Assembly (NCBI RefSeq): GCF_004210375.1
Contig: NC_134833.1
Span: 44,386,782-44,450,781, forward strand
Reading direction: 5' to 3'
DNA from: Tachypleus tridentatus
Taxonomy: Eukaryota; Arthropoda; Merostomata; Xiphosura; Limulidae
DNA length: 64,000 bases
Shown here: piece after piece, positions 1 through 64,000 of the stretch
Layout: every line of letters begins with the position of its first letter
Position numbering within the stretch: the stretch's first letter is position 1
Notes under the pieces: model-generated
Database searches by the model: none
What the model was told of the DNA's origin: nothing
What the model saw: the letters and a program-made list of their open reading frames with translations, nothing else
Position numbers and translations under genes: made by a program

Positions 1-714
1 AACTGGCAATATTATTTTCTTTTCAGTAAAATGGTCAAAATCATCTACTGCTAGACAAATGAATACACAAAACTATTTCTTTTGTACAACTTTGAAGTGA
101 AAAATTTTCAAGGTTTATTAGAGGTGAAAAGAAAAAATGGAATGACATATTTTTCTACTACTCGATTTCAAATAATCTCGTCTGTGATACTCTGTCATTT
201 TTATATACTGATGACAGTTGAAAACTGAAGTAATAAAAGTTTATCCAGTGATGATTAACTTTAGATTTGTTTTATTTGTTTACAAAAGATGTAGTATAAT
301 TAACTCTATAATAAGTCTAAATAAATATTTATAAACAGGAACCAAGTAATGACAATTCAGTTTATTCAGATATGTTTTATAAACAAGACAAAGATTACAA
401 TTGCCTGATATTATTGTTAAATATCAATGGCATTTGGAAACTAAGTTATGACATGACATTTCAGATACTGTCATTTAGTCATGATTAGATCTGTTTTATG
501 AAACAGGTAAATTGTATTTTTTTTTAAATTAAAACTTGCTTTTAAATGTAATCAGTCCATAAATTAAAACACTACAGGTATATTTTAAACCTTTAATCAA
601 ATGAGTCTAAACCTAAAAATAATGTCCCAGACTTTTGCATGCGAAAGAAACTATACATTTCCTTTTAACATAATGTCTTACTCATATTATTGTTTTCATA
701 GTTTTCAGCATGAG
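1..714. other. AT-rich stretch, no gene seen
   Basis: No open frame of interest, recognisable repeat or exon with paired splice signals was seen on either strand. Confidence 0.5.
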
Positions 715-1255
715 CTAACACTGGCCTCTAACTAGGAACTACTGTCATTACAACTGATTTATAACATGAAACATTAATATCCAACTGACCTTTAACCTGA
801 ACCTATGAATATCCAACACATATTATGATTGATCTATCAGCTGAATTTACTGATATACTATTCTCATTACAACTGACCACTGCCTTTAAACTCTTGATAT
901 CCTAATGACTTTACAATTGAATTAACCTGAAACAACTGATATCATAGAGACTTTCCAAATGAACAAACCGAAAACTAATGGTATTCTAATGACGTTATAA
1001 TTAACCTAACCGAAAACTATTGATATTTTACTAATATTGTAACTAGCACCTAATCTGAAACTACTAATATGCGATTGACATTACAACTAATCTTCATCCA
1101 GAAACTAATGATATCATGACTGATCTTCTTTAACCTGAAACTGTTGATATATCACCAACTTCATGATTACTCTTTACTTTAGTACTATTGTTAATCTGTA
1201 ATTATAGACATTTTAACTGGCCTTTTTTTCTGAAAATACTGATATTATATGAACA
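715..1255. repeat. Degenerate minisatellite, period about 40-46 bp
   Basis: The motif CCTGAAACTACTGATAT followed by AATGACATTACAACTGA recurs in decayed form roughly every 40-46 bases. Clear instances lie near 885, 931, 968, 1012, 1053, 1099, 1136 and 1231. Copies differ by substitutions and small indels, so this is an old tandem array. Confidence 0.6.
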
Positions 1256-1438
1256 GCAAGAGTGACCTCTGACCGAGAAGTAATGTTTTCATACTCACAG
1301 TGCATTTAGGTTGGAGAGTGAATTAAGTAAATTATTAGTTAATGAAAAATATATTTCTTTAAATTTATATTTCTTCCAAAAGCATTTAATAAAAAATACT
1401 GTTTTATACAGCAATTTGTAACATCAAACCTAAGTACC

Positions 1439-1444
1439 TTTATT
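1439..1444 (-). promoter_or_regulatory. Polyadenylation signal AATAAA
   Basis: AATAAA on the minus strand, about 31 bases downstream of the TAA that ends the candidate terminal exon at 1475-1597. The spacing fits a short 3' UTR. In AT-rich DNA such hexamers are common, so the support is positional only. Confidence 0.3.
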
Positions 1445-1474
1445 GAAAAATTCACTCGATGCAGCACAGTGGAT

Positions 1475-1597
1475 TTATGTAGAAAACTGATAGTTTGTTA
1501 TTAAAACTACTTGGATGAAAAGAACACACAGGAGTACAATTATCTTAATATCCTGGTGTTTCCGAAAGACATCAATGTGGTGTCTGAGTAGAGTAAT
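1475..1597 (-). CDS. Candidate terminal exon with hydrophobic C-terminus (host gene)
   Basis: On the minus strand a good acceptor (TTATTTCAG) at 1598-1599 opens a phase-0 frame of 40 codons ending in TAA. Phase 0 is what exon B at 4694-4798 requires. The peptide starts ITLLRHHIDVFRKHQDIK and continues with a hydrophobic stretch (IIVLLCVLFIQVVLI) before a short polar end, like a tail anchor or last membrane helix. An AATAAA lies about 31 bases past the stop. The call rests on splice signals, phase and the polyadenylation signal only; no homology was recognised. Further exons could lie between 1.6 and 4.7 kb, or the exon could belong to another transcript. Confidence 0.4.
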   Translation of the reverse strand: MTLLRHHIDVFRKHQDIKIIVLLCVLFIQVVLITNYQFST

Positions 1598-1843
1598 CTG
1601 AAATAATTACAAAAACATAACCTTTTAAAATTAAACACTAAAATATCTGTGTTAACACAACATTTCATTCAGTTATGCTTAAGGACACTGAGCTAATAAT
1701 TAAAATGTAATTAACACAGTGTCACCACACACTGTTATACACATTGACTGAAACAGTCACAAATGTTCACATTTAATAAATGCAAAATAAAATAATCTGA
1801 GAGTATTTCTTACCAAGTCAGTTGGGGACCACTTGCTTTATTT

Positions 1844-2177
1844 GTTTGTGAATTTTGAACAAGGCTAATCAAAGGCTACCTGTGCTAGGCATCTGTAATT
1901 TAAGGGTAGTAAACAAGAGAAATGGTAGCTTTTGTTTGAAATTAAACATAAAGTAACATTTTGGGCTGTCTATGCTCTGCCAATCACAGGTATCAAAACT
2001 CAGATTCTAGCCTTTTTAAGTTCACAGATATATCGCTGTGCCACTGGGAAGCGAGAAAGCAGATAGTCAATACAGCCCACTGCCAACTCTTAAGCTACAC
2101 TTTTACCAATAAATAACGGGATTAACCATCACGTTATAATACCTCCATCATTGAAAGAATGAACACGTCTGATGACA
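1844..2177 (-). repeat. tRNA-derived SINE, split by a second SINE
   Basis: Two flanking halves (about 1844-1930 and 2049-2177) match the family that is near full length at 48141-48383. Shared blocks include the 'gctagtcatcacc'-like region and 'caactcttgggctactcttttaccaacaaatagtgggattgacc', here decayed. The tRNA-like head would be at the right end and is mostly lost. The halves are separated by another SINE at 1931-2048, so this copy is the older. Confidence 0.6.
1931..2048 (-). repeat. SINE of another family, nested in the first
   Basis: Starts TTTGTTTGAAATTAAACATA and ends at GCTGTGCCACTGGG. The complement contains a B-box-like GAGTTTTGATACCTG, so the tRNA-like head is at the right. The 3' end of the same family recurs inverted at 33224-33293. 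It interrupts the 1844-2177 SINE and so inserted later. Confidence 0.55.
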
Positions 2178-2206
2178 GAAACTTGAATCAGAAGAAGACA
2201 GGTCAA

Positions 2207-2420
2207 GTGCTCAATATAGGTTTGTAATACCAACATTTTTGAGATTTTAAGAGAATATCCTCAATATTGTTTTGTATTGCCAACATTTCTGGTATTCTAA
2301 GAGAATATCTTCAGTACTGTTTTGTGCTGTCAACATTTCTGAGGTTTTAAAAAACATCCTCAATATTGTTTTATATTTCAAACATTTATGAAATTTTAAG
2401 AGGATAGTTTTGGCATTGTT
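2207..2420. repeat. Degenerate tandem repeat, period about 57-60 bp, about 4 copies
   Basis: Repeats of the form CCTCAATATTGTTTTGTATT-GCCAACATTTCTG-TTTTAAGAGAATAT recur four times with substitutions. No coding content. Confidence 0.6.
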
Positions 2421-3141
2421 TTGTCTGCCACTTCAGTGGTTGTCAAATAAAGGAGGAGGCAAGAGGCATAAAATTCAAGCGTTTGTAAACATCATTGAAG
2501 AGTTAAAATATTGGTGCAGCACCCGTCAATTATACATAAACTATTTTTATATGTCTGCTGATTAGACTGTACTTTTCAAGAATGAAGGAACCAAGTATGC
2601 TAACTGCTTCAGTCAGGTGCTATTTCTGAAAAGAACCCTATCAGACAGAAACTTACCATAAGATGTTTAATTATTTTTTATAGTAAGTCTCCTGTAAAAA
2701 AGCCTGTGAAGTAATCCAGACTTTCCATTCATCAAACAGTTATTATATAATAACAGTACAGAATAGTTCTTCAAAAGTAAATGTGTGCTTAAATGCACAT
2801 TTTCAAAAATATTCCATGGTGGTATTTATGTAGCAATTATATTTTAAGTTACAAGTTTGTATATAAAGATGATCATAACTGTGATTAAAAAAAATTTTCA
2901 TGACTTCACACTTGACCAAAGTTATGCCAAAAAAAAATTAAGCAAAAAAAGAAACTACGTTTTATTAAGAAAAATAATTTCAACTGTAATAGAGACAATC
3001 AATTGGACATAACATGTACAAACCATATTGGTTTTTCCATTAACTAATAAATACTTGTCAGAAACATTTTCGAAAGCTAATTGACAGGTAAAGATGGAAA
3101 TGCTGTTCAGTTTGATGCAGATAAAATCAGTTTCTTTTCAG
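2421..3141. other. Non-coding AT-rich stretch
   Basis: No supported gene, splice-flanked exon or recognised repeat between the minisatellite and the left flank of the 6.3-kb array. Confidence 0.4.
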
Positions 3142-3265
3142 ATTCACTGACCAGCAAGTAAATGGAGGTAACTGGATGAAGGATCCACCCATTTTACTTT
3201 CACAAATGCAAAACATGTCAAAGCATAATATTATGAATGGAGTGGTACGAATGGTTAAGGATTAA
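3142..3265 (+). pseudogene. Unidentified exon-like open stretch
   Basis: A strong acceptor (TTTCTTTTCAG) is followed by a 40-codon open frame with a non-repetitive composition (motif GGNWMKDPP) that ends in TAA. It lies just left of the 6.3-kb array and is not part of the units. It may relate to the plus-strand gene-like remnant inside the units, but I see no direct link and do not recognise the family. Confidence 0.2.
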
Positions 3266-3734
3266 CTTTCTTGCAACGAGCTCAGTCAAAGTGAACAACC
3301 CTGCGACTCCTAACTGATCTTTAGTTTCCATTCTATAATTTTCTGCACCTTCACAAAATGTCATAAATTTTCAATGACCATTACAAGTCTTTTGTAAACA
3401 AAATTTTTTGACCACTGGATTAAAGTTTGAACTGAAAACTAAAGAGACAATTTTCTGAATGGAAAAATCACTCAATATTGCATTTCATTGTATTTTTGTT
3501 GGTTATAAATAACATACTATAAAATGTCAGAAAGAACTACAAGAAATTTGTTATAGAGAAGATGTAGCAGGTGGGCATGGCAAGAAGGTTCTGATTTTAC
3601 TGTTTATGGCTCTGTAACCAAATAACACAGAAGGCTATAAAAACTATGCTTTGCCTGACTAATAATAATATTATAATACGTAATTTATGTTAAATTACCT
3701 TACTTCTCAGAAGGACTGCATACTTGCACAATAC

Positions 3735-4500
3735 CATGAAATGCTTACACAAACAGCATGGTTCCCTCATTTTGCAGCAACAAATGTGACACTACACTTT
3801 TCATGCAGATGGTGACCCTCTGGTTATTGATAAACACATTTGGGAGGAGTACTTACACAGACCAAATCATTTACACATCACTTTCTACGTCAATGGCGAC
3901 CTCATTTACCAGACCAAATATGAGTTTTGGGAGTATCTTGAAGCCAGAAGCTACACACAGTTAAAGATATAAAAGATGCAATTGTCTGGGAAGTAGTCAG
4001 AATACCAGATGAAATGTGCATTGTTGAAGAGAACCAATGCATTCTGGATGGTGAAGGAGTTGCATATTGAAAAGTTACTGTGATTGATCATGCATCATGA
4101 AAAAGTGGCATCATGTAACAACTGTAGTATTTCCATCTCCATGGCTCCCTAACCCTGTGCAATTTTACCTCACTATGCCATACCATTTCTGAGATACAAT
4201 TTGCTGAAGTGTATCTCAGAAAATCTGGTATGGGTATTAACACGTTTATTCATAAGTGGAGAACGATGTTTCAACCTGGTTAACAAAGAGAGTTTGCAAC
4301 TGACCATTGCTGGACACTTGTCTCAGAAAAAAAGAGTATAAACAAATACAGGATTGTAGGAGGTATTGCAGTTGGATGTTACTTTATTCCTACACTAATT
4401 AATAAACTAATTCTTTATATTGGCTTAATTGTGGCTTTAGATCTTGTATAAGTAAGGCTTCTTTAATTTTGCATTTGTTTACATGTAAATAAAGAAGATC
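3735..4500 (+). pseudogene. Unidentified gene-like remnant, unit 1
   Basis: Open pieces in shifting frames read like former coding sequence. One contains IWEEYLHR then NGDLIYQTKYEFWEYLEARS, and further on IVWEVVRIPDEMC. Near the right end a frame with IVGGIAVGCYFIP and a hydrophobic tail ends in TAA, followed by AATAAA at about 4488. Stops and frameshifts break it, so it may be a retrocopy or a dead exon cluster. I do not recognise the family. Copies recur in every unit. Confidence 0.35.
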
Positions 4501-4693
4501 TACCCCCTTCTAGTTCCTAAGAATTTTAAAGAGAATGCACCTATCCCTGGAGAGAAAAGGATTTATTTTGATCAACTGTGTATTTTTATAATTAATGCCA
4601 TACAAGTGGAGAATAAATTGGTATTAAATTTTTAAGCATGAAAATGACCTGTAAATTTGCTGTACATTACTCAATATTAATAAAGGTACTTAC

Positions 4694-4798
4694 TTCTTCG
4701 TGTATAGGTTTTATCTTTTCTTGTAAAAGCCTGTCCACTAAGTCTTCAAAACAGCTTGCCCTTTCGCTAGAATTACTTGAGGCACCCAGCTCTAAGGT
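4694..4798 (-). CDS. Host gene repeat exon B, copy 1
   Basis: Minus-strand exon of 105 nt, phase 0 at both ends, between an acceptor (CATAAAG) and an excellent donor (GAAGAA|GTAAGT). Reads TLELGASSNSSERASC, then FEDLVDRLLQEKIKPIHEE, 35 residues without a stop. The C-terminal half looks like an amphipathic helix. The same exon recurs at 11008, 17326 and 23629 with substitutions only, and a diverged relative (85 nt) is at 25864-25948. Conserved length, frame and splice sites across all copies argue that it is a real exon. Family unknown. Confidence 0.72.
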
Positions 4799-5258
4799 CT
4801 TTATGTAAATTCAAGTAAACACAATGTTTTATATATTTTTAGTTCTTTTCCTATAGGCTGTATTTATGAAATTTAATATATTCAGTAAGAAACATTTTAC
4901 ACTAAATTATGTTCTAGTGCATACTGAACATTATGTTGACAACTACAGGAACTGTGCAATGAAAACCTTTTTTGTTTATAATATCATTCAAAACTAATTC
5001 TGTTATTCATTAGTTATTCATGTACTGCCATTTTTAAAACGCAATACACATTCTACGGTGTAATACAAATCTTTCCATGTTTTACCAGTTATTCTCCAAC
5101 CTAGTAGTATCATACATACATTTACAATAAATTTTCAAACAACTGATATAAATTAAAACAAGTGATAGTTCTACCTAAAATGGATGAATAAAATATTATT
5201 CCATATATGCTAGCCATTTTATTTAAGACTTGTATTTTTCGAAATTGTTAAAATTTAC

Positions 5259-5318
5259 CTGCTCAAAGCTTAAGTTTCTTTCACACTCTTGAATTTTATC
5301 TTCCTCAGGAAAATGTTC
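5259..5318 (-). CDS. Host gene repeat exon A, copy 1
   Basis: Minus-strand exon of 60 nt, phase 0 at both ends, with acceptor TTTTAATTTTAG and donor GAGCAG|GTAAAT. Encodes 20 mostly acidic and polar residues (EHFPEEDKIQ, then ECERNLSFEQ). It lies upstream of exon B on the coding strand, so each A+B pair adds 55 residues in frame. Identical in copies 1 to 3. Confidence 0.7.
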
Positions 5319-5764
5319 CTAAAATTAAAAAAAAAATCAAGCACCTTTATTGGAAAACAGTGAATTCAAGCTCACTTTTAAATAAGTATAACTGGTTGTG
5401 TAACTATCATGGTATACCAATTTCTCTAAGAAGTTAAGATAATGTTTACAAAAGAGTAGTTTAAGAAAAAAACAATCAAATTAAAATAAAGATCTAACTT
5501 AATACTTCTGCTCCAACAAAATGTTCAGAGAAATTCGTTACCCAAAACAATTTATTTTCAAGTTGATTTAAAAACATTTTTACACTAAAATACTTTTCAT
5601 ACAAAATAAACCAATAAAAAAGACATATCTATCCATTCTTCTATCATTAATAGTTCCACACGTGGTTAGGAAATTTAGCCAATGTCTGTATATATTCTCA
5701 ATCCATAATAATTTCGATAAAATTTATATTTCCTCTCCAAACGACATTTCGTTTCAATCAGTGT

Positions 5765-8700
5765 AATTCACCAAAACTAAAGATAATAATTGAGTAATAA
5801 AGGGGGTATATGATTGTCGAAAGGATCCCCCTGATAATGAGATATAGATCTGCACAACTTCTCTTCATACACATGTAGAATGTGAAAACAAAAGTGCAAA
5901 CATTGAAAGGTGCATATCTGGATGGGAGAGAGCATGATAGGAATGAGGTCCTAACCAGAGCAAGCAAAGGTAACTCAGCCCCACAAGAGTAAAGTGGGTA
6001 AACAAGGATGTGTCCCTGAGTTTAGAGTGGCTAAGGCAAGGCAGACCATACTTGGCAAGCAAATCACATCTGAAACCTTCTCATGGGGCACTATCATCTA
6101 TGATAGGGTAAGATTAGAACAATATTGCCTTCACTTCACATCCAAAATCCACCTATCTAGAAATTAACAACTAGTATTGAACAAATGTCTCTCGTATAGA
6201 ATCAACTCTCCAAATGTCACACTGACTACCACCATCCAAAGGCAATAAAATCCCCATAAGAAGAGAAGGAGGAAAGTCAAGAATGTAACTGTAACAATGT
6301 CACATACTACTACTATGATCTACAACACAGAATAATCGGGAGAGAATGATAGACAAATAAAAATTCTCTGAGTACTTATGATGATTGGTTCGTTCTGGTT
6401 CCAAACCTCCTTGTGGGTACTGACATATATGTGAGGGTAGGATGAGCGTTTCCAATCAAAGGATGAACTACAATTTTGACAGCTCAACTTCAGTGTTAAT
6501 GTCAATGGTATCAGGAGGCCATTTTATACAGTAAGGTGATGGGTTCAACTCCAGTGGTCATGTAAAATGGTACCAGAATGCCACATCTCATCTACATGAG
6601 CAGAACACCACTGCCCAACTCAAGAGTGAATGGTGAAAGCCATCTTTTTTTGTGGAACCCCTTCAAGTGAGTGCCCTTCAAAGTCAACTACCCACTGATG
6701 CTTGACATTGGAAATTGGTAAGAACTCCCATACTCTACTTGAGGAAAGGAGAGTGACAATTCAGTGAAGAGTCTGAAAAATTGACACCATTTCAGGCAGT
6801 TAAATGGGCGACGGTAAAATCTTATCTTGAAAAGAAGACCATATTAAAATGTTTACATGAGGCATGGCAGAGATGGGCAACAATTCCTTTCTGCTCTACC
6901 TATGCAGTCCATGGATGGGACAGTCCAGAAAAGGCCTGTTTGTGATACAAAATATCACCATGTTATTCACTGTCAAGCGATCTTGTGGAACACCTCATCT
7001 GAACTTTGACTGTGTGAAGCCATGAAAGATAAAATGGAGTTTACAGTCAAAGAATACCTTATCAGATACCACTCACCCTTGATGAGATTCATGAGAAAAA
7101 GTGGTAAAAGAATTCCTGAATGAAAGCAAATATAATTAAAAACTTACCAGTTACAGTCACACCAAAGTCTGAAAAATGACCACATGTGGTAGATGAAGTC
7201 GAAATCGTCATATGATGAAGATAGAAGTGGTCTATATGCAAGACAGTAGAGTCTCCTCCATTGGACAAAGATGACAAGATGCGAAAAATATAAGGTTTTG
7301 ACTGTGATGAAAGGAAACTTGGAACAAGGAAGAATAGACCAATTGAACCAAAAGGTAGTTACAACTAGTAAGGGTAGAAAGTGAAAGAACATGATGAGAG
7401 GTGGACTACCATGGAATATAAAGTCAGGAACATGTACTCTGTAAGCTATGTAACAATGAAGAACCTTGACTAGACACAGATCCAGTCTATCTACATTCAG
7501 CAGAGTGTAAAGATCAGATATAGAAGGAAGAGAAATAGTTGAAAAAGAGGAACAACCTTCCCAAGCTGCTGAAGTCTTCAGAAGAAAGGAATAATTTAGT
7601 TCAATGAGGAGATATATAGGATGGTAAAAGGTACATGAAATGTCAGTAGCAAAGAAATTCAAATGTCGATGCCCACAGACTTACAGAAGAAGTAAATGTG
7701 GTTTAAGGGACAGATGACACAAGGAAGGTGCTTCAAGTAAAGATAAAAAAATGCATTAGCTTGATAAGAGCAGGAGAAGTAAAACTTCTGTATTTAAAAT
7801 GAAAGGTTTTGGATAAGGCCACCTGATATCTGGAAAGGCCCAGGTTAGAAGTTCTGCAGCATTATCTATAGTTGGCTTGTCAGCAGAAAACCCACTTTTA
7901 GTAGACCAAGAGCAGAAGACTTTCCACGTGCATTGATATTCTTCTGTGGAAGATGGTTGTATGGAATTAGCTAACAAGGAAGCAACTTGATGTATGAAAC
8001 TGAATTATCTCATCAAAGATAGAACAAAAACTAGGTGCTAGATATATAGATTGTAGGATGTGGAATCAAGACTGATGAAAAGGGAGAGGGAAGTAGAAGA
8101 GTGGCAAAAGGGGAGAGGAGTAGTCATTAAAACCTTGGAAACAGGGTTGAACTGGCCAGTCGGGAGTAGTCCAGAGGACCTGACAAACAGTAAAGTAGAT
8201 GAGAGAAATCACCTCACAAAGCAATTGAATGGGAGGGTACACATAAAGATACTTGTGTGGCTAAACTTGGCTGAAGCCTTCGACTGCCAAATCCTATGGA
8301 TGGAGAACAGGCGAGGAAAAGAGGAGCAACTAGGTGTTATGTCCCATGACAAAGGCATCCACTTGGAGAGAACCCCACCGATCGCAAAGGTCCTGAAAAT
8401 GAGGGTATCAAATGTCCACTTCATCAAATAGATACAGTCAGAGAGCACAACTAAACTGAATGCACCAGACACAAATCATGCTATAAGGTGAATGCGATGT
8501 GCACTGATCAAATGTAACAGATCCAATGTCTAGAAAAGAGATATCTGGTTGATATGCACCACCACCATAGAATTGTCTAAAGGAACCATCATCAGACAAT
8601 AGTAGGCAAGATGAAGAAACTGACACAATGCCCGATGTATGGCTAGAAGTCCAAGAACATTGATATGCAATATGGTTTCATCCACAGGGTAATGGCCCAA

Positions 8701-9460
8701 CGCTTCTTGACTGACCCATGCATCTATCCCTGAATGAATGCATCTGTGAAACGATGTAGATTTAGATGCATGGATGAAGCTGAACACCCACTGACATATG
8801 GGCTTTCTCTAGCCACCATTGCAGAATGTCTCACAGGAAAGGACGAAGAAAAATTGCGTTGGAACAAAGACCCAGATTCCATTGTTTGTGAAATACCCAT
8901 TCAATCCCTTCAAATATGGCCATGACTGAGTAGGACCAGGACAGTCCTGGAGGACCATATCGCCTAAAGCAATATAACTTTACAAGCTGTAAGTTACTGA
9001 GCCTAGAGAGCAAGGTGAACTAAAAGTTCCATTGATATGAAGAAGAAGGCTGTGCGTGACTGTTATTTGTGTGAAAAAAAACCCACATAGATCAAATAAG
9101 TGGGTTGAAGTTATCAACCAACCCAGTAGAGCTGACACTGAATGAGCCAGAAGTCCATGTAATAATGAAATTCCAGCCTCCAGAGAATTGAGATAATGTA
9201 CAAAAGTCCCAACCATTTGACAAAACATATAAGGTGCTGAGGTACGTGTGACGGGGTGAGTCCAAAACTAATAAACCACCCCAAGATCGGCATACCAAAG
9301 ATAAGAAAAGCAAATACTTTGTGCTCTCAGTAGGTGTAGGTAAGCACTGGAGATATCCATTTTCATTATCTTCAACCAAGGGAAAAATATCCATCTCTGA
9401 GTGAAAAAAAAATTCCATTATGAACTTTGATAGTTCTATAATTTTCTGTACCTTCATTAA
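5765..9460 (-). mobile_element. DIRS-like tyrosine-recombinase retroelement relic, unit 1
   Basis: Reading leftward, decayed frames give reverse transcriptase (9457-8980), RNase H (8787-8209) and tyrosine recombinase (7977-7144), the order known for DIRS-like elements. A non-coding tail runs down to about 5.76 kb. Gag and the start of RT are missing, so the element is 5'-truncated. It sits in an intron of the minus-strand host gene in the same orientation. All domains have frameshifts. A one-base loss at about 8542 cuts the RNase H frame that is longer in units 2 and 3. Confidence 0.75.
7144..7662 (-). pseudogene. DIRS-like tyrosine recombinase, C-terminal piece, unit 1
   Basis: Unit 1 copy of the 172-codon recombinase relic, with a handful of substitutions against units 2 and 3 (for example LYTLLN for LYPLLN). 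No intact catalytic set. Confidence 0.5.
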
Positions 9461-10049
9461 ATATCACAAATTTATAGACAAAAGATTAGAATTTTTAATG
9501 AAGTATTTTCACTAAAATTTCTCCATGAGCATATTGAATCAAAGTGTTGACTACCCTGAGTGATTTTTGTATTAAGATTAAAAATACTTTCCTTCATCTG
9601 ACAATGGTCAAATTTTATTTTTATTATATCTAAAACCTCCTAAGTAAATTTCAAATATTTTAAAAGTAACATTTTATATCTATTATTTTTCTACTCTAGC
9701 TTTATTCAAGGTTTGCCAATTTTTTGACCATGGTAATAAAGTGTGAACTGAAAACTAATGAGACAATTTTCCGAATGGAAAATAACACAATATTGCATTT
9801 CATTGTATTTTTGTTTGTTATAATTAACATACTATCAAATGTCAGAAAGAACTACTAGCAATTTGTTATAGAGAAGATGTAGCAGGTGGGCATGGCAAGA
9901 AGATTCTGATTTTACAGTTTATGGCTCTGTAACCAAATAACACAGAAGGCTATAAAAACTATGCTTTGCCTGACTAATAATAATATTATAATACGTAATT
10001 TATGTTAAATTACCTTACTTCTCAGAAGGACTGCACACTTGCACAATAC

Positions 10050-10813
10050 CATGAAATGCTTACACAATCAGCATGGTTCCCTCATTTTGCAGCAACAAAT
10101 GTGACACTACAATTTTCATGCAGATGGTGACCCTCTGGTTATTGATAAAACATTTGGGAGGAGTACTTACACAGACTAAATCATTTACACATCACTTTCT
10201 ACGTCAATGGAGACCTCATTTACCAGACCAAATATGAGTTTTGGGAGTATCTTGAAGCCAGAAGCTACACACAGTTAAAGATATAAAAGATGCAATTGTC
10301 TGGGAAGTAGTCAGCATACCAGATGAAATGTGCATTGTTGAAGAGAACCAATGCATTCTGGATGGTGAAGGAGTTGCATATTGAAAAGTTACTGTGATTG
10401 ATCATGCATCATGAAAAAGTGGCACCATGTAACAACTGTAGTATTTCCATCTCCATGGCTCCCTAACCCTGTGCAATTTTACCTCACTATGCCATACCAT
10501 TTCTGAGATACAATTTGCTGAAGTGTATATCAGAACATCTGGTATGGGTATTAACACGTTTATTCATAAGTGGAGAACGATGTTTCAACTTGGTTAACAA
10601 AGAGAGTTTGCAACTGACCGTTGCTGGACACTTGTCTCAGAAAAAAAGAGTATAAACAAATACAGGATTGTAGGAGGTATTGCAGTTGGATGTTACTTTA
10701 TTCCTACACTAATTAATAAACTAATTCTTTATATTGGCTTAATTGTGGCTTTAGATCTTGTATAAGTAAGGCTTCTTTAATTTTGCATTTGTTTACATGT
10801 AAATAAAGAAGAT
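10050..10813 (+). pseudogene. Unidentified gene-like remnant, unit 2
   Basis: Second copy of the remnant described for 3735-4500, with the same stops and an A-run that breaks the frame near 10150. It moves with the unit, so it was present before the tandem duplication. Confidence 0.35.
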
Positions 10814-11007
10814 CTACCCCCTTCTAGTTCCTAAGAATTTTAAAGAGAATGCACCTATCCCTGGAGAGAAAAGGATTTATTTTGATCAACTGTGTATTTT
10901 TATAATTAATGCCATACAAGTGGAGAATAAATTGGTATTAAATTTTTAAGCATGAAAATGACCTGTAAATTTGCTGTACATTACTCAATATTAATAAAGG
11001 TACTTAC

Positions 11008-11112
11008 TTCTTCGTGTATAGGTTTTATCTTTTCTTGTAAAAGCCTGTCCACTAAGTCTTCCAAACAGCTTGCCCTTTCGCTAGAATTACTTGAGGCACC
11101 CAGCTCTAAGGT
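11008..11112 (-). CDS. Host gene repeat exon B, copy 2
   Basis: 105-nt phase-0 exon identical in length and splice sites to copy 1. The only protein change against copy 1 is F to L in the CFEDLVD segment (CLEDLVD). Donor GAAGAA|GTAAGT retained. Confidence 0.72.
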
Positions 11113-11574
11113 CTTTATGTAAATTCAAGTAAACACAATGTTTTATATATTTTTTAGTTCTTTTCCTATAGGCTGTATTTATGAAATTTAATATATTCAG
11201 TAAGAAACATTTTACACTAAATTATGTTCTAGTGCATACTGAACATTATGTTGACAACTACAGGAACTGTGCAATGAAAACCTTTTTTGTTTATAATATC
11301 ATTCAAAACTAATTCTGTTATTCATTAGTTATTCATGTACTGCCATTTTTTAAAACGCAATACACATTCTACGGTGTAATACAAATCTTTCCATGTTTTA
11401 CCAGTTATTCTCCAACCTAGTAGTATCATACATACATTTACAATAAATTTTCAAACAACTGATATAAATTAAAACAAGTGATAGTTCTACCTAAAATGGA
11501 TGAATAAAATATTATTCCATATATGCTAGCCATTTTATTTAAGACTTGTATTTTTCGAAATTGTTAAAATTTAC

Positions 11575-11634
11575 CTGCTCAAAGCTTAAGTTTCTTTCAC
11601 ACTCTTGAATTTTATCTTCCTCAGGAAAATGTTC
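11575..11634 (-). CDS. Host gene repeat exon A, copy 2
   Basis: 60-nt phase-0 exon, same 20 residues and same splice sites as the copy at 5259-5318. Pairs with exon B at 11008-11112. Confidence 0.7.
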
Positions 11635-13460
11635 CTAAAATTAAAAAAAAAATCAAGCACCTTTATTGGAAAACAGTGAATTCAAGCTCACTTTTAAATA
11701 AGTATAACTGGTTGTGTAACTATCATGGTATACCAATTTCTCTAAGAAGTTAAGATAATGTTTACAAAAGAGTAGTTTAAGAAAAAAACAATCAAATTAA
11801 AATAAAGATCTAACTTAATACTTCTGCTCCAACAAAATGTTCAGAGAAATTCGTTACCCAAAACAATTTATTTTCAAGTTGATTTAAAAACATTTTTACA
11901 CTAAAATACTTTTCATACAAAATAAACCAATAAAAAAGACATATCTATCCATTCTTCTATCATTAATAGTTCCACACGTGGTTAGGAAATTTAGCCAATG
12001 TCTGTATATATTCTCAATCCATAATAATTTCGATAAAATTTATATTTCCTCTCCAAACGACATTTCGTTTCAATCAGTGTAATTCACCAAAACTAAAGAT
12101 AATAATTGAGTAATAAAGGGGGTATATGATTGTCGAAAGGATCCCCCTGATAATGAGATATAGATCTGCACAACTTCTCTTCATACACATGTAGAATGTG
12201 AAAACAAAAGTGCAAACATTGAAAGGTGCATATCTGGATGGGAGAGAGCATGATAGGAATGAGGTCCTAACCAGAGCAAGCAAAGGTAACTCAGCCCCAC
12301 AAGAGTAAAGTGGGTAAACAAGGATGTGTCCCTGAGTTTAGAGTGGCTAAGGCAAGGCAGACCATACTTGGCAAGCAAATCACATCTGAAACCTTCTCAT
12401 GGGGCACTATCATCTATGGTAGGGTAAGATTAGAACAATATTGCCTTCACTTCACATCCAAAATCCACCTATCTAGAAATTAACAACTAGTATTGAACAA
12501 ATGTCTCTCGTATAGAATCAACTCTCCAAATGTCACACTGACTACCACCATCCAAAGGCAATAAAATCCCCATAAGAAGAGAAGGAGGGAAAGTCAAGAA
12601 TGTAACTGTAACAATGTCACATACTACTACTATGATCTACAACACAGAATAATCGGGAGAGAATGATAGACAAATAAAAATTCTCTGAGTACTTATGATG
12701 ATTGGTTCGTTCTGGTTCCAAACCTCCTTGTGGGTACTGACATATATGTGAGGGTAGGATGAGCGTTTCCAATCAAAGGATGAACTACAATTTTGACAGC
12801 TCAACTTCAGTGTTAATGTCAATGGTATCAGGAGGCCATTTTATACAGTAAGGTGATGGGTTCAACTCCAGTGGTCATGTAAAATGGTACCAGAATGCCA
12901 CATCTCATCTACATGAGCAGAACACCACTGCCCAACTCAAGAGTGAATGGTGAAAGCCATCTTTTTTTTGTGGAACCCCTTCAAGTGAGTGCCCTTCAAA
13001 GTCAACTACCCACTGATGCTTGACATTGGAAATTGGTAAGAACTCCCATACTCTACTTGAGGAAAGGAGAGTGACAATTCAGTGAAGAGTCTGAAAAATT
13101 GACACCATTTCAGGCAGTTAAATGGGCGACGGTAAAATCTTATCTTGAAAAGAAGACCATATTAAAATGTTTACATGAGGCATGGCAGAGATGGGCAACA
13201 ATTCCTTTCTGCTCTACCTATGCAGTCCATGGATGGGACAGTCCAGAAAAGGCCTGTTTGTGATACAAAATATCACCATGTTATTCACTGTCAAGCGATC
13301 TTGTGGAACACCTCATCTGAACTTTGACTGTGTGAAGCCATGAAAGATAAAATGGAGTTTACAGTCAAAGAATACCTTATCAGATACCACTCACCCTTGA
13401 TGAGATTCATGAGAAAAAGTGGTAAAAGAATTCCTGAATGAAAGCAAATATAATTAAAAC

Positions 13461-13979
13461 TTACCAGTTACAGTCACACCAAAGTCTGAAAAATGACCAC
13501 ATGTGGTAGATGAAGTCTAAATCGTCATATGATGAAGATAGAAGTGGTCTATATGCAAGACAGTAGAGTCTCCTCCATTGGACAAAGAAGACAAGAAGCG
13601 AAAAATATAAGGTTTTGACTGTGATGAAAGGAAACTTGGAACAAGGAAGAATAGACCAATTGAACCAAAAGGTAGTTACAACTAGTAAGGGTAGAAAGTG
13701 AAAGAACATGATGAGAGGTGGACTACCATGGAATATAAAGTCAGGAACATGTACTCTGTAAGCTATATAACAATGAAGAACCTTGACTAGACACAGATCC
13801 AGTCTATCTACATTCAGCAGAGGGTAAAGATCAGATATAGAAGGAAGAGAAATAGTTGAAAAAGAGGAACAACCTTCCCAAGCTGCTGAAGTCTTCAGAA
13901 GAAAGGAATAATTTAGTTCAATGAGGAGATATATAGGATGGTAAAAGGTACATGAAATGTCAGTAGCAAAGAAATTCAA
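13461..13979 (-). pseudogene. DIRS-like tyrosine recombinase, C-terminal piece
   Basis: A 172-codon frame, the longest in the unit, also at 7662-7144 and 20300-19782. It includes DRLDLCLVKVLHCYIA, which resembles the 'L-C-P-V-R-A-L-x-x-Y' region between recombinase boxes in this family, and follows the N-terminal piece. I do not see an intact R-H-x-x-R-Y set. Its length tempts one to call a gene, but context and decay say relic. Confidence 0.5.
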
Positions 13980-14049
13980 ATGTCGATGCCCACAGACTTA
14001 CAGAAGAAGTAAATGTGGTTTAAGGGACAGATGACACAAGGAAGGTGCT

Positions 14050-14295
14050 TCAAGTAAAGATAAAAAAATGCATTAGCTTGATAAGAGCAGGAGAAGTAAA
14101 ACTTCTGTATTTAAAAATGAAAGGTTTTGGATAAGGCCACCTGATATCTGGAAAGGCCCAGGTTAGAAGTTCTGCAGCATTATCTATAGTTGGCTTGTCA
14201 GCAGAAAACCCACTTTTAGTAGACCAAGAGCAGAAGACTTTCCACGTGCATTGATATTCTTCTGTGGAAGATGGTTGTATGGAATTAGCTAACAA
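14050..14295 (-). pseudogene. DIRS-like tyrosine recombinase, N-terminal piece
   Basis: The frame has IQPSSTEEYQCTWKVFCSWS, matching the start of the SAM-like N-domain of DIRS recombinases (S-R-S-T-x-x-Y-x-x-K-W-x-x-F-x-x-W pattern). It follows the RNase H piece on the coding strand. Equivalents: 7977-7756 and 20615-20394. The rest of the domain is at lower coordinates in another frame. Confidence 0.68.
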
Positions 14296-14755
14296 GGAAG
14301 CAACTTGATGTATGAAACTGAATTATCTCATCAAAGATAGAACAAAAACTAGGTGCTAGATATATAGATTGTAGGATGTGGAATCAAGACTGATGAAAAG
14401 GGAGGGGGAAGTAGAAGAGTGGCAAAAGGGGAGAGGAGTAGTCATTAAAACCTTGGAAACAGGGTTGAACTGGCCAGTCGGGAGTAGTCCAGAGGACCTG
14501 ACAAACAGTAAAGTAGATGAGAGAAATCACCTCACAAAGCAATTGAATGGGAGGGTACACATAAAGATACTTGTGTGGCTAAACTTGGCTGAAGCCTTCG
14601 ACTGCCAAATCCTATGGATGGAGAACAGGCGAGGAAAAGAGGAGCAACTAGGTGTTATGTCCCATGACAAAGGCATCCACTTGGAGAGAACCCCACCGAT
14701 CGCAAAGGTCCTGAAAATGAGGGTATCAAATGTCCACTTCATCAAATAGATACAG

Positions 14756-15106
14756 TCAGAGAGCACAACTAAACTGAATGCACCAGACACAAATCATGCT
14801 ATAAGGTGAATGCGATGTGCACTGATCAAATGTAACAGATCCAATGTCTAGAAAAGAGATATCTTGGTTGATATGCACCACCACCATAGAATTGTCTAAA
14901 GGAACCATCATCAGACAATAGTAGGCAAGATGAAGAAACTGACACAATGCCCGATGTATGGCTAGAAGTCCAAGAACATTGATATGCAATATGGTTTCAT
15001 CCACAGGGTAATGGCCCAACGCTTCTTGACTGACCCATGCATCTATCCCTGAATGAATGCATCTGTGAAACGATGTAGATTTAGATGCATGGATGAAGCT
15101 GAACAC
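14756..15106 (-). pseudogene. DIRS-like RNase H fragment
   Basis: A 116-codon frame with the features expected in DIRS RNase H: DAWVSQEALGHYP, the strongly conserved-looking ILHINVLGLLAIHRALCQFL, then LDNSMVVVHINQ where the family has a DN-TVVAYI motif. It continues after a frameshift into 14790-14527. Equivalents: 21410-21060, and a broken one at 8787-8438. Non-functional as it stands. Confidence 0.68.
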
Positions 15107-15409
15107 CCACTGACATATGGGCTTTCTCTAGCCACCATTGCAGAATGTCTCACAGGAAAGGACGAAGAAAAATTGCGTTGGAACAAAGACCCAGATTCCA
15201 TTGTTTGTGAAATACCCATTCAATCCCTTCAAATATGGCCATGACTGAGTAGGACCAGGACAGTCCTGGAGGACCATATCGCCTAAAGCAATATAACTTT
15301 ACAAGCTGTAAGTTACTGAGCCTAGAGAGCAAGGTGAACTAAAAGTTCCATTGATATGAAGAAGAAGGCTGTGCGTGACTGTTATTTGTGTGAAAAAAAC
15401 CCACATAGA

Positions 15410-15775
15410 TCAAATAAGTGGGTTGAAGTTATCAACCAACCCACTAGAGCTGACACTGAATGAGCCAGAAGTCCATGTAATAATGAAATCCCAGCCTCCA
15501 GAGAATTGAGATAATGTACAAAAGTCCCAACCATTTGACAAAACATATAAGGTGCTGAGGTACGTGTGACGGGGTGAGTCCAAAACTAATAAACCACCCC
15601 AAGATCGGCATACCAAAGATAAGAAGAGCAAATACTTTGTGCTCTCAGGAGGTGTAGGTAAGCACTGGAGATATCCATTTTCATTATCTTCAACCAAGGG
15701 AAAAATATCCATCTCTGAGTGAAAAAAAAATTCCATTATGAACTTTGATAGTTCTATAATTTTCTGTACCTTCAT
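15410..15775 (-). pseudogene. DIRS-like reverse transcriptase fragment
   Basis: A 121-codon frame covering the middle of an RT domain: an aspartate-initiated DIFPL/ENGYLQ region, the WGGLLVLDSP stretch where family members have an aromatic LPFGL-like motif, then a GWDFCTLSQFSGGW region. The continuing frames reach the position of the usual YLDD box, which is not present, so it cannot be catalytic. Equivalent pieces: 9457-9092 and 22079-21714. The domain call is from gapped similarity by eye. Confidence 0.6.
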
Positions 15776-16369
15776 TAAATATCACAAACTTATAGACAAA
15801 AGATTAGAATTTTTAATGAAGTATTTTCACTAAAATTTCTCCATGAGCATATTGAATCAAAGTGTTGACTACCCTGAGTGATTTTTGTATTAAGATTAAA
15901 AATACTTTCCTTCATCTGACAATGGTCAAATTTTATTTTTATTATATCTAAAACCTCCTAAGTAAATTTCAAATATTTTAAAAGTAACATTTTATATCTA
16001 TTATTTTTCTACTCTAGCTTTATTCAAGGTTTGCCAATTTTTTGACCATGGTAATAAAGTGTGAACTGAAAACTAATGAGACAATTTTCCGAATGGAAAA
16101 TAACACAATATTGCATTTCATTGTATTTTTGTTTGTTATAATTAACATACTATCAAATGTCAGAAAGAACTACTAGCAATTTGTTATAGAGAAGATGTAG
16201 CAGGTGGGCATGGCAAGAAGATTCTGATTTTACAGTTTATGGCTCTGTAACCAAATAACACAGAAGGCTATAAAAACTATGCTTTGCCTGACTAATAATA
16301 ATATTATAATACGTAATTTATGTTAAATTACCTTACTTCTCAGAAGGACTGCACACTTGCACAATACCA

Positions 16370-17130
16370 TGAAATGCTTACACAATCAGCATGGTTCCCT
16401 CATTTTGCAGCAACAAATGTGACACTACAATTTTCATGCAGATGGTGACCCTCTGGTTATTGATAAAAACATTTGGGAGGAGTACTTACACAGACTAAAT
16501 CATTTACACATCACTTTCTACGTCAATGGAGACCTCATTTACCAGACCAAATATGAGTTTTGGGAGTATCTTGAAGCCAGAAGCTACACACAGTTAAAGA
16601 TATAAAAGATGCAATTGTCTGGGAAGTAGTCAGCATACCAGATGAAATGTGCATTGTTGAAGAGAACCAATGCATTCTGGATGGTGAAGGAGTTGCATAT
16701 TGAAAAGTTACTGTGATTGATCATGCATCATGAAAAAGTGGCACCATGTAACAACTGTAGTATTTCCATCTCCATGGCTCCCTAACCCTGTGCAATTTTA
16801 CCTCACTATGCCATACCATTTCTGAGATACAATTTGCTGAAGTGTATATCAGAACATCTGGTATGGGTATTAACACGTTTATTCATAAGTGGAGAACGAT
16901 GTTTCAACCTGGTTAACAAAGAGAGTTTGCAACTGACCGTTGCTGGACACTTGTCTCAGAAAAAAGAGTATAAACAAATACAGGATTGTAGGAGGTATTG
17001 CAGTTGGATGTTACTTTATTCCTACACTAATTAATAAACTAATTCTTTATATTGGCTTAATTGTGGCTTTAGATCTTGTATAAGTAAGGCTTCTTTAATT
17101 TTGCATTTGTTTACATGTAAATAAAGAAGA
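16370..17130 (+). pseudogene. Unidentified gene-like remnant, unit 3
   Basis: Third copy of the remnant described for 3735-4500. Here a one-base change in an A-run gives a 66-codon frame at 16834-17034, which is only a fragment of the older frame. Confidence 0.35.
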
Positions 17131-17325
17131 TCTACCCCCTTCTAGTTCCTAAGAATTTTAAAGAGAATGCACCTATCCCTGGAGAGAAAAGGATTTATTT
17201 TGATCAACTGTGTATTTTTATAATTAATGCCATACAAGTGGAGAATAAAATGGTATTAAATTTTTAAGCATGAAAATGACCTGTAAATTTGCTGTACATT
17301 ACTCAATATTAATGAAGGTACTTAC

Positions 17326-17430
17326 CTCTTCGTGTATAGGTTTTATTTTTTCTTGTAAAGGCCCGTCCACTAAGTCTTCCAAACAGCTTGCCCTTTCGCT
17401 AGAATTACTTGAGGCATCCAGTTCTAAGGT
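17326..17430 (-). CDS. Host gene repeat exon B, copy 3
   Basis: 105-nt phase-0 exon with G to D at residue 5 (TLELDASS) and RL to GP in the helix (LVDGPLQEK). Its last codon is GAG where copies 1 and 2 have GAA, giving donor GAG|GTAAGT. Copies 3 and 4 share these differences, so they form one lineage and copies 1 and 2 another. Confidence 0.72.
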
Positions 17431-17892
17431 CTTTGTGTAAATTCAAGTAAACACAATGTTTTATATATTTTTTAGTTCTTTTCCTATAGGCTGTATTTAT
17501 GAAATTTAATATATTCAGTAAGAAACATTTTACACTAAATTATGTTCTAGTGCATACTGAACATTATGTTGACAACTACAGGAACTGTGCAATGAAAACC
17601 TTTTTTGTTTATAATATCATTCAAAACTAATTCTGTTATTCATTAGTTATTCATGTACTGCCATTTTTTAAAACGCAATACACATTCTATGGTGTAATAC
17701 AAATCTTTCCATGTTTTACCAGTTATTCGCCAACCTAGTAGTATCATACATACATTTACAATAATTTTTTAAACAACTGATATAAATTAAAACAAGTGAT
17801 AGTTCTATCTAAAATGGATGATTAAAATATTATTCCATATATGCTAGCCATTTTATTTAAGACTTGTATTTTTCGAAATTGTTAAAATTTAC

Positions 17893-17952
17893 CTGCTCAA
17901 AGCTTAAGTTTCTTTCACACTCTTGAATTTTATCTTCCTCAGGAAAATGTTC
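17893..17952 (-). CDS. Host gene repeat exon A, copy 3
   Basis: 60-nt phase-0 exon, same 20 residues and splice sites as copies 1 and 2. Confidence 0.7.
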
Positions 17953-18399
17953 CTAAAATTAAAAAAAAAAATCAAGCACCTTTATTGGAAAACAGTGAAT
18001 TCAAGCTCACTTTTAAATAAGTATAACTGGTTGTGTAACTATCATGGTATACCAATTTCTCTAAGAAGTTAAGATAATGTTTACAAAAAGAGTAGTTTAA
18101 GAAAAAAACAATCAAATTAAAATAAAGATCTAACTTAATACTTCTGCTCCAACAAAATGTTCAGAGAAATTCGTTACCCAAAACAATTTATTTTCAAGTT
18201 GATTTAAAAACATTTTTACACTAAAATACTTTTCATACAAAATAAACCAATAAAAAAGACATATCTATCCATTCTTCTATCATTAATAGTTCCACACGTG
18301 GTTAGGAAATTTAGCCAATGTCTGTATATATTCTCAATCCATAATAATTTCGATAAAATTTATATTTCCTCTCCAAACGACATTTCGTTTCAATCAGTG

Positions 18400-21300
18400 T
18401 AATTCACCAAAACTAAAGATAATAATTGAGTAATAAAGGGGGTATATGATTGTCTAAAGGATCCCCCTGATAATGAGATATAGATCTGCACAACTTCTCT
18501 TCATACACATGTAGAATGTGAAAACAAAAGTGCAAACATTGAAAGGTGCATATCTGGATGGGAGAGAGCATGATAGGAATGAGGTCCTAACCAGAGCAAG
18601 CAAAGGTAACTCAGCCCCACAAGAGTAAAGTGGGTAAACAAGGATGTGTCCCTGAGTTTAGAGTGGCTAAGGCAAGGCAGACCATACTTGGCAAGCAAAT
18701 CACATCTGAAACCTTCTCATGGGGCACTATCATCTATGATAGGGTAAGATTAGAACAATATTGCCTTCACTTCACATCCAAAAATCCACCTATCTAGAAA
18801 TTAACAACTAGTATTGAACAAATGTCTCTCGTATAGAATCAACTCTCCAAATGTCACACTGACTACCACCATCCAAAGGCAATAAAATCCCCATAAGAAG
18901 AGAAGGAGGAAAGTCAAGAATGTAACTGTAACAATGTCACATACTACTACTATGATCTACAACACAGAATAATCGGGAGAGAATGATAGACAAATAAAAA
19001 TTCTCTGAGTACTTATGATGATTGGTTCGTTCTGGTTCCAAACCTCCTTGTGGGTACTGACATATATGTGAGGGTAGGATGAGCGTTTCCAATCAAAGGA
19101 TGAACTACAATTTTGACAGCTCAACTTCAGTGTTAATGTCAATGGTATCAGGAGGCCATTTTATACAGTAAGGTGATGGGTTCAACTCCAGTGGTCATGT
19201 AAAATGGTACCAGAATGCCACATCTCATCTACATGAGCAGAACACCACTGCCCAACTCAAGAGTGAATGGTGAAAGCCATCTTTTTTTTGTGGAACCCCT
19301 TCAAGTGAGTGCCCTTCAAAGTCAACTACCCACTGATGCTTGACATTGGAAATTGGTAAGAACTCCCATACTCTACTTGAGGAAAGGAGAGTGACAATTC
19401 AGTGAAGAGTCTGAAAAATTGACACCATTTCAGGCAGTTAAATGGGCGACGGTAAAATCTTATCTTGAAAAGAAGACCATATTAAAATGTTTACATGAGG
19501 CATGGCAGAGATGGGCAACAATTCCTTTCTGCTCTACCTATGCAGTCCATGGATGGGACAGTCCAGAAAAGGCCTGTTTGTGATACAAAATATCACCATG
19601 TTATTCACTGTCAAGCGATCTTGTGGAACACCTCATCTGAACTTTGACTGTGTGAAGCCATGAAAGATAAAATGGAGTTTACAGTCAAAGAATACCTTAT
19701 CAGATAACACTCACCCTTGATGAGATTCATGAGAAAAAGTGGTAAAAGAATTCCTGAATGAAAGCAAATATAATTAAAAACTTACCAGTTACAGTCACAC
19801 CAAAGTCTGAAAAATGACCACATGTGGTAGATGAAGTCTAAATCGTCATATGATGAAGATAGAAGTGGTCTATATGCAAGACAGTAGAGTCTCCTCCATT
19901 GGACAAAGAAGACAAGAAGCGAAAAATATAAGGTTTTGACTGTGATGAAAGGAAACTTGGAACAAGGAAGAATAGACCAATTGAACCAAAAGGTAGTTAC
20001 AACTAGTAAGGGTAGAAAGTGAAAGAACATGATGAGAGGTGGACTACCATGGAATATAAAGTCAGGAACATGTACTCTGTAAGCTATATAACAATGAAGA
20101 ACCTTGACTAGACACAGATCCAGTCTATCTACATTCAGCAGAGGGTAAAGATCAGATATAGAAGGAAGAGAAATAGTTGAAAAAGAGGAACAACCTTCCC
20201 AAGCTGCTGAAGTCTTCAGAAGAAAGGAATAATTTAGTTCAATGAGGAGATATATAGGATGGTAAAAGGTACATGAAATGTCAGTAGCAAAGAAATTCAA
20301 ATGTCGATGCCCACAGACTTACAGAAGAAGTAAATGTGGTTTAAGGGACAGATGACACAAGGAAGGTGCTTCAAGTAAAGATAAAAAAATGCATTAGCTT
20401 GATAAGAGCAGGAGAAGTAAAACTTCTGTATTTAAAATGAAAGGTTTTGGATAAGGCCACCTGATATCTGGAAAGGCCCAGGTTAGAAGTTCTGCAGCAT
20501 TATCTATAGTTGGCTTGTCAGCAGAAAACCCACTTTTAGTAGACCAAGAGCAGAAGACTTTCCATGTGCATTGATATTCTTCTGTGGAAGATGGTTGTAT
20601 GGAATTAGCTAACAAGGAAGCAACTTGATGTATGAAACTGAATTATCTCATCAAAGATAGAACAAAAACTAGGTGCTAGATATATAGATTGTAGGATGTG
20701 GAATCAAGACTGATGAAAAAGGGAGAGGGGAAGTAGAAGAGTGGCAAAAGGGGAGAGGAGTAGTCATTAAAACCTGGCCAGTCGGGAGTAGTCCAGAGGA
20801 CCTGACAAACAGTAAAGTAGATGAGAGAAATCACCTCACAAAGCAATTGAATGGGAGGGTACACATAAAGATACTTGTGTGGCTAAACTTGGCTGAAGCC
20901 TTCGACTGCCAAATCCTATGGATGGAGAACAGGCGAGGAAAAGAGGAGCAACTAGGTGTTATGTCCCATGACAAAGGCATCCACTTGGAGAGAACCCCAC
21001 CGATCGCAAAGGTCCTGAAAATGAGGGTATCAAATGTCCACTTCATCAAATAGATACAGTCAGAGAGCACAACTAAACTGAATGCACCAGATACAAATCA
21101 TGCTATAAGGTGAATGCAATGTGCACTGATCAAATGTAACAGATCCAATGTCTAGAAAAGAGATATCTTGGTTGATATGCACCACCACCATAGAATTGTC
21201 TAAAGGAACCATCATCAGACAATAGTAGGCAAGATGAAGAAACTGACACAATGCCCGATGTATGGCTAGAAGTCCAAGAACATTGATATGCAATATGGTT

Positions 21301-22082
21301 TCATCCACAGGGTAATGGCCCAACGCTTCTTGACTGACCCATGCATCTATCCCTGAATGAATGCATCTGTGAAACGATGTAGATTTAGATGCATGGATGA
21401 AGCTGAACACCCACTGACATATGGGCTTTCTCTAGCCACCATTGCAGAATGTCTCACAGGAAAGGACGAAGAAAAATTGCGTTGGAACAAAGACCCAGAT
21501 TCCATTGTTTGTGAAATACACATTCAATCCCTTCAAATATGGCCATGACTGAGTAGGACCAGGACAGTCCTGGAGGACCATATCGCCTAAAGCAATATAA
21601 CTTTACAAGCTGTAAGTTACTGAGCCTAGAGAGCAAGGTGAACTAAAAGTTCCATTGATATGAAGAAGAAGGCTGTGCGTGACTGTTATTTGTGTGAAAA
21701 AAACCCACATAGATCAAATAAGTGGGTTGAAGTTATCAACCAACCCACTAGAGCTGACACTGAATGAGCCAGAAGTCCATGTAATAATGAAATCCCAGCC
21801 TCCAGAGAATTGAGATAATGTACAAAAGTCCCAACCATTTGACAAAACATATAAGGTGCTGAGGTACGTGTGACGGGGTGAGTCCAAAACTAATAAACCA
21901 CCCCAAGATCGGCATACCAAAGATAAGAAGAGCAAATACTTTGTGCTCTCAGGAGGTGTACATAAGCACTGGAGATATCCATTTTCATTATCTTCAACCA
22001 AGGGAAAAATATCCATCTCTGAGTGAAAAAAAAATTCCATTATGAACTTTGATAGTTCTATAATTTTCTGTACCTTCATTAA
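18400..22082 (-). mobile_element. DIRS-like retroelement relic, unit 3
   Basis: Copy of the element in units 1 and 2. RT at 22079-21714, RNase H at 21410-21060 and 21070-20831, recombinase at 20615-20394 and 20300-19782. It has a private 18-bp deletion near 20775, which removes the segment between AAAACC and TGGCCAG and brings a conserved TPDWPGF segment (20864-20676) into one frame. Confidence 0.75.
19782..20300 (-). pseudogene. DIRS-like tyrosine recombinase, C-terminal piece, unit 3
   Basis: Unit 3 copy of the 172-codon recombinase relic, identical in protein to unit 2 as far as I can see. Confidence 0.5.
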
Positions 22083-22672
22083 ATATCACAAACTTATAGA
22101 CAAAAGATTAGAATTTTTAATGAAGTATTTTCACTAAAATTTCTCCATGAGCATATTGAATCAAAGTGTTGACTACACTGAGTGATTTTTGTATTAAGAT
22201 TAAAAATACTTTCCTTCATCTGACAATGGTCAAATTTTATTTTTATTATATCTAAAACCTCCTAAGTAAATTTCAAATATTTTAAAAGTAACATTTTATA
22301 TCTATTATTTTTCTACTCTAGCTTTATTCAAGGTTTGCCAATTTTTGACCATGGTAATAAAGTGTGAACTGAAAACTAATGAGACAATTTTCCGAATGGA
22401 AAATAACACAATATTGCATTTCATTGTATTTTTGTTTGTTATAATTAACATACTATCAAATGTCAGAAAGAACTACTAGCAATTTGTTATAGAGAAGATG
22501 TAGCAGGTGGGCATGGCAAGAAGATTCTGATTTTACAGTTTATGGCTCTGTAACCAAATAACACAGAAGGCTATAAAAACTATGCTTTGACTGACTAATA
22601 ATAATATTATAATACGTAATTTATGTTAAATTACCTTACTTCTCAGAAGGACTGCACACTTGCACAATACCA

Positions 22673-23432
22673 TGAAATGCTTACACAATCAGCATGGTTC
22701 CCTCATTTTGCAGCAACAAATGTGACACTACAATTTTCATGCAGATGGTGACCCTCTGGTTATTGATAAAAACATTTGGGAGGAGTACTTACACAGACTA
22801 AATCATTTACACATCACTTTCTACGTCAATGGAGACCTCATTTACCAGACCAAATATGAGTTTTGGGAGTATCTTGAAGCCAGAAGCTACACACAGTTAA
22901 AGATATAAAAGATGCAATTGTCTGGGAAGTAGTCAGCATACCAGATGAAATGTGCATTGTTGAAGAGAACCAATACATTCTGGATGGTGAAGGAGTTGCA
23001 TATTGAAAAGTTACTGTGATTGATCATGCATCATGAAAAAGTGGCACCATGTAACAACTGTAGTATTTCCATCTCCATGGCTCCCTAACCCTGTGCAATT
23101 TTACCTCACTATGCCATACCATTTCTGAGATACAATTTGCTGAAGTGTATATCAGAACATCTGGTATGGGTATTAACACGTTTATTCATAAGTGGAGAAC
23201 GATGTTTCAACCTGGTTAACAAAGAGAGTTTGCAACTGACCGTTGCTGGACACTTGTCTCAGAAACAAGAGTATAAACAAATACAGGATTGTAGGAGGTA
23301 TTGCAGTTGGATGTTACTTTATTCCTACACTAATTAATAAACTAATTCTTTATATTGGCTTAATTGTGGCTTTAGATCTTGTATAAGTAGGGCTTCTTTA
23401 ATTTTGCATTTGTTTACATGTAAATAAAGAAG
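22673..23432 (+). pseudogene. Unidentified gene-like remnant, unit 4
   Basis: Fourth copy of the remnant described for 3735-4500, with a few private substitutions (for example AAACAAG where other units have an A-run). Confidence 0.35.
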
Positions 23433-23628
23433 ACCTACTCCCTTCTAGTTCCTAAGAATTTTAAAGAGAATGCACCTATCCCTGGAGAGAAAAGAATTTA
23501 TTTTGATCAACTGTGTATTTTTATAATTAATGCCATACAAGTGGAGAATAAAATGGTATTAAATTTTTAAGCATGAAAATGACCTGTAAATTTGCTGTAC
23601 ATTACTCAATATTAATGAAGGTACTTAC

Positions 23629-23733
23629 CTCTTCGTGTATAGGTTTTATTTTTTCTTGTAAAGGCCCGTCCACTAAGTCTTCGAAACAGCTTGCCCATTC
23701 GCCAGAATTACTTGAGGCATCCAGTTCTAAGGT
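23629..23733 (-). CDS. Host gene repeat exon B, copy 4
   Basis: 105-nt phase-0 exon. It shares D5 and the GP pair with copy 3 and adds S to G and R to W changes (NSGEWASC). Still fully open with both splice sites, the most diverged of the four B exons. Confidence 0.72.
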
Positions 23734-24194
23734 CTTTGTGTAAATTCAAGTAAACACAATATTTTATATTTTTTTAGTTCTTTTCCTATAAGCTGTATTT
23801 ATGAAATTTAATATATTCAGTAAGAAACATTTTACACTAAATTATGTTCTAGTGCATACTGAACATTATGTTGACAACTCCAGGAACTGTGCAATGAAAA
23901 CCTTTTTTGTTTATAATATCATTCAAAACTAATTCTGTTATTCATTAGTTATTCATGTACTGCCATTTTTTAAAACGCAATACACATTCTATGGTGTAAT
24001 ACAAATCTTTCCATGTTTTACCAGTTATTCGCCAACCTAGTAGTTTCATACATACATTTACAATAATTTTTTAAACAACTGATATAAATTAAAACAAGTG
24101 ATAGTTCTATCTAAAATGGATGATTAAAATATTATTCCATATATGCTAGCCCTTTTATTTAAGACTTGTATTTTTCGAAATTGTTAAAATTTAC

Positions 24195-24254
24195 CTGCTC
24201 AAAGCTTAAGTTTCTTTCACACTCTTGAATTTTATCTTCCTCAGGAAAATGGAC
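24195..24254 (-). CDS. Host gene repeat exon A, copy 4
   Basis: 60-nt phase-0 exon. First codon is GTC (V) instead of GAA (E); the other 19 residues match copies 1 to 3. On the coding strand this is the first A exon and follows the exon at 25864-25948, which also ends in phase 0. Confidence 0.7.
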
Positions 24255-24704
24255 CTAAAATTAAAAAAAAAAATCAAGCACCTTTATTGGAAAACAGTGA
24301 ATTCAAGCTCACTTTTTAATAAGTATAACAGGTTGTGTAACTATCATGGAACACCAATTTCTCTAAGAAGTTAAGCTAATGTTTATAAATATAGTAGTTT
24401 AAGAAAAAAAACAATCAAAATAAAATAAAGATCTAACTTAATACTTCTGCTCCAACAAAATGTTCAGAGAAATTTGTTACCCAAAACAATTTATTTTCAA
24501 GTTAATTTAAAAACATTTTTACACTGAAATACTTTTCATACAAAATAAACCATTAAAAAAGACATATCTGTCAATTCTTCCATCATTAATAGTTCCACAC
24601 GTGGTTAGGAAATTCAGCCAGTGTCTGTATATATTCTCAATCCATAATAATTTCGATAAAATTTGTATTTCCTCTCCAAACGACATTTCGTTTCAATCAG
24701 TATA

Positions 24705-25418
24705 ATTCACCAAAACTCAAGATAATAATTGAGTAATAAAGGGGGTATATGATTGTCGAAAGGATCCCCCCTGATAATGAGATATAGATCTGCACAACTT
24801 CTCTTCATACACATGTAGAATGTGAAAACAAAAGTGCAAACATTGAAAGGTGCATATCTGGATGGGAGAGAGCATGATAGGAATGAATTCCTACCCAGAG
24901 TAAGCAAAGGTAACTCAGCCCCACAAGAGTAAAGTGGGTAAACAAGGATGTGTCCCTGAGTTTAGAGTGGCTAAGGCAAGGCAGACCATACTTGGTAATC
25001 AAATCACATCTAAAACCTTCTCATGGGGCACTATCATCTATGATAGGGTAAGATTAGTACAATATTGCCTTCACTTTACATCCAAAAATCCACCTATCTA
25101 GAAATTAACAACTAGTATTGACCATACTTGGTAAGCAAATCACATCTAAAACCTTCTCATGGGGCACTATCATCTATGGTAGGGTAAGATTAGAACACGA
25201 TTGCCTTCACTTCACATCCAAAAATCCACCTATCTAGAAATTAACAACTAGTATTGAACAGATGTCTCTCATATACAATCAACTCCCCAAATGTCACACT
25301 GACTACCACCATCCAAAGGTAATAAAATCCCCATAAGAAGAGAAGGAGGGAAAGTCAAGAATGTAACTGTAACAATGCCACATACGGCTACTAATGATCT
25401 ACAACACAGAATAATCGG
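24705..25418 (-). mobile_element. DIRS-like relic, unit 4, 3' tail only
   Basis: Only the non-coding left part of the element is present before the array breaks at about 25418. It holds an internal direct duplication of about 136 bp (24984-25119 and 25120-25255) absent from the other units. Confidence 0.7.
24984..25255. repeat. 136-bp direct duplication in unit 4
   Basis: GACCATACTTGGTAA...ACTAGTATTG occurs at 24984-25119 and again at 25120-25255, with a few differences. Units 1 to 3 have one copy. Confidence 0.85.
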
Positions 25419-25950
25419 TGTTTCAACCTGGTTAACAGAGACAGTTTGCAACTGACTGTTTATGGGCACTTGTCTTTGAAACGAGAGTATAAACAAATAC
25501 AGGATTGTAGGGGGCGTTGCAGTTGGATGTTAGGTTATTAATTCGTACAGGAATAAAGATATTCCTTTATATTGGTTTTATTATGGCTTTAGTTCGTGTA
25601 TAAGTAGGGCTTCTTTAATTTTGCATTTATTTTCATGTAAACAAAGTAGCTCTATTCCTTTCTACAACCTAAGAATTTTAAAGAGGATGTGCCTGTCCCT
25701 GGAGAGAAAAAGATTTATATTGATCAACTGTGTTTTCTATAATTACTGCTATACATGTGAAGAATACAATGGTATTAAATTTATAAACATGAAAATAACC
25801 TGTAAATTTGCTGTACACTACTCAAAAACAAAGTTAGAAGCCAACATTAATAAAGGTGCTTACCTCTTCTTGTACAGGTTTTATCTTGACTTCTATGTGC
25901 CTGTCGACTGTATCTTTCCACATAAATTCAAAATTAAGGCATTTGAACCT
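25419..25950. repeat. Diverged partial fifth unit
   Basis: From TGTTTCAACCTGGTTAAC the sequence matches unit interior (compare 4268 onward) through the end of the gene-like remnant and the B-related exon. It is clearly more diverged than units 1 to 4 are from each other. Homology fades past 25950. Confidence 0.75.
25864..25948 (-). CDS. Host gene exon related to exon B (diverged)
   Basis: Minus-strand exon of 85 nt with a strong acceptor (CATTGTTTCCCAG) and donor GAAGAG|GTAAGC. It begins with one base that completes a codon from the exon at 26386-26512 and ends in phase 0. The peptide FKCLNFEFMWKDTVDRH continues as IEVKIKPVQEE, which aligns with the B-exon ending EDLVDRLLQEKIKPIHEE. The surrounding DNA (25419-25950) also matches the unit, so this is an older duplicate, perhaps the unit from which the array grew. 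Confidence 0.7.
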
Positions 25951-26385
25951 GGGAAACAATGAACAAATATTTTGAATTTATTTTTCTTTATATATCAATA
26001 GGCTTTTCCATCTGGGAGAGAGACAATTGGAATTTCCAGGAATAAATAACAGCTTTAGTCAGCTTTATCTTATAAGACAATATAGTTTAATCAAGCAGTC
26101 AAAGCAGGTTAAAATTATACAGAGAGAGTTTACAAAAATACACTTCCTCACAATCCAATGAAACTTTACAACACATCTTGACTGATAAAATTATTAAGTT
26201 TGTAATCAATGAAAATGAACTGGAAGCTAAACACACAGTGGAATATGTGAAGAGTGACTGCTTTGATGAGATTAAACAGGGATATTCTACTAATTTTATT
26301 ATTTATCATAAAAGTTACATGGATGTATACTGGCAGAAACTAAACCTATTTGAAAAGCTACAATATTATTGTGTCTTCCACTTAC

Positions 26386-26512
26386 TTATGTTTCAAAATA
26401 TTTTTGGGAGAACTTGTTTCCCAAATGCTATTTATTTGTTCTACTGTTGGTTCATTTTCCTCAAATTTTACAGCTTCCAGAATAAATATATCTGTGAGTC
26501 CACAGTGTGTGC
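26386..26512 (-). CDS. Host gene exon, 127 nt
   Basis: Minus-strand open exon with acceptor TTACATAAAATTAG and a consensus donor AACATAA|GTAAGT. It starts with two bases and ends with two, so it joins in frame to the exon at 49365-49441 (ends with one base) and to 25864-25948 (starts with one base). The peptide includes THCGLTDIFILEAVKFEEN and then EPTVEQINSIWETSSPKNI. No family recognised. Confidence 0.68.
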
Positions 26513-26667
26513 CTAATTTTATGTAAAGTAATAAAAACATTACTTGTAAAAACAACAACCAAAAAACAGAACCCATATATACATCTACTGGAATATACAA
26601 ATCACCATAAATACATCTAGGTTAGTCATGTTCACAGTTTCTTGGTATCACCTTGCCACAAACACAA

Positions 26668-26935
26668 TGTAGTTGTTCATTATGTTTGATAGATAACCTT
26701 CATAAAACCATTAATTATAGAAATCTATAACAATGTTGCTCATTATGTTTGATAGATAACCTTCATAAAACCAATAATTATACAAATCAATAACAATGTT
26801 GTTCATTATTTTTGAAGGATAACCTTCATAAAACCACCAACTATACAAATCTATAACAATGTCGTTCATTATGTTTGATTGATAATCTTGATAAAATTAT
26901 TCATTATACAAATTTATAACAATGTTGACTACATA
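26668..26935. repeat. Tandem repeat, period about 66 bp, about 4 copies
   Basis: TTCATTATGTTTGATAGATAACCTTCATAAAACCA followed by ATTATACAAATCTATAACAATGTTG recurs four times with modest divergence. Lies in the host gene intron right after the 127-nt exon. Confidence 0.75.
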
Positions 26936-26939
26936 ATAA

Positions 26940-28083
26940 GCAACATTATTACACTATATCCTGTATAAATGAAAAAAAGGTGTTAAAACTTCCATACAGA
27001 TAAGACAAAAGGTTGCAACATAGCAAAAATGAGCACAAAGTAGCTGAAATTAATTTATTGAATCTCCATGTTTCACTTTTCATTTATCTCTGTCTTTATG
27101 AATGTTTATACAGCATATCTTTAAAATATTTTCTGTATGGTGGTGATTTACTATGTTCCACTTTTTACCCCTTCATCTTCCACTTCCCATGTCTTAAGAA
27201 GTATCTTTAACCTGTGATACCAGCTGTCACTCACTTAACTATCAAGTGTTCTTCTCGATTTCCTATGGAAGCTAACAGTATGTAATGCTGCACTGGTTGT
27301 TTAATATAAACATTTAGGACTGCTTAAACAAAATACATATTTTTTTTACTCTCACAGCTATTTTAATTATGTTTCCACTAAAGTACATTAGACCTAACTG
27401 TACTTACTGATAGAAGTTTCATTTCAGAAGAATTATTGAATTTTTGCTAAAATAATATACAAAATCAAAAGAGAAACCTCAATAGCCACAACTTTAATTA
27501 CATTTCAAATGGCTCAAGAGATGGAGCTGTGAACTCAAAGTTTCTATTTGAAAAAAAACTTGGAGCCATTCTACAAGCTGCTATACCACAGTGAAAATTG
27601 TCAAAAAACTACTGTAAAGTACAAGTAGAAATCATCTAACATGAGCTTCACGACGGTAAAGTTCTATGTTACACTTTATAAATCATTCCTGGTGAGTCAA
27701 TTTTATGCATCTGTTGTATGGCTTGTTTAAATGCAAACAATAAAACTGAATGTAACAGTTTCAAAATTCAGGATTATATCGTTTCTGATACAAAATATCT
27801 CAGTTTCATACATGTATTATTTTATGAATTTGAAGCTATCAAAATTCGAAAAGATTGAGAAACAATTACATATGCATATCTTTACTACCAACTGAAATTT
27901 TATGATCCAGAGAACAAACAGCTATTTGACCAGTACTTTAAAGATTTGTTATTCATTTTTCAGAAACTGTTTAAACACATTTTACAGTTTATCTGAAAAG
28001 GTTGAAGATAATTGTAGTAATTTTATCAGTTGCATTTTAATAAAGATTTTATGCTTTTAGTGACACAATACTTTTCTTCAAAG
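26940..28083. other. Intronic stretch, no gene seen
   Basis: No N-terminal SLC4 exon or other recognisable coding segment was found here, although the SLC4 relic begins right after it. The 65-codon frame at 27013 has no supporting features. Confidence 0.4.
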
Positions 28084-28290
28084 GGATCACGGTTCATATT
28101 ACTTGCCTCTTTGTCTGTGGATTGGGCTCTGGACATCAGCTATATTAATTGCACTAGTGGCTTTTGATGCCAGTGCTTTGGTGTGTTACGTCACTTGGTT
28201 TACTGAGGAAAACTTTGCCACACTTATATCTATCATTTTATTTACAAAGCTGTTGAAAAAAAGTTTACAGTATTTTGTAATGTACCTAAG
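28084..28290 (+). pseudogene. SLC4 relic exon: membrane segment with FTEENFA motif
   Basis: Acceptor TTTTCTTCAAAG at 28083. The frame gives CLWIGLWTSAILIALVAFDA and then SALVCYVTWFTEENFATLIS, a hallmark of the Na+-driven SLC4 branch (family: IGLWT...DAS-LVCYITRFTEE-FA-LI). One T is missing in a T-run at about 28238, after which the match continues in another frame as FIYKAVEKK. The right boundary is approximate. Confidence 0.78.
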
Positions 28291-29464
28291 TTTATGCATT
28301 AGATTCATTTATAAAGCTGATACTCTGTTATTGAAATTCCATCATGAAATCATACAGTGTTTTGTAAAATGTGTGGAATATTCTCACAGTTTAACATAAC
28401 TGAAATTTATATAAATTATTAATACATATTTGTTGTTATAAAACCAGATGAGATTGAAACATAAACATTATAAAAGCATCATTATAGTTAAGAAAAGCTT
28501 GTGGGTACATGACTGTTCATAATTGTTTGTTAGAATTATAGTTAGATTAAGAAAAATTGTTTGTGAAAAAACTCATTTTATGAATATCAGAATTGAAAAA
28601 TCTGTAGCTATTCCAAGAAATAATTGCTCATATCCTGAGAACAGAAGGTAATCAATGTTACAAACACCGTGTTATGTCACTAATAAGGTTTGAAACATAA
28701 GGCTAAATTATACATGGGCTTTTAACTGAGAATATTCTAAAATATTTGTCAAATGTTGGGGTAACATGATTAAAATATATTAATCAGTCATACATAATTA
28801 GAATCTATTAGATAGCGATCACGATTTTTAGTCAATCAATGGATTGGTTTACCAACCTCCACCAAATTATAATAAATATGTCACTGACAAATATTCGATT
28901 ATATTAACATTCTTTTCAGGAATCAATAAAAGGATAATATCTACTACAGCTTGTAATGCTTGTTTGTACAGTAGTTTATGCCCTTGTTTTATTTTTATGT
29001 ACTGTGTGTTCTGACACTTTTTATTTTGAATTCTTTGTTTCTGTTGAACATAAAAATTTCACTGCACGAAAAAAATACTTTAAAAACAACATTATTGTAG
29101 TTACAGATATTAATATTACAATAGCTCTCTTTTATGTGCATTATTAAATTTTATTATATTGTTATTGTATGCATGGTATAACATTACTACTTGTAGTGTG
29201 TGTCAATTACTATATGATATCCGTTAAAAAATCAGTATAAATTCTTATTTGCTTAAATCTTTGAGACCAAAAAATGAGAGTGTAATTCCTGAAAGAAAAT
29301 GTCATTTTAGTCTGTTTTTTTATTATTTTTATTATTAATAGTTACTTCACATGGATAATGACGACCCCATTCACATAAACACTATTTGTCCTGTGGCTCA
29401 CAATTGTTACTGTACCCTGAGTGAGAGTTCTGACACAATTATTCAGCTCCATGTCTTTTTGCAG

Positions 29465-29624
29465 TTGAATGCAAACTCTATAATAGAACAATGGAAGGGG
29501 GTGGTTGTATAGTACCCAACGATGTTCCTGATGTTTTTTATATTTTCCCTCATCCTGTTCAAAGGAACATTCACTTTATCAATCATGCTGAAAAATTTGA
29601 ATTTACATCTTTCTTCCTACCAAG
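29465..29624 (+). pseudogene. SLC4 relic exon with two compensating frameshifts
   Basis: Acceptor CTTTTTGCAG, donor CCAAG|GTAAGA. One frame gives ECKLYNRTM...NDVPDVF, matching the extracellular loop end and the conserved IPDV. The match then moves to a neighbouring frame (FSLILFKGTFTLSIMLK) and back to the first (FEFTSFFLPR). Both shifts fall in homopolymer runs. Confidence 0.7.
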
Positions 29625-30318
29625 GTAAGAGATTTTGTACAGTTGTTAGTTTTCTGTTGCACAAGGTGATGAAAATACTGTTTTGAAATGTTATGTTTAT
29701 CTTATCTATGTAATATGGCTTTGTTATGTCTTGTATATGTACTGGAGGAAAATGATGCTGATAAGTTATGTGGTTGTCATTTTGTTTTCATTTTTTGTCA
29801 TCTGATACAGAAAAGAGGTATTATACACACCTGTTTTTATCTTGTTTGGTCACAAGTTATTGTTTACAGTGTAACTATATCGTTATTACACTGCTTTAAT
29901 GAAATGTTTTTATTATTTTGCTGTTATAATTAGTGAATGTTTTTTTTGTGTGTAAAGATACTATTATTATGTCAACATAACAATAGTAGCATATGGTACT
30001 ACTTTATGAAGTAACATTCACATCAGATTTTAGTATAGAACAATGTTATTAATGCAGTGATGGTGTTTATTTCAAAATAAGATTATTCCATAAAATTAAT
30101 GAACTTTGTTTTTTAACTTAGTTACTATTCTTCAAAGTGAAGTATTTGTTTTTACCAAACTTGTATTATTCCTTGAAGAACATTAGACTTCTTTTTCCTT
30201 CCTCCTTGTTTTTTTATAGAAATCCATCAGCTCAAGGAATTCATGCTTTAAAGATAAACACTGTTTTCCTTAACTTTATGAAAAAAAGCTTACATTCCAT
30301 TTATTGGAATTTTTACAG

Positions 30319-30424
30319 ATAAGAACAGTCATCGTTGACTTTGCTGTTGTTATTCCTATCATGGTAATGACTATTACTGACATGTGTGCTGATCTTAATA
30401 CTCCAAAACTTGAAGTTTCTCATA
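30319..30424 (+). pseudogene. SLC4 relic exon: DFAV helix
   Basis: Acceptor TTTTTACAG. The phase-0 frame reads IRTVIVDFAVVIPIMVMTIT then NTPKLEVSHKWE, matching the family's RS-ISDFAVFL...PKL-VP-KF segment. The preceding exon ends with two bases, which would put TAA in frame, so one base has been lost at the junction. Confidence 0.72.
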
Positions 30425-30729
30425 AGTGGGAACAGTTACAGTCACATTCTTATATATTTTGTATAAGACTGAAATGAAAGAGTTTCATACTAGTAGGTAT
30501 CCAGTTATAAACTGTTCATTGACTATTTTTAAGATGTTTCATTATAGATTAAAGATTTGCTATTCTCAACATATATCACAGTTCTTTTTAAAATATCAAA
30601 TTATGGCCAAACTGTTTTTGAAATATTTTTCTCTAATTTTAGACAAATATGACTATACAGGTACTATTTTCAAAATAGTAGAATATTGTGTATTATTTAT
30701 AGATTATTTTCTTGTTTTTAATCCATAGT

Positions 30730-31440
30730 TTTACTGTTCTAATATTATTTTTCCTCTTTTGAATTTTTTATTATCTCTAACTTTATTATTTTCTTGTTTT
30801 AAACTTTTTACCCTTCTCAGATTGTTTTGCAGCTTGTAATATTTAATTATTTTGCTGTTAAGTCATGGATTATATTTACATTTTAATCCAGGTTGGTATA
30901 TGACCATTAAAATACTGGCTGTATATGTTTTGAAGTTGCAATGCTATTTTCCGGTGCACATGCAAACCTGTGGACTGTATGATATATTTAACTAAAAAAA
31001 AAAAAAATTTTTTTCCTTTTTAGTTTTATTATTTTCTGGTGTACTTTCCTGATCTTTAGCTTTAATTTTACTGTTGTTAAGTTGTTTTTCCTGGTCTTAA
31101 GCATTATAGTTTTATCATGTTAAACTATAACTTATTTTAAATAAATATAACATGTACTTAGTACTTTCTGGTTAATGATGTTGCATAGTGAAAAAACAAG
31201 GACAAAAAGATATTTTTCCATCTAATGTAAATGAATAAAAAGTGATGCATTCAGACAGTTTAAAAAATCTTGGAGAAGGTTGCTTAGATTGAATGATTAT
31301 TTTGGTACTCATGCAGATAAATGGAGCTGATATGTATAATCAATTAATCTTCAAACAGATGATCATGGGTCACCTAAATAAATAGCAAACATCATTTTGG
31401 AACTAATGTATTAATCACACAGAAAAAGAAGTGATTCCTA
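30730..31440. other. Intronic AT-rich stretch, no gene seen
   Basis: No missing SLC4 exon or recognised repeat was found. Confidence 0.4.
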
Positions 31441-31447
31441 TTTTGTC

Positions 31448-33223
31448 ATTTCATTGCTGCAACATGTGTTAATCATATGATCACCCTCTACCAATTTCAT
31501 TGCCCCTTGTTTACTAGGGCAGGTAGCTGCTTCTACGATTTCAACACAATTCTCACTTTTGCAGACAGTGCACAGATGTGTGTTTGTTAGTTGTTTCTCA
31601 AGCACATTTTGCTACATTTTTGGGTGTTTTCTTGTATTTTACGCCTTTAGTAGGAATATCGTTCACATGGACTTACAAATTTGATTTTATGTGTGGCAGG
31701 TGAATAAGCTTTCATCAATGTGGATGAAATATGTCATTAGACCTCAGTGCAGTGAGTTGCCAATGTCAGGCAAGGAGATTTAATTGTTAATTCCATAGGA
31801 GTTGGATGCTTTTGCTATTTCTTCTTCTCATTTTCCCCTCCTCCAGTACCACACACTTTGAGGAAGGTTTTCATCAACGGGAGGACAATTTCAACGTGAA
31901 TTTTCCTACCCCAGTTTTCACCTGTCTAGTGACACAACACTGACAATCAGGAGAGTCTGGCAACCATGCCATTCTAAACCTCATGATTAGGTTTGTCAAA
32001 TTCTGTGTCTTCTGCTTTCCTTTGATTCTTCTACTTCTTTTTTTGCTGATAGAAGAGCCTTGTTCTAATATTTATTATTTTCCTTCCTCTTGTAATATTC
32101 TTGTTCATGATCAATGTTTTGTTGCACAAGTACAGTTGGGAGTGTGAGAACTCCTTGGTCCCATTGGCTTTTGGACCAATATTTTATGTGTTCTTTTCTC
32201 TTTACAGTTGTCTCTGTTCTTCCAGTCTTCTGATCAGTTTTCAACCTATCTCTAGACCTTCTTGTAGTCTACTGTGGGATGGATTGGTTGCTGGTTTCAG
32301 CATTGTTCTTTACCACTTAGATTTTATGCTGTTGAGATTTACTCAGGAGGGATGCATTACTTGCAGGAGTGCATCTCCCCATATGTTCATTATGAAATGG
32401 TTTTGGGGGTTTTTCTGTGTCTTCGGAGTCCATGAGACTTGTGGTGAGATTGCATTTTTCTATGTTCTTCCTTGCTTCTCGTTTGTCCTCCCAACTGATT
32501 CTGCTCAGTGTTTGCTTGCCTGTTCTATTGCTCTGTGCTCATTGTTCTTTGCCCCACCCTTTTCCCTACTCCTGATGTTTCCTTCCCTATGCCCATTCCT
32601 CTTCCTCTTGGACTCACTGTTATTTGTGATAGGATGTCTTTCCATGGGTCGGTGGGGCCAGGTTACAACTCTTTACTGCCACGTGGAAACCCTTCAGGGT
32701 TTGCTGTGTTCCAAAACACAGTAGTTTCGAGACATACCATCAGTCTATCTCAGCTGAATTCCTTTCTGTCTACCTAGTTCACCATAAATTCATCCTGTCT
32801 CTCTCTTAGGTGAATTTTTGTCCTGTGTCTTTGGATGACTAAATTCAATGTGAAAGATGTTTAGTTTACCATCATATCTCCAGTGGTTAGGAATAACTTT
32901 GTTAGTTTTATTTTGTCCACAGATAGGATGTGTTCAAGTTCTATGCACTACTGTTGGATCATATCTACCTCTGGACATTATTTTCTTTTGTTGAATTTTC
33001 ATACTCTATTACATGTACTTCTGCTTATTTCTTCCTGTGTCCCATCTGCCAATTACACTTACTTTCATCTTTGGGAGTCTGCTTTGGTGAGGTTTTCATC
33101 ATGGTGGAAAAGTCCTTTTGCATTCCCATTTAATACTTCATTCATTTGGGGGTTCTCTTCAGTTCCCATCTTGGTTGGAGATATGGTACGAGCAGTAGCT
33201 GAAGCTCTATCTTCACCCTTTCT
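31448..33223 (+). mobile_element. Probable 5' part of a plus-strand DIRS-like element
   Basis: A long region of C/T-biased open frames (the longest at 32101-32724) with no recognised domain precedes the RNase H and recombinase relics at 36.2-37.4 kb. Its position fits gag plus leader of one element. The segment 31448-31560 is similar to 51380-51490. Assignment is by position, not by domain match. Confidence 0.35.
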
Positions 33224-33293
33224 ATTGCATGATACCTGTGGTGGAAATAGTACAGATAGCCCATTGTGTAGCTTTGTGCTTAATTCTAAACAG
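33224..33293 (+). repeat. SINE 3' fragment
   Basis: ACAGATAGCCCATTGTGTAG followed by CTTTGTGCTTAATTCTAAAC is the reverse-complement relative of the SINE at 1931-2048. Only the 3' end is kept. Confidence 0.55.
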
Positions 33294-33342
33294 TCAGTAA
33301 ATCAAACCATCAAACCTTTCAGTTGGTGCTTTTTGACCAAAG

Positions 33343-36171
33343 CAGAGATGCCAACCATTATGATTTGAGCGTAGTTATTATGAATTTTGTGTATACATTA
33401 CGACTATATGCTCATACAGACAAATATTACGACTTGTTGCAACTCCCAAATTATTGTATATTGTATAGGTCAAAACAATAAAGTGATAAATTTTTCCCCC
33501 ATGGCTTGAAAGGGGTGAAAAGAAAATTTCCAGTGAGATACAAATAAATTTTGAAAATAAATAAAAGACATAGTCCAAATGGCTACTTGCGATAATCATG
33601 TTTTTGTTTGAAATAATAAAAAATATTTGTATTTCCAACCTCTTCCAATAGTCTGAGTGTGGTGCTTCTCCATTCTGAGTAGTTGGAGGAATCCATAGTT
33701 ACATCGTCACTGCTTCTCAGCCAATCAGCATGTAGATGGGTATTTCTCGTTTTCTGAGCGGCATAGAAACACCAATGAGATCGTTCACAAGATGGAGAAA
33801 AAGAGGCCTCGTTCACCAGATTGTCTTGTTTCTGGGAAATTTAAAAGTATTAAAACTGTGAATCTAAAATTTAGGAAAGAGTATAGTGCAAAATATCCAG
33901 TCATTGCATCAAAAGTCAGTGACAATTATGCATTTTGTACAGTTTGTCACATCGATTTTTCTGTAGCACATGGCAGGATGAATGATTGTTCCAGACATAC
34001 AAAATCGGTATCTCGCCAACAAAAGGTTTATGTGAAGATAAAAACGATGCAGACAACGACATTTATGAGTAAGAATTCAGAATATGAAACCATAAATCGA
34101 GGAGTAATGTTCATGCAATTCATCATTGCTCGCAATTTCCCCCTAGCTGTAGCCGATCATGCAGGACATCTATTCAGAAAAATGTTCCCACTCTGATATA
34201 GCAAAAAATATGGCTGTGCTAGAACCAAAACTACAGCCATTGTACAAATGTTGGGTTGTGAAGATGACAAAATGATTTCAGGCATACTTACTAACAGTGA
34301 TTACAGTTTAGCTACAGATGGATTCACACACATAGGTGACTCAAAACTGTATCCAGTGGTTGTACAATATCTTTACCCTTTCCTGGAAAAATTGTTTGTT
34401 CTGTTTTGACAATGGTAGAATGGAAAGAAGCTACAATGGGGGAGAATATTTTCAAGCTTTTGGACCACGAACTGACAAAGAGGAAAATTCCATGGGAAAA
34501 CTATCTTAGTTTTTATTCAGACAATACCTCAGTTATGTCTGGTTATGGTGTGATGGGACACATCTCAAGACGACAGCCTAGCATTTACTTCATGGGCTGT
34601 GCCTGTCACCTCATGAATATTGCTGCCCAGAAAGCTTCCAGAGAGCTACCCTGCCCAGTTTCTGATATATTGATAGATATCTACTATTTTTTGGACAAAA
34701 GTGCTTGCAGAAAACAACATTTCAAAGAGTTTAGGATTGTATGACAAAGAAACAAGAAAAATTCTACAACTTGTTAACACAAGCAAGACTTTAAAAGTCA
34801 AGATATCCTCTCAGCCACACAGGGACACAAGACAACAGTGTCCAAAAGTAGACAAAGAAACATTTGACATAACTGAATATATGTTTGGGCTCTCTGACCT
34901 TGAACTGAAGAAGAGACAATCAATGAAAAAAGAGAACTAAAACCTAGCAAGAAAGTAACCAAGAAAAGTTATGCACAGAGCAAGTTAGATATGTTAACAG
35001 TTTTCTTGGACAACAGAATGAACTTGTTATTTTGTCTTTTACTTCAGTCTACAGTTAATCTATTTGAGCAAGCCAATTTGATATTGCAAAGAAAAAAAAC
35101 CTTGCATACACATTATGCATAGAACTCTGATTACACAAGTTAAAAATATACTTGTTAGGAACATCAAGCCAGAATATTTTGAAGGCAACATCACTGAACC
35201 TGACTACAACAATGAATCCTCACACAAATCTGATGAGGCAGTTTCTATTGGAAATGCTGCCAAGGAATACACTGTTAAATATGAAAAGGACCTGGACCTG
35301 ATCATCTTCTACACCAGTGCCAAGAAATACTATATTGCAGCTACAAATTACATGACGAAACATTTTCCACTAAATTATGAACTTCTGATTCATGCAAGAT
35401 TGCTGATCCAAAACTGAAAGTCAGCAAAGATTTCTCTTCTCTATTCTTCTTCACAGACAGGTGTCCTGTCCTTGTCAATGCATATGAGCAAGATACTATT
35501 GACAAGTGTGAAGGGCAATATTCGAATTATCAAATTGATACTTTCTCAGAAACTGTCCTTCAGTTGAAAGTTGACAAGTTTTGGGTTCAGCTGTCTACAG
35601 TTAAGGATGGAAATGGCAACCAGAAGTATGACATTCTGTGTAGGGTTATGCTTGAAATTCTTACAATCTTCCATTCTAATGCTGACAATGAAAGGATATT
35701 TAGTTTAGTGACTAAAAACAAAAGCAAGTTCAGACCAAACTTGAGCACCTCAGTTTTGAGCAGTATTATAACACACAAGATGTGTATACACTTAAATTGA
35801 CAATGTTGTTATAACTTCCAACCATCCAGAGATATTCTCATGAAGGCAAAGGCTGCAACAGCTGCAAAACTATCACAATAAGTGTCATAAACATGATAAA
35901 AACTAGTCCTTAAACAAAGGCTTTTTCTGCTCACTGTTTGTGCATGTTCAGTGTTGATTTACCAGTATGTTTGTTACTCTGAACTAAATAAGAGACATAA
36001 TAAAAAAAACACAATCATAAATGAGCAATCTAAGCAGTAATAAATAATAATAGTTATAATGATAATATAATAAACAGCTTAGAGACATTGGTCAGGCCTA
36101 GTAGCTGCAAATGACAAAGGACTCTGTCTACAATCATTACACTCAGTCATTTGAAACAGTTGGCATCTCTG
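33343..36171 (+). mobile_element. hAT transposon relic with inverted ends
   Basis: The left end CAGAGATGCCAAC and the right end (complement CAGAGATGCCAAC) form a 13-bp perfect inverted pair in the hAT style. Between them lie broken hAT transposase frames (33792-35800). Flanking 8-mers (GACCAAAG and CCAGTGGA) do not match, so the target duplication has decayed or an end was rearranged. It splits the plus-strand DIRS-like relic. Confidence 0.75.
33792..35800 (+). pseudogene. hAT transposase (ZMYM6/SCAND3-like type), broken
   Basis: Pieces in order: BED-type zinc finger (33792-34196, with AFCTVCHIDFSVAHGRMND and a distal H); a segment of the RNase H-like core (34200-34400, including SDYSLATDGF-type sequence); 34406-34744 (NTSVMSGYGVMGHI, GCACHLMNIAAQKA); 34701-34940; 35115-35417; and the C-terminal dimerisation region (35564-35800, HSNADNERIFSLVTKNKSKF). 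At least four frame breaks. Intact relatives cut and paste DNA in the nucleus; this one is dead. Confidence 0.75.
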
Positions 36172-36620
36172 CCAGTGGAACATATCCTGTGATCCACTGG
36201 GTTATTCTTCTTTCAAGGATCAAGGCCAGTCTTATTTGGTGGCTCAACAGGGCTCTTAACACTGTGGGGATTCTTCTTCTTTCAACTCATGCTTTTTCAC
36301 CAGATGTGTTTTGGTGGGTTGGTGGCTATCCTCAATCTTTAGGAGATTTTGGATTGGTGATCCATCAAAAAATCTACATACAATATCAACCAGTTGGAAA
36401 TCTTGGCAGTTTGTTAGGCTCTCATGCATTTCTTTCCATTCTTGTGAGGGCAGGTTGTTAAGATTTATTCTGACAATGTAACTGTCATCAGTTATCTCTG
36501 AACAAGGGACAGGGACCTACAACATCACAGTCTTGGTTTGTCATGTTTCAGGTGTTATGAGTCTGGTTGCACACCTTTCATCTTGCCCCAGCCAAGTTCT
36601 TTCTATGGTGTGAGATTGTT
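36172..36620 (+). mobile_element. DIRS-like RT end / RNase H relic, plus strand
   Basis: The first frame gives ASLIWWLNRALNTVG and VFWWVGGYPQSLGDF, matching the RT-RNase H link (L-x-W-W and D-A-S-x-x-G-W-G region) of DIRS elements. A later frame gives VKIYSDNVTVISYL, the RNase H DN-TV-x-Y motif. Several stops intervene. It resumes right after the hAT insertion. Confidence 0.6.
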
Positions 36621-36765
36621 CTCATCTGGGTACACCCCATAGTGATAAATTTGTACAACTCATTGGAATGACAAACTTCCTTCCTTTAGGTGTTTGTCCT
36701 ACACCCCATAGCTCTGAGGGTAGATGCATGATGAAAAGAAAACCCACTTGTAGAGAAAAGTATAT

Positions 36766-36852
36766 ATGTAAAACGACTTGTATGGGTAGATAAAGCGTTA
36801 TGTAGAGGAGCAAACAACATTTTGACCTTCTTCGGTCATCGTCAGGTTTGTC
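36766..36852. repeat. Dispersed repeat fragment
   Basis: Contains GGAGCAAACAACATTTTGAC followed by CTTCTTCGGTCATCGTCAGG. A close variant of this sequence is familiar to me as the end of an invertebrate mobile repeat, but I cannot name the family with certainty. It separates the RNase H and recombinase relics. Confidence 0.4.
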
Positions 36853-36929
36853 TTTACATATATATTGCCAAATTCCATCATCACACATGCCTTTTGTTTG
36901 GTCCATTGCCAACTTTCAGGGACTCAATA

Positions 36930-37385
36930 TCTGTGTATCTTCCTTTTTATCTAATTCATATGTCCTTTGTCATTGTCTGTGTATCGGTGTCGCTAGTCTA
37001 CCTTTTGTCAGTGGCCCATTTGCCAGAGATTCTGTTTTTCCCATTTTTCAGTTTCTCATGTGTCCAGAGTCTTTACCTACTATTTGATCAAGGTTTGTCT
37101 TTCTCCACTGTTTCTAGTTATTGTGCTGCTCTGTTCTACACCTTTTTCTTCTCCTGTTTTCATAAATCCTTCTTCTTCTCTGGCATTTCTATTCTTTTCC
37201 ATTGATTTCATGTTGTTTGTCTGCCCTGTTTATTTAAACTTCTGAACTGGGATCTCTGTGTCATTTTTCATGCCCTAGCCTATTCTCCTTTTGAACCTGT
37301 TGCTTTGTGTTCTTTGTACCACCTTTCTCTTGAGACTTATTTCCTTGTGGTCATTGTCATTCTGATATTTATCCTATTAATTTTT
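36930..37385 (+). mobile_element. DIRS-like tyrosine recombinase relic, plus strand
   Basis: Two frames carry recognisable parts: LYLLFDQGLSFSTVSSYCAA (near 37070-37130), the family's F-L-L-Y-L...G-L-S-x-S-T-x-x-x-Y-R-S-A-L segment, then WDLCVIFHALAYSPFEPV at 37248 onward, the W-D-L-x-x-V-L-x-A-L-x-x-P-P-F-E-P segment. The catalytic end is missing. It completes the order RNase H then recombinase. Confidence 0.65.
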
Positions 37386-37825
37386 CCAGCACTCTTTACA
37401 TTTCAATCTTAAGTCCATATTAAACCTGTTTAACATATTGTAGTGCAAGCTATTGCACTACCAATGTGGTTAAGTTAGTCTTCATTGTTTGTTTTTGAGT
37501 AAATTTTGTATATGATTTTGATAATACTTAATACAATTAAAACATTACCTAAAGAAATTTGTAAAGGATATTGTAGAAGTAATTAATAACATCACCTAAA
37601 AATAATAAATTGAATTCATGTGAAAAATAATATTTGATAAAAATATTTGTAGAAATAAAGTAATTGTTTCTCACTCGTTGTAATGTTTTCGTAAGTGCTG
37701 TTTTTAGTGGTTAAGCATTCTTGTGCATCAGACTTATACATAAACTAAATTAAATTTTAAAGTTTTTTACCATTGTCAAGCAAACAGAGAACTGATGAAT
37801 AATATATTTTCTTTTTTTTATGTAG

Positions 37826-37955
37826 TTATTTGATCATATCCTGTTCTGTAGAAATCATTCGAGTTCATTTGTTCACAGCAATTCAACTGGTATGTCTGGT
37901 GGCATTGTGGGTAATCAAATCATAAAAACCAATTTCCATTGCTTTTCCTCTCGTG
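37826..37955 (+). pseudogene. SLC4 relic exon: late membrane helices
   Basis: Acceptor TTTTTTTATGTAG and donor CTCGTG|GTGAGA. The frame gives VHLFTAIQLVCLVALWVIKS, an almost perfect SLC4 segment, then a TAA where the family has a serine codon, then KPISIAFPLV. The stop is a single-base kind of change. Confidence 0.8.
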
Positions 37956-38052
37956 GTGAGATTAATCATTTTTATTTTTTCTTAACATTTGTATAATATT
38001 AACTGTTTATGTCTTAACAGATCTAAATTTATTTTTTTGTTTTCATTACTAG

Positions 38053-38240
38053 TTGGTGGTGTTGATTTTCATCAGAAAATTGTTGGATTTTATCTTCACT
38101 GAGTGAGAATTACAAATACTTGATGTATGCCAGGGTCTGCCAGAAAAAACTTGAAGAAGATAAGAGGAAGCTAGAAAATGAAGAAAAGCATGGATGTGAT
38201 AAATGTTCTGTTTGTGATGGAAAATGTATTAAATTAAGTA
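38053..38240 (+). pseudogene. SLC4 relic exon: last helix and start of C-tail
   Basis: Acceptor TTTTCATTACTAG. Reads LVVLIFIRKLLDFIFTE, then TGA, then ELQILD, as in the family's FT-x-x-E-L-x-x-L-D-D. The frame then slips: MPGSARKN and LEEDKRKLENEEK are found in two other frames. Right boundary uncertain. Confidence 0.72.
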
Positions 38241-38439
38241 TACATTTTCATTACACTACTGATTCTGTTATTTCTGCATAAGAAAGCCACAGAAACTTGA
38301 TGTGTTATTGATATGAAGAAAGCATACTTATTGCCTAATTTAACTGAGGCTCATATCCAGTTGTTGTAAGATAACTGGATTATTAACTCTTGCTTTTTCT
38401 TTGGTTTTTACAAATGAAGATTTGAGCAGCATTTCCCTT

Positions 38440-40015
38440 TTTCAACAGTTGGTAGAAAGAAACAAGATCAAACAAGATGAGCGTGTTAATTCTCAGCATG
38501 TTAAGAAATATTAAGAAAGTTTAAAAAATGTTAAGGATCCTGGGCCAGGTAATATTTTCCCAAGCATTTTGAAGGAGGTTAAAGATATGATAAATGAGTC
38601 ACTTGCTACTATTTTTTGTCCGTTTTTTGAATATTAAGCAGGTATCAGAGTGTTAAAAGTTAACTAATGTAACTTCTTCTTTCAAGAGAGGCGATCACAT
38701 TTGTTGCAGTAATTATAGACCCATTAATCCTACATCAGTTGTGGAAAAATCTGTAAAGTCTGATAAAAGATGCTTTGCAAAGCCATTTAATAAATTTTAG
38801 AAATTTATTAGACAGTCAGAATTGTTTCAGTAAAGGAAAAAAACAAACTTGCCTTACAAATCGTTTGACATTAATTGAAAACGTTACTGCTCATGTAGAT
38901 GAGGGTAAGAGTATAGATTTGCTGTATCTGGATTTTCAGAAAGCATTTGACAAGGTACCACATAAAATACTTGTAAAGAAAATTATCTCTACAGATGTTG
39001 GGAGATGTGTTAGTAAATTGGAGAAAAACAGTTGACTGGATGGAAGAAAGTTAGAGAGGGTTGTTATAAATGTACCTCAGTCAAAGTGGGTTAATGTTGT
39101 GAGTGGTGTGCTCCTTTTGATTTACATCAATGACATGAGTGAAGGAATGTTCAATAAATTACTTACATTTGCAGATAATATTAAGATCTTGTGTCTTGCT
39201 GCCTGTGAAGAGAAAGCTGCTAATGTAAAAAGTATTCAGATCATTTATTGAGTTGGACAAGTAAATGGTATATGAGTTTTAATTATAATAAATACAAAAA
39301 AAGGCATGTGGATTATCATAATTACAACTATAATTTGGATGGAAATAACCTTAACAGTGTTATCAAAAAAAAAAAAGGAATCTTGGTGTAATAGCTGATC
39401 AGTCTCTAAAGCTATCAAAGCAGTGTGCTGTTGTTAGTGATAGATCAAATAGCATTTTAGGTTGTATCTTCAGAAATATTGAATATAAGTGTAAAGAGTA
39501 TATAATTTTATTGTATAGGTCACTGGTTAGGCTATATTTGGAATATTCTATTAAATCTAGAGCTCCTTACCAGAGAAAAGGCATTGAATTTTTGGAAATG
39601 GTTCAGAGAAGGGTTACAAGAATGGTACCTGGGATGAAGGGGTTGTTAGATAAGGAGACTGAAATCTCTCAAATTGTTTTCTTTTGAAAAAAGAAGAGTT
39701 TGGAAGATATCTGACTGAGATGTTTTAGATTGTAAATGGAACTGATGATGTTGATGTATCATCCTTTTTTCATATTTAACAGTGATAGTAGTGAGACTAG
39801 AGCACATAAACATAAATTTTGGTGTTAAATGAGTCATCTTAGCTCAGAAAGTTTTGCTATTTTTCTACTAGGATTGTTGACTTTTGCAATGGGTTGCCTT
39901 TGAATGTTATGGGGTCAGTAAATCTAAGTGAATTTAAGAAAAAGCTTGATAGGTGTCTGAATGATAAGAGGATGGCTGTAAGATTATTTTGTAAATTTAT
40001 TTATTTTTTTGGTTT
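38440..40015 (+). mobile_element. Non-LTR retrotransposon (CR1/Jockey-like) RT relic
   Basis: Broken RT. DPGPGNIFPSILKEVKDM stands for the P-G-x-D-G-I-x-x-x-L-K-E block. The 38775-39035 frame has YLDFQKAFDKVPHKIL, the classic RT motif. Later frames show NLGVIADQSLKLSKQC and SILGCIFRNIEYK, then VQRRVTRMVPGM, the usual C-terminal parts. A T-rich tail follows at about 39990. It lies in an intron of the SLC4 relic. Confidence 0.8.
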
Positions 40016-40019
40016 AGTT

Positions 40020-41630
40020 TAGAAGATGGAACAGCCAAAATGGACCAATAGATCCATGCTATCCCAAAATTTTATGTTAACGACATGCATCCAATTTATG
40101 ATTATTCTTATTTTGCTATTTTTCATTCATTTACCTTTATTCCAGTAAACCAAAAACACAATTCATTAGCCATTTTTATTTTAGTTTTCAGTTAGCCATT
40201 TGATTGCAATCAGACTTGATGTATGACTCAAATGTAATGACTGGCATGCAGTTATTTACTTTTTTCTTATTATATTAATTATGAAAAGGATATTGAAACT
40301 TATTCATGTTGCTCTTTTTAGTAAATAATACTGTGAATTGTTAGGCTCTGCGTAACTTTTAATATCTGTTAAAATGTCTTACTTAAAGTACTATAGCAAA
40401 ATAAATCTTTTATCCCGAAACATATTAAAACTTGAACTATGTTATCATAACACTGCTTGCTTAGTTATTTCCTCACTGTTTGTTCTTCAGGATACAATCA
40501 CAGAGAAGGTAGGACTGACTTTCTCTTTGAGCTGACCTCTAAGAAACTGGAGTTTATTCAACACTTTTCGTTATGCTAGTCAATAATATATTTTATGCAT
40601 GTTTTCTAACCACTTAATGGTTTCTTTTTATGTTCTTCTGTTGAAATCTTTTCATACATATCTTTGTTTCATATAATGTTAAAAATTGTTTTCTTTATCA
40701 CAGTATTTACATTTTTATTTTAATACCGTAACTCTTAATATTATGTTTAATATTTTAATGTATTTTTGTTTTTCATTACAAAAGTGTTTAATATTTAAAA
40801 GAGTTTTTAAATTCCCCACGTTTTAATTTTTCTTTTCTGAAGGTATTTTGTTTATTGTAGATATTTTCTCGTGTTAAATGTTATCCAGGTCTTAAACTTT
40901 TATTAAAGTCGTTATTGACAACACATTATAGTAAACAAAAATTATTTACTTCAGCACACTATGAATGAAACTAATTTTGCTCAGACACTTCATTGAAATA
41001 TTTCAATGTGGTTGTCTTCCACAGAAATATTATTTACTAAAGAGCTATTCTTATGTTTTAGAAATCACAAGATGTATTTCATGTTTGTGTTTGGAAGCAA
41101 TTCATAAGGTTTCTCCTATTTGTGATTTACAAGAAATTCTGTATTTCTATCTTCTTTTTAGTCACCAGTTTCATGTACTGTCATACTGTAATTACCAAAT
41201 TTCATTTTCTGTCAGATTTTATATAAGATCTAAAACCTATTTTTGTCATTTATTTATTTAGATAAAACATAGGATAGTTGTGGCTGATATTAGTTTAAGG
41301 AACATTTAGGAAGTTTATTTTATAATATATAATAGTAGCATTTAAGAAGTGCATATTTCCAGTTTATTAAAGTATGGTTATATGTAAAGGTGTTTGCATG
41401 TTATCCTAAGCTTACATTAGATGAATACTTAGGACGACCTTAGTAATTTCTGAGGTTCTTAACTTTTGTATCAAAAAATATTATTGTATATATTCTAAGA
41501 ATGATGTTTGAAATATTGTATGAAACTTGTCACTATGTGTATTATGGTAGTGATATAGTGGATGATGCATTGAATTATGTATAAAGTGGATGTATTTTGG
41601 GAGTGCTGATGATTACATTATACAAATCTG
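40020..41630. other. AT-rich intronic stretch, no gene seen
   Basis: The 98-codon frame at 40965 has no recognisable motif or splice support. Nothing else found. Confidence 0.4.
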
Positions 41631-41634
41631 ACTA

Positions 41635-42115
41635 CTGAATCTATTCTGAAAGTTGTCAGGTTGATTATGTGATGCATGAAGCTGAAAGTTATATTGAGTA
41701 TGTGATACATGAAGATGATTACTGAATCTATCCTGAAGGTTATGTTGAGTACTTGTTTTTATGTTTTACCTCTTCACTTCTTAATTATAAGGATACTGAG
41801 ATGCTGGTTTTATGCAAATACATGCATCGTCAGTTTAGCGATATATATATATATATTTTTTTTTTTCTTTGTTTAAAATGGTGTGATAGAATTGGTAGTT
41901 TTAGACTGAGTTCTTTACCCAGATGGCAACAATGTTAACTAAATTTTCAGTTGTCATTCTCTTCCAAAATGTATTGGAAGAGAATGACAACTGAACATTT
42001 AGTTAACTGAAACCATTAGCTGAAAGTTATGTCTAGGATTGTACATAAAGCTTATTACTGAATCTTTCTTGAGAGTTATATTGTGGATGACACATTTCTG
42101 AATATAGCCTAAGAA
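41635..42115. repeat. Degenerate local repeats
   Basis: Variants of ATTACTGAATCTATCCTGAAAG and GAAGCTGAAAGTTATATTGAG recur at about 41625, 41680, 41720 and 42050, around the hairpin at 41934-42007. Too decayed to define a period. Confidence 0.4.
41934..42007. repeat. 34-bp near-perfect inverted repeat with 6-base loop
   Basis: The left arm 41934-41967 starts GTTAACTAAATTTTCAGTTG. The right arm 41974-42007 is its reverse complement with one mismatch. The spacer is AATGTA. On either strand it would fold into one long stem. Confidence 0.9.
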
Positions 42116-42731
42116 ATAATGTCATGAATAGTGTGTTAAGCTTAGTATTTTTTGTGTCCTGGAAGTGACTTTATCTGATGTGGGTGAAACTTATTTTCAG
42201 ATGTATCATAGAGTTTATAACATAGTTTAATCATATTGTAATAAATGGCACCACTGTGTTGTGTTATACATATTTGGCAATAAAAGCTGAACTTTACAAA
42301 ATGAGAGACAGGTGATTGTGTACAAGTTTTGTTCGTTATACAATGAATCTAACTAATATTCAGTTAGACATCTTGCTGTTTATTCTCTGATGTTTTTTAA
42401 AACTTTGATTTGTTTATAGCATAACATTTTATCTATGATTTGAAGTACAAGAAATGAACAAGTTTTAATATGTACATTTTTTATGTGTCATTATTACCGA
42501 ACAGTTATTTTGATTGATAGATACTAAATAATTTAATCACAGGTTCATTATGGTAGTAGCTAGTGAGTTAGATCTTTTAAGTCAATGTCGTTTGGAGCTT
42601 TGGAAAGTATTCTGATATTAACAAAATTTAATCTATTTTAGTTTTTTGTTTTGCTTTAAATATTAGTGAGTTCAAATGTGATGAATGTTTCATCATAAGA
42701 ATACTAACTTTAGTGTTCTCAATCTTTACAG

Positions 42732-43058
42732 GTAGGAGTAATACCTCCTAAAGCCAACTCAGAAAATGTTGCTATTCCTCTAGCAAATGTCAACATACTT
42801 AAGATACCTTTTACTAAATTCAAAGAAGAAAATGAGCAGCTGAACTCAGACCAATCTAATATTAACATCTCAGGATAGCTAAACAAAACAGAGTTATGGC
42901 AGAGTTTGCAACAGAAAGAGCACAGCACCCCCCAAAATTCAGCAAAAAGATACTCCTTTAAATTTGACGATTCCAAGCAGATAATTAAAGACCTAGTGAT
43001 GCGTTACAGTGTGATGAAGGCGTTGCAGTCTTCTGTATTATTTGTTAAAATTCCTCAG
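42732..43058 (+). pseudogene. SLC4 relic exon: cytoplasmic C-tail
   Basis: Acceptor CTTTACAG. ENVAIPLANVNILKIP corresponds to the tail's G-x-x-x-x-I-P-L-A-N-G-N-I-M-K-I-P stretch. NINIS, then TAG, then LNKTELWQSL corresponds to the I-S-E-E-x-N-K-x-x-W-K segment, so the stop sits where the family has acidic codons. The frame continues open (FKFDDSKQIIKDLVMRYSVM) to a weak donor at 43058; that last part I cannot match. Confidence 0.65.
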
Positions 43059-43982
43059 GTTTTATATATTTTATTCTTATTATCAAAAGTATAGGATTGA
43101 AAACATTCACTATCATTTGCATGGTATGCTGATCTAATATCTGTTAAAAAACTAAATTGGTAGTGGAAATCAATAACAGTGGAATTTCATTAGGTTTATG
43201 TTATTTTGATCTTGCGTAAGATTCTGCTAAGAAACTCAAGGTCACGCAAGCTCATAATTAAACTGCTTCTTTTCAAATTGTGTTCGGCGTGAGTTTTATT
43301 GGTATCTTGGCCTTCAGTTCATTAAAAGATGCCCATTTTGTAACTCTAATTGTAAAATGTTTAAACAAGTGCATTTCTAATGATCATGTGTCACTTTCAA
43401 CCTTGACCTCTCCACTTCTTTTGCTTCCAGTGTCTGTGATGGTATTAAATGTTTTTTTATTGGATTCACAGACAGAATTCCTATTTCTGATATCTAAACA
43501 CAGAAATAAATTAAAACTTTAAGCATCTCATATTTACAGCATATTTATGTATAGATTTATCATATTTAGTTGATTAAAAATGATTTTAACGAGAATGGAT
43601 TTTGACTTCCATAAGATTTTTTTTCACATGAAAGAACTTGATTTATGTTTTCCTTCCTTTCATTTTTCTGCATGTTCTTCACACCTATAACTGGATTTTG
43701 AAAATATAAGTTAATTTGGTTTTACACAGTTTTGTGTGTGTGAAAGTTGGTAGAATAATATAGCCAAAGAATGTATAGTTACAAGGTTTGATTCCAAAAC
43801 ATCTTAGTCAAAAAAAGTGTAGTTACAAGGAAGTTTAATTTTGAAACACCTTATTTAGATAGAAGGAAATATGGTTGTAGTTTTTTTTGCACTTTTATGG
43901 GTTGTTATATTTTATGATAATTCATATTACTTAAAAGTTATTGTTGTCTTTTGTAAAATGCACTCATCTTTTCTTTATATAG

Positions 43983-44201
43983 ATTGAAAACACAAGGCAA
44001 TTAAAATGGTTCAATAAATGATGATGAATGAAAGCGACTTTCAAACATGTCTGAAGATGAAGAGGAGGATGACTCTGGAATAAGAATCAGAGTACAATAA
44101 ACAAAGTAACTTTCAAGAGTCCATCAAAACAAGATTTTCCAGATGACACCACTGTGGAAGAACAGATAGTGAGACTAGTGTCTGACTGCACTGACCTCTA
44201 G
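43983..44201 (+). pseudogene. Probable SLC4 relic final exon
   Basis: After an acceptor (TTATATAG) one frame gives NMSEDEEEDDSGIRIRV, like the acidic end of invertebrate Na+-driven SLC4 tails. A shifted frame gives INKVTFKSPSKQDFPDDTTV and LVSDCTDL ending in TAG. Frame break and early stops as in the other segments. Family assignment rests on position and composition. Confidence 0.45.
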
Positions 44202-44204
44202 TCC

Positions 44205-45200
44205 TAAATCTAATAGTCTGAACTGATGCTGGGTGTGTAAGTGTCTGAGAAATGAGATGTCAGCTTGATTCATTACCAGTGTCGCTCAAACCATTCTTAT
44301 GATTGATTCGCACTGTTGCTTTAGAGGTTTAGCTCAACAAGTTATTCTGACTTGCACAGACTCCAGTACCACTTAGAAAGAGCAGTTTTACCAACATCGA
44401 ATCAACTGATACCCCTCGGAACCTCACCCTTATGTTTGTATGATGGGCTAAAATAATGTGAAAATTATTGCATTGAATAATTTGTTGTGACTTTTCTTTA
44501 AGCCAAAGGTCACCCACTGTGTGTTGAGCTTCCTAATGATAGTCATTTTCACTTTTCACTTGACTGTTTGAAATCTAATTGTAAGAATTAGTTTGGTTTA
44601 TTATGAACATTTCAGGTGTTACGTTTAAAAAAAAAGAAAAACATTTAGATTAAACTCTCATAATTAGGAGAAATTTAAAATTTAACTTAACCTGAAGTGT
44701 CACCATAGTTAAAATAGATTATTCTAACACAGTCTTAACTCTTATCAGTACAAATATTTTTTCTCCTTTAAACCATTTGTATATCTTACAAACCAGATAG
44801 TTATAAGTTATCATGTTCTCTTTTCCAAAATGTCCCTTACCTAGATCATCAACAATAGACATTATTACACACCTTTTGTCACAAGAAGTAATAGTTTTAA
44901 TTGTAGCGGTAAGAGACATCCTTGCACATAACTTGGAAAGTAAAAGGTTTTAAATTTATAAATGATACATACAGCATATTTATCAGCAACACAGCACACC
45001 ATCAAAGTGAACATACAGCCGACATTAAAATCAAACATTAACTTAACAATGAAATGGTCAGTTTTACAAAAAAAAAGGAAAATATTAAATCAAAGCAATA
45101 CATTGTAAGATACCTTTAAATCCTTATTTTAATATATAATAAACGTACAGGTACAAGTACTAGACTTCTACATTGATTTATGGAAATACTGTCATTAAAG
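44205..45200. other. Intronic stretch, no gene seen
   Basis: Only short unsupported frames on both strands. Confidence 0.4.
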
Positions 45201-45209
45201 TTTTACAAT

Positions 45210-45450
45210 ATGTCCTCCTTGATCATAAAGTTTGTCTACAACAATATCATGGAAGTCTATGTTAGTGAATTTTGAGGCATTGTTTACCTGATATTTTTGT
45301 GCTCTCCTCAAAGATGAAGAAACAGTAATAGTAAAGTCTACCTAGATTAACAATTCTTCTATCCTTTCTGTGACTTGGAGCATCTACAGAAATGTGAATG
45401 ATACTGGCCTCAGGAACTCCTTCACTGCTTTTGCATTTTTACTTGAGAAC
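45210..45450 (-). pseudogene. Unidentified open stretches
   Basis: On the minus strand two overlapping frames look less random than their surroundings: VPEASIIHISVDAPSHRKDR and, in another frame, ASKFTNIDFHDIVVDKLYDQ ending in TAA. They may be two frames of one decayed gene. No family recognised. Confidence 0.25.
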
Positions 45451-45719
45451 CCTGTATAAAATATTATTGAATATCATGGAATATGAGCTAAATTACAGGG
45501 TTTTGTTCAATATCATAATAAATGTCTGAGAATGAAGAATAATCCTAATAACCTTGCAGTGTGCTGACCGACAATGTTTCCACAGCGACAATTGTTCGGC
45601 CCAATTTATTTGTTAATGAAATTGCTCCCAGAAATATATAAAAGAAGAAGAATCATTGCAAACAGCAGGTGAATATAAAGTTCTACCAAAAATAAAGCTA
45701 CATGAAACCTTTCTGCACT

Positions 45720-46082
45720 TCACGATGTGTACGTAAATTAACACTGAAGAGTAGTTCATCTTCAGAACTGACTTCATGCAGAGTCATGGGCATGAAGTTA
45801 TAGTAGCTTCAAATAATTTCACACCACATGACCAGGAAATATCCATGTACTACATGACAATTACTGCATGAGAGTTTGAACCTTTGGCAACAACATGGAA
45901 GGTGGTTACTGTATTGCCAAAAAAGTGAAAAATCCATACCAGGAGTTATTAGCAATAAATCTTCATCTACTCACTGGGATGTTGTAAAACCAAAGACTAT
46001 GGAAGGTCCTGAGAAATTAATGGTTAGAAAAGCTTTCATGGATGTGAAAAAAAGGACAAGACTTTATACTTTGAACAATTAA
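45720..46082 (+). pseudogene. Unidentified decayed coding-like stretch
   Basis: One frame reads MQSHGHEVIVASNNFTPHDQ and continues to a TGA. The 68-codon frame at 45876-46082 reads SIPGVISNKSSSTHWDVVKP and TMEGPEKLMVRKAFMDVKKR. The composition looks protein-like across the two frames. No family recognised. Confidence 0.25.
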
Positions 46083-46089
46083 ATAACAA

Positions 46090-48135
46090 AGCAATCAAAT
46101 AATAGATTGCTGTTTATACTAATAAGTATGAATTCCATTAGGATGACATAGTGCTGTTGAACAGTAAGTAAGTTTGTGGAAGAAGGTCTAGAACACTAAA
46201 TTTTTTCAAGAAAATTTAATGAAACTGCAAAGTATCTAGAAATAAGACTAGATCATAAATAAAAGAATCAATGTTTTGCATTTACTGAATAGTGAATGAG
46301 TACTAAGTCAATACAGCATTGGTCAGTTTAGACCAATGAAGTGTACAGTTTTGCAAATTATTTGGATCAGTGTCAATTTCCTACACATACAGTAACTCAA
46401 TCAGTTAGCCATTAAATTCTACAACATTGCTTTTTACATTAGTTGTGGTATTTCCCATTTGAGTACCATTCGTGAAATTACTTAGCTTACAATTTACAAA
46501 AGTTTACAAGTGAAAGCAGCTTGCAGAAATGTTAAGGAAGAAATAAACTAATTTAATATCATTATGGATTGGATTTTAAGTTAATTTCTTCAAATAATTT
46601 AAAAGAACCTATCTAATAAATAAAAAATGATAGAACAATATAAGGCTAGAGATATGTCAAATCACAATTTGGTCAATTCAAAATACTAATTTTTTGCCCA
46701 TTTTGCAATGAAATGTCACAGTGTACAAAATAGTGACTATTTTTGTACCCGTGATAATCTTATTCTTCTATACTTTAAACGAGTGTGGTGACATGCAGTT
46801 AAGTTTCTTGCCTCTTTGTATAGTGATAAAACATCTAAAGTATCCATATGTTTGGTAACATAAATTTAGTTGTGTACACTCTGTTTACTACTATATAATT
46901 TATCAGCCTAATACAGTTGAGTCATGTAAAATATAAAGACAAGAACTAAGCATACATAACTTGTGTTAACCTGTACATAATGGTAATCTTAATAGTCAGT
47001 GTTATATTTAGTACTTTTCTGACTTATAATCAATGTTTACTTTCATCAATAAAAATTCAGTATTTTCAGTAGTCTTGTGAAAATTTGTACAGAAACACAA
47101 AACTTTATATTTTCAGCTTGCTACAGGTTTCAAACTATATGTTACATAACTTGAATGTACAATATATTTTCTTGTAAAATAGTTTTTTGATTTAAAAAGT
47201 AACTTATTCTAAGTTATTGTACTTGAAGCTCTTCAACAGGTTCCTCCTATTCTATTAATATTTTCTGCCACTATAAAAGTTTTGAAAACAAAGTTGAAAG
47301 TGAATTTTATATGTTAATTCTAACTATTCCAACAGTTTTAACCAAATAAAAAAAAATCAGATTAATAATTTGTCATTTTCTGAAATGTATTTAGTATAAT
47401 TCATGAAGAAAAATGAAAAAAAACTTTGCATTCTGAATGCTGTATTGTTGTGAACAGTTTCATCTGCAATCAGTGCATTTGTCAATGATTTAATATAAAT
47501 TTTCTTCACATTCCAAAGAAGAAGAACTTTATTTTTGCTAAAAAACCTACTACCCCTTGAAGATATATTATTCACTTCTTTATTTTCAAATCCTTTCCTT
47601 AATTTTTGCATAGACCATGGATGAAACCTTATTATAAGGCCACATCGAGTGGTTTAATCATTTATTAATGAAACACAGCTTTGAAAACAGTTATAAAGAA
47701 AGTTTACATAGGACTGTAAACAGCAAGAAGTAGTAAATATACAGGTTTAGGAGCTGTTTCATATTTTCTGTAAACTTTTTCTCAACCCTATTTGTTTGTG
47801 AATCCTGAAAGTATTTCTACTTGAAAGCTACAGAAATTTTATTCAGTGAGAAGATATAACTTAGATAAAGTAAACTTTGAGACAGTTCAAAGACAAATTA
47901 ATTGGGTATAAAAGAATTTAATTCAAGCTCAAGTTTAATACATTAACAAATGACAAAACCTTCTCCAAATATTATATAATGAGGTACAAATAGTTTATCT
48001 AGACACAAGTATATATATATATAATAAAATAGTATGACAAAAAACAAACACAACTGGAGATTGCTTAAGGCTTAATAAAGGTATCTTGTTGATCTTTGGT
48101 CTTTTGTTTAAATTTACAGTTTTTACTTTTTAGTA
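46090..48135. other. AT-rich intronic stretch, no gene seen
   Basis: The 84-codon minus frame at 47357-47611 has no supporting feature. A short (AT)n run lies near 48010. Confidence 0.4.
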
Positions 48136-48140
48136 ATTTG

Positions 48141-48383
48141 GTTTGTTTTGAATTTTGTTCAAAACCACATGAAGGCTATATCTGTGCTAGCCATTCCTAA
48201 TTTAAAAATAAAGACTAAAGGAAAGGCAGCTAGTCATCACCACTTACTTCTAACTCTTGGGCTACTCTTTTACCAACAAATAGTGGAATTGACCATAAAA
48301 TTATAAGTCCCAAATGGCTGAAAATGCAGATTTGAACCTGCAACCTTCAGACTGCAAGTCAAGCACTCTAACTGTGCTGGGCT
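48141..48383 (-). repeat. Near full-length tRNA-derived SINE
   Basis: On the minus strand it begins AGCCCAGCACAGTTAGAGTG and has a B-box-like GGTTCAAATCT about 50 bases in, the layout of a tRNA head. Then comes a body containing the complement of CAACTCTTGGGCTACTCTTT, and a tail at GTTTGTTTTGAATTTTG. Same family as 1844-2177. The head is too decayed to be a tRNA gene. Confidence 0.75.
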
Positions 48384-48384
48384 T

Positions 48385-49364
48385 ACGTTTTAGTAGGTAC
48401 ACTACTGTTTTAATGAATTGGAATGTTTGTAAACATGAAACATATTTTTATTGTGTTGATGAAATAAAATAATTATTAAAACAGTTAAATTAAATTTACT
48501 GCTTTACAAGTGTATTAAGTAATTAAAATATTCTGATGACAGAAATCTGTATTGATTATTACTTTTATCTTTATTTTATTCCAATAACTAAAAAAATTTT
48601 TCTTACTAACTACTCCATCATTTCTAATTGCAACTAAGATATGCTTTAAATAAAAACACTATTACCCTTATTGGTAGTAGTAAAACAATATTTTCATTAT
48701 TCAACTATCCATTTTTTTGAATTACAGGAAATTAGTGTGGGATTACTAAATATTTTAAAAACAAATATTACGGAGATTGCATGGTGGTATTTAGTCAATT
48801 CATCAAGTAAGAAGTTTTACTTTAGAGCAGTGTCACACTGGGAAATCTGCAATTGTGGCAAAATTGTTTTTTGTATTAGCATGATACAATAGTGCAGTGT
48901 TTGAAAAATGTATAAAGCTAGCACACACCCATTCCTTTTCTCTCCTTGTGTGTGTGTTGTATGAGGCATGTATTAATTGATTAGTGAGTACCACTATCAT
49001 CAATTTTTATTTCTTGAACATAGTGCAGTAAACTATCACAAGTAACACACTACATTATAAAGTTTCATTATCCACATAGTATTATTGCTATAAGTCTGTA
49101 TGTTGATAGGAAGTCAGTATAGATACTAAACTTGAGAAACTGGGACACATGATATTTATTTACATTGTGAGTCAACTGGAAAATACAAAACAACAGATGA
49201 AGGTAAAGTCATGCTTTGTGTAAAATAGTTCAATAACAGGATAGTAATGTAAGCAATACAATAAAATTATATACACAGCTCATACAACTGGCTTATTCCC
49301 TCTTGTATGTAATTAAAAAATTTAACACCTTACTCAATATTATGCGAAAAAATGTTCTTCTCAC
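48385..49364. other. Intronic stretch, no gene seen
   Basis: The 73-codon frame at 48671 is unsupported. Confidence 0.4.
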
Positions 49365-49441
49365 CCACATCACTTTTTTTAATCACTTCATTACAACCTT
49401 TTTCTGAACTCATGCCTGTAATTTCTTCACTATCTTGATCA
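49365..49441 (-). CDS. Host gene exon, 77 nt
   Basis: Minus-strand exon between acceptor GTCTTTCTTAG and donor GATGTGG|GTGAGA. It starts with one base and ends with one base. Peptide DQDSEEITGMSSEKGCNEVI then KKSDV, acidic and probably disordered. Reading through the donor would meet TAA 11 codons later, so a short alternative end is possible. Its phases fit both neighbours (58109-58235 and 26386-26512). Confidence 0.58.
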
Positions 49442-49449
49442 CTAAGAAA

Positions 49450-51220
49450 GACAAATAATAATAATATGCATAACTTTTAACATATAAAACCTTTCAATAT
49501 CCATAATAATATCTAAAACAAAGGAAATAATAACGAATTTCAACCATTATTGTAAGAACTATTATACATTCTTAGTTCACTTTCCTAGTATCCTCGTTTT
49601 CCATGCATAATGATATAAACAGGTAAAACTGGAAGAAACTGTAAAGAACCACAAGTTAGGATAATACTATAATGATACAATCATTTCACAAAACCAAAAT
49701 AAGAAAAATTCAGACATGACACAAGATATCTAATTCTATCCATTGGCTAAATCCCATTCATTATTCATTTAGAGAGAGTAGCCAAAAAGCTGACAGTGGG
49801 TATTGTTGACAAGATTCCTCATTTTAGTCTTTCTAATCAGAACTAAAAATGGCTATACACAAATAACTCTTTGCATAGTTTTGCATAAAAATTGTAAAGA
49901 TGAAAAAATAAACTCTTCATGAGAAGCTGAACAACCTCAAACACTCTTCTGATTCAAAAAGGCTTAAATACACGTGTCTTTATTAGTACCTGTACCAAAT
50001 TATTTTGCACATTTTGAAACAAGTAGTTTTAGTCCATACATTTTCCTATCACTAATGTATCTGAACTGACTACACGTAAACTTAAAACCTCAATTCTTAG
50101 CTTACTATGACATGGAACTTCTTAGCAAGTATGAAATAATTAAGTACTAATATATATCAACACAAACTGAATAACCTCCAGCTCAAAGTGTTAGTTTTAA
50201 CAGTAACAGTCTCAAATACCTTTTCAATTAGATAAAGAATAAAGATTTGCATATAATTAAATTCCTACTAAACTTGTGCTCGTTGAAAAGTGGACCTACA
50301 TAAGCTATTGTGAATGTTTTTCACACTAAAGTAATACTAGTTCCCTTCTATTAAAACCAATAAGTTGATGCAGGGATTTTTCCTTGCCATTTTACTGAAT
50401 GCAAGAAAAACACAACTACTAAAATGAATGTTTTTTTACAGTAGCCATTTCTATAAGAAGTGATTAGGGAGATGTTCTATTTAAATCAATTTATTTGACA
50501 TATTCCAATAAAATAATGTATGTACATAATACCAACACAGAAAAGCAAAAAAATATATAAACCAAATACACACACACATATACTCAAACTCTCTTTATGC
50601 TTTTTACCATTCCACCTTCTATCTTCAAAGTATTTCTTTCAATTTACTGATAGAAAAACTCTCTTTTTTGTGTGAAGTTTCCACAAAAAACAAACATTTT
50701 TATTTTTAACTTTTTCATCAGATTTATTGTTTAGCACATATAAAGATGGATGAATTAATATCGAATTTCAAAAACTTATGAATAATTTTCCTGTAATATA
50801 TTGAAATATACAAGCAGCTACAATTTCAACAAAAAACTAAGCACAAAGATAACACTTTGTAAACAACCTTTGTTGTTAGCTTGAAACAAATACATTTATT
50901 GTGACATGACTTGTAGTGAAAATAACACATTATTAAGTTTCTTATGACTAGTTTACAAAAATATTTTAATTGTTTTACCATACTGAAGTCCTCCAGCTTT
51001 CCACTGACTCACCAAGAACAATGTTATTTGAAAGGTGTTATAAACAAGTTTAATAATAATAACTTCCTCCACACATTATGCTCATTTACATACCTCTTAG
51101 CTTAAAATATGAAGATAATAGGGTCAGGATGCACAAAAAGAAGTGATTATGCTTGCATCCTATGGAAGCACAAAACATTAGTTCTTTTTTTCATATATTT
51201 TCAAATAGGATTAGTTTAAA
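49450..51220. other. AT-rich intronic stretch, no gene seen
   Basis: Apart from short A/T runs and a (CA)n-like stretch near 50570, nothing was recognised. Confidence 0.4.
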
Positions 51221-51253
51221 GTGTAAACATATATTCTAACCAGTTGCAAAAGT

Positions 51254-51518
51254 TAATATTTTCTAACACTGAAAGTGTACTTCCAATGTAATTCTCTAAC
51301 CCATAGCAACCTCATCTTTCATTTGCACCCTAAGCAGTGGTAAACTTTTTAAAAGTGCAACAGTCGTTTATAACCTAATTTTTTTGCATTATTGCAGCAA
51401 CATTTGCTGACCATGTGACCACACTCCACCAATCCCATTGTACCCTCTATACTAGCACAGTTAGCTCCCTCTACCCTAATGGCACAATCTTTAATATTTT
51501 CAGTGTTAGAAAATGTTA
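51254..51518. repeat. Short element bounded by about 21-bp inverted repeats
   Basis: TTAATATTTTCTAACACTGAA at 51254-51274 and its near-perfect reverse complement at about 51498-51518 bound a 265-bp segment. Its inner part (51380-51490) resembles 31448-31560. It could be a solo terminal repeat of a DIRS-like element or a small foldback transposon. Confidence 0.5.
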
Positions 51519-51559
51519 ACTTCTAATACAGGTAATACTGTACCTCTACTCCCCCCATA

Positions 51560-52560
51560 GCTAGAATTCCATATGAGAAAAATAAAGGAGCTGGTGAAGG
51601 TACAAATACAAATAATCAAGTGAAGAGCAACCACCATTAAAAAATAGTATATGTTGCCACAATTAAAATACAAGGCACACCTGAGGGGTATAGCACTTGT
51701 CCTGAGCTAGAGGATCATATATGAATAGGCCAAATGCAGTCCACCCAGTGCAAAATGCCTTGGGGATATCTGACTCATGAATGTTCTTCAAGTCTCTCTC
51801 AACATGAACTCCTTTTAAGGAATTCAAGGTAGCATGGGGAGTAACCTCAATGGGTATATTCACAATGTTCTTTGAATTCAAGCAGAGTCTAGTGTGCTGT
51901 AGTGACGTTTTCACCTGAAATATCTCCTGAGCACAGCCACCTTACTGACTTAAGAGAGCCAGCAAGCCTTTCTAATCCCTTTTGAATGAAAAAGAGGGAC
52001 ATCTGCCCTAATGATTTCTCAGATAATGAATGCAGAATGAGAAATCAAGGTTTGGGTCCAATTTTGATGGTGACTGTGTAACAGTTATTTTCTGATAATC
52101 TGTTTTTTCATTTTTATTTTTTTGTTCATGAATGGGGATATCCATAATAAAATAAGAAAATTTCAGTGCCCACTGTTCCTACCTACCATGAAGCCCTATG
52201 AGGGGATGCACTGTAATGCAAAACAAAAACAATGGAGCAATGCCAGTGTTTTATGAGCACTACACCCAAACACATTGTCCACAACACCTGTTGAGAATAT
52301 CCAATACTGGTACTTGGTTGAACCTAGTCCAAGTGGACCAGCCAATTGACCTTGGAGGAGTCACCCCAAGGAATTCAAGACCACAGTAGTGTGGAGCATT
52401 GGGCTCCTCAACCACCAGGATCCTCTTCTCCTCTTCACAGGTCACCATGCATGGCAAACATGTGGGTGGATGTTCAGATCCCAGAGAAGGTAAACTTATA
52501 CTACAGTACATTTTCTGGGAGATCCCCTCATCATATACAGGAATCCATCTCAAGGGGACC
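51560..52560 (-). mobile_element. Jockey-type LINE, ORF1 (gag-like) fragment
   Basis: The 83-codon minus frame 51914-51663 includes KTSLQHTRLCLNSKNI and VNIPIEVTPHATLNSLKGV, a strong match to the RNA-binding ORF1 protein of Jockey-superfamily LINEs (family: 'I-P-x-E-V-T-P-H-x-T-L-N-S-S-K-G-V'). Upstream frames (52553-52260) represent the leader and ORF1 start, with LIGLHGR near 52195. The CCHC fingers and all of ORF2 are missing. Confidence 0.68.
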
Positions 52561-52629
52561 TTTACACATATTTACAGTTAAAATATTATGGTCCCTTGGT
52601 ATTTTACTTTTATATTGCAGGAAGTAATA

Positions 52630-53140
52630 GTGATTTAATTAAGAAATATTACCAATATTAAATGTAACAATTATGTTAACTAGAAAAAATACATTCACTA
52701 TAAATGGCATTTTAGAATTGGCTTTAGACACTGCATGAAACTTAGTTTCACTTTTGACTGTTAGAATGTCTCAAAAAATAGAAATTTCCACACTTTACAA
52801 TATTTAATGTTATTATGAAATGTTTCCAATTTCCTCCAAAGTTACTGATGAATTGAAATGACTATCAAACTCATACAATTTGAATAAAGAGTGGATCTTA
52901 CTTTTACAGCAGTGGACCAAATACCTTAAGATTTAGTTTGACATGTTAACCACTATATGGTTAACTTTGCTGGAATGGTGAACAAAGTTTGAGGAGTAAA
53001 CACTAAAGCATTATCAATGGGAGGAGAGCATTAAAACTGCTGTCAAACTCATACAAATGAGAAAATTAATCATATAAAGTGTTTTAAAATCCCTACAGTG
53101 CATGTTATACCCCTGAAAGCTTAATGGTAATAATAGTATC
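52630..53140. other. Intronic stretch, no gene seen
   Basis: No supported feature. Confidence 0.4.
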
Positions 53141-53150
53141 AGACGTGTGT

Positions 53151-53266
53151 GTGTGTTTTTCTTACAGCAAAGTCACATTGGGCTATCTGCTGAGTCTACC
53201 AAGGGGAATCAAACCCCTGATTTTAGCATTGTAAATCAGTAGACTTACTGCTGTGCTAGCAGGGGA
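53151..53266 (-). repeat. tRNA-derived SINE, second family
   Basis: GTGTGTTTTTCTTACAGCAA at the left, AAGGGGAATCAAACCCCTGA in the middle, GCTGTGCTAGCAGGGG at the right. The complement carries GGGGTTTGATTCCCC, a B-box-like motif, so the tRNA head is at the right. Different body from the 48141-48383 family. Confidence 0.65.
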
Positions 53267-53269
53267 TGT

Positions 53270-55375
53270 ATCAGACATAAATAAAAGTTATTAGTGGAAT
53301 TTGTACTCAATCCATAGTAGGGTTCAATAATTGATTATTCTTCCAATATGGCAAAAAAAAAAAGAAAAGATTATTTTCATATAGGATGGCTATAACAAAC
53401 AGAACAAACTTGTACTACTAAACATCTGGTCTTAATACCTATGGATGGAAGAACAAAACCCATTGTACAGTTACATGTTTAACAAACATAAAATATAATA
53501 GAAATGTTTTGCTCACTTCAATAGTTTGAATAACTGAAAACAGTAATCAGTAAATCTAACTTTGATTAGTTGATTATTTTCTTAACATTAATCGCTTTAA
53601 TCATAATTTTAATTACTGGATATATGGAATAATCAGTAATATTAATTTAAATTAGCTAATTAATTTCAAGACATTAACCAATTTAATCATATACTGGATA
53701 TTTTATATAAAACTAAACAATGTAAGCAATGCTCATACGCAATTGATTATATCAGTTAAGACAGTTGCTCAGCTCAAATTAGAAGTAAAACATTTTCTTT
53801 CACAGACAAAGAAACAAAAATACAGACTCAAGCAACCTTATGGTACAGATATTACAAGGTTACTACACTCAAGCTAAAGCAATAATTTACTATAATAGAG
53901 TTGAGAGTAACAGGAGCTGGTATGTAAATTAATTCAAAAGCATATTTTCATAAACTTGGTATTTTCAAATTGAGTTAAATTCATTCATTGTATATAACTT
54001 TTACGTGGCAATAACCAAAATTTAATTTTAGCAAGAAACTCAAATACAATAATCACTATTCTCCTGGCATCTTTCACAGAACTGGATCAGTTAGTTCTTT
54101 CACCCTTTCTAATACCTTCACCATTTAATGATCTGTAAAAACTAAGGTGATTATTCATGTTCAATACACCCTTTACAGAGAGAATCCTTGTCACTTAAGC
54201 ATCAATCAAGCATACTTCTTGCATCCAAATCTAAATCTTATCCAACCAATATGTTCTGATAACATTTCCTTTTTAAAACTTCCCAGTTTGAAGAGGAAAG
54301 CTTCATTCTGCTCATAAGGGTAATTTACAAATTGACTTTTATTTTAATTCCAATACCTAACCTACCAAACCATAAATATTAGCTAAAATTAAAAATTATG
54401 TATGTGGTAGGATAAAGCAAGTAAAGATATGTTTTTTCCTCCTATAGAAAAACAGCCAGTTATGAATTAACCATGTAAACAAACTAGTATCATGGTAATA
54501 AAGGTAGCAGGCAGCTGAAGTCTACAATAAGTACTATCAGTATGAGATCAAGCAATGAAAAGAGGTTTTATTGATATATACAGAGCTTATTAAACTTCAG
54601 TATTGATCCAGTAACAATCTGCTAAAGGAGCACATTGAAATAAAGACTCTGCAAGAAGGCACTTAAAATAGTTAAAAGTTACAAGAGTTCACAAACTTTT
54701 AATATGAATAGTATACTGCTATATTTGAATATACCATTGGTTTCTATGTTCTTGTAGTATTATCAAATTCATTCGCAATTCATTTTCTGGTCTGAATATG
54801 TACAGGTTTCACATTTGTGGTTGTGAAAATCATTAGGTTAATCTTGTTGTTCTCAGAAGTAGATAAAATCTGTTACTGCCTGGAGAGAACATTGCTTAAC
54901 ATTACATGCTGCATAATGACAACAACAACAGTATTCTTTGATGGTTGTTTAGGTGATGTCTAGAAATGCAACAAAACTTGTGTTGTAATGAGAATCACAA
55001 GACGTGAGTAGCATAGGTCATTCTGGGTAAATAAGAGGTTTCCTGGAAGCCAAAAATCATGGAATTTAAATAATCTGTAATTTCAAATTTAGAAAACCAA
55101 TTTTAGATTTCATTTTGTTAAAACAATCTGGTTTGAAACATGATCTTGATTTTGCACAATCTGTTGCAAGATATTGCCAGAATAGATTTAAGGAAGAACC
55201 AATACAATGTGATGGTTCTACTGTGTTTGTGTAATATAACATAACAAAAGATTTTATATCTTTATGTTTCACTTTGTGCACAGTTTTTATTTAATTTAAT
55301 GTCAATCCAACCTTGTATGACTTAAGTTTAAAAGAATTCATAACTAAAAAATGGCATTTTTGCAACTAAAATTAT
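53270..55375. other. AT-rich intronic stretch, no gene seen
   Basis: Only short random frames. Confidence 0.4.
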
Positions 55376-55615
55376 TCACAACAGAGAGTTATCAGGTATA
55401 GAAGAAGCCTTCTCCTGTATGAAAAACGTTTGCCAATGTTGCAGGAGTCCATGACTTTGATCCCATTGTGGCTAATGGCTCTAAAAAGAGAAATGTCAAA
55501 ATATGATGCACTCAAAATGACAGATTGGATTTTCCTTCTGATGAATGACCTCAATATAAAGAATACAAGGACAGAAGATCATCATTATGGGGTAGCATCT
55601 GGTGGGTCTTAAATT
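55376..55615 (+). other. Open stretch on both strands, origin unknown
   Basis: Frames of 60-65 codons overlap on both strands (plus 55430-55612, minus 55372-55554 and 55496-55693). It adjoins the left end of the DIRS-like relic and may be its terminal region, but nothing matches. Confidence 0.2.
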
Positions 55616-55619
55616 AGGT

Positions 55620-57480
55620 GCATAATATATATAGGGCCTCCAGACTTGTGCCAGCCAAAGTAAATGAGTCTGACACTGATCAAAGCCACCCATAACCCTA
55701 TTGTGGAGGGATAAAGGGTTCCAATAAAGGTGGTAAACTGCATTTGTCTTAGATATAACACTTCTTTGTAACTGTATATCACAAAGAGGAGGACATTATG
55801 TCATCTACATGTGCAAAACACCATCTCACTGTGCACTGAATGGTTATAGCCATCTTTGTTTGGAACCCATTCAGGAGGGTTCCTCCACCTCAGCAGCTTG
55901 AAACTGGAGAGTAGTATTGACTCCTCACTCCATTAGAAGAAAGGAGGAACATCATCACCAGAAATACTGCAATGAGTGGCAATAAAACCATATTTTGAAA
56001 AACAAAACAAAACATACCAAGCTATTTACTACAGGCAGCAATCCCCTTCTGTTCTACCCATGCTGTCCATAGGTGGTACAGTGCAGGATGTACATGTTTT
56101 TTAAGTAAACATCGCAAAGTTATTCCGCTACTGATGATCTTGTGGAACATCCCATCTCAATGGAGAGCACTGTGAAATATAAAGCATGAATGAGCATGGC
56201 TGTACATTGCAGATTTCAAGTTAAAGAATACCTGGACAAGCACCACTCAACATAAGGGAAGCAGGATTTATATTATGATGAATGAAGAGAAGGCCCCAGG
56301 AAAAATAGTATGAATAGAAACTTACCAATCAGAGTTACACCACAGTCTGAATAACAGCCACAGATGGGTGATGAAACCAGATGAAGAAACAAATTGTGAA
56401 ATGCTGGAAATAATGAGAGACAAATGTATTGGGTATGGTACACATGCCTGATTGTTAAATTTCTCCCAATGGACAACAGAGATAAGAAGAAAGGAAAAAG
56501 GTGAGATGTGTAATTTATGGGTGGCCAACTCCCAATTTGAAATGAGCCAGAAGTAGCCAGTCGTCCATGTAATTGTGAAAATGCATCCTCAAAATGTGAA
56601 GATGTTGATCAAATGCCCAGACTACCTGACAGAAAATATAAGGATCCAAAGCAAGCCTGAAAAACAGAGCTCAAAATTTATATATCACCTGAGAAAAAAA
56701 AACAAAGATTAGGTTTGGCAACATTCATTATGATCATCTATAAGCCCATAGAAAATGCCAACCTCAGGATGACAAAAGACTCCATATTAAATTGGGGTAG
56801 GTAAACAAAGTTACTGAAATAAGATAAACCTATAATCAGCTTCCAATCACAATTTTTCTTGAAAACAAGAACAAAGTTAGAAATACAAACTTGCTGCAAG
56901 ATGAGGAACAGGTTCTATGGTCTGATGAGACAATAATTCCCAAACCACTTCCAACAGAAGCTGACTGGTCACCTATCATCAGCTTCCAATCACAATTTTT
57001 TTGAGAACAACAACAAAGTCAGAAATATAAACTTGTTGCAAGATGAGGAACAGGTTCTATGGTCTGACGAGACAACAATTCCCAAACCACTTCCAACAGA
57101 AGCTGACTGGTCACAGGATCCTGAGGAGGAAGAAAGAAAAAACGGGAAAGGAGAAATGAGAAAGTGAAAGAAATAGGAGAAAGTGATTAAACATCACATA
57201 TCCAAGAAACAATATCCAAAAAGATCATGTTAGCAATCAAGCTCCTCATAAATCAGAACAGGCTCCGCATGTTCGGGAAAAACTTGGGTGAAGTCCATGG
57301 ACAAAGGCTGGCCCAAGTAACATTTAAACTTTCAGTGGATAAATCCACCATCAGGTCACCTGCACCTGAGGCTTAAGAAAGGACACTAGTTACTGGTGCA
57401 TCCCCCAAAGTGGTAATGTAAACTTCAAAATTCATAGTGAAGAAGAGTCTACTAAATTCATATGGTGAAAAAGGATTATG
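55620..57480 (-). mobile_element. Diverged DIRS-like relic in the first visible intron
   Basis: Same family as the element in the tandem units. The left tail (55800-56330) matches 6590-7180, including CATCTACATG...GCAAAACACC and the SDCGVTLIGKFL frame (compare SDFGVTVTGKFL at 7089-7277). RT start at 56800-57120 (WELLSRQTIEPVPHLATS). Between 57130 and 57480 gag-like sequence. The middle (RNase H and most of the recombinase) is deleted. Confidence 0.65.
56835..57117. repeat. 143-bp direct duplication inside the DIRS-like relic
   Basis: ATCAGCTTCCAATCACAATT through GAAGCTGACTGGTCAC is present from 56835 and again from 56978, about 95% alike by eye. It covers the start of the RT. Confidence 0.85.
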
Positions 57481-58108
57481 CAACTGGAACCCACTAATAA
57501 ACTTTTAAAGTAAAGAAACTGTCTGAATGAAAACTAAACCAAAGAAAACCATTTTGTGAGGGAACTTTAGTCAAATGTAAATCATTAAACAAAAAAAGTA
57601 CCTCTAAATAAAAGAGCTGCCAAATAGGAAGTGATGGTTCTGTACAGGAGAAAAAAGTCACATCACATATTGGTGAAGTAACACATGATGATTTGCAAGA
57701 GAGACATGTTGGAATTTTTCAGTTCCAATAGGAGACAGAAGAAAAATATTGCATACAGAGAACAGCACTTAACAAGAATAGCTATCTTTGTGAGTGGAAG
57801 TAAGTATCTTAGCAGAATTTTTGTTTTTTGATAATTCTGTTGCTTTTCCACAATATTTTCTTTATTGGGTCAGTTTTTTAGTTTCCTGTAAGGACAATTT
57901 TGGACAACAGTTTATAACTTCTTGTCTTGATTTTTCTTTTATAAGCATTTTTTCTAGAAATTACAAGGAACACTCACATCATAATGTGACATAAGACTTC
58001 AATAAAAATGAGTCTATCCTGTTTACAAAATCGCAGACAGAGAGTACTGTTTAGTAAGATTATATTAGGAAAGCAGGACTATAGTATACTTCTGTAATTC
58101 ATATTTAC
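57480..58108. other. Intronic stretch, no gene seen
   Basis: Frames at 57663-57994 are short and unsupported. Confidence 0.35.
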
Positions 58109-58235
58109 CTTGACATAAAACTATCACTATCTCCACTCTTTGCACTTGAAAAGTGATCACTTGAGTCTTCAGAAACAGTAGAATATTCATCGTCATCTGC
58201 TTCCCAGCTGTAGCGACATTCTCTTCGTTCAACCT
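58109..58235 (-). CDS. Host gene exon, serine/acid rich
   Basis: Minus-strand exon of 127 nt with acceptor CTATTTATAG and donor TCAAG|GTAAAT, two bases at each end. Peptide VERRECRYSWEADDDEYSTV, then SEDSSDHFSSAKSGDSDSFMS. The strongly acidic, serine-rich composition is unlike the surrounding noise. Its last two bases plus the first base of 49365-49441 make AGT (Ser). It is the most upstream exon I can support; earlier exons probably lie beyond the window or are too short to see. Confidence 0.62.
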
Positions 58236-58239
58236 CTAT

Positions 58240-60125
58240 AAATAGTGTTTATAAAGATAAATTTATAAAAAATCACCAAAATTTAAAATATTTTATACAT
58301 CTCAACAAGAAAGTTACATCATTTGTTTCCTTCAAGACAGAAATGGTAATTTATATGCTACTGGTGATGAAATATTCAAATGCAAAATATTTTTTATTTG
58401 TTCAGTTTAATTATTTAGCTCCAGCTTGATAAAATGTATTCTCAAATTCACTTACTTTTTCAGTCTATGGTCTACCAAATAAAAAAAGCCCTAGAACTGT
58501 AATTGTCTGGTTTCACTGTTGTTTGCAATTTATGAAAAGGCTTTTGTTTCCTCTTTCACATTATTTTATTCAAATCCAAATGAGAGATACATATATCTGC
58601 TGCAGTTCTTATCACATTGAGATAACAGAGCCATATCAGGTCTGTGGAACACAATAGTCAGCTTGAGCCAAACAAACTTGAGTCACCAGTCCTGTTTGCA
58701 TGGGGTTGAGTAGAGATTCATATATTTTGCTCAAGATACTTAAAAGCAAGACGAAGTTCTTTGTTGGTAAGTTAGCAATTTGGCATTTCAAGGTATCAGG
58801 TACTTCACTATGGTTCTGTTATTTGTATGGTGAAGTTAAAGGTGTTTAATTCTGGTTCAGGCATTGACATTTTGTGCAAAGCTTGAGAAGGGTGGATTTC
58901 ATGATAATTATAGCATACCACAAACTAAATCAAGTATATTATCCATATATGCTGAGGTAAAAGAACCATCATAAAACAATTTTCTTATCCAAAAAGCAAG
59001 AATGCATTTGGTTGAATAGTTATCTGTCTTAGTGATGGTACAGTCCAATTACTCAAGTGTAACTAAGAATATACCATTAGAAAGATGAATGCTGTAGAGG
59101 TCACTGGAACAACCTATACAACTTTGTGAAAGTTAGACATAAATCAGCTGCATTTTCCAGATTGAAGTACGACTACAGTTAAATTAAAAAAAAAGCAACT
59201 GTATTCTTCCTAGAAGCTTTCAAAGAATGTAAAAGGATATTCTTGAATTAATGATGTGTTCAATCCTCTGAAACAAACCCTAAAATCATCACTAATGTGA
59301 GGAGACTTTAAAAAAAGTGAGATTTAGACAATAGAAAGTTAAATCAACAGATCAAGCAAATTTTGACCATAAAAGGTGCAAATAAAATAAATATTTAGTG
59401 ATCTAAGATACACAAACAATTGAAATGTAAATGTAGTCAAGTGAATAGTATGTATGGTATTGATAATGTGTAGCATTTGCACTTGTTTTATGAAAAACTC
59501 AATATAAAATTAAGGAATACACATATTAACAATTATTAAATATATTTTAATAGTATTTTTATTTTCTTTAAGAATGTAAAAGTGAGTAACTGGATTGACT
59601 TGTTACATCATAAGTTAATACAATGAACTATCATTCTTTGGATTTGGTGATATAACTAAGTGACAAATAGTGAAGAGAATGATACATTGGGCTGCATATT
59701 TATTTTCAATATTTTAAACAGCTTTTCTGCTAAATAATTATAAATATCAATGCTACACATTTTTCAAATACCATACAATTACAAGCTCTCTGTGGCGAGT
59801 AAAAGTTAACTGAAAAAATATATATATTATATATACAATCTTGTCTACAGTTATTGATGAGGGGTGTAATTTCCTAAGACTTATACAACTTGGCAGCAAA
59901 AGATGATCCAATAATAGAATGAATTTTATATTCATTTTCAAATTTTAAATAGCTTGTTTATGAAGCATTTCAAAATAAGTTAGTAGAATCAATTTACATA
60001 AAAATGGCTTTCCACAATATAATCGCTGAAAATTAAGATGAAGCAGAACACAAATACCATACAGACAGTAAATAATGCTTTACATATGAACTGTATAGCA
60101 ACAATTTAATTTAGGTGCAGCATGT
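58240..60125. other. AT-rich stretch, no gene seen
   Basis: A preceding exon of the minus-strand gene could be here, but none with paired splice signals stood out. Confidence 0.4.
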
Positions 60126-60129
60126 GAAG

Positions 60130-61763
60130 TCAGATGTGATATTTCGTTGATGATAGTGAAATCTGGCTGACCGTTCACTGATAGTGATTTTGTCAAGCAA
60201 TGTATGATTACTGCATTGGAAAAGTTGTCTCCGGAAGCGGTTTGCAAGCTACAGACGGTGGCTTTGAATCGTATGACAGTTCAACAAAAAAATTTCACAC
60301 CTCTCAGCAGACATGACAAGGCAGCTTACAAATAAAGCAGCCAACTTTGTCTACTTCTCTTTGGCAGCAGATGAATCAACTGACATCAGTTCAACAACAT
60401 AGCTACTAGTTTTTGTTTGTGGTGTGTCGTCATCGTTTGATATCACAGAGGAACTAATCCGCATGGGTTCCATGAAGGGTCAGACAACTGGGTCTGCTCT
60501 ATTCAAGGAGACAGTACGACTGTGTAGTAGTGTTTCATTGGATTTCATGAAACTGGTAAGTGTGACAACTGATGGAGTACCAGCCATGACTGGAGAAAGT
60601 AGCGGGCTGGTAGCACTGTTGATGATGCATCGAGGAAAGCAGAACAGACAGTTGGTGAAGTTGCACTGTATTATTCACCAACAGAACATGTGCAGTAAAG
60701 AACTTGGTTTTCAGGCACTGATGGCATTAGTGACGAAAACCATTAATTTCATCAAATCACGAGGGCTCAATCACTGTCAGTTTCAAAGTCTTCTTGAAGA
60801 AATTGATTCAGACTATGGTAACCTTGTGTATCACTGTGAAGTACACTGGCTGAGTTGAAGGTTGATGCTCAGAAGATTCTGGGAGTTGATTGATGAGGTG
60901 ATATAATTCCTCAGAAGCTAGAACAAAAACACAGAAGTGATTTCCATGACTGATCCAGCATGGCAAGCTGATTTGACCTTTTTCGTCGACATGACACAAC
61001 ACTTGAATGATCTGAATTTGAAGTTGCAAGGCTAAAATCAGCTTGTCTGTCAGCAAGCAGCATCAGGCAAATTCGTGCACTTTCCTACTTTTCAGTCACA
61101 ACTACAGAAGAGTCAGGACATTGACACACATGTTTATGTTGGGAAGCTAGATACTTTGATTCAATCCTTCAACTCACGGTTACATGACTTTGACCAATGC
61201 AGATTGTTGATGAAACTTTCTGATGATCCGTTCAGTGTGTCAATGGATGACTTGTCAGCAGAATATTAGCTCGAACTTACTGATCTCCAGGCATCTGATG
61301 AACTGCAAGCTATTTACCGAGAAAACAGTTTGCTTGACTTCTACAAAACGTTGCCTGATACATTTGGTAATCTGAAAGAGAACACACTTGTCCACACCAG
61401 CATGTACTGCTGCGAACAGGCTTTCTTGCATATGAAACTGAACAAAAACAACACTTGCAATCAGCTGACTGATGATTATCTGGAAGCAGTCTTGTGTCTT
61501 TCAATGTCAAACATCAAGCTAGACATTTCTAAGCTTGTAGATGACATGCAGCACCATCCATCGCACTGACTTTGTGACAGTTGACGTATCATTTCTTAGA
61601 ATAATGTGCAAACTTTGATGTAATCGTTATTTGTGTGTTCTTAAATGTGATGTCCATATTGTGTGAAACAACTGTGAGACGATTTTAATCTTCACTTTTT
61701 GTGGCCCCAATGGTTATGAGAAGTCTGTTTGTGGTCCCTGACTCAAAAGTTTGTGCACCACTG
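60130..61763 (+). mobile_element. hAT (Charlie-like) transposon relic, 5'-truncated
   Basis: The right end reads, on the complement, CAGTGGTGCACAAACTTTTG, a typical Charlie-type inverted end. No matching left end is visible near 60.1 kb. The transposase starts mid-domain, so the 5' part is lost. Confidence 0.7.
60150..61569 (+). pseudogene. hAT transposase, GTF2IRD2/ZBED5-like type, broken
   Basis: Order seen: DSDFVKQCMITALEKLSPEA (about 60170), FVYFSLAADESTDISSTT (DDE first acid region), then the 144-codon frame 60424-60858 with SVTTDGVPAMTGESSGLVAL, LHCIIHQQNMCSKELGFQAL and KSRGLNHCQFQSLLEEIDSD. After a TGA at 60856 it continues with AWQADLTFFVDMTQHLNDLN, HFPTFQSQLQ, and 61330-61569 near the C-terminus (NKNNTCNQLTDDYLEAVLCL). 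Four or more breaks. In the family, the TTDG and CIIHQ segments belong to the RNase H-like catalytic core. Confidence 0.8.
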
Positions 61764-61879
61764 AAATAAAGTGTATAAATTCCAGTGACTACAACTCAAA
61801 ATAGTGTGACCCAACTAATTAATAAAGTAACCAAAACAGTTAAATTAACAGCATTCAATGATGATACCATGACTGACTC

Positions 61880-62830
61880 AGTTATTATAAAGAGTTAGAA
61901 CTCTTTGTATGTTCTAAACTGGTCAAAGAATCAGAGCCATAGCCAGGGTATTGAATGTCCACCATTCGACAAACAGATGTTTACACCATCAGCATAACAA
62001 TACAGGAAGTTCAGCAGAATGCCCAAGACCAGGAATACTTTACGTGACTATCCCTTATCAAGGCCAATGGATCCAACTGGTGCATGTGTGCAAATGATTC
62101 GAGTCCTCTGCACAGACATCTGCTGTCACCACTGGAGCACAAAACAGGTCTGTGAGTGCTAGAACCCTCTGCAATCTTCTGCAACATGTTGGGAGCTGAA
62201 CTTCACACTGAAAGAACCCTATTAAATAGTGTCAGATCTGTCTTTAATGGATACTGCAATGGTGGATGGTGGTCATTTTATTGTTTAGAAAAGGTTCAGT
62301 GTTTCAATGCCAATGGAAGACAAAGGATGCACATGAAGTAAAATGAAAAATATGCTGCTCCATATGTACAGCAAGCAGACAGATGGGGAGACACCAGCAT
62401 AATGGTATGGGCCAATATTCCTGAACATCACCAAAGAGAGCTTCAATTTACTGAGGAGAATTTGAATTTTCCAAGATATCAGAATGAAATTCTTCAACCA
62501 GTGGTTCTGTCTTTTCTGTACCAAGTTGCACTTGATACAATTTTTCAGCATTACATTGCCAGACTATACATGACTTGTATCTATATAGTTTCTGAAGAAT
62601 AGTCGGATTAGTCTTTTCCTTGCCAGTAAAGAGCCTAGACAAGAACCCCATAGAATTTATATGTGATTTACCAAACAGGTGTTTGCCTCAGCATCCACAC
62701 TCCACAGAAATGCAACAACAATTGAACAGCACTGAGAGAAGAACAGACAGCTATATCTCAAAATCAAGTCAGACAGTTTTGTCAATTCATAAGGCAATAC
62801 ATAACAGACACAACTGAGGCAAATAGAAGA
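61880..62830 (+). pseudogene. Tc1/mariner-like transposase relic
   Basis: Decayed frames follow the Tc1 plan: a DNA-binding half with many stops (61950-62150); a segment near 62270-62400 where ADRWGDTSIMVWANI corresponds to the G-G-x-S-V-M-V-W-G region; then NEILQPVVLSFLYQ, matching the N-E-V-L-Q-P-V-V-L-P-F block (about 62480-62530). The final D-N-A-R-P-H and D-x-x-P-I-E motifs survive only in traces (LDKNPIEFICD near 62640). No inverted ends recognised. Confidence 0.7.
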
Positions 62831-62834
62831 AACA

Positions 62835-64000
62835 CACGATATTAAACAAGAACTAAATTTAGTTCAATTTTCCTTTACTTCAATTATTCAGGCAATTTTG
62901 ATAAATAGAGATGATTCAAAGTATTTTTTTTATTATTGCATTGATGTTTTAAAGAAGCGTCAAATAAACAATGTACAATTTGTTTTATTTATGAAGCAAA
63001 TTTGACAAAATGTGAGGTAGTGTATTTTTATTTTCTATGAGTATACAAGAGAAAATAAACAACCAATATTTGGAGACTGAGATATTTTATCAAAAAATCT
63101 CTTGAACAGGAAATCACTGTTTGCCATTTAAGAACAAGCTAAAGCTTTTATATGTTCAACTCCATAGTAACTAACACTTAAGAAATGTGTTTAAATTAGA
63201 AGAATGTAATACTTAAGAATTTATGTAATATATACTTATACAATTCCATAATTTGCTAAAATGTGAAAGAAGAATATTTCAGTAATATTTGCAACATTTA
63301 ACATTTTACTGTTGTGATTATGTACTTTTAGTAGCTCATTTTTATTCTTACTTATTCTCTCTATGCTTTTGGAAAAAACTGCAAGAGGTTGACAATTACA
63401 AATATTTTCCCAATTTCTTTAGAAAAGTGTACAAACTATTCAGTTGACATTTTTGATTCCTTAACTGGAAAGTATAAAGTTCAATGTAAAAACATGCAAC
63501 AAACATTACATGAATACAGAAAAATACTAATACAGCAAAGATGATTAACTATATTATTACACATGAATTTGTTTGGAATTTCACATTATTCATTTATATT
63601 TCCACTTATTTCATTATTTGATATCATTTTCAATAATCAAATTCATGCCTTTCACTAACTTAAAGGAGAATATTAATTTTGCCCAACCAAACAAGACTAC
63701 TGGCAAATAAAAAGAGTAATTTTTTAAAACATTAAATGTACACCAACATTCTCACTTTAATAATGAACTTTCTAGAATAAAATATTAAAGTCAAGTGACT
63801 GATATCTTCATTATAAAATCTAATAAACAATAACTTTCATTGTTCACACTTAAACAGTTCAAAAATTAACATTTCTCTCAAAGCTCAGAAGTGTCAATAG
63901 CCAAATAAAAATTACAGACTGCTAATAGAGAAAACTCTGAGGAATCATACATACAATAGAAAAATTTTTGTTTTTGTTTACTTCACTAAACTATCAACTG
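62835..64000. other. AT-rich stretch, no gene seen
   Basis: No supported frame, repeat or exon to the end of the window. Confidence 0.45.

What the first reader, a model, noticed from the sequence alone, without database searches (positions are those of the whole stretch)
3414..25418. Intragenic 6.3-kb tandem duplication that multiplies an in-frame exon pair
Three full and one partial unit each add exon A (60 nt) and exon B (105 nt), both phase 0, so every duplication lengthens the protein by 55 residues without breaking the frame. All eight exons are intact while the transposon frames beside them are decayed, which suggests selection on the exons. Copy number could vary between individuals.
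Basis: partly seen in the sequence, partly recalled or inferred. Interest (0 to 1): 0.8.

Follow-up and report, generated by a model that had tools for sequence, protein, structure and literature searches.

The report
Horseshoe crab MOSPD2-like linker-exon array
Part of a horseshoe crab gene for a membrane-tethering protein has one small pair of exons repeated four times in a row, and in this gene family the protein-coding pieces have changed two to three times faster than the non-coding DNA around them.

Summary
The array is real: three ~6.3-kb units plus a partial fourth (3402-25418), each with a 60-nt exon A and a 105-nt exon B, phase 0, on the MINUS strand, all eight open with AG/GT borders. 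The genome is a horseshoe crab's (coagulin). The gene belongs to the MOSPD2 family of tail-anchored MSP-domain proteins. Paralogues read P-rich exon, MSP1, MSP2, A', B', (AB)n, membrane anchor. The window holds the anchor exon, four AB pairs, B' and A'; homology stops at 27883/27884 and MSP1/MSP2 were not found, so this copy looks 5'-truncated. A paralogue with a CRAL-TRIO exon upstream has no AB pair between B' and anchor. It indicates that B is a chimera: 5' half from the exon before the MSP domain, 3' half from B'. AB number differs between paralogues. But against a paralogue on C4 the exons are 27.5% divergent and adjoining non-coding DNA 10.7%, with frames kept; synonymous sites are raised too, which simple positive selection does not explain.

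The parts
1475..1597 (-). last coding exon: C-terminal hydrophobic (membrane-anchor) segment of 40 aa plus TAA stop; AATAAA follows at about 1439-1444
   Evidence: divergent open island in the window/C4/Q alignment; translation; 13 matches genome-wide, 12 of 13 without a stop
3402..9717 (-). array unit 1
   Evidence: self-comparison
9718..16035 (-). array unit 2
   Evidence: self-comparison
16036..22341 (-). array unit 3
   Evidence: self-comparison
22342..25418 (-). array unit 4, partial
   Evidence: self-comparison
4694..4798 (-). exon B1 (35 aa, phase 0-0)
5259..5318 (-). exon A1 (20 aa, phase 0-0)
11008..11112 (-). exon B2
11575..11634 (-). exon A2
17326..17430 (-). exon B3
17893..17952 (-). 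exon A3
23629..23733 (-). exon B4
24195..24254 (-). exon A4
25864..25948 (-). exon B' (85 nt): end of the MSP domain plus linker; relative of the 3' half of B
   Evidence: (80-81% match of 25416-25909 to 4264-4739)
26386..26491 (-). exon A' (106 nt): C-terminal part of the MSP domain; 42 nt of it absent, in frame, from C4 and C19
27883..27884 (.). breakpoint: homology to loci Q and C4 ends; the right side matches the flank of copy P, where it follows other sequence

Best explanation
The window carries the 3' part of one copy of a MOSPD2-family gene of a horseshoe crab, on the minus strand. A full member encodes an MSP domain, a linker and a C-terminal membrane anchor (one paralogue also has a CRAL-TRIO exon upstream), so it should work as an ER-anchored tether whose MSP domain grips partners on other membranes. 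The AB unit was born when the exon just before the MSP domain (P0, with its upstream neighbour A0) was joined, inside an exon, to the exon just after it (B'), giving A plus a chimeric B and leaving out the MSP exons. That cassette then multiplied by unequal exchange in the linker region, each step adding 55 residues between MSP domain and anchor because every junction is phase 0. The window copy has four pairs but has lost its 5' end at 27883/27884 and is probably not a working gene now. Shown from sequence: exon structure by frame and splice-site conservation, family, mixed origin of the unit, copy-number differences, no MSP1/MSP2 found at this locus. Inferred: splicing itself, unequal exchange, tether function, and that a longer linker alters reach or flexibility.
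For: Pfam MSP domain PF00635: E 3.7e-11 for the spliced Q model, 1.9e-9 for C19. PDB sequence search: 1wic, an unnamed RIKEN protein (1.8e-7), then two chains named MOSPD2 (3.4e-7, 7.5e-7), then VAPA/VAPB and one MSP chain (0.0075 and weaker); the two alignments printed run through A' into B'. CRAL-TRIO exon 8 kb 5' of MSP exons at C9:121.79 Mb. The unit matches that paralogue's DNA before the MSP domain at 84.8% (A0 and following intron) and its DNA at B' at 80.1%; the matches end 46 bp before exon B and resume 72 nt into it, and P0 matches B residues 2-15 (E 0.003), which puts the switch inside exon B. No A or B exon between B' and anchor there. Copy numbers. Family is coding: 1 indel (42 nt, in frame) in 799 compared exon bp against 65 in 7415 non-coding bp; 6.7 stops expected, 0 seen, P 0.00065. 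Breakpoint; 19 MSP-exon matches in the genome, none at the window.
Against: No transcript was seen. In the 5'-most AB pair of both C4 and C19 exon B has a GG donor in place of GT, so not every pair need be used. Q also has an AB pair 5' of its MSP exons and a P-rich exon with a B-like 5' half, so the order of events may be more complex. The two DNA matches leave a gap of about 117 bp at the switch, and the exon-level link of P0 to B is a short match. No membrane-segment predictor or fold was run. The fuller paralogue was judged from single exon hits; its A' was not fetched.
Confidence: 0.8

Rival explanations
1. The window copy is still a working gene: it uses a new 5' end beyond 27884 and makes a membrane-anchored protein with four 55-residue repeats but only the tail of an MSP domain.
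For: All 11 exons identified in the window are open; the anchor exon differs from that of copy P by one replacement only.
Against: No convincing MSP1/MSP2 match in the window and none of the 19 genome matches lies near it; the break is abrupt. Copy P is about 99% alike, too recent for decay to show.
Confidence: 0.15
2. The array, or the P/Q/Q'/window cluster, is wholly or partly an assembly artefact (uncollapsed haplotypes or a misjoin).
For: P and the window are 99.2% identical over 10.6 kb and 36 kb; two 500-N gaps lie in 44.10-44.30 Mb, one interrupting the P array.
Against: Arrays of the same architecture occur on C4 and C19; units within the window differ from one another; window and P have different sequence left of the shared flank.
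Confidence: 0.2
3. The AB pairs are passengers: a repeat-rich intron amplified and the exons are not under constraint.
For: dN/dS about 0.67 between C9 and C4 exons, so weak amino-acid constraint; a GG donor in one C4/C19 pair.
Against: No stop and one in-frame indel where 6.7 stops and about 7 indels were expected, all exon types taken together; the change in divergence falls at the exon edges.
Confidence: 0.15
4. Introns only look slow because gene conversion between loci homogenises them, while diverged exons resist conversion; exon divergence is then the true age of the copies.
For: Synonymous sites (0.352) exceed non-coding sites (0.107); three locus pairs give similar non-coding distances. 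Such a pattern is known in other gene families (recalled, not looked up).
Against: No gradient in the flanks: 8.6-14% from 1 bp outward; the loci lie on different contigs or 77 Mb apart; the sequence 3' of the gene is as alike as the introns.
Confidence: 0.4

Closest known systems
MOSPD2 (motile sperm domain-containing protein 2), a VAP-related ER tether
   Same: MSP domain nearer to MOSPD2 than to VAP by sequence, CRAL-TRIO exon upstream at C9:121.79 Mb, C-terminal hydrophobic anchor
   Different: the horseshoe crab copies are multiplied, diverge fast, and several carry added 55-residue repeats between MSP domain and anchor; in the window copy MSP1/MSP2 were not found
Tandem exon duplication in animal genes (general phenomenon, recalled)
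   Same: symmetric exons copied in tandem, frame kept
   Different: the unit is 6.3 kb with two exons, one of them apparently a fusion of two exons that flank a domain
Viperid three-finger toxin genes and Conus toxin genes (PMC2474615: abstract and outline seen; PMC3862624: search passages seen)
   Same: introns more alike than parts of the exons among duplicated genes
   Different: nothing here points to a toxin; here synonymous sites are raised as well and the change falls at exon edges

Membership tests
MOSPD2 | MSP domain, nearer to MOSPD2 than to VAPA/B | tested here: met
   met in paralogue Q; the window itself holds only A' and B', the last part of the domain
MOSPD2 | CRAL-TRIO domain N-terminal of MSP | tested here: inconclusive
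   one exon 8 kb upstream of MSP exons at C9:121.79 Mb; among the 21 matches none at C9:44, C4:46.5 or C19:21.2, in a search that gives lower bounds
MOSPD2 | C-terminal transmembrane anchor | tested here: met
   hydrophobic C-terminal exon in window, P, Q, C4, C19; judged by eye from composition, no predictor run
MOSPD2 | binding of FFAT motifs, ER location | not testable with these tools
   needs experiment
VAPA/VAPB | closest MSP match among family members | tested here: not met
   VAP chains 0.0075 or weaker, against 3.4e-7 and 7.5e-7 for chains named MOSPD2
tandem exon duplication | adjacent copies of symmetric exons in one gene | tested here: met

The most novel reading that the evidence does not exclude
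Horseshoe crabs have a fast-diversifying family of MOSPD2-like membrane tethers whose reach is set by a variable number of chimeric 55-residue linker cassettes, and whose exons, synonymous sites included, accumulate changes two to three times faster than the DNA touching them, pointing to an exon-confined diversification process and not just selection on amino acids.
Probability: 0.25. Interest if true: 0.8.

Novelty: new variant of a known kind. Interest (0 to 1): 0.5.

Why it matters
It offers a series of gene copies (0, 2, 3 and 4 cassettes) for how a repeat protein grows from a single-copy linker, with the founding exon fusion apparently still readable. If the divergence confined to exons, synonymous sites included, holds up, it would be a test case for telling apart positive selection, gene conversion and exon-linked mutation. 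It also suggests that a contact-site tether is diversifying fast in horseshoe crabs.

Tried and rejected
Considered and set aside: a secreted micro-exon gene (the protein ends in a hydrophobic anchor; no signal exon was searched for); a transposon-borne exon pair (the units lie inside homologous genes; of the 9 window ORFs tested only 35381-35797 gave a Pfam family, hAT, outside the array); CpG decay as the cause of exon divergence (0.0125 CpG per bp in exons, too rare); multi-nucleotide mutation (79 codons with one difference and 44 with more; about 86 and 38 expected by hand arithmetic for independent changes, no clear excess).

Results against my reading: the C4-C19 pair does not repeat the exon excess evenly. 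Exons 29/795 (0.036) against non-coding 162/7863 (0.021); B' has 9 differences in the B'/A' segment (0.061 against 0.034, p 0.1), MSP1 and MSP2 15/198 (0.076 against 0.016, p 1.2e-5), while the A, B and anchor segments are below their surroundings. The A exon alone, parent against window, is not significant (0.183 against 0.119, p 0.15). Window units 1 and 2 differ at only 1 of 105 sites in B, and the stretch 3402-3500 is as variable as B. The coagulin and CRAL-TRIO controls rang in 0 of 14 genomes each, so those controls may hold no animal and say little.

Literature: 'MOSPD2' with 'horseshoe crab' gave 0 papers in the held library; the 12 rows shown of 2,431 held no occurrence of 'major sperm protein domain' or 'tandem exon duplication'.
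Full report
OBSERVATION. Self-comparison of the window gives units starting at 3402, 9718, 16036 and 22342, the last partial to 25418. The three full units differ by 0.4-1.0% in non-coding DNA and the fourth from them by 1.7-3.1%. Exons A (60 nt) and B (105 nt) lie on the minus strand in each unit, 8 of 8 open, with AG/GT borders.

SOURCE. The window is C9:44386782-44450781 of a 2.17-Gb genome. Pfam coagulin, a family that I recall as horseshoe crab clotting protein, matches piece by piece from position 1 to 174 at C11:9.016-9.022 Mb. Its control rang in 0 of 14 genomes, but so did CRAL-TRIO, so the control says little. The species was not determined.

GENE. Alignment of the window with paralogue loci C4 and Q (C9:44.196-44.217 Mb) showed islands that diverge more than their surroundings and stay open: the anchor exon at 1475-1597 with a stop and AATAAA behind it, and exons B' (25864-25948) and A' (26386-26491). 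Upstream in Q, C4 and C19 lie a proline-rich exon, MSP1 and MSP2. Splice phases fit MSP2 to A' and A' to B'. The spliced Q model matches the Pfam MSP domain at 3.7e-11 and the C19 model at 1.9e-9. In the PDB sequence search the first hit is an unnamed RIKEN protein (1wic, 1.8e-7), whose printed letters are nearly those of the next two, chains named MOSPD2 (3.4e-7, 7.5e-7); VAPA follows at 0.0075. The two printed alignments run from the exon before MSP1 through A' into B'. At C9:121.79 Mb a CRAL-TRIO exon lies 8 kb 5' of MSP exons, as in MOSPD2 (recalled). MOSPD2 is described as an ER tether of the VAP family in PMC8306308, and VAP proteins as tethers binding FFAT motifs in PMC7610837 (only the abstract starts in the listing were seen).

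THE WINDOW COPY IS CUT. Q and C4 match each other beyond the point equivalent to 27883, but the window does not. The window continues with a flank also found beside copy P, where different sequence precedes it. tblastn with the MSP exons finds only chance-level matches in the window (E 0.87 and 0.93), and none of the 19 genome matches lies at the window or P. That search scores only the best candidates, and P has a 500-N gap that could hide something.

BIRTH OF THE UNIT. In the fuller paralogue the order is A0, P0, MSP1, MSP2, (A' not fetched), B', anchor, with no A or B exon between B' and anchor. The window unit matches DNA around A0 and the following intron at 84.8% over 958 columns, and the DNA at and after B' at 80.1% over 497 columns. 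The first match ends 46 bp before exon B and the second begins 72 nt into it. P0 begins with residues that resemble the 5' half of B (B residues 2-15, 64% identical, E 0.003; sequence), and Q's proline-rich exon does so too. So B most likely joins the 5' half of P0 to the 3' half of B', leaving out the MSP exons. Which recombination made it is inference.

COPY NUMBER. Window: four AB pairs. Q: A B A A A B downstream of MSP (4 A, 2 B), plus an AB pair upstream of MSP. C4: two pairs. C19: three B exons, two with A seen; the third A would lie outside the fetched stretch. B-exon search: 12 at C9:44.12-44.41 Mb (window 4, P 1, Q 3, Q' 4) and 1 on C13, 13 of 13 without stops; the C4 and C19 exons, known from fetched DNA, were not returned by it, so it undercounts. 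Anchor exons: 13 places, 12 without stops, one with a TGA.

EVOLUTION. C9 (window, or Q for the MSP exons) against C4: exons 220/799 = 0.275, non-coding 796/7415 = 0.107. These are seven exon types in nine pairs: window units 1 and 4 were each set against one of the two C4 units; units 2 and 3 were left out as near-copies. Non-coding divergence from 1-10 bp to over 400 bp from the exon edges is 0.086, 0.140, 0.092, 0.121, 0.111, 0.112, 0.096: a step and no gradient. Against the C9:121.78 paralogue: exons 101/461 = 0.219, non-coding 402/3819 = 0.105, p 3.8e-11; the anchor and B' alignments there each show one gap inside the exon, not examined further. In three-way comparisons all three pairs show it: anchor exon 0.225-0.250 against 0.080-0.097, MSP exons 0.208-0.249 against 0.100-0.112. 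Against the pattern: C4-C19, a young pair, shows it only in MSP1/MSP2 and, not significantly, B'.

Coding constraint is real at family level: 1 indel, 42 nt and in frame, in 799 exon bp against 65 in 7415 non-coding bp. A simulation of 171 random substitutions in seven window exons (counts, MSP exons not included) gave 6.7 stops on average and none in 0.065% of runs; none is seen. Nei-Gojobori counting for C9-C4 gives S 56/159 = 0.352, N 164/633 = 0.259, dN/dS 0.67; S is far above the non-coding 0.107 (binomial p 2e-16, taking sites as independent). Fourfold sites in unchanged codons differ in 8 of 19. So this is not plain positive selection with neutral synonymous sites. In ten recent pairs among window, P, Q and Q' (not independent) the differences add up to 18 replacement and 2 silent over about 787 and 197 sites. 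Within the array, units 1 and 3 differ at 7/105 in B and 9/1060 in nearby non-coding DNA, but units 1 and 2 differ at only 1/105, and the stretch 3402-3500 is as variable as B.

READING. The family makes MSP-domain, membrane-anchored proteins with a linker that grew by whole cassettes. The likely effect is a longer tether between domain and membrane; nothing here tests that. The window copy itself is most likely a recently truncated member. The raised divergence of exons is the stranger result and its cause is open: non-coding DNA homogenised by conversion, substitution confined to exons, or selection with some unmodelled effect.

Noticed in passing
C9:44.12-44.45 Mb (L009-L028 and window): Four similar copies (P, Q, Q', window) of the locus within about 330 kb, with two 500-N gaps in 44.10-44.30 Mb; recent segmental duplication or uncollapsed haplotypes.
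   Followed up: partly
C4:46516163-46516267 and L033:799-903: Exon B of the 5'-most AB pair has a GG donor in place of GT in both C4 and C19 although its frame is open.
   Followed up: partly
C4:46.505-46.528 Mb against C19:21.177-21.208 Mb: Loci on different contigs are about 98% identical in non-coding DNA, pointing to a recent duplication or exchange between chromosomes.
   Followed up: partly
Q, C9:44201461-44203906: A 1.2-kb sub-repeat triplicates exon A alone (A A A), a second scale of in-frame exon duplication.
   Followed up: no
window 26672-26927: Tandem repeat of period 63 bp upstream of A', longer in C4 and C19.
   Followed up: no
window 33699-35800: Broken plus-strand ORFs of a hAT-type transposon (Pfam Dimer_Tnp_hAT 2.6e-5 for 35381-35797; the two ORFs before it gave no family).
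   Followed up: partly
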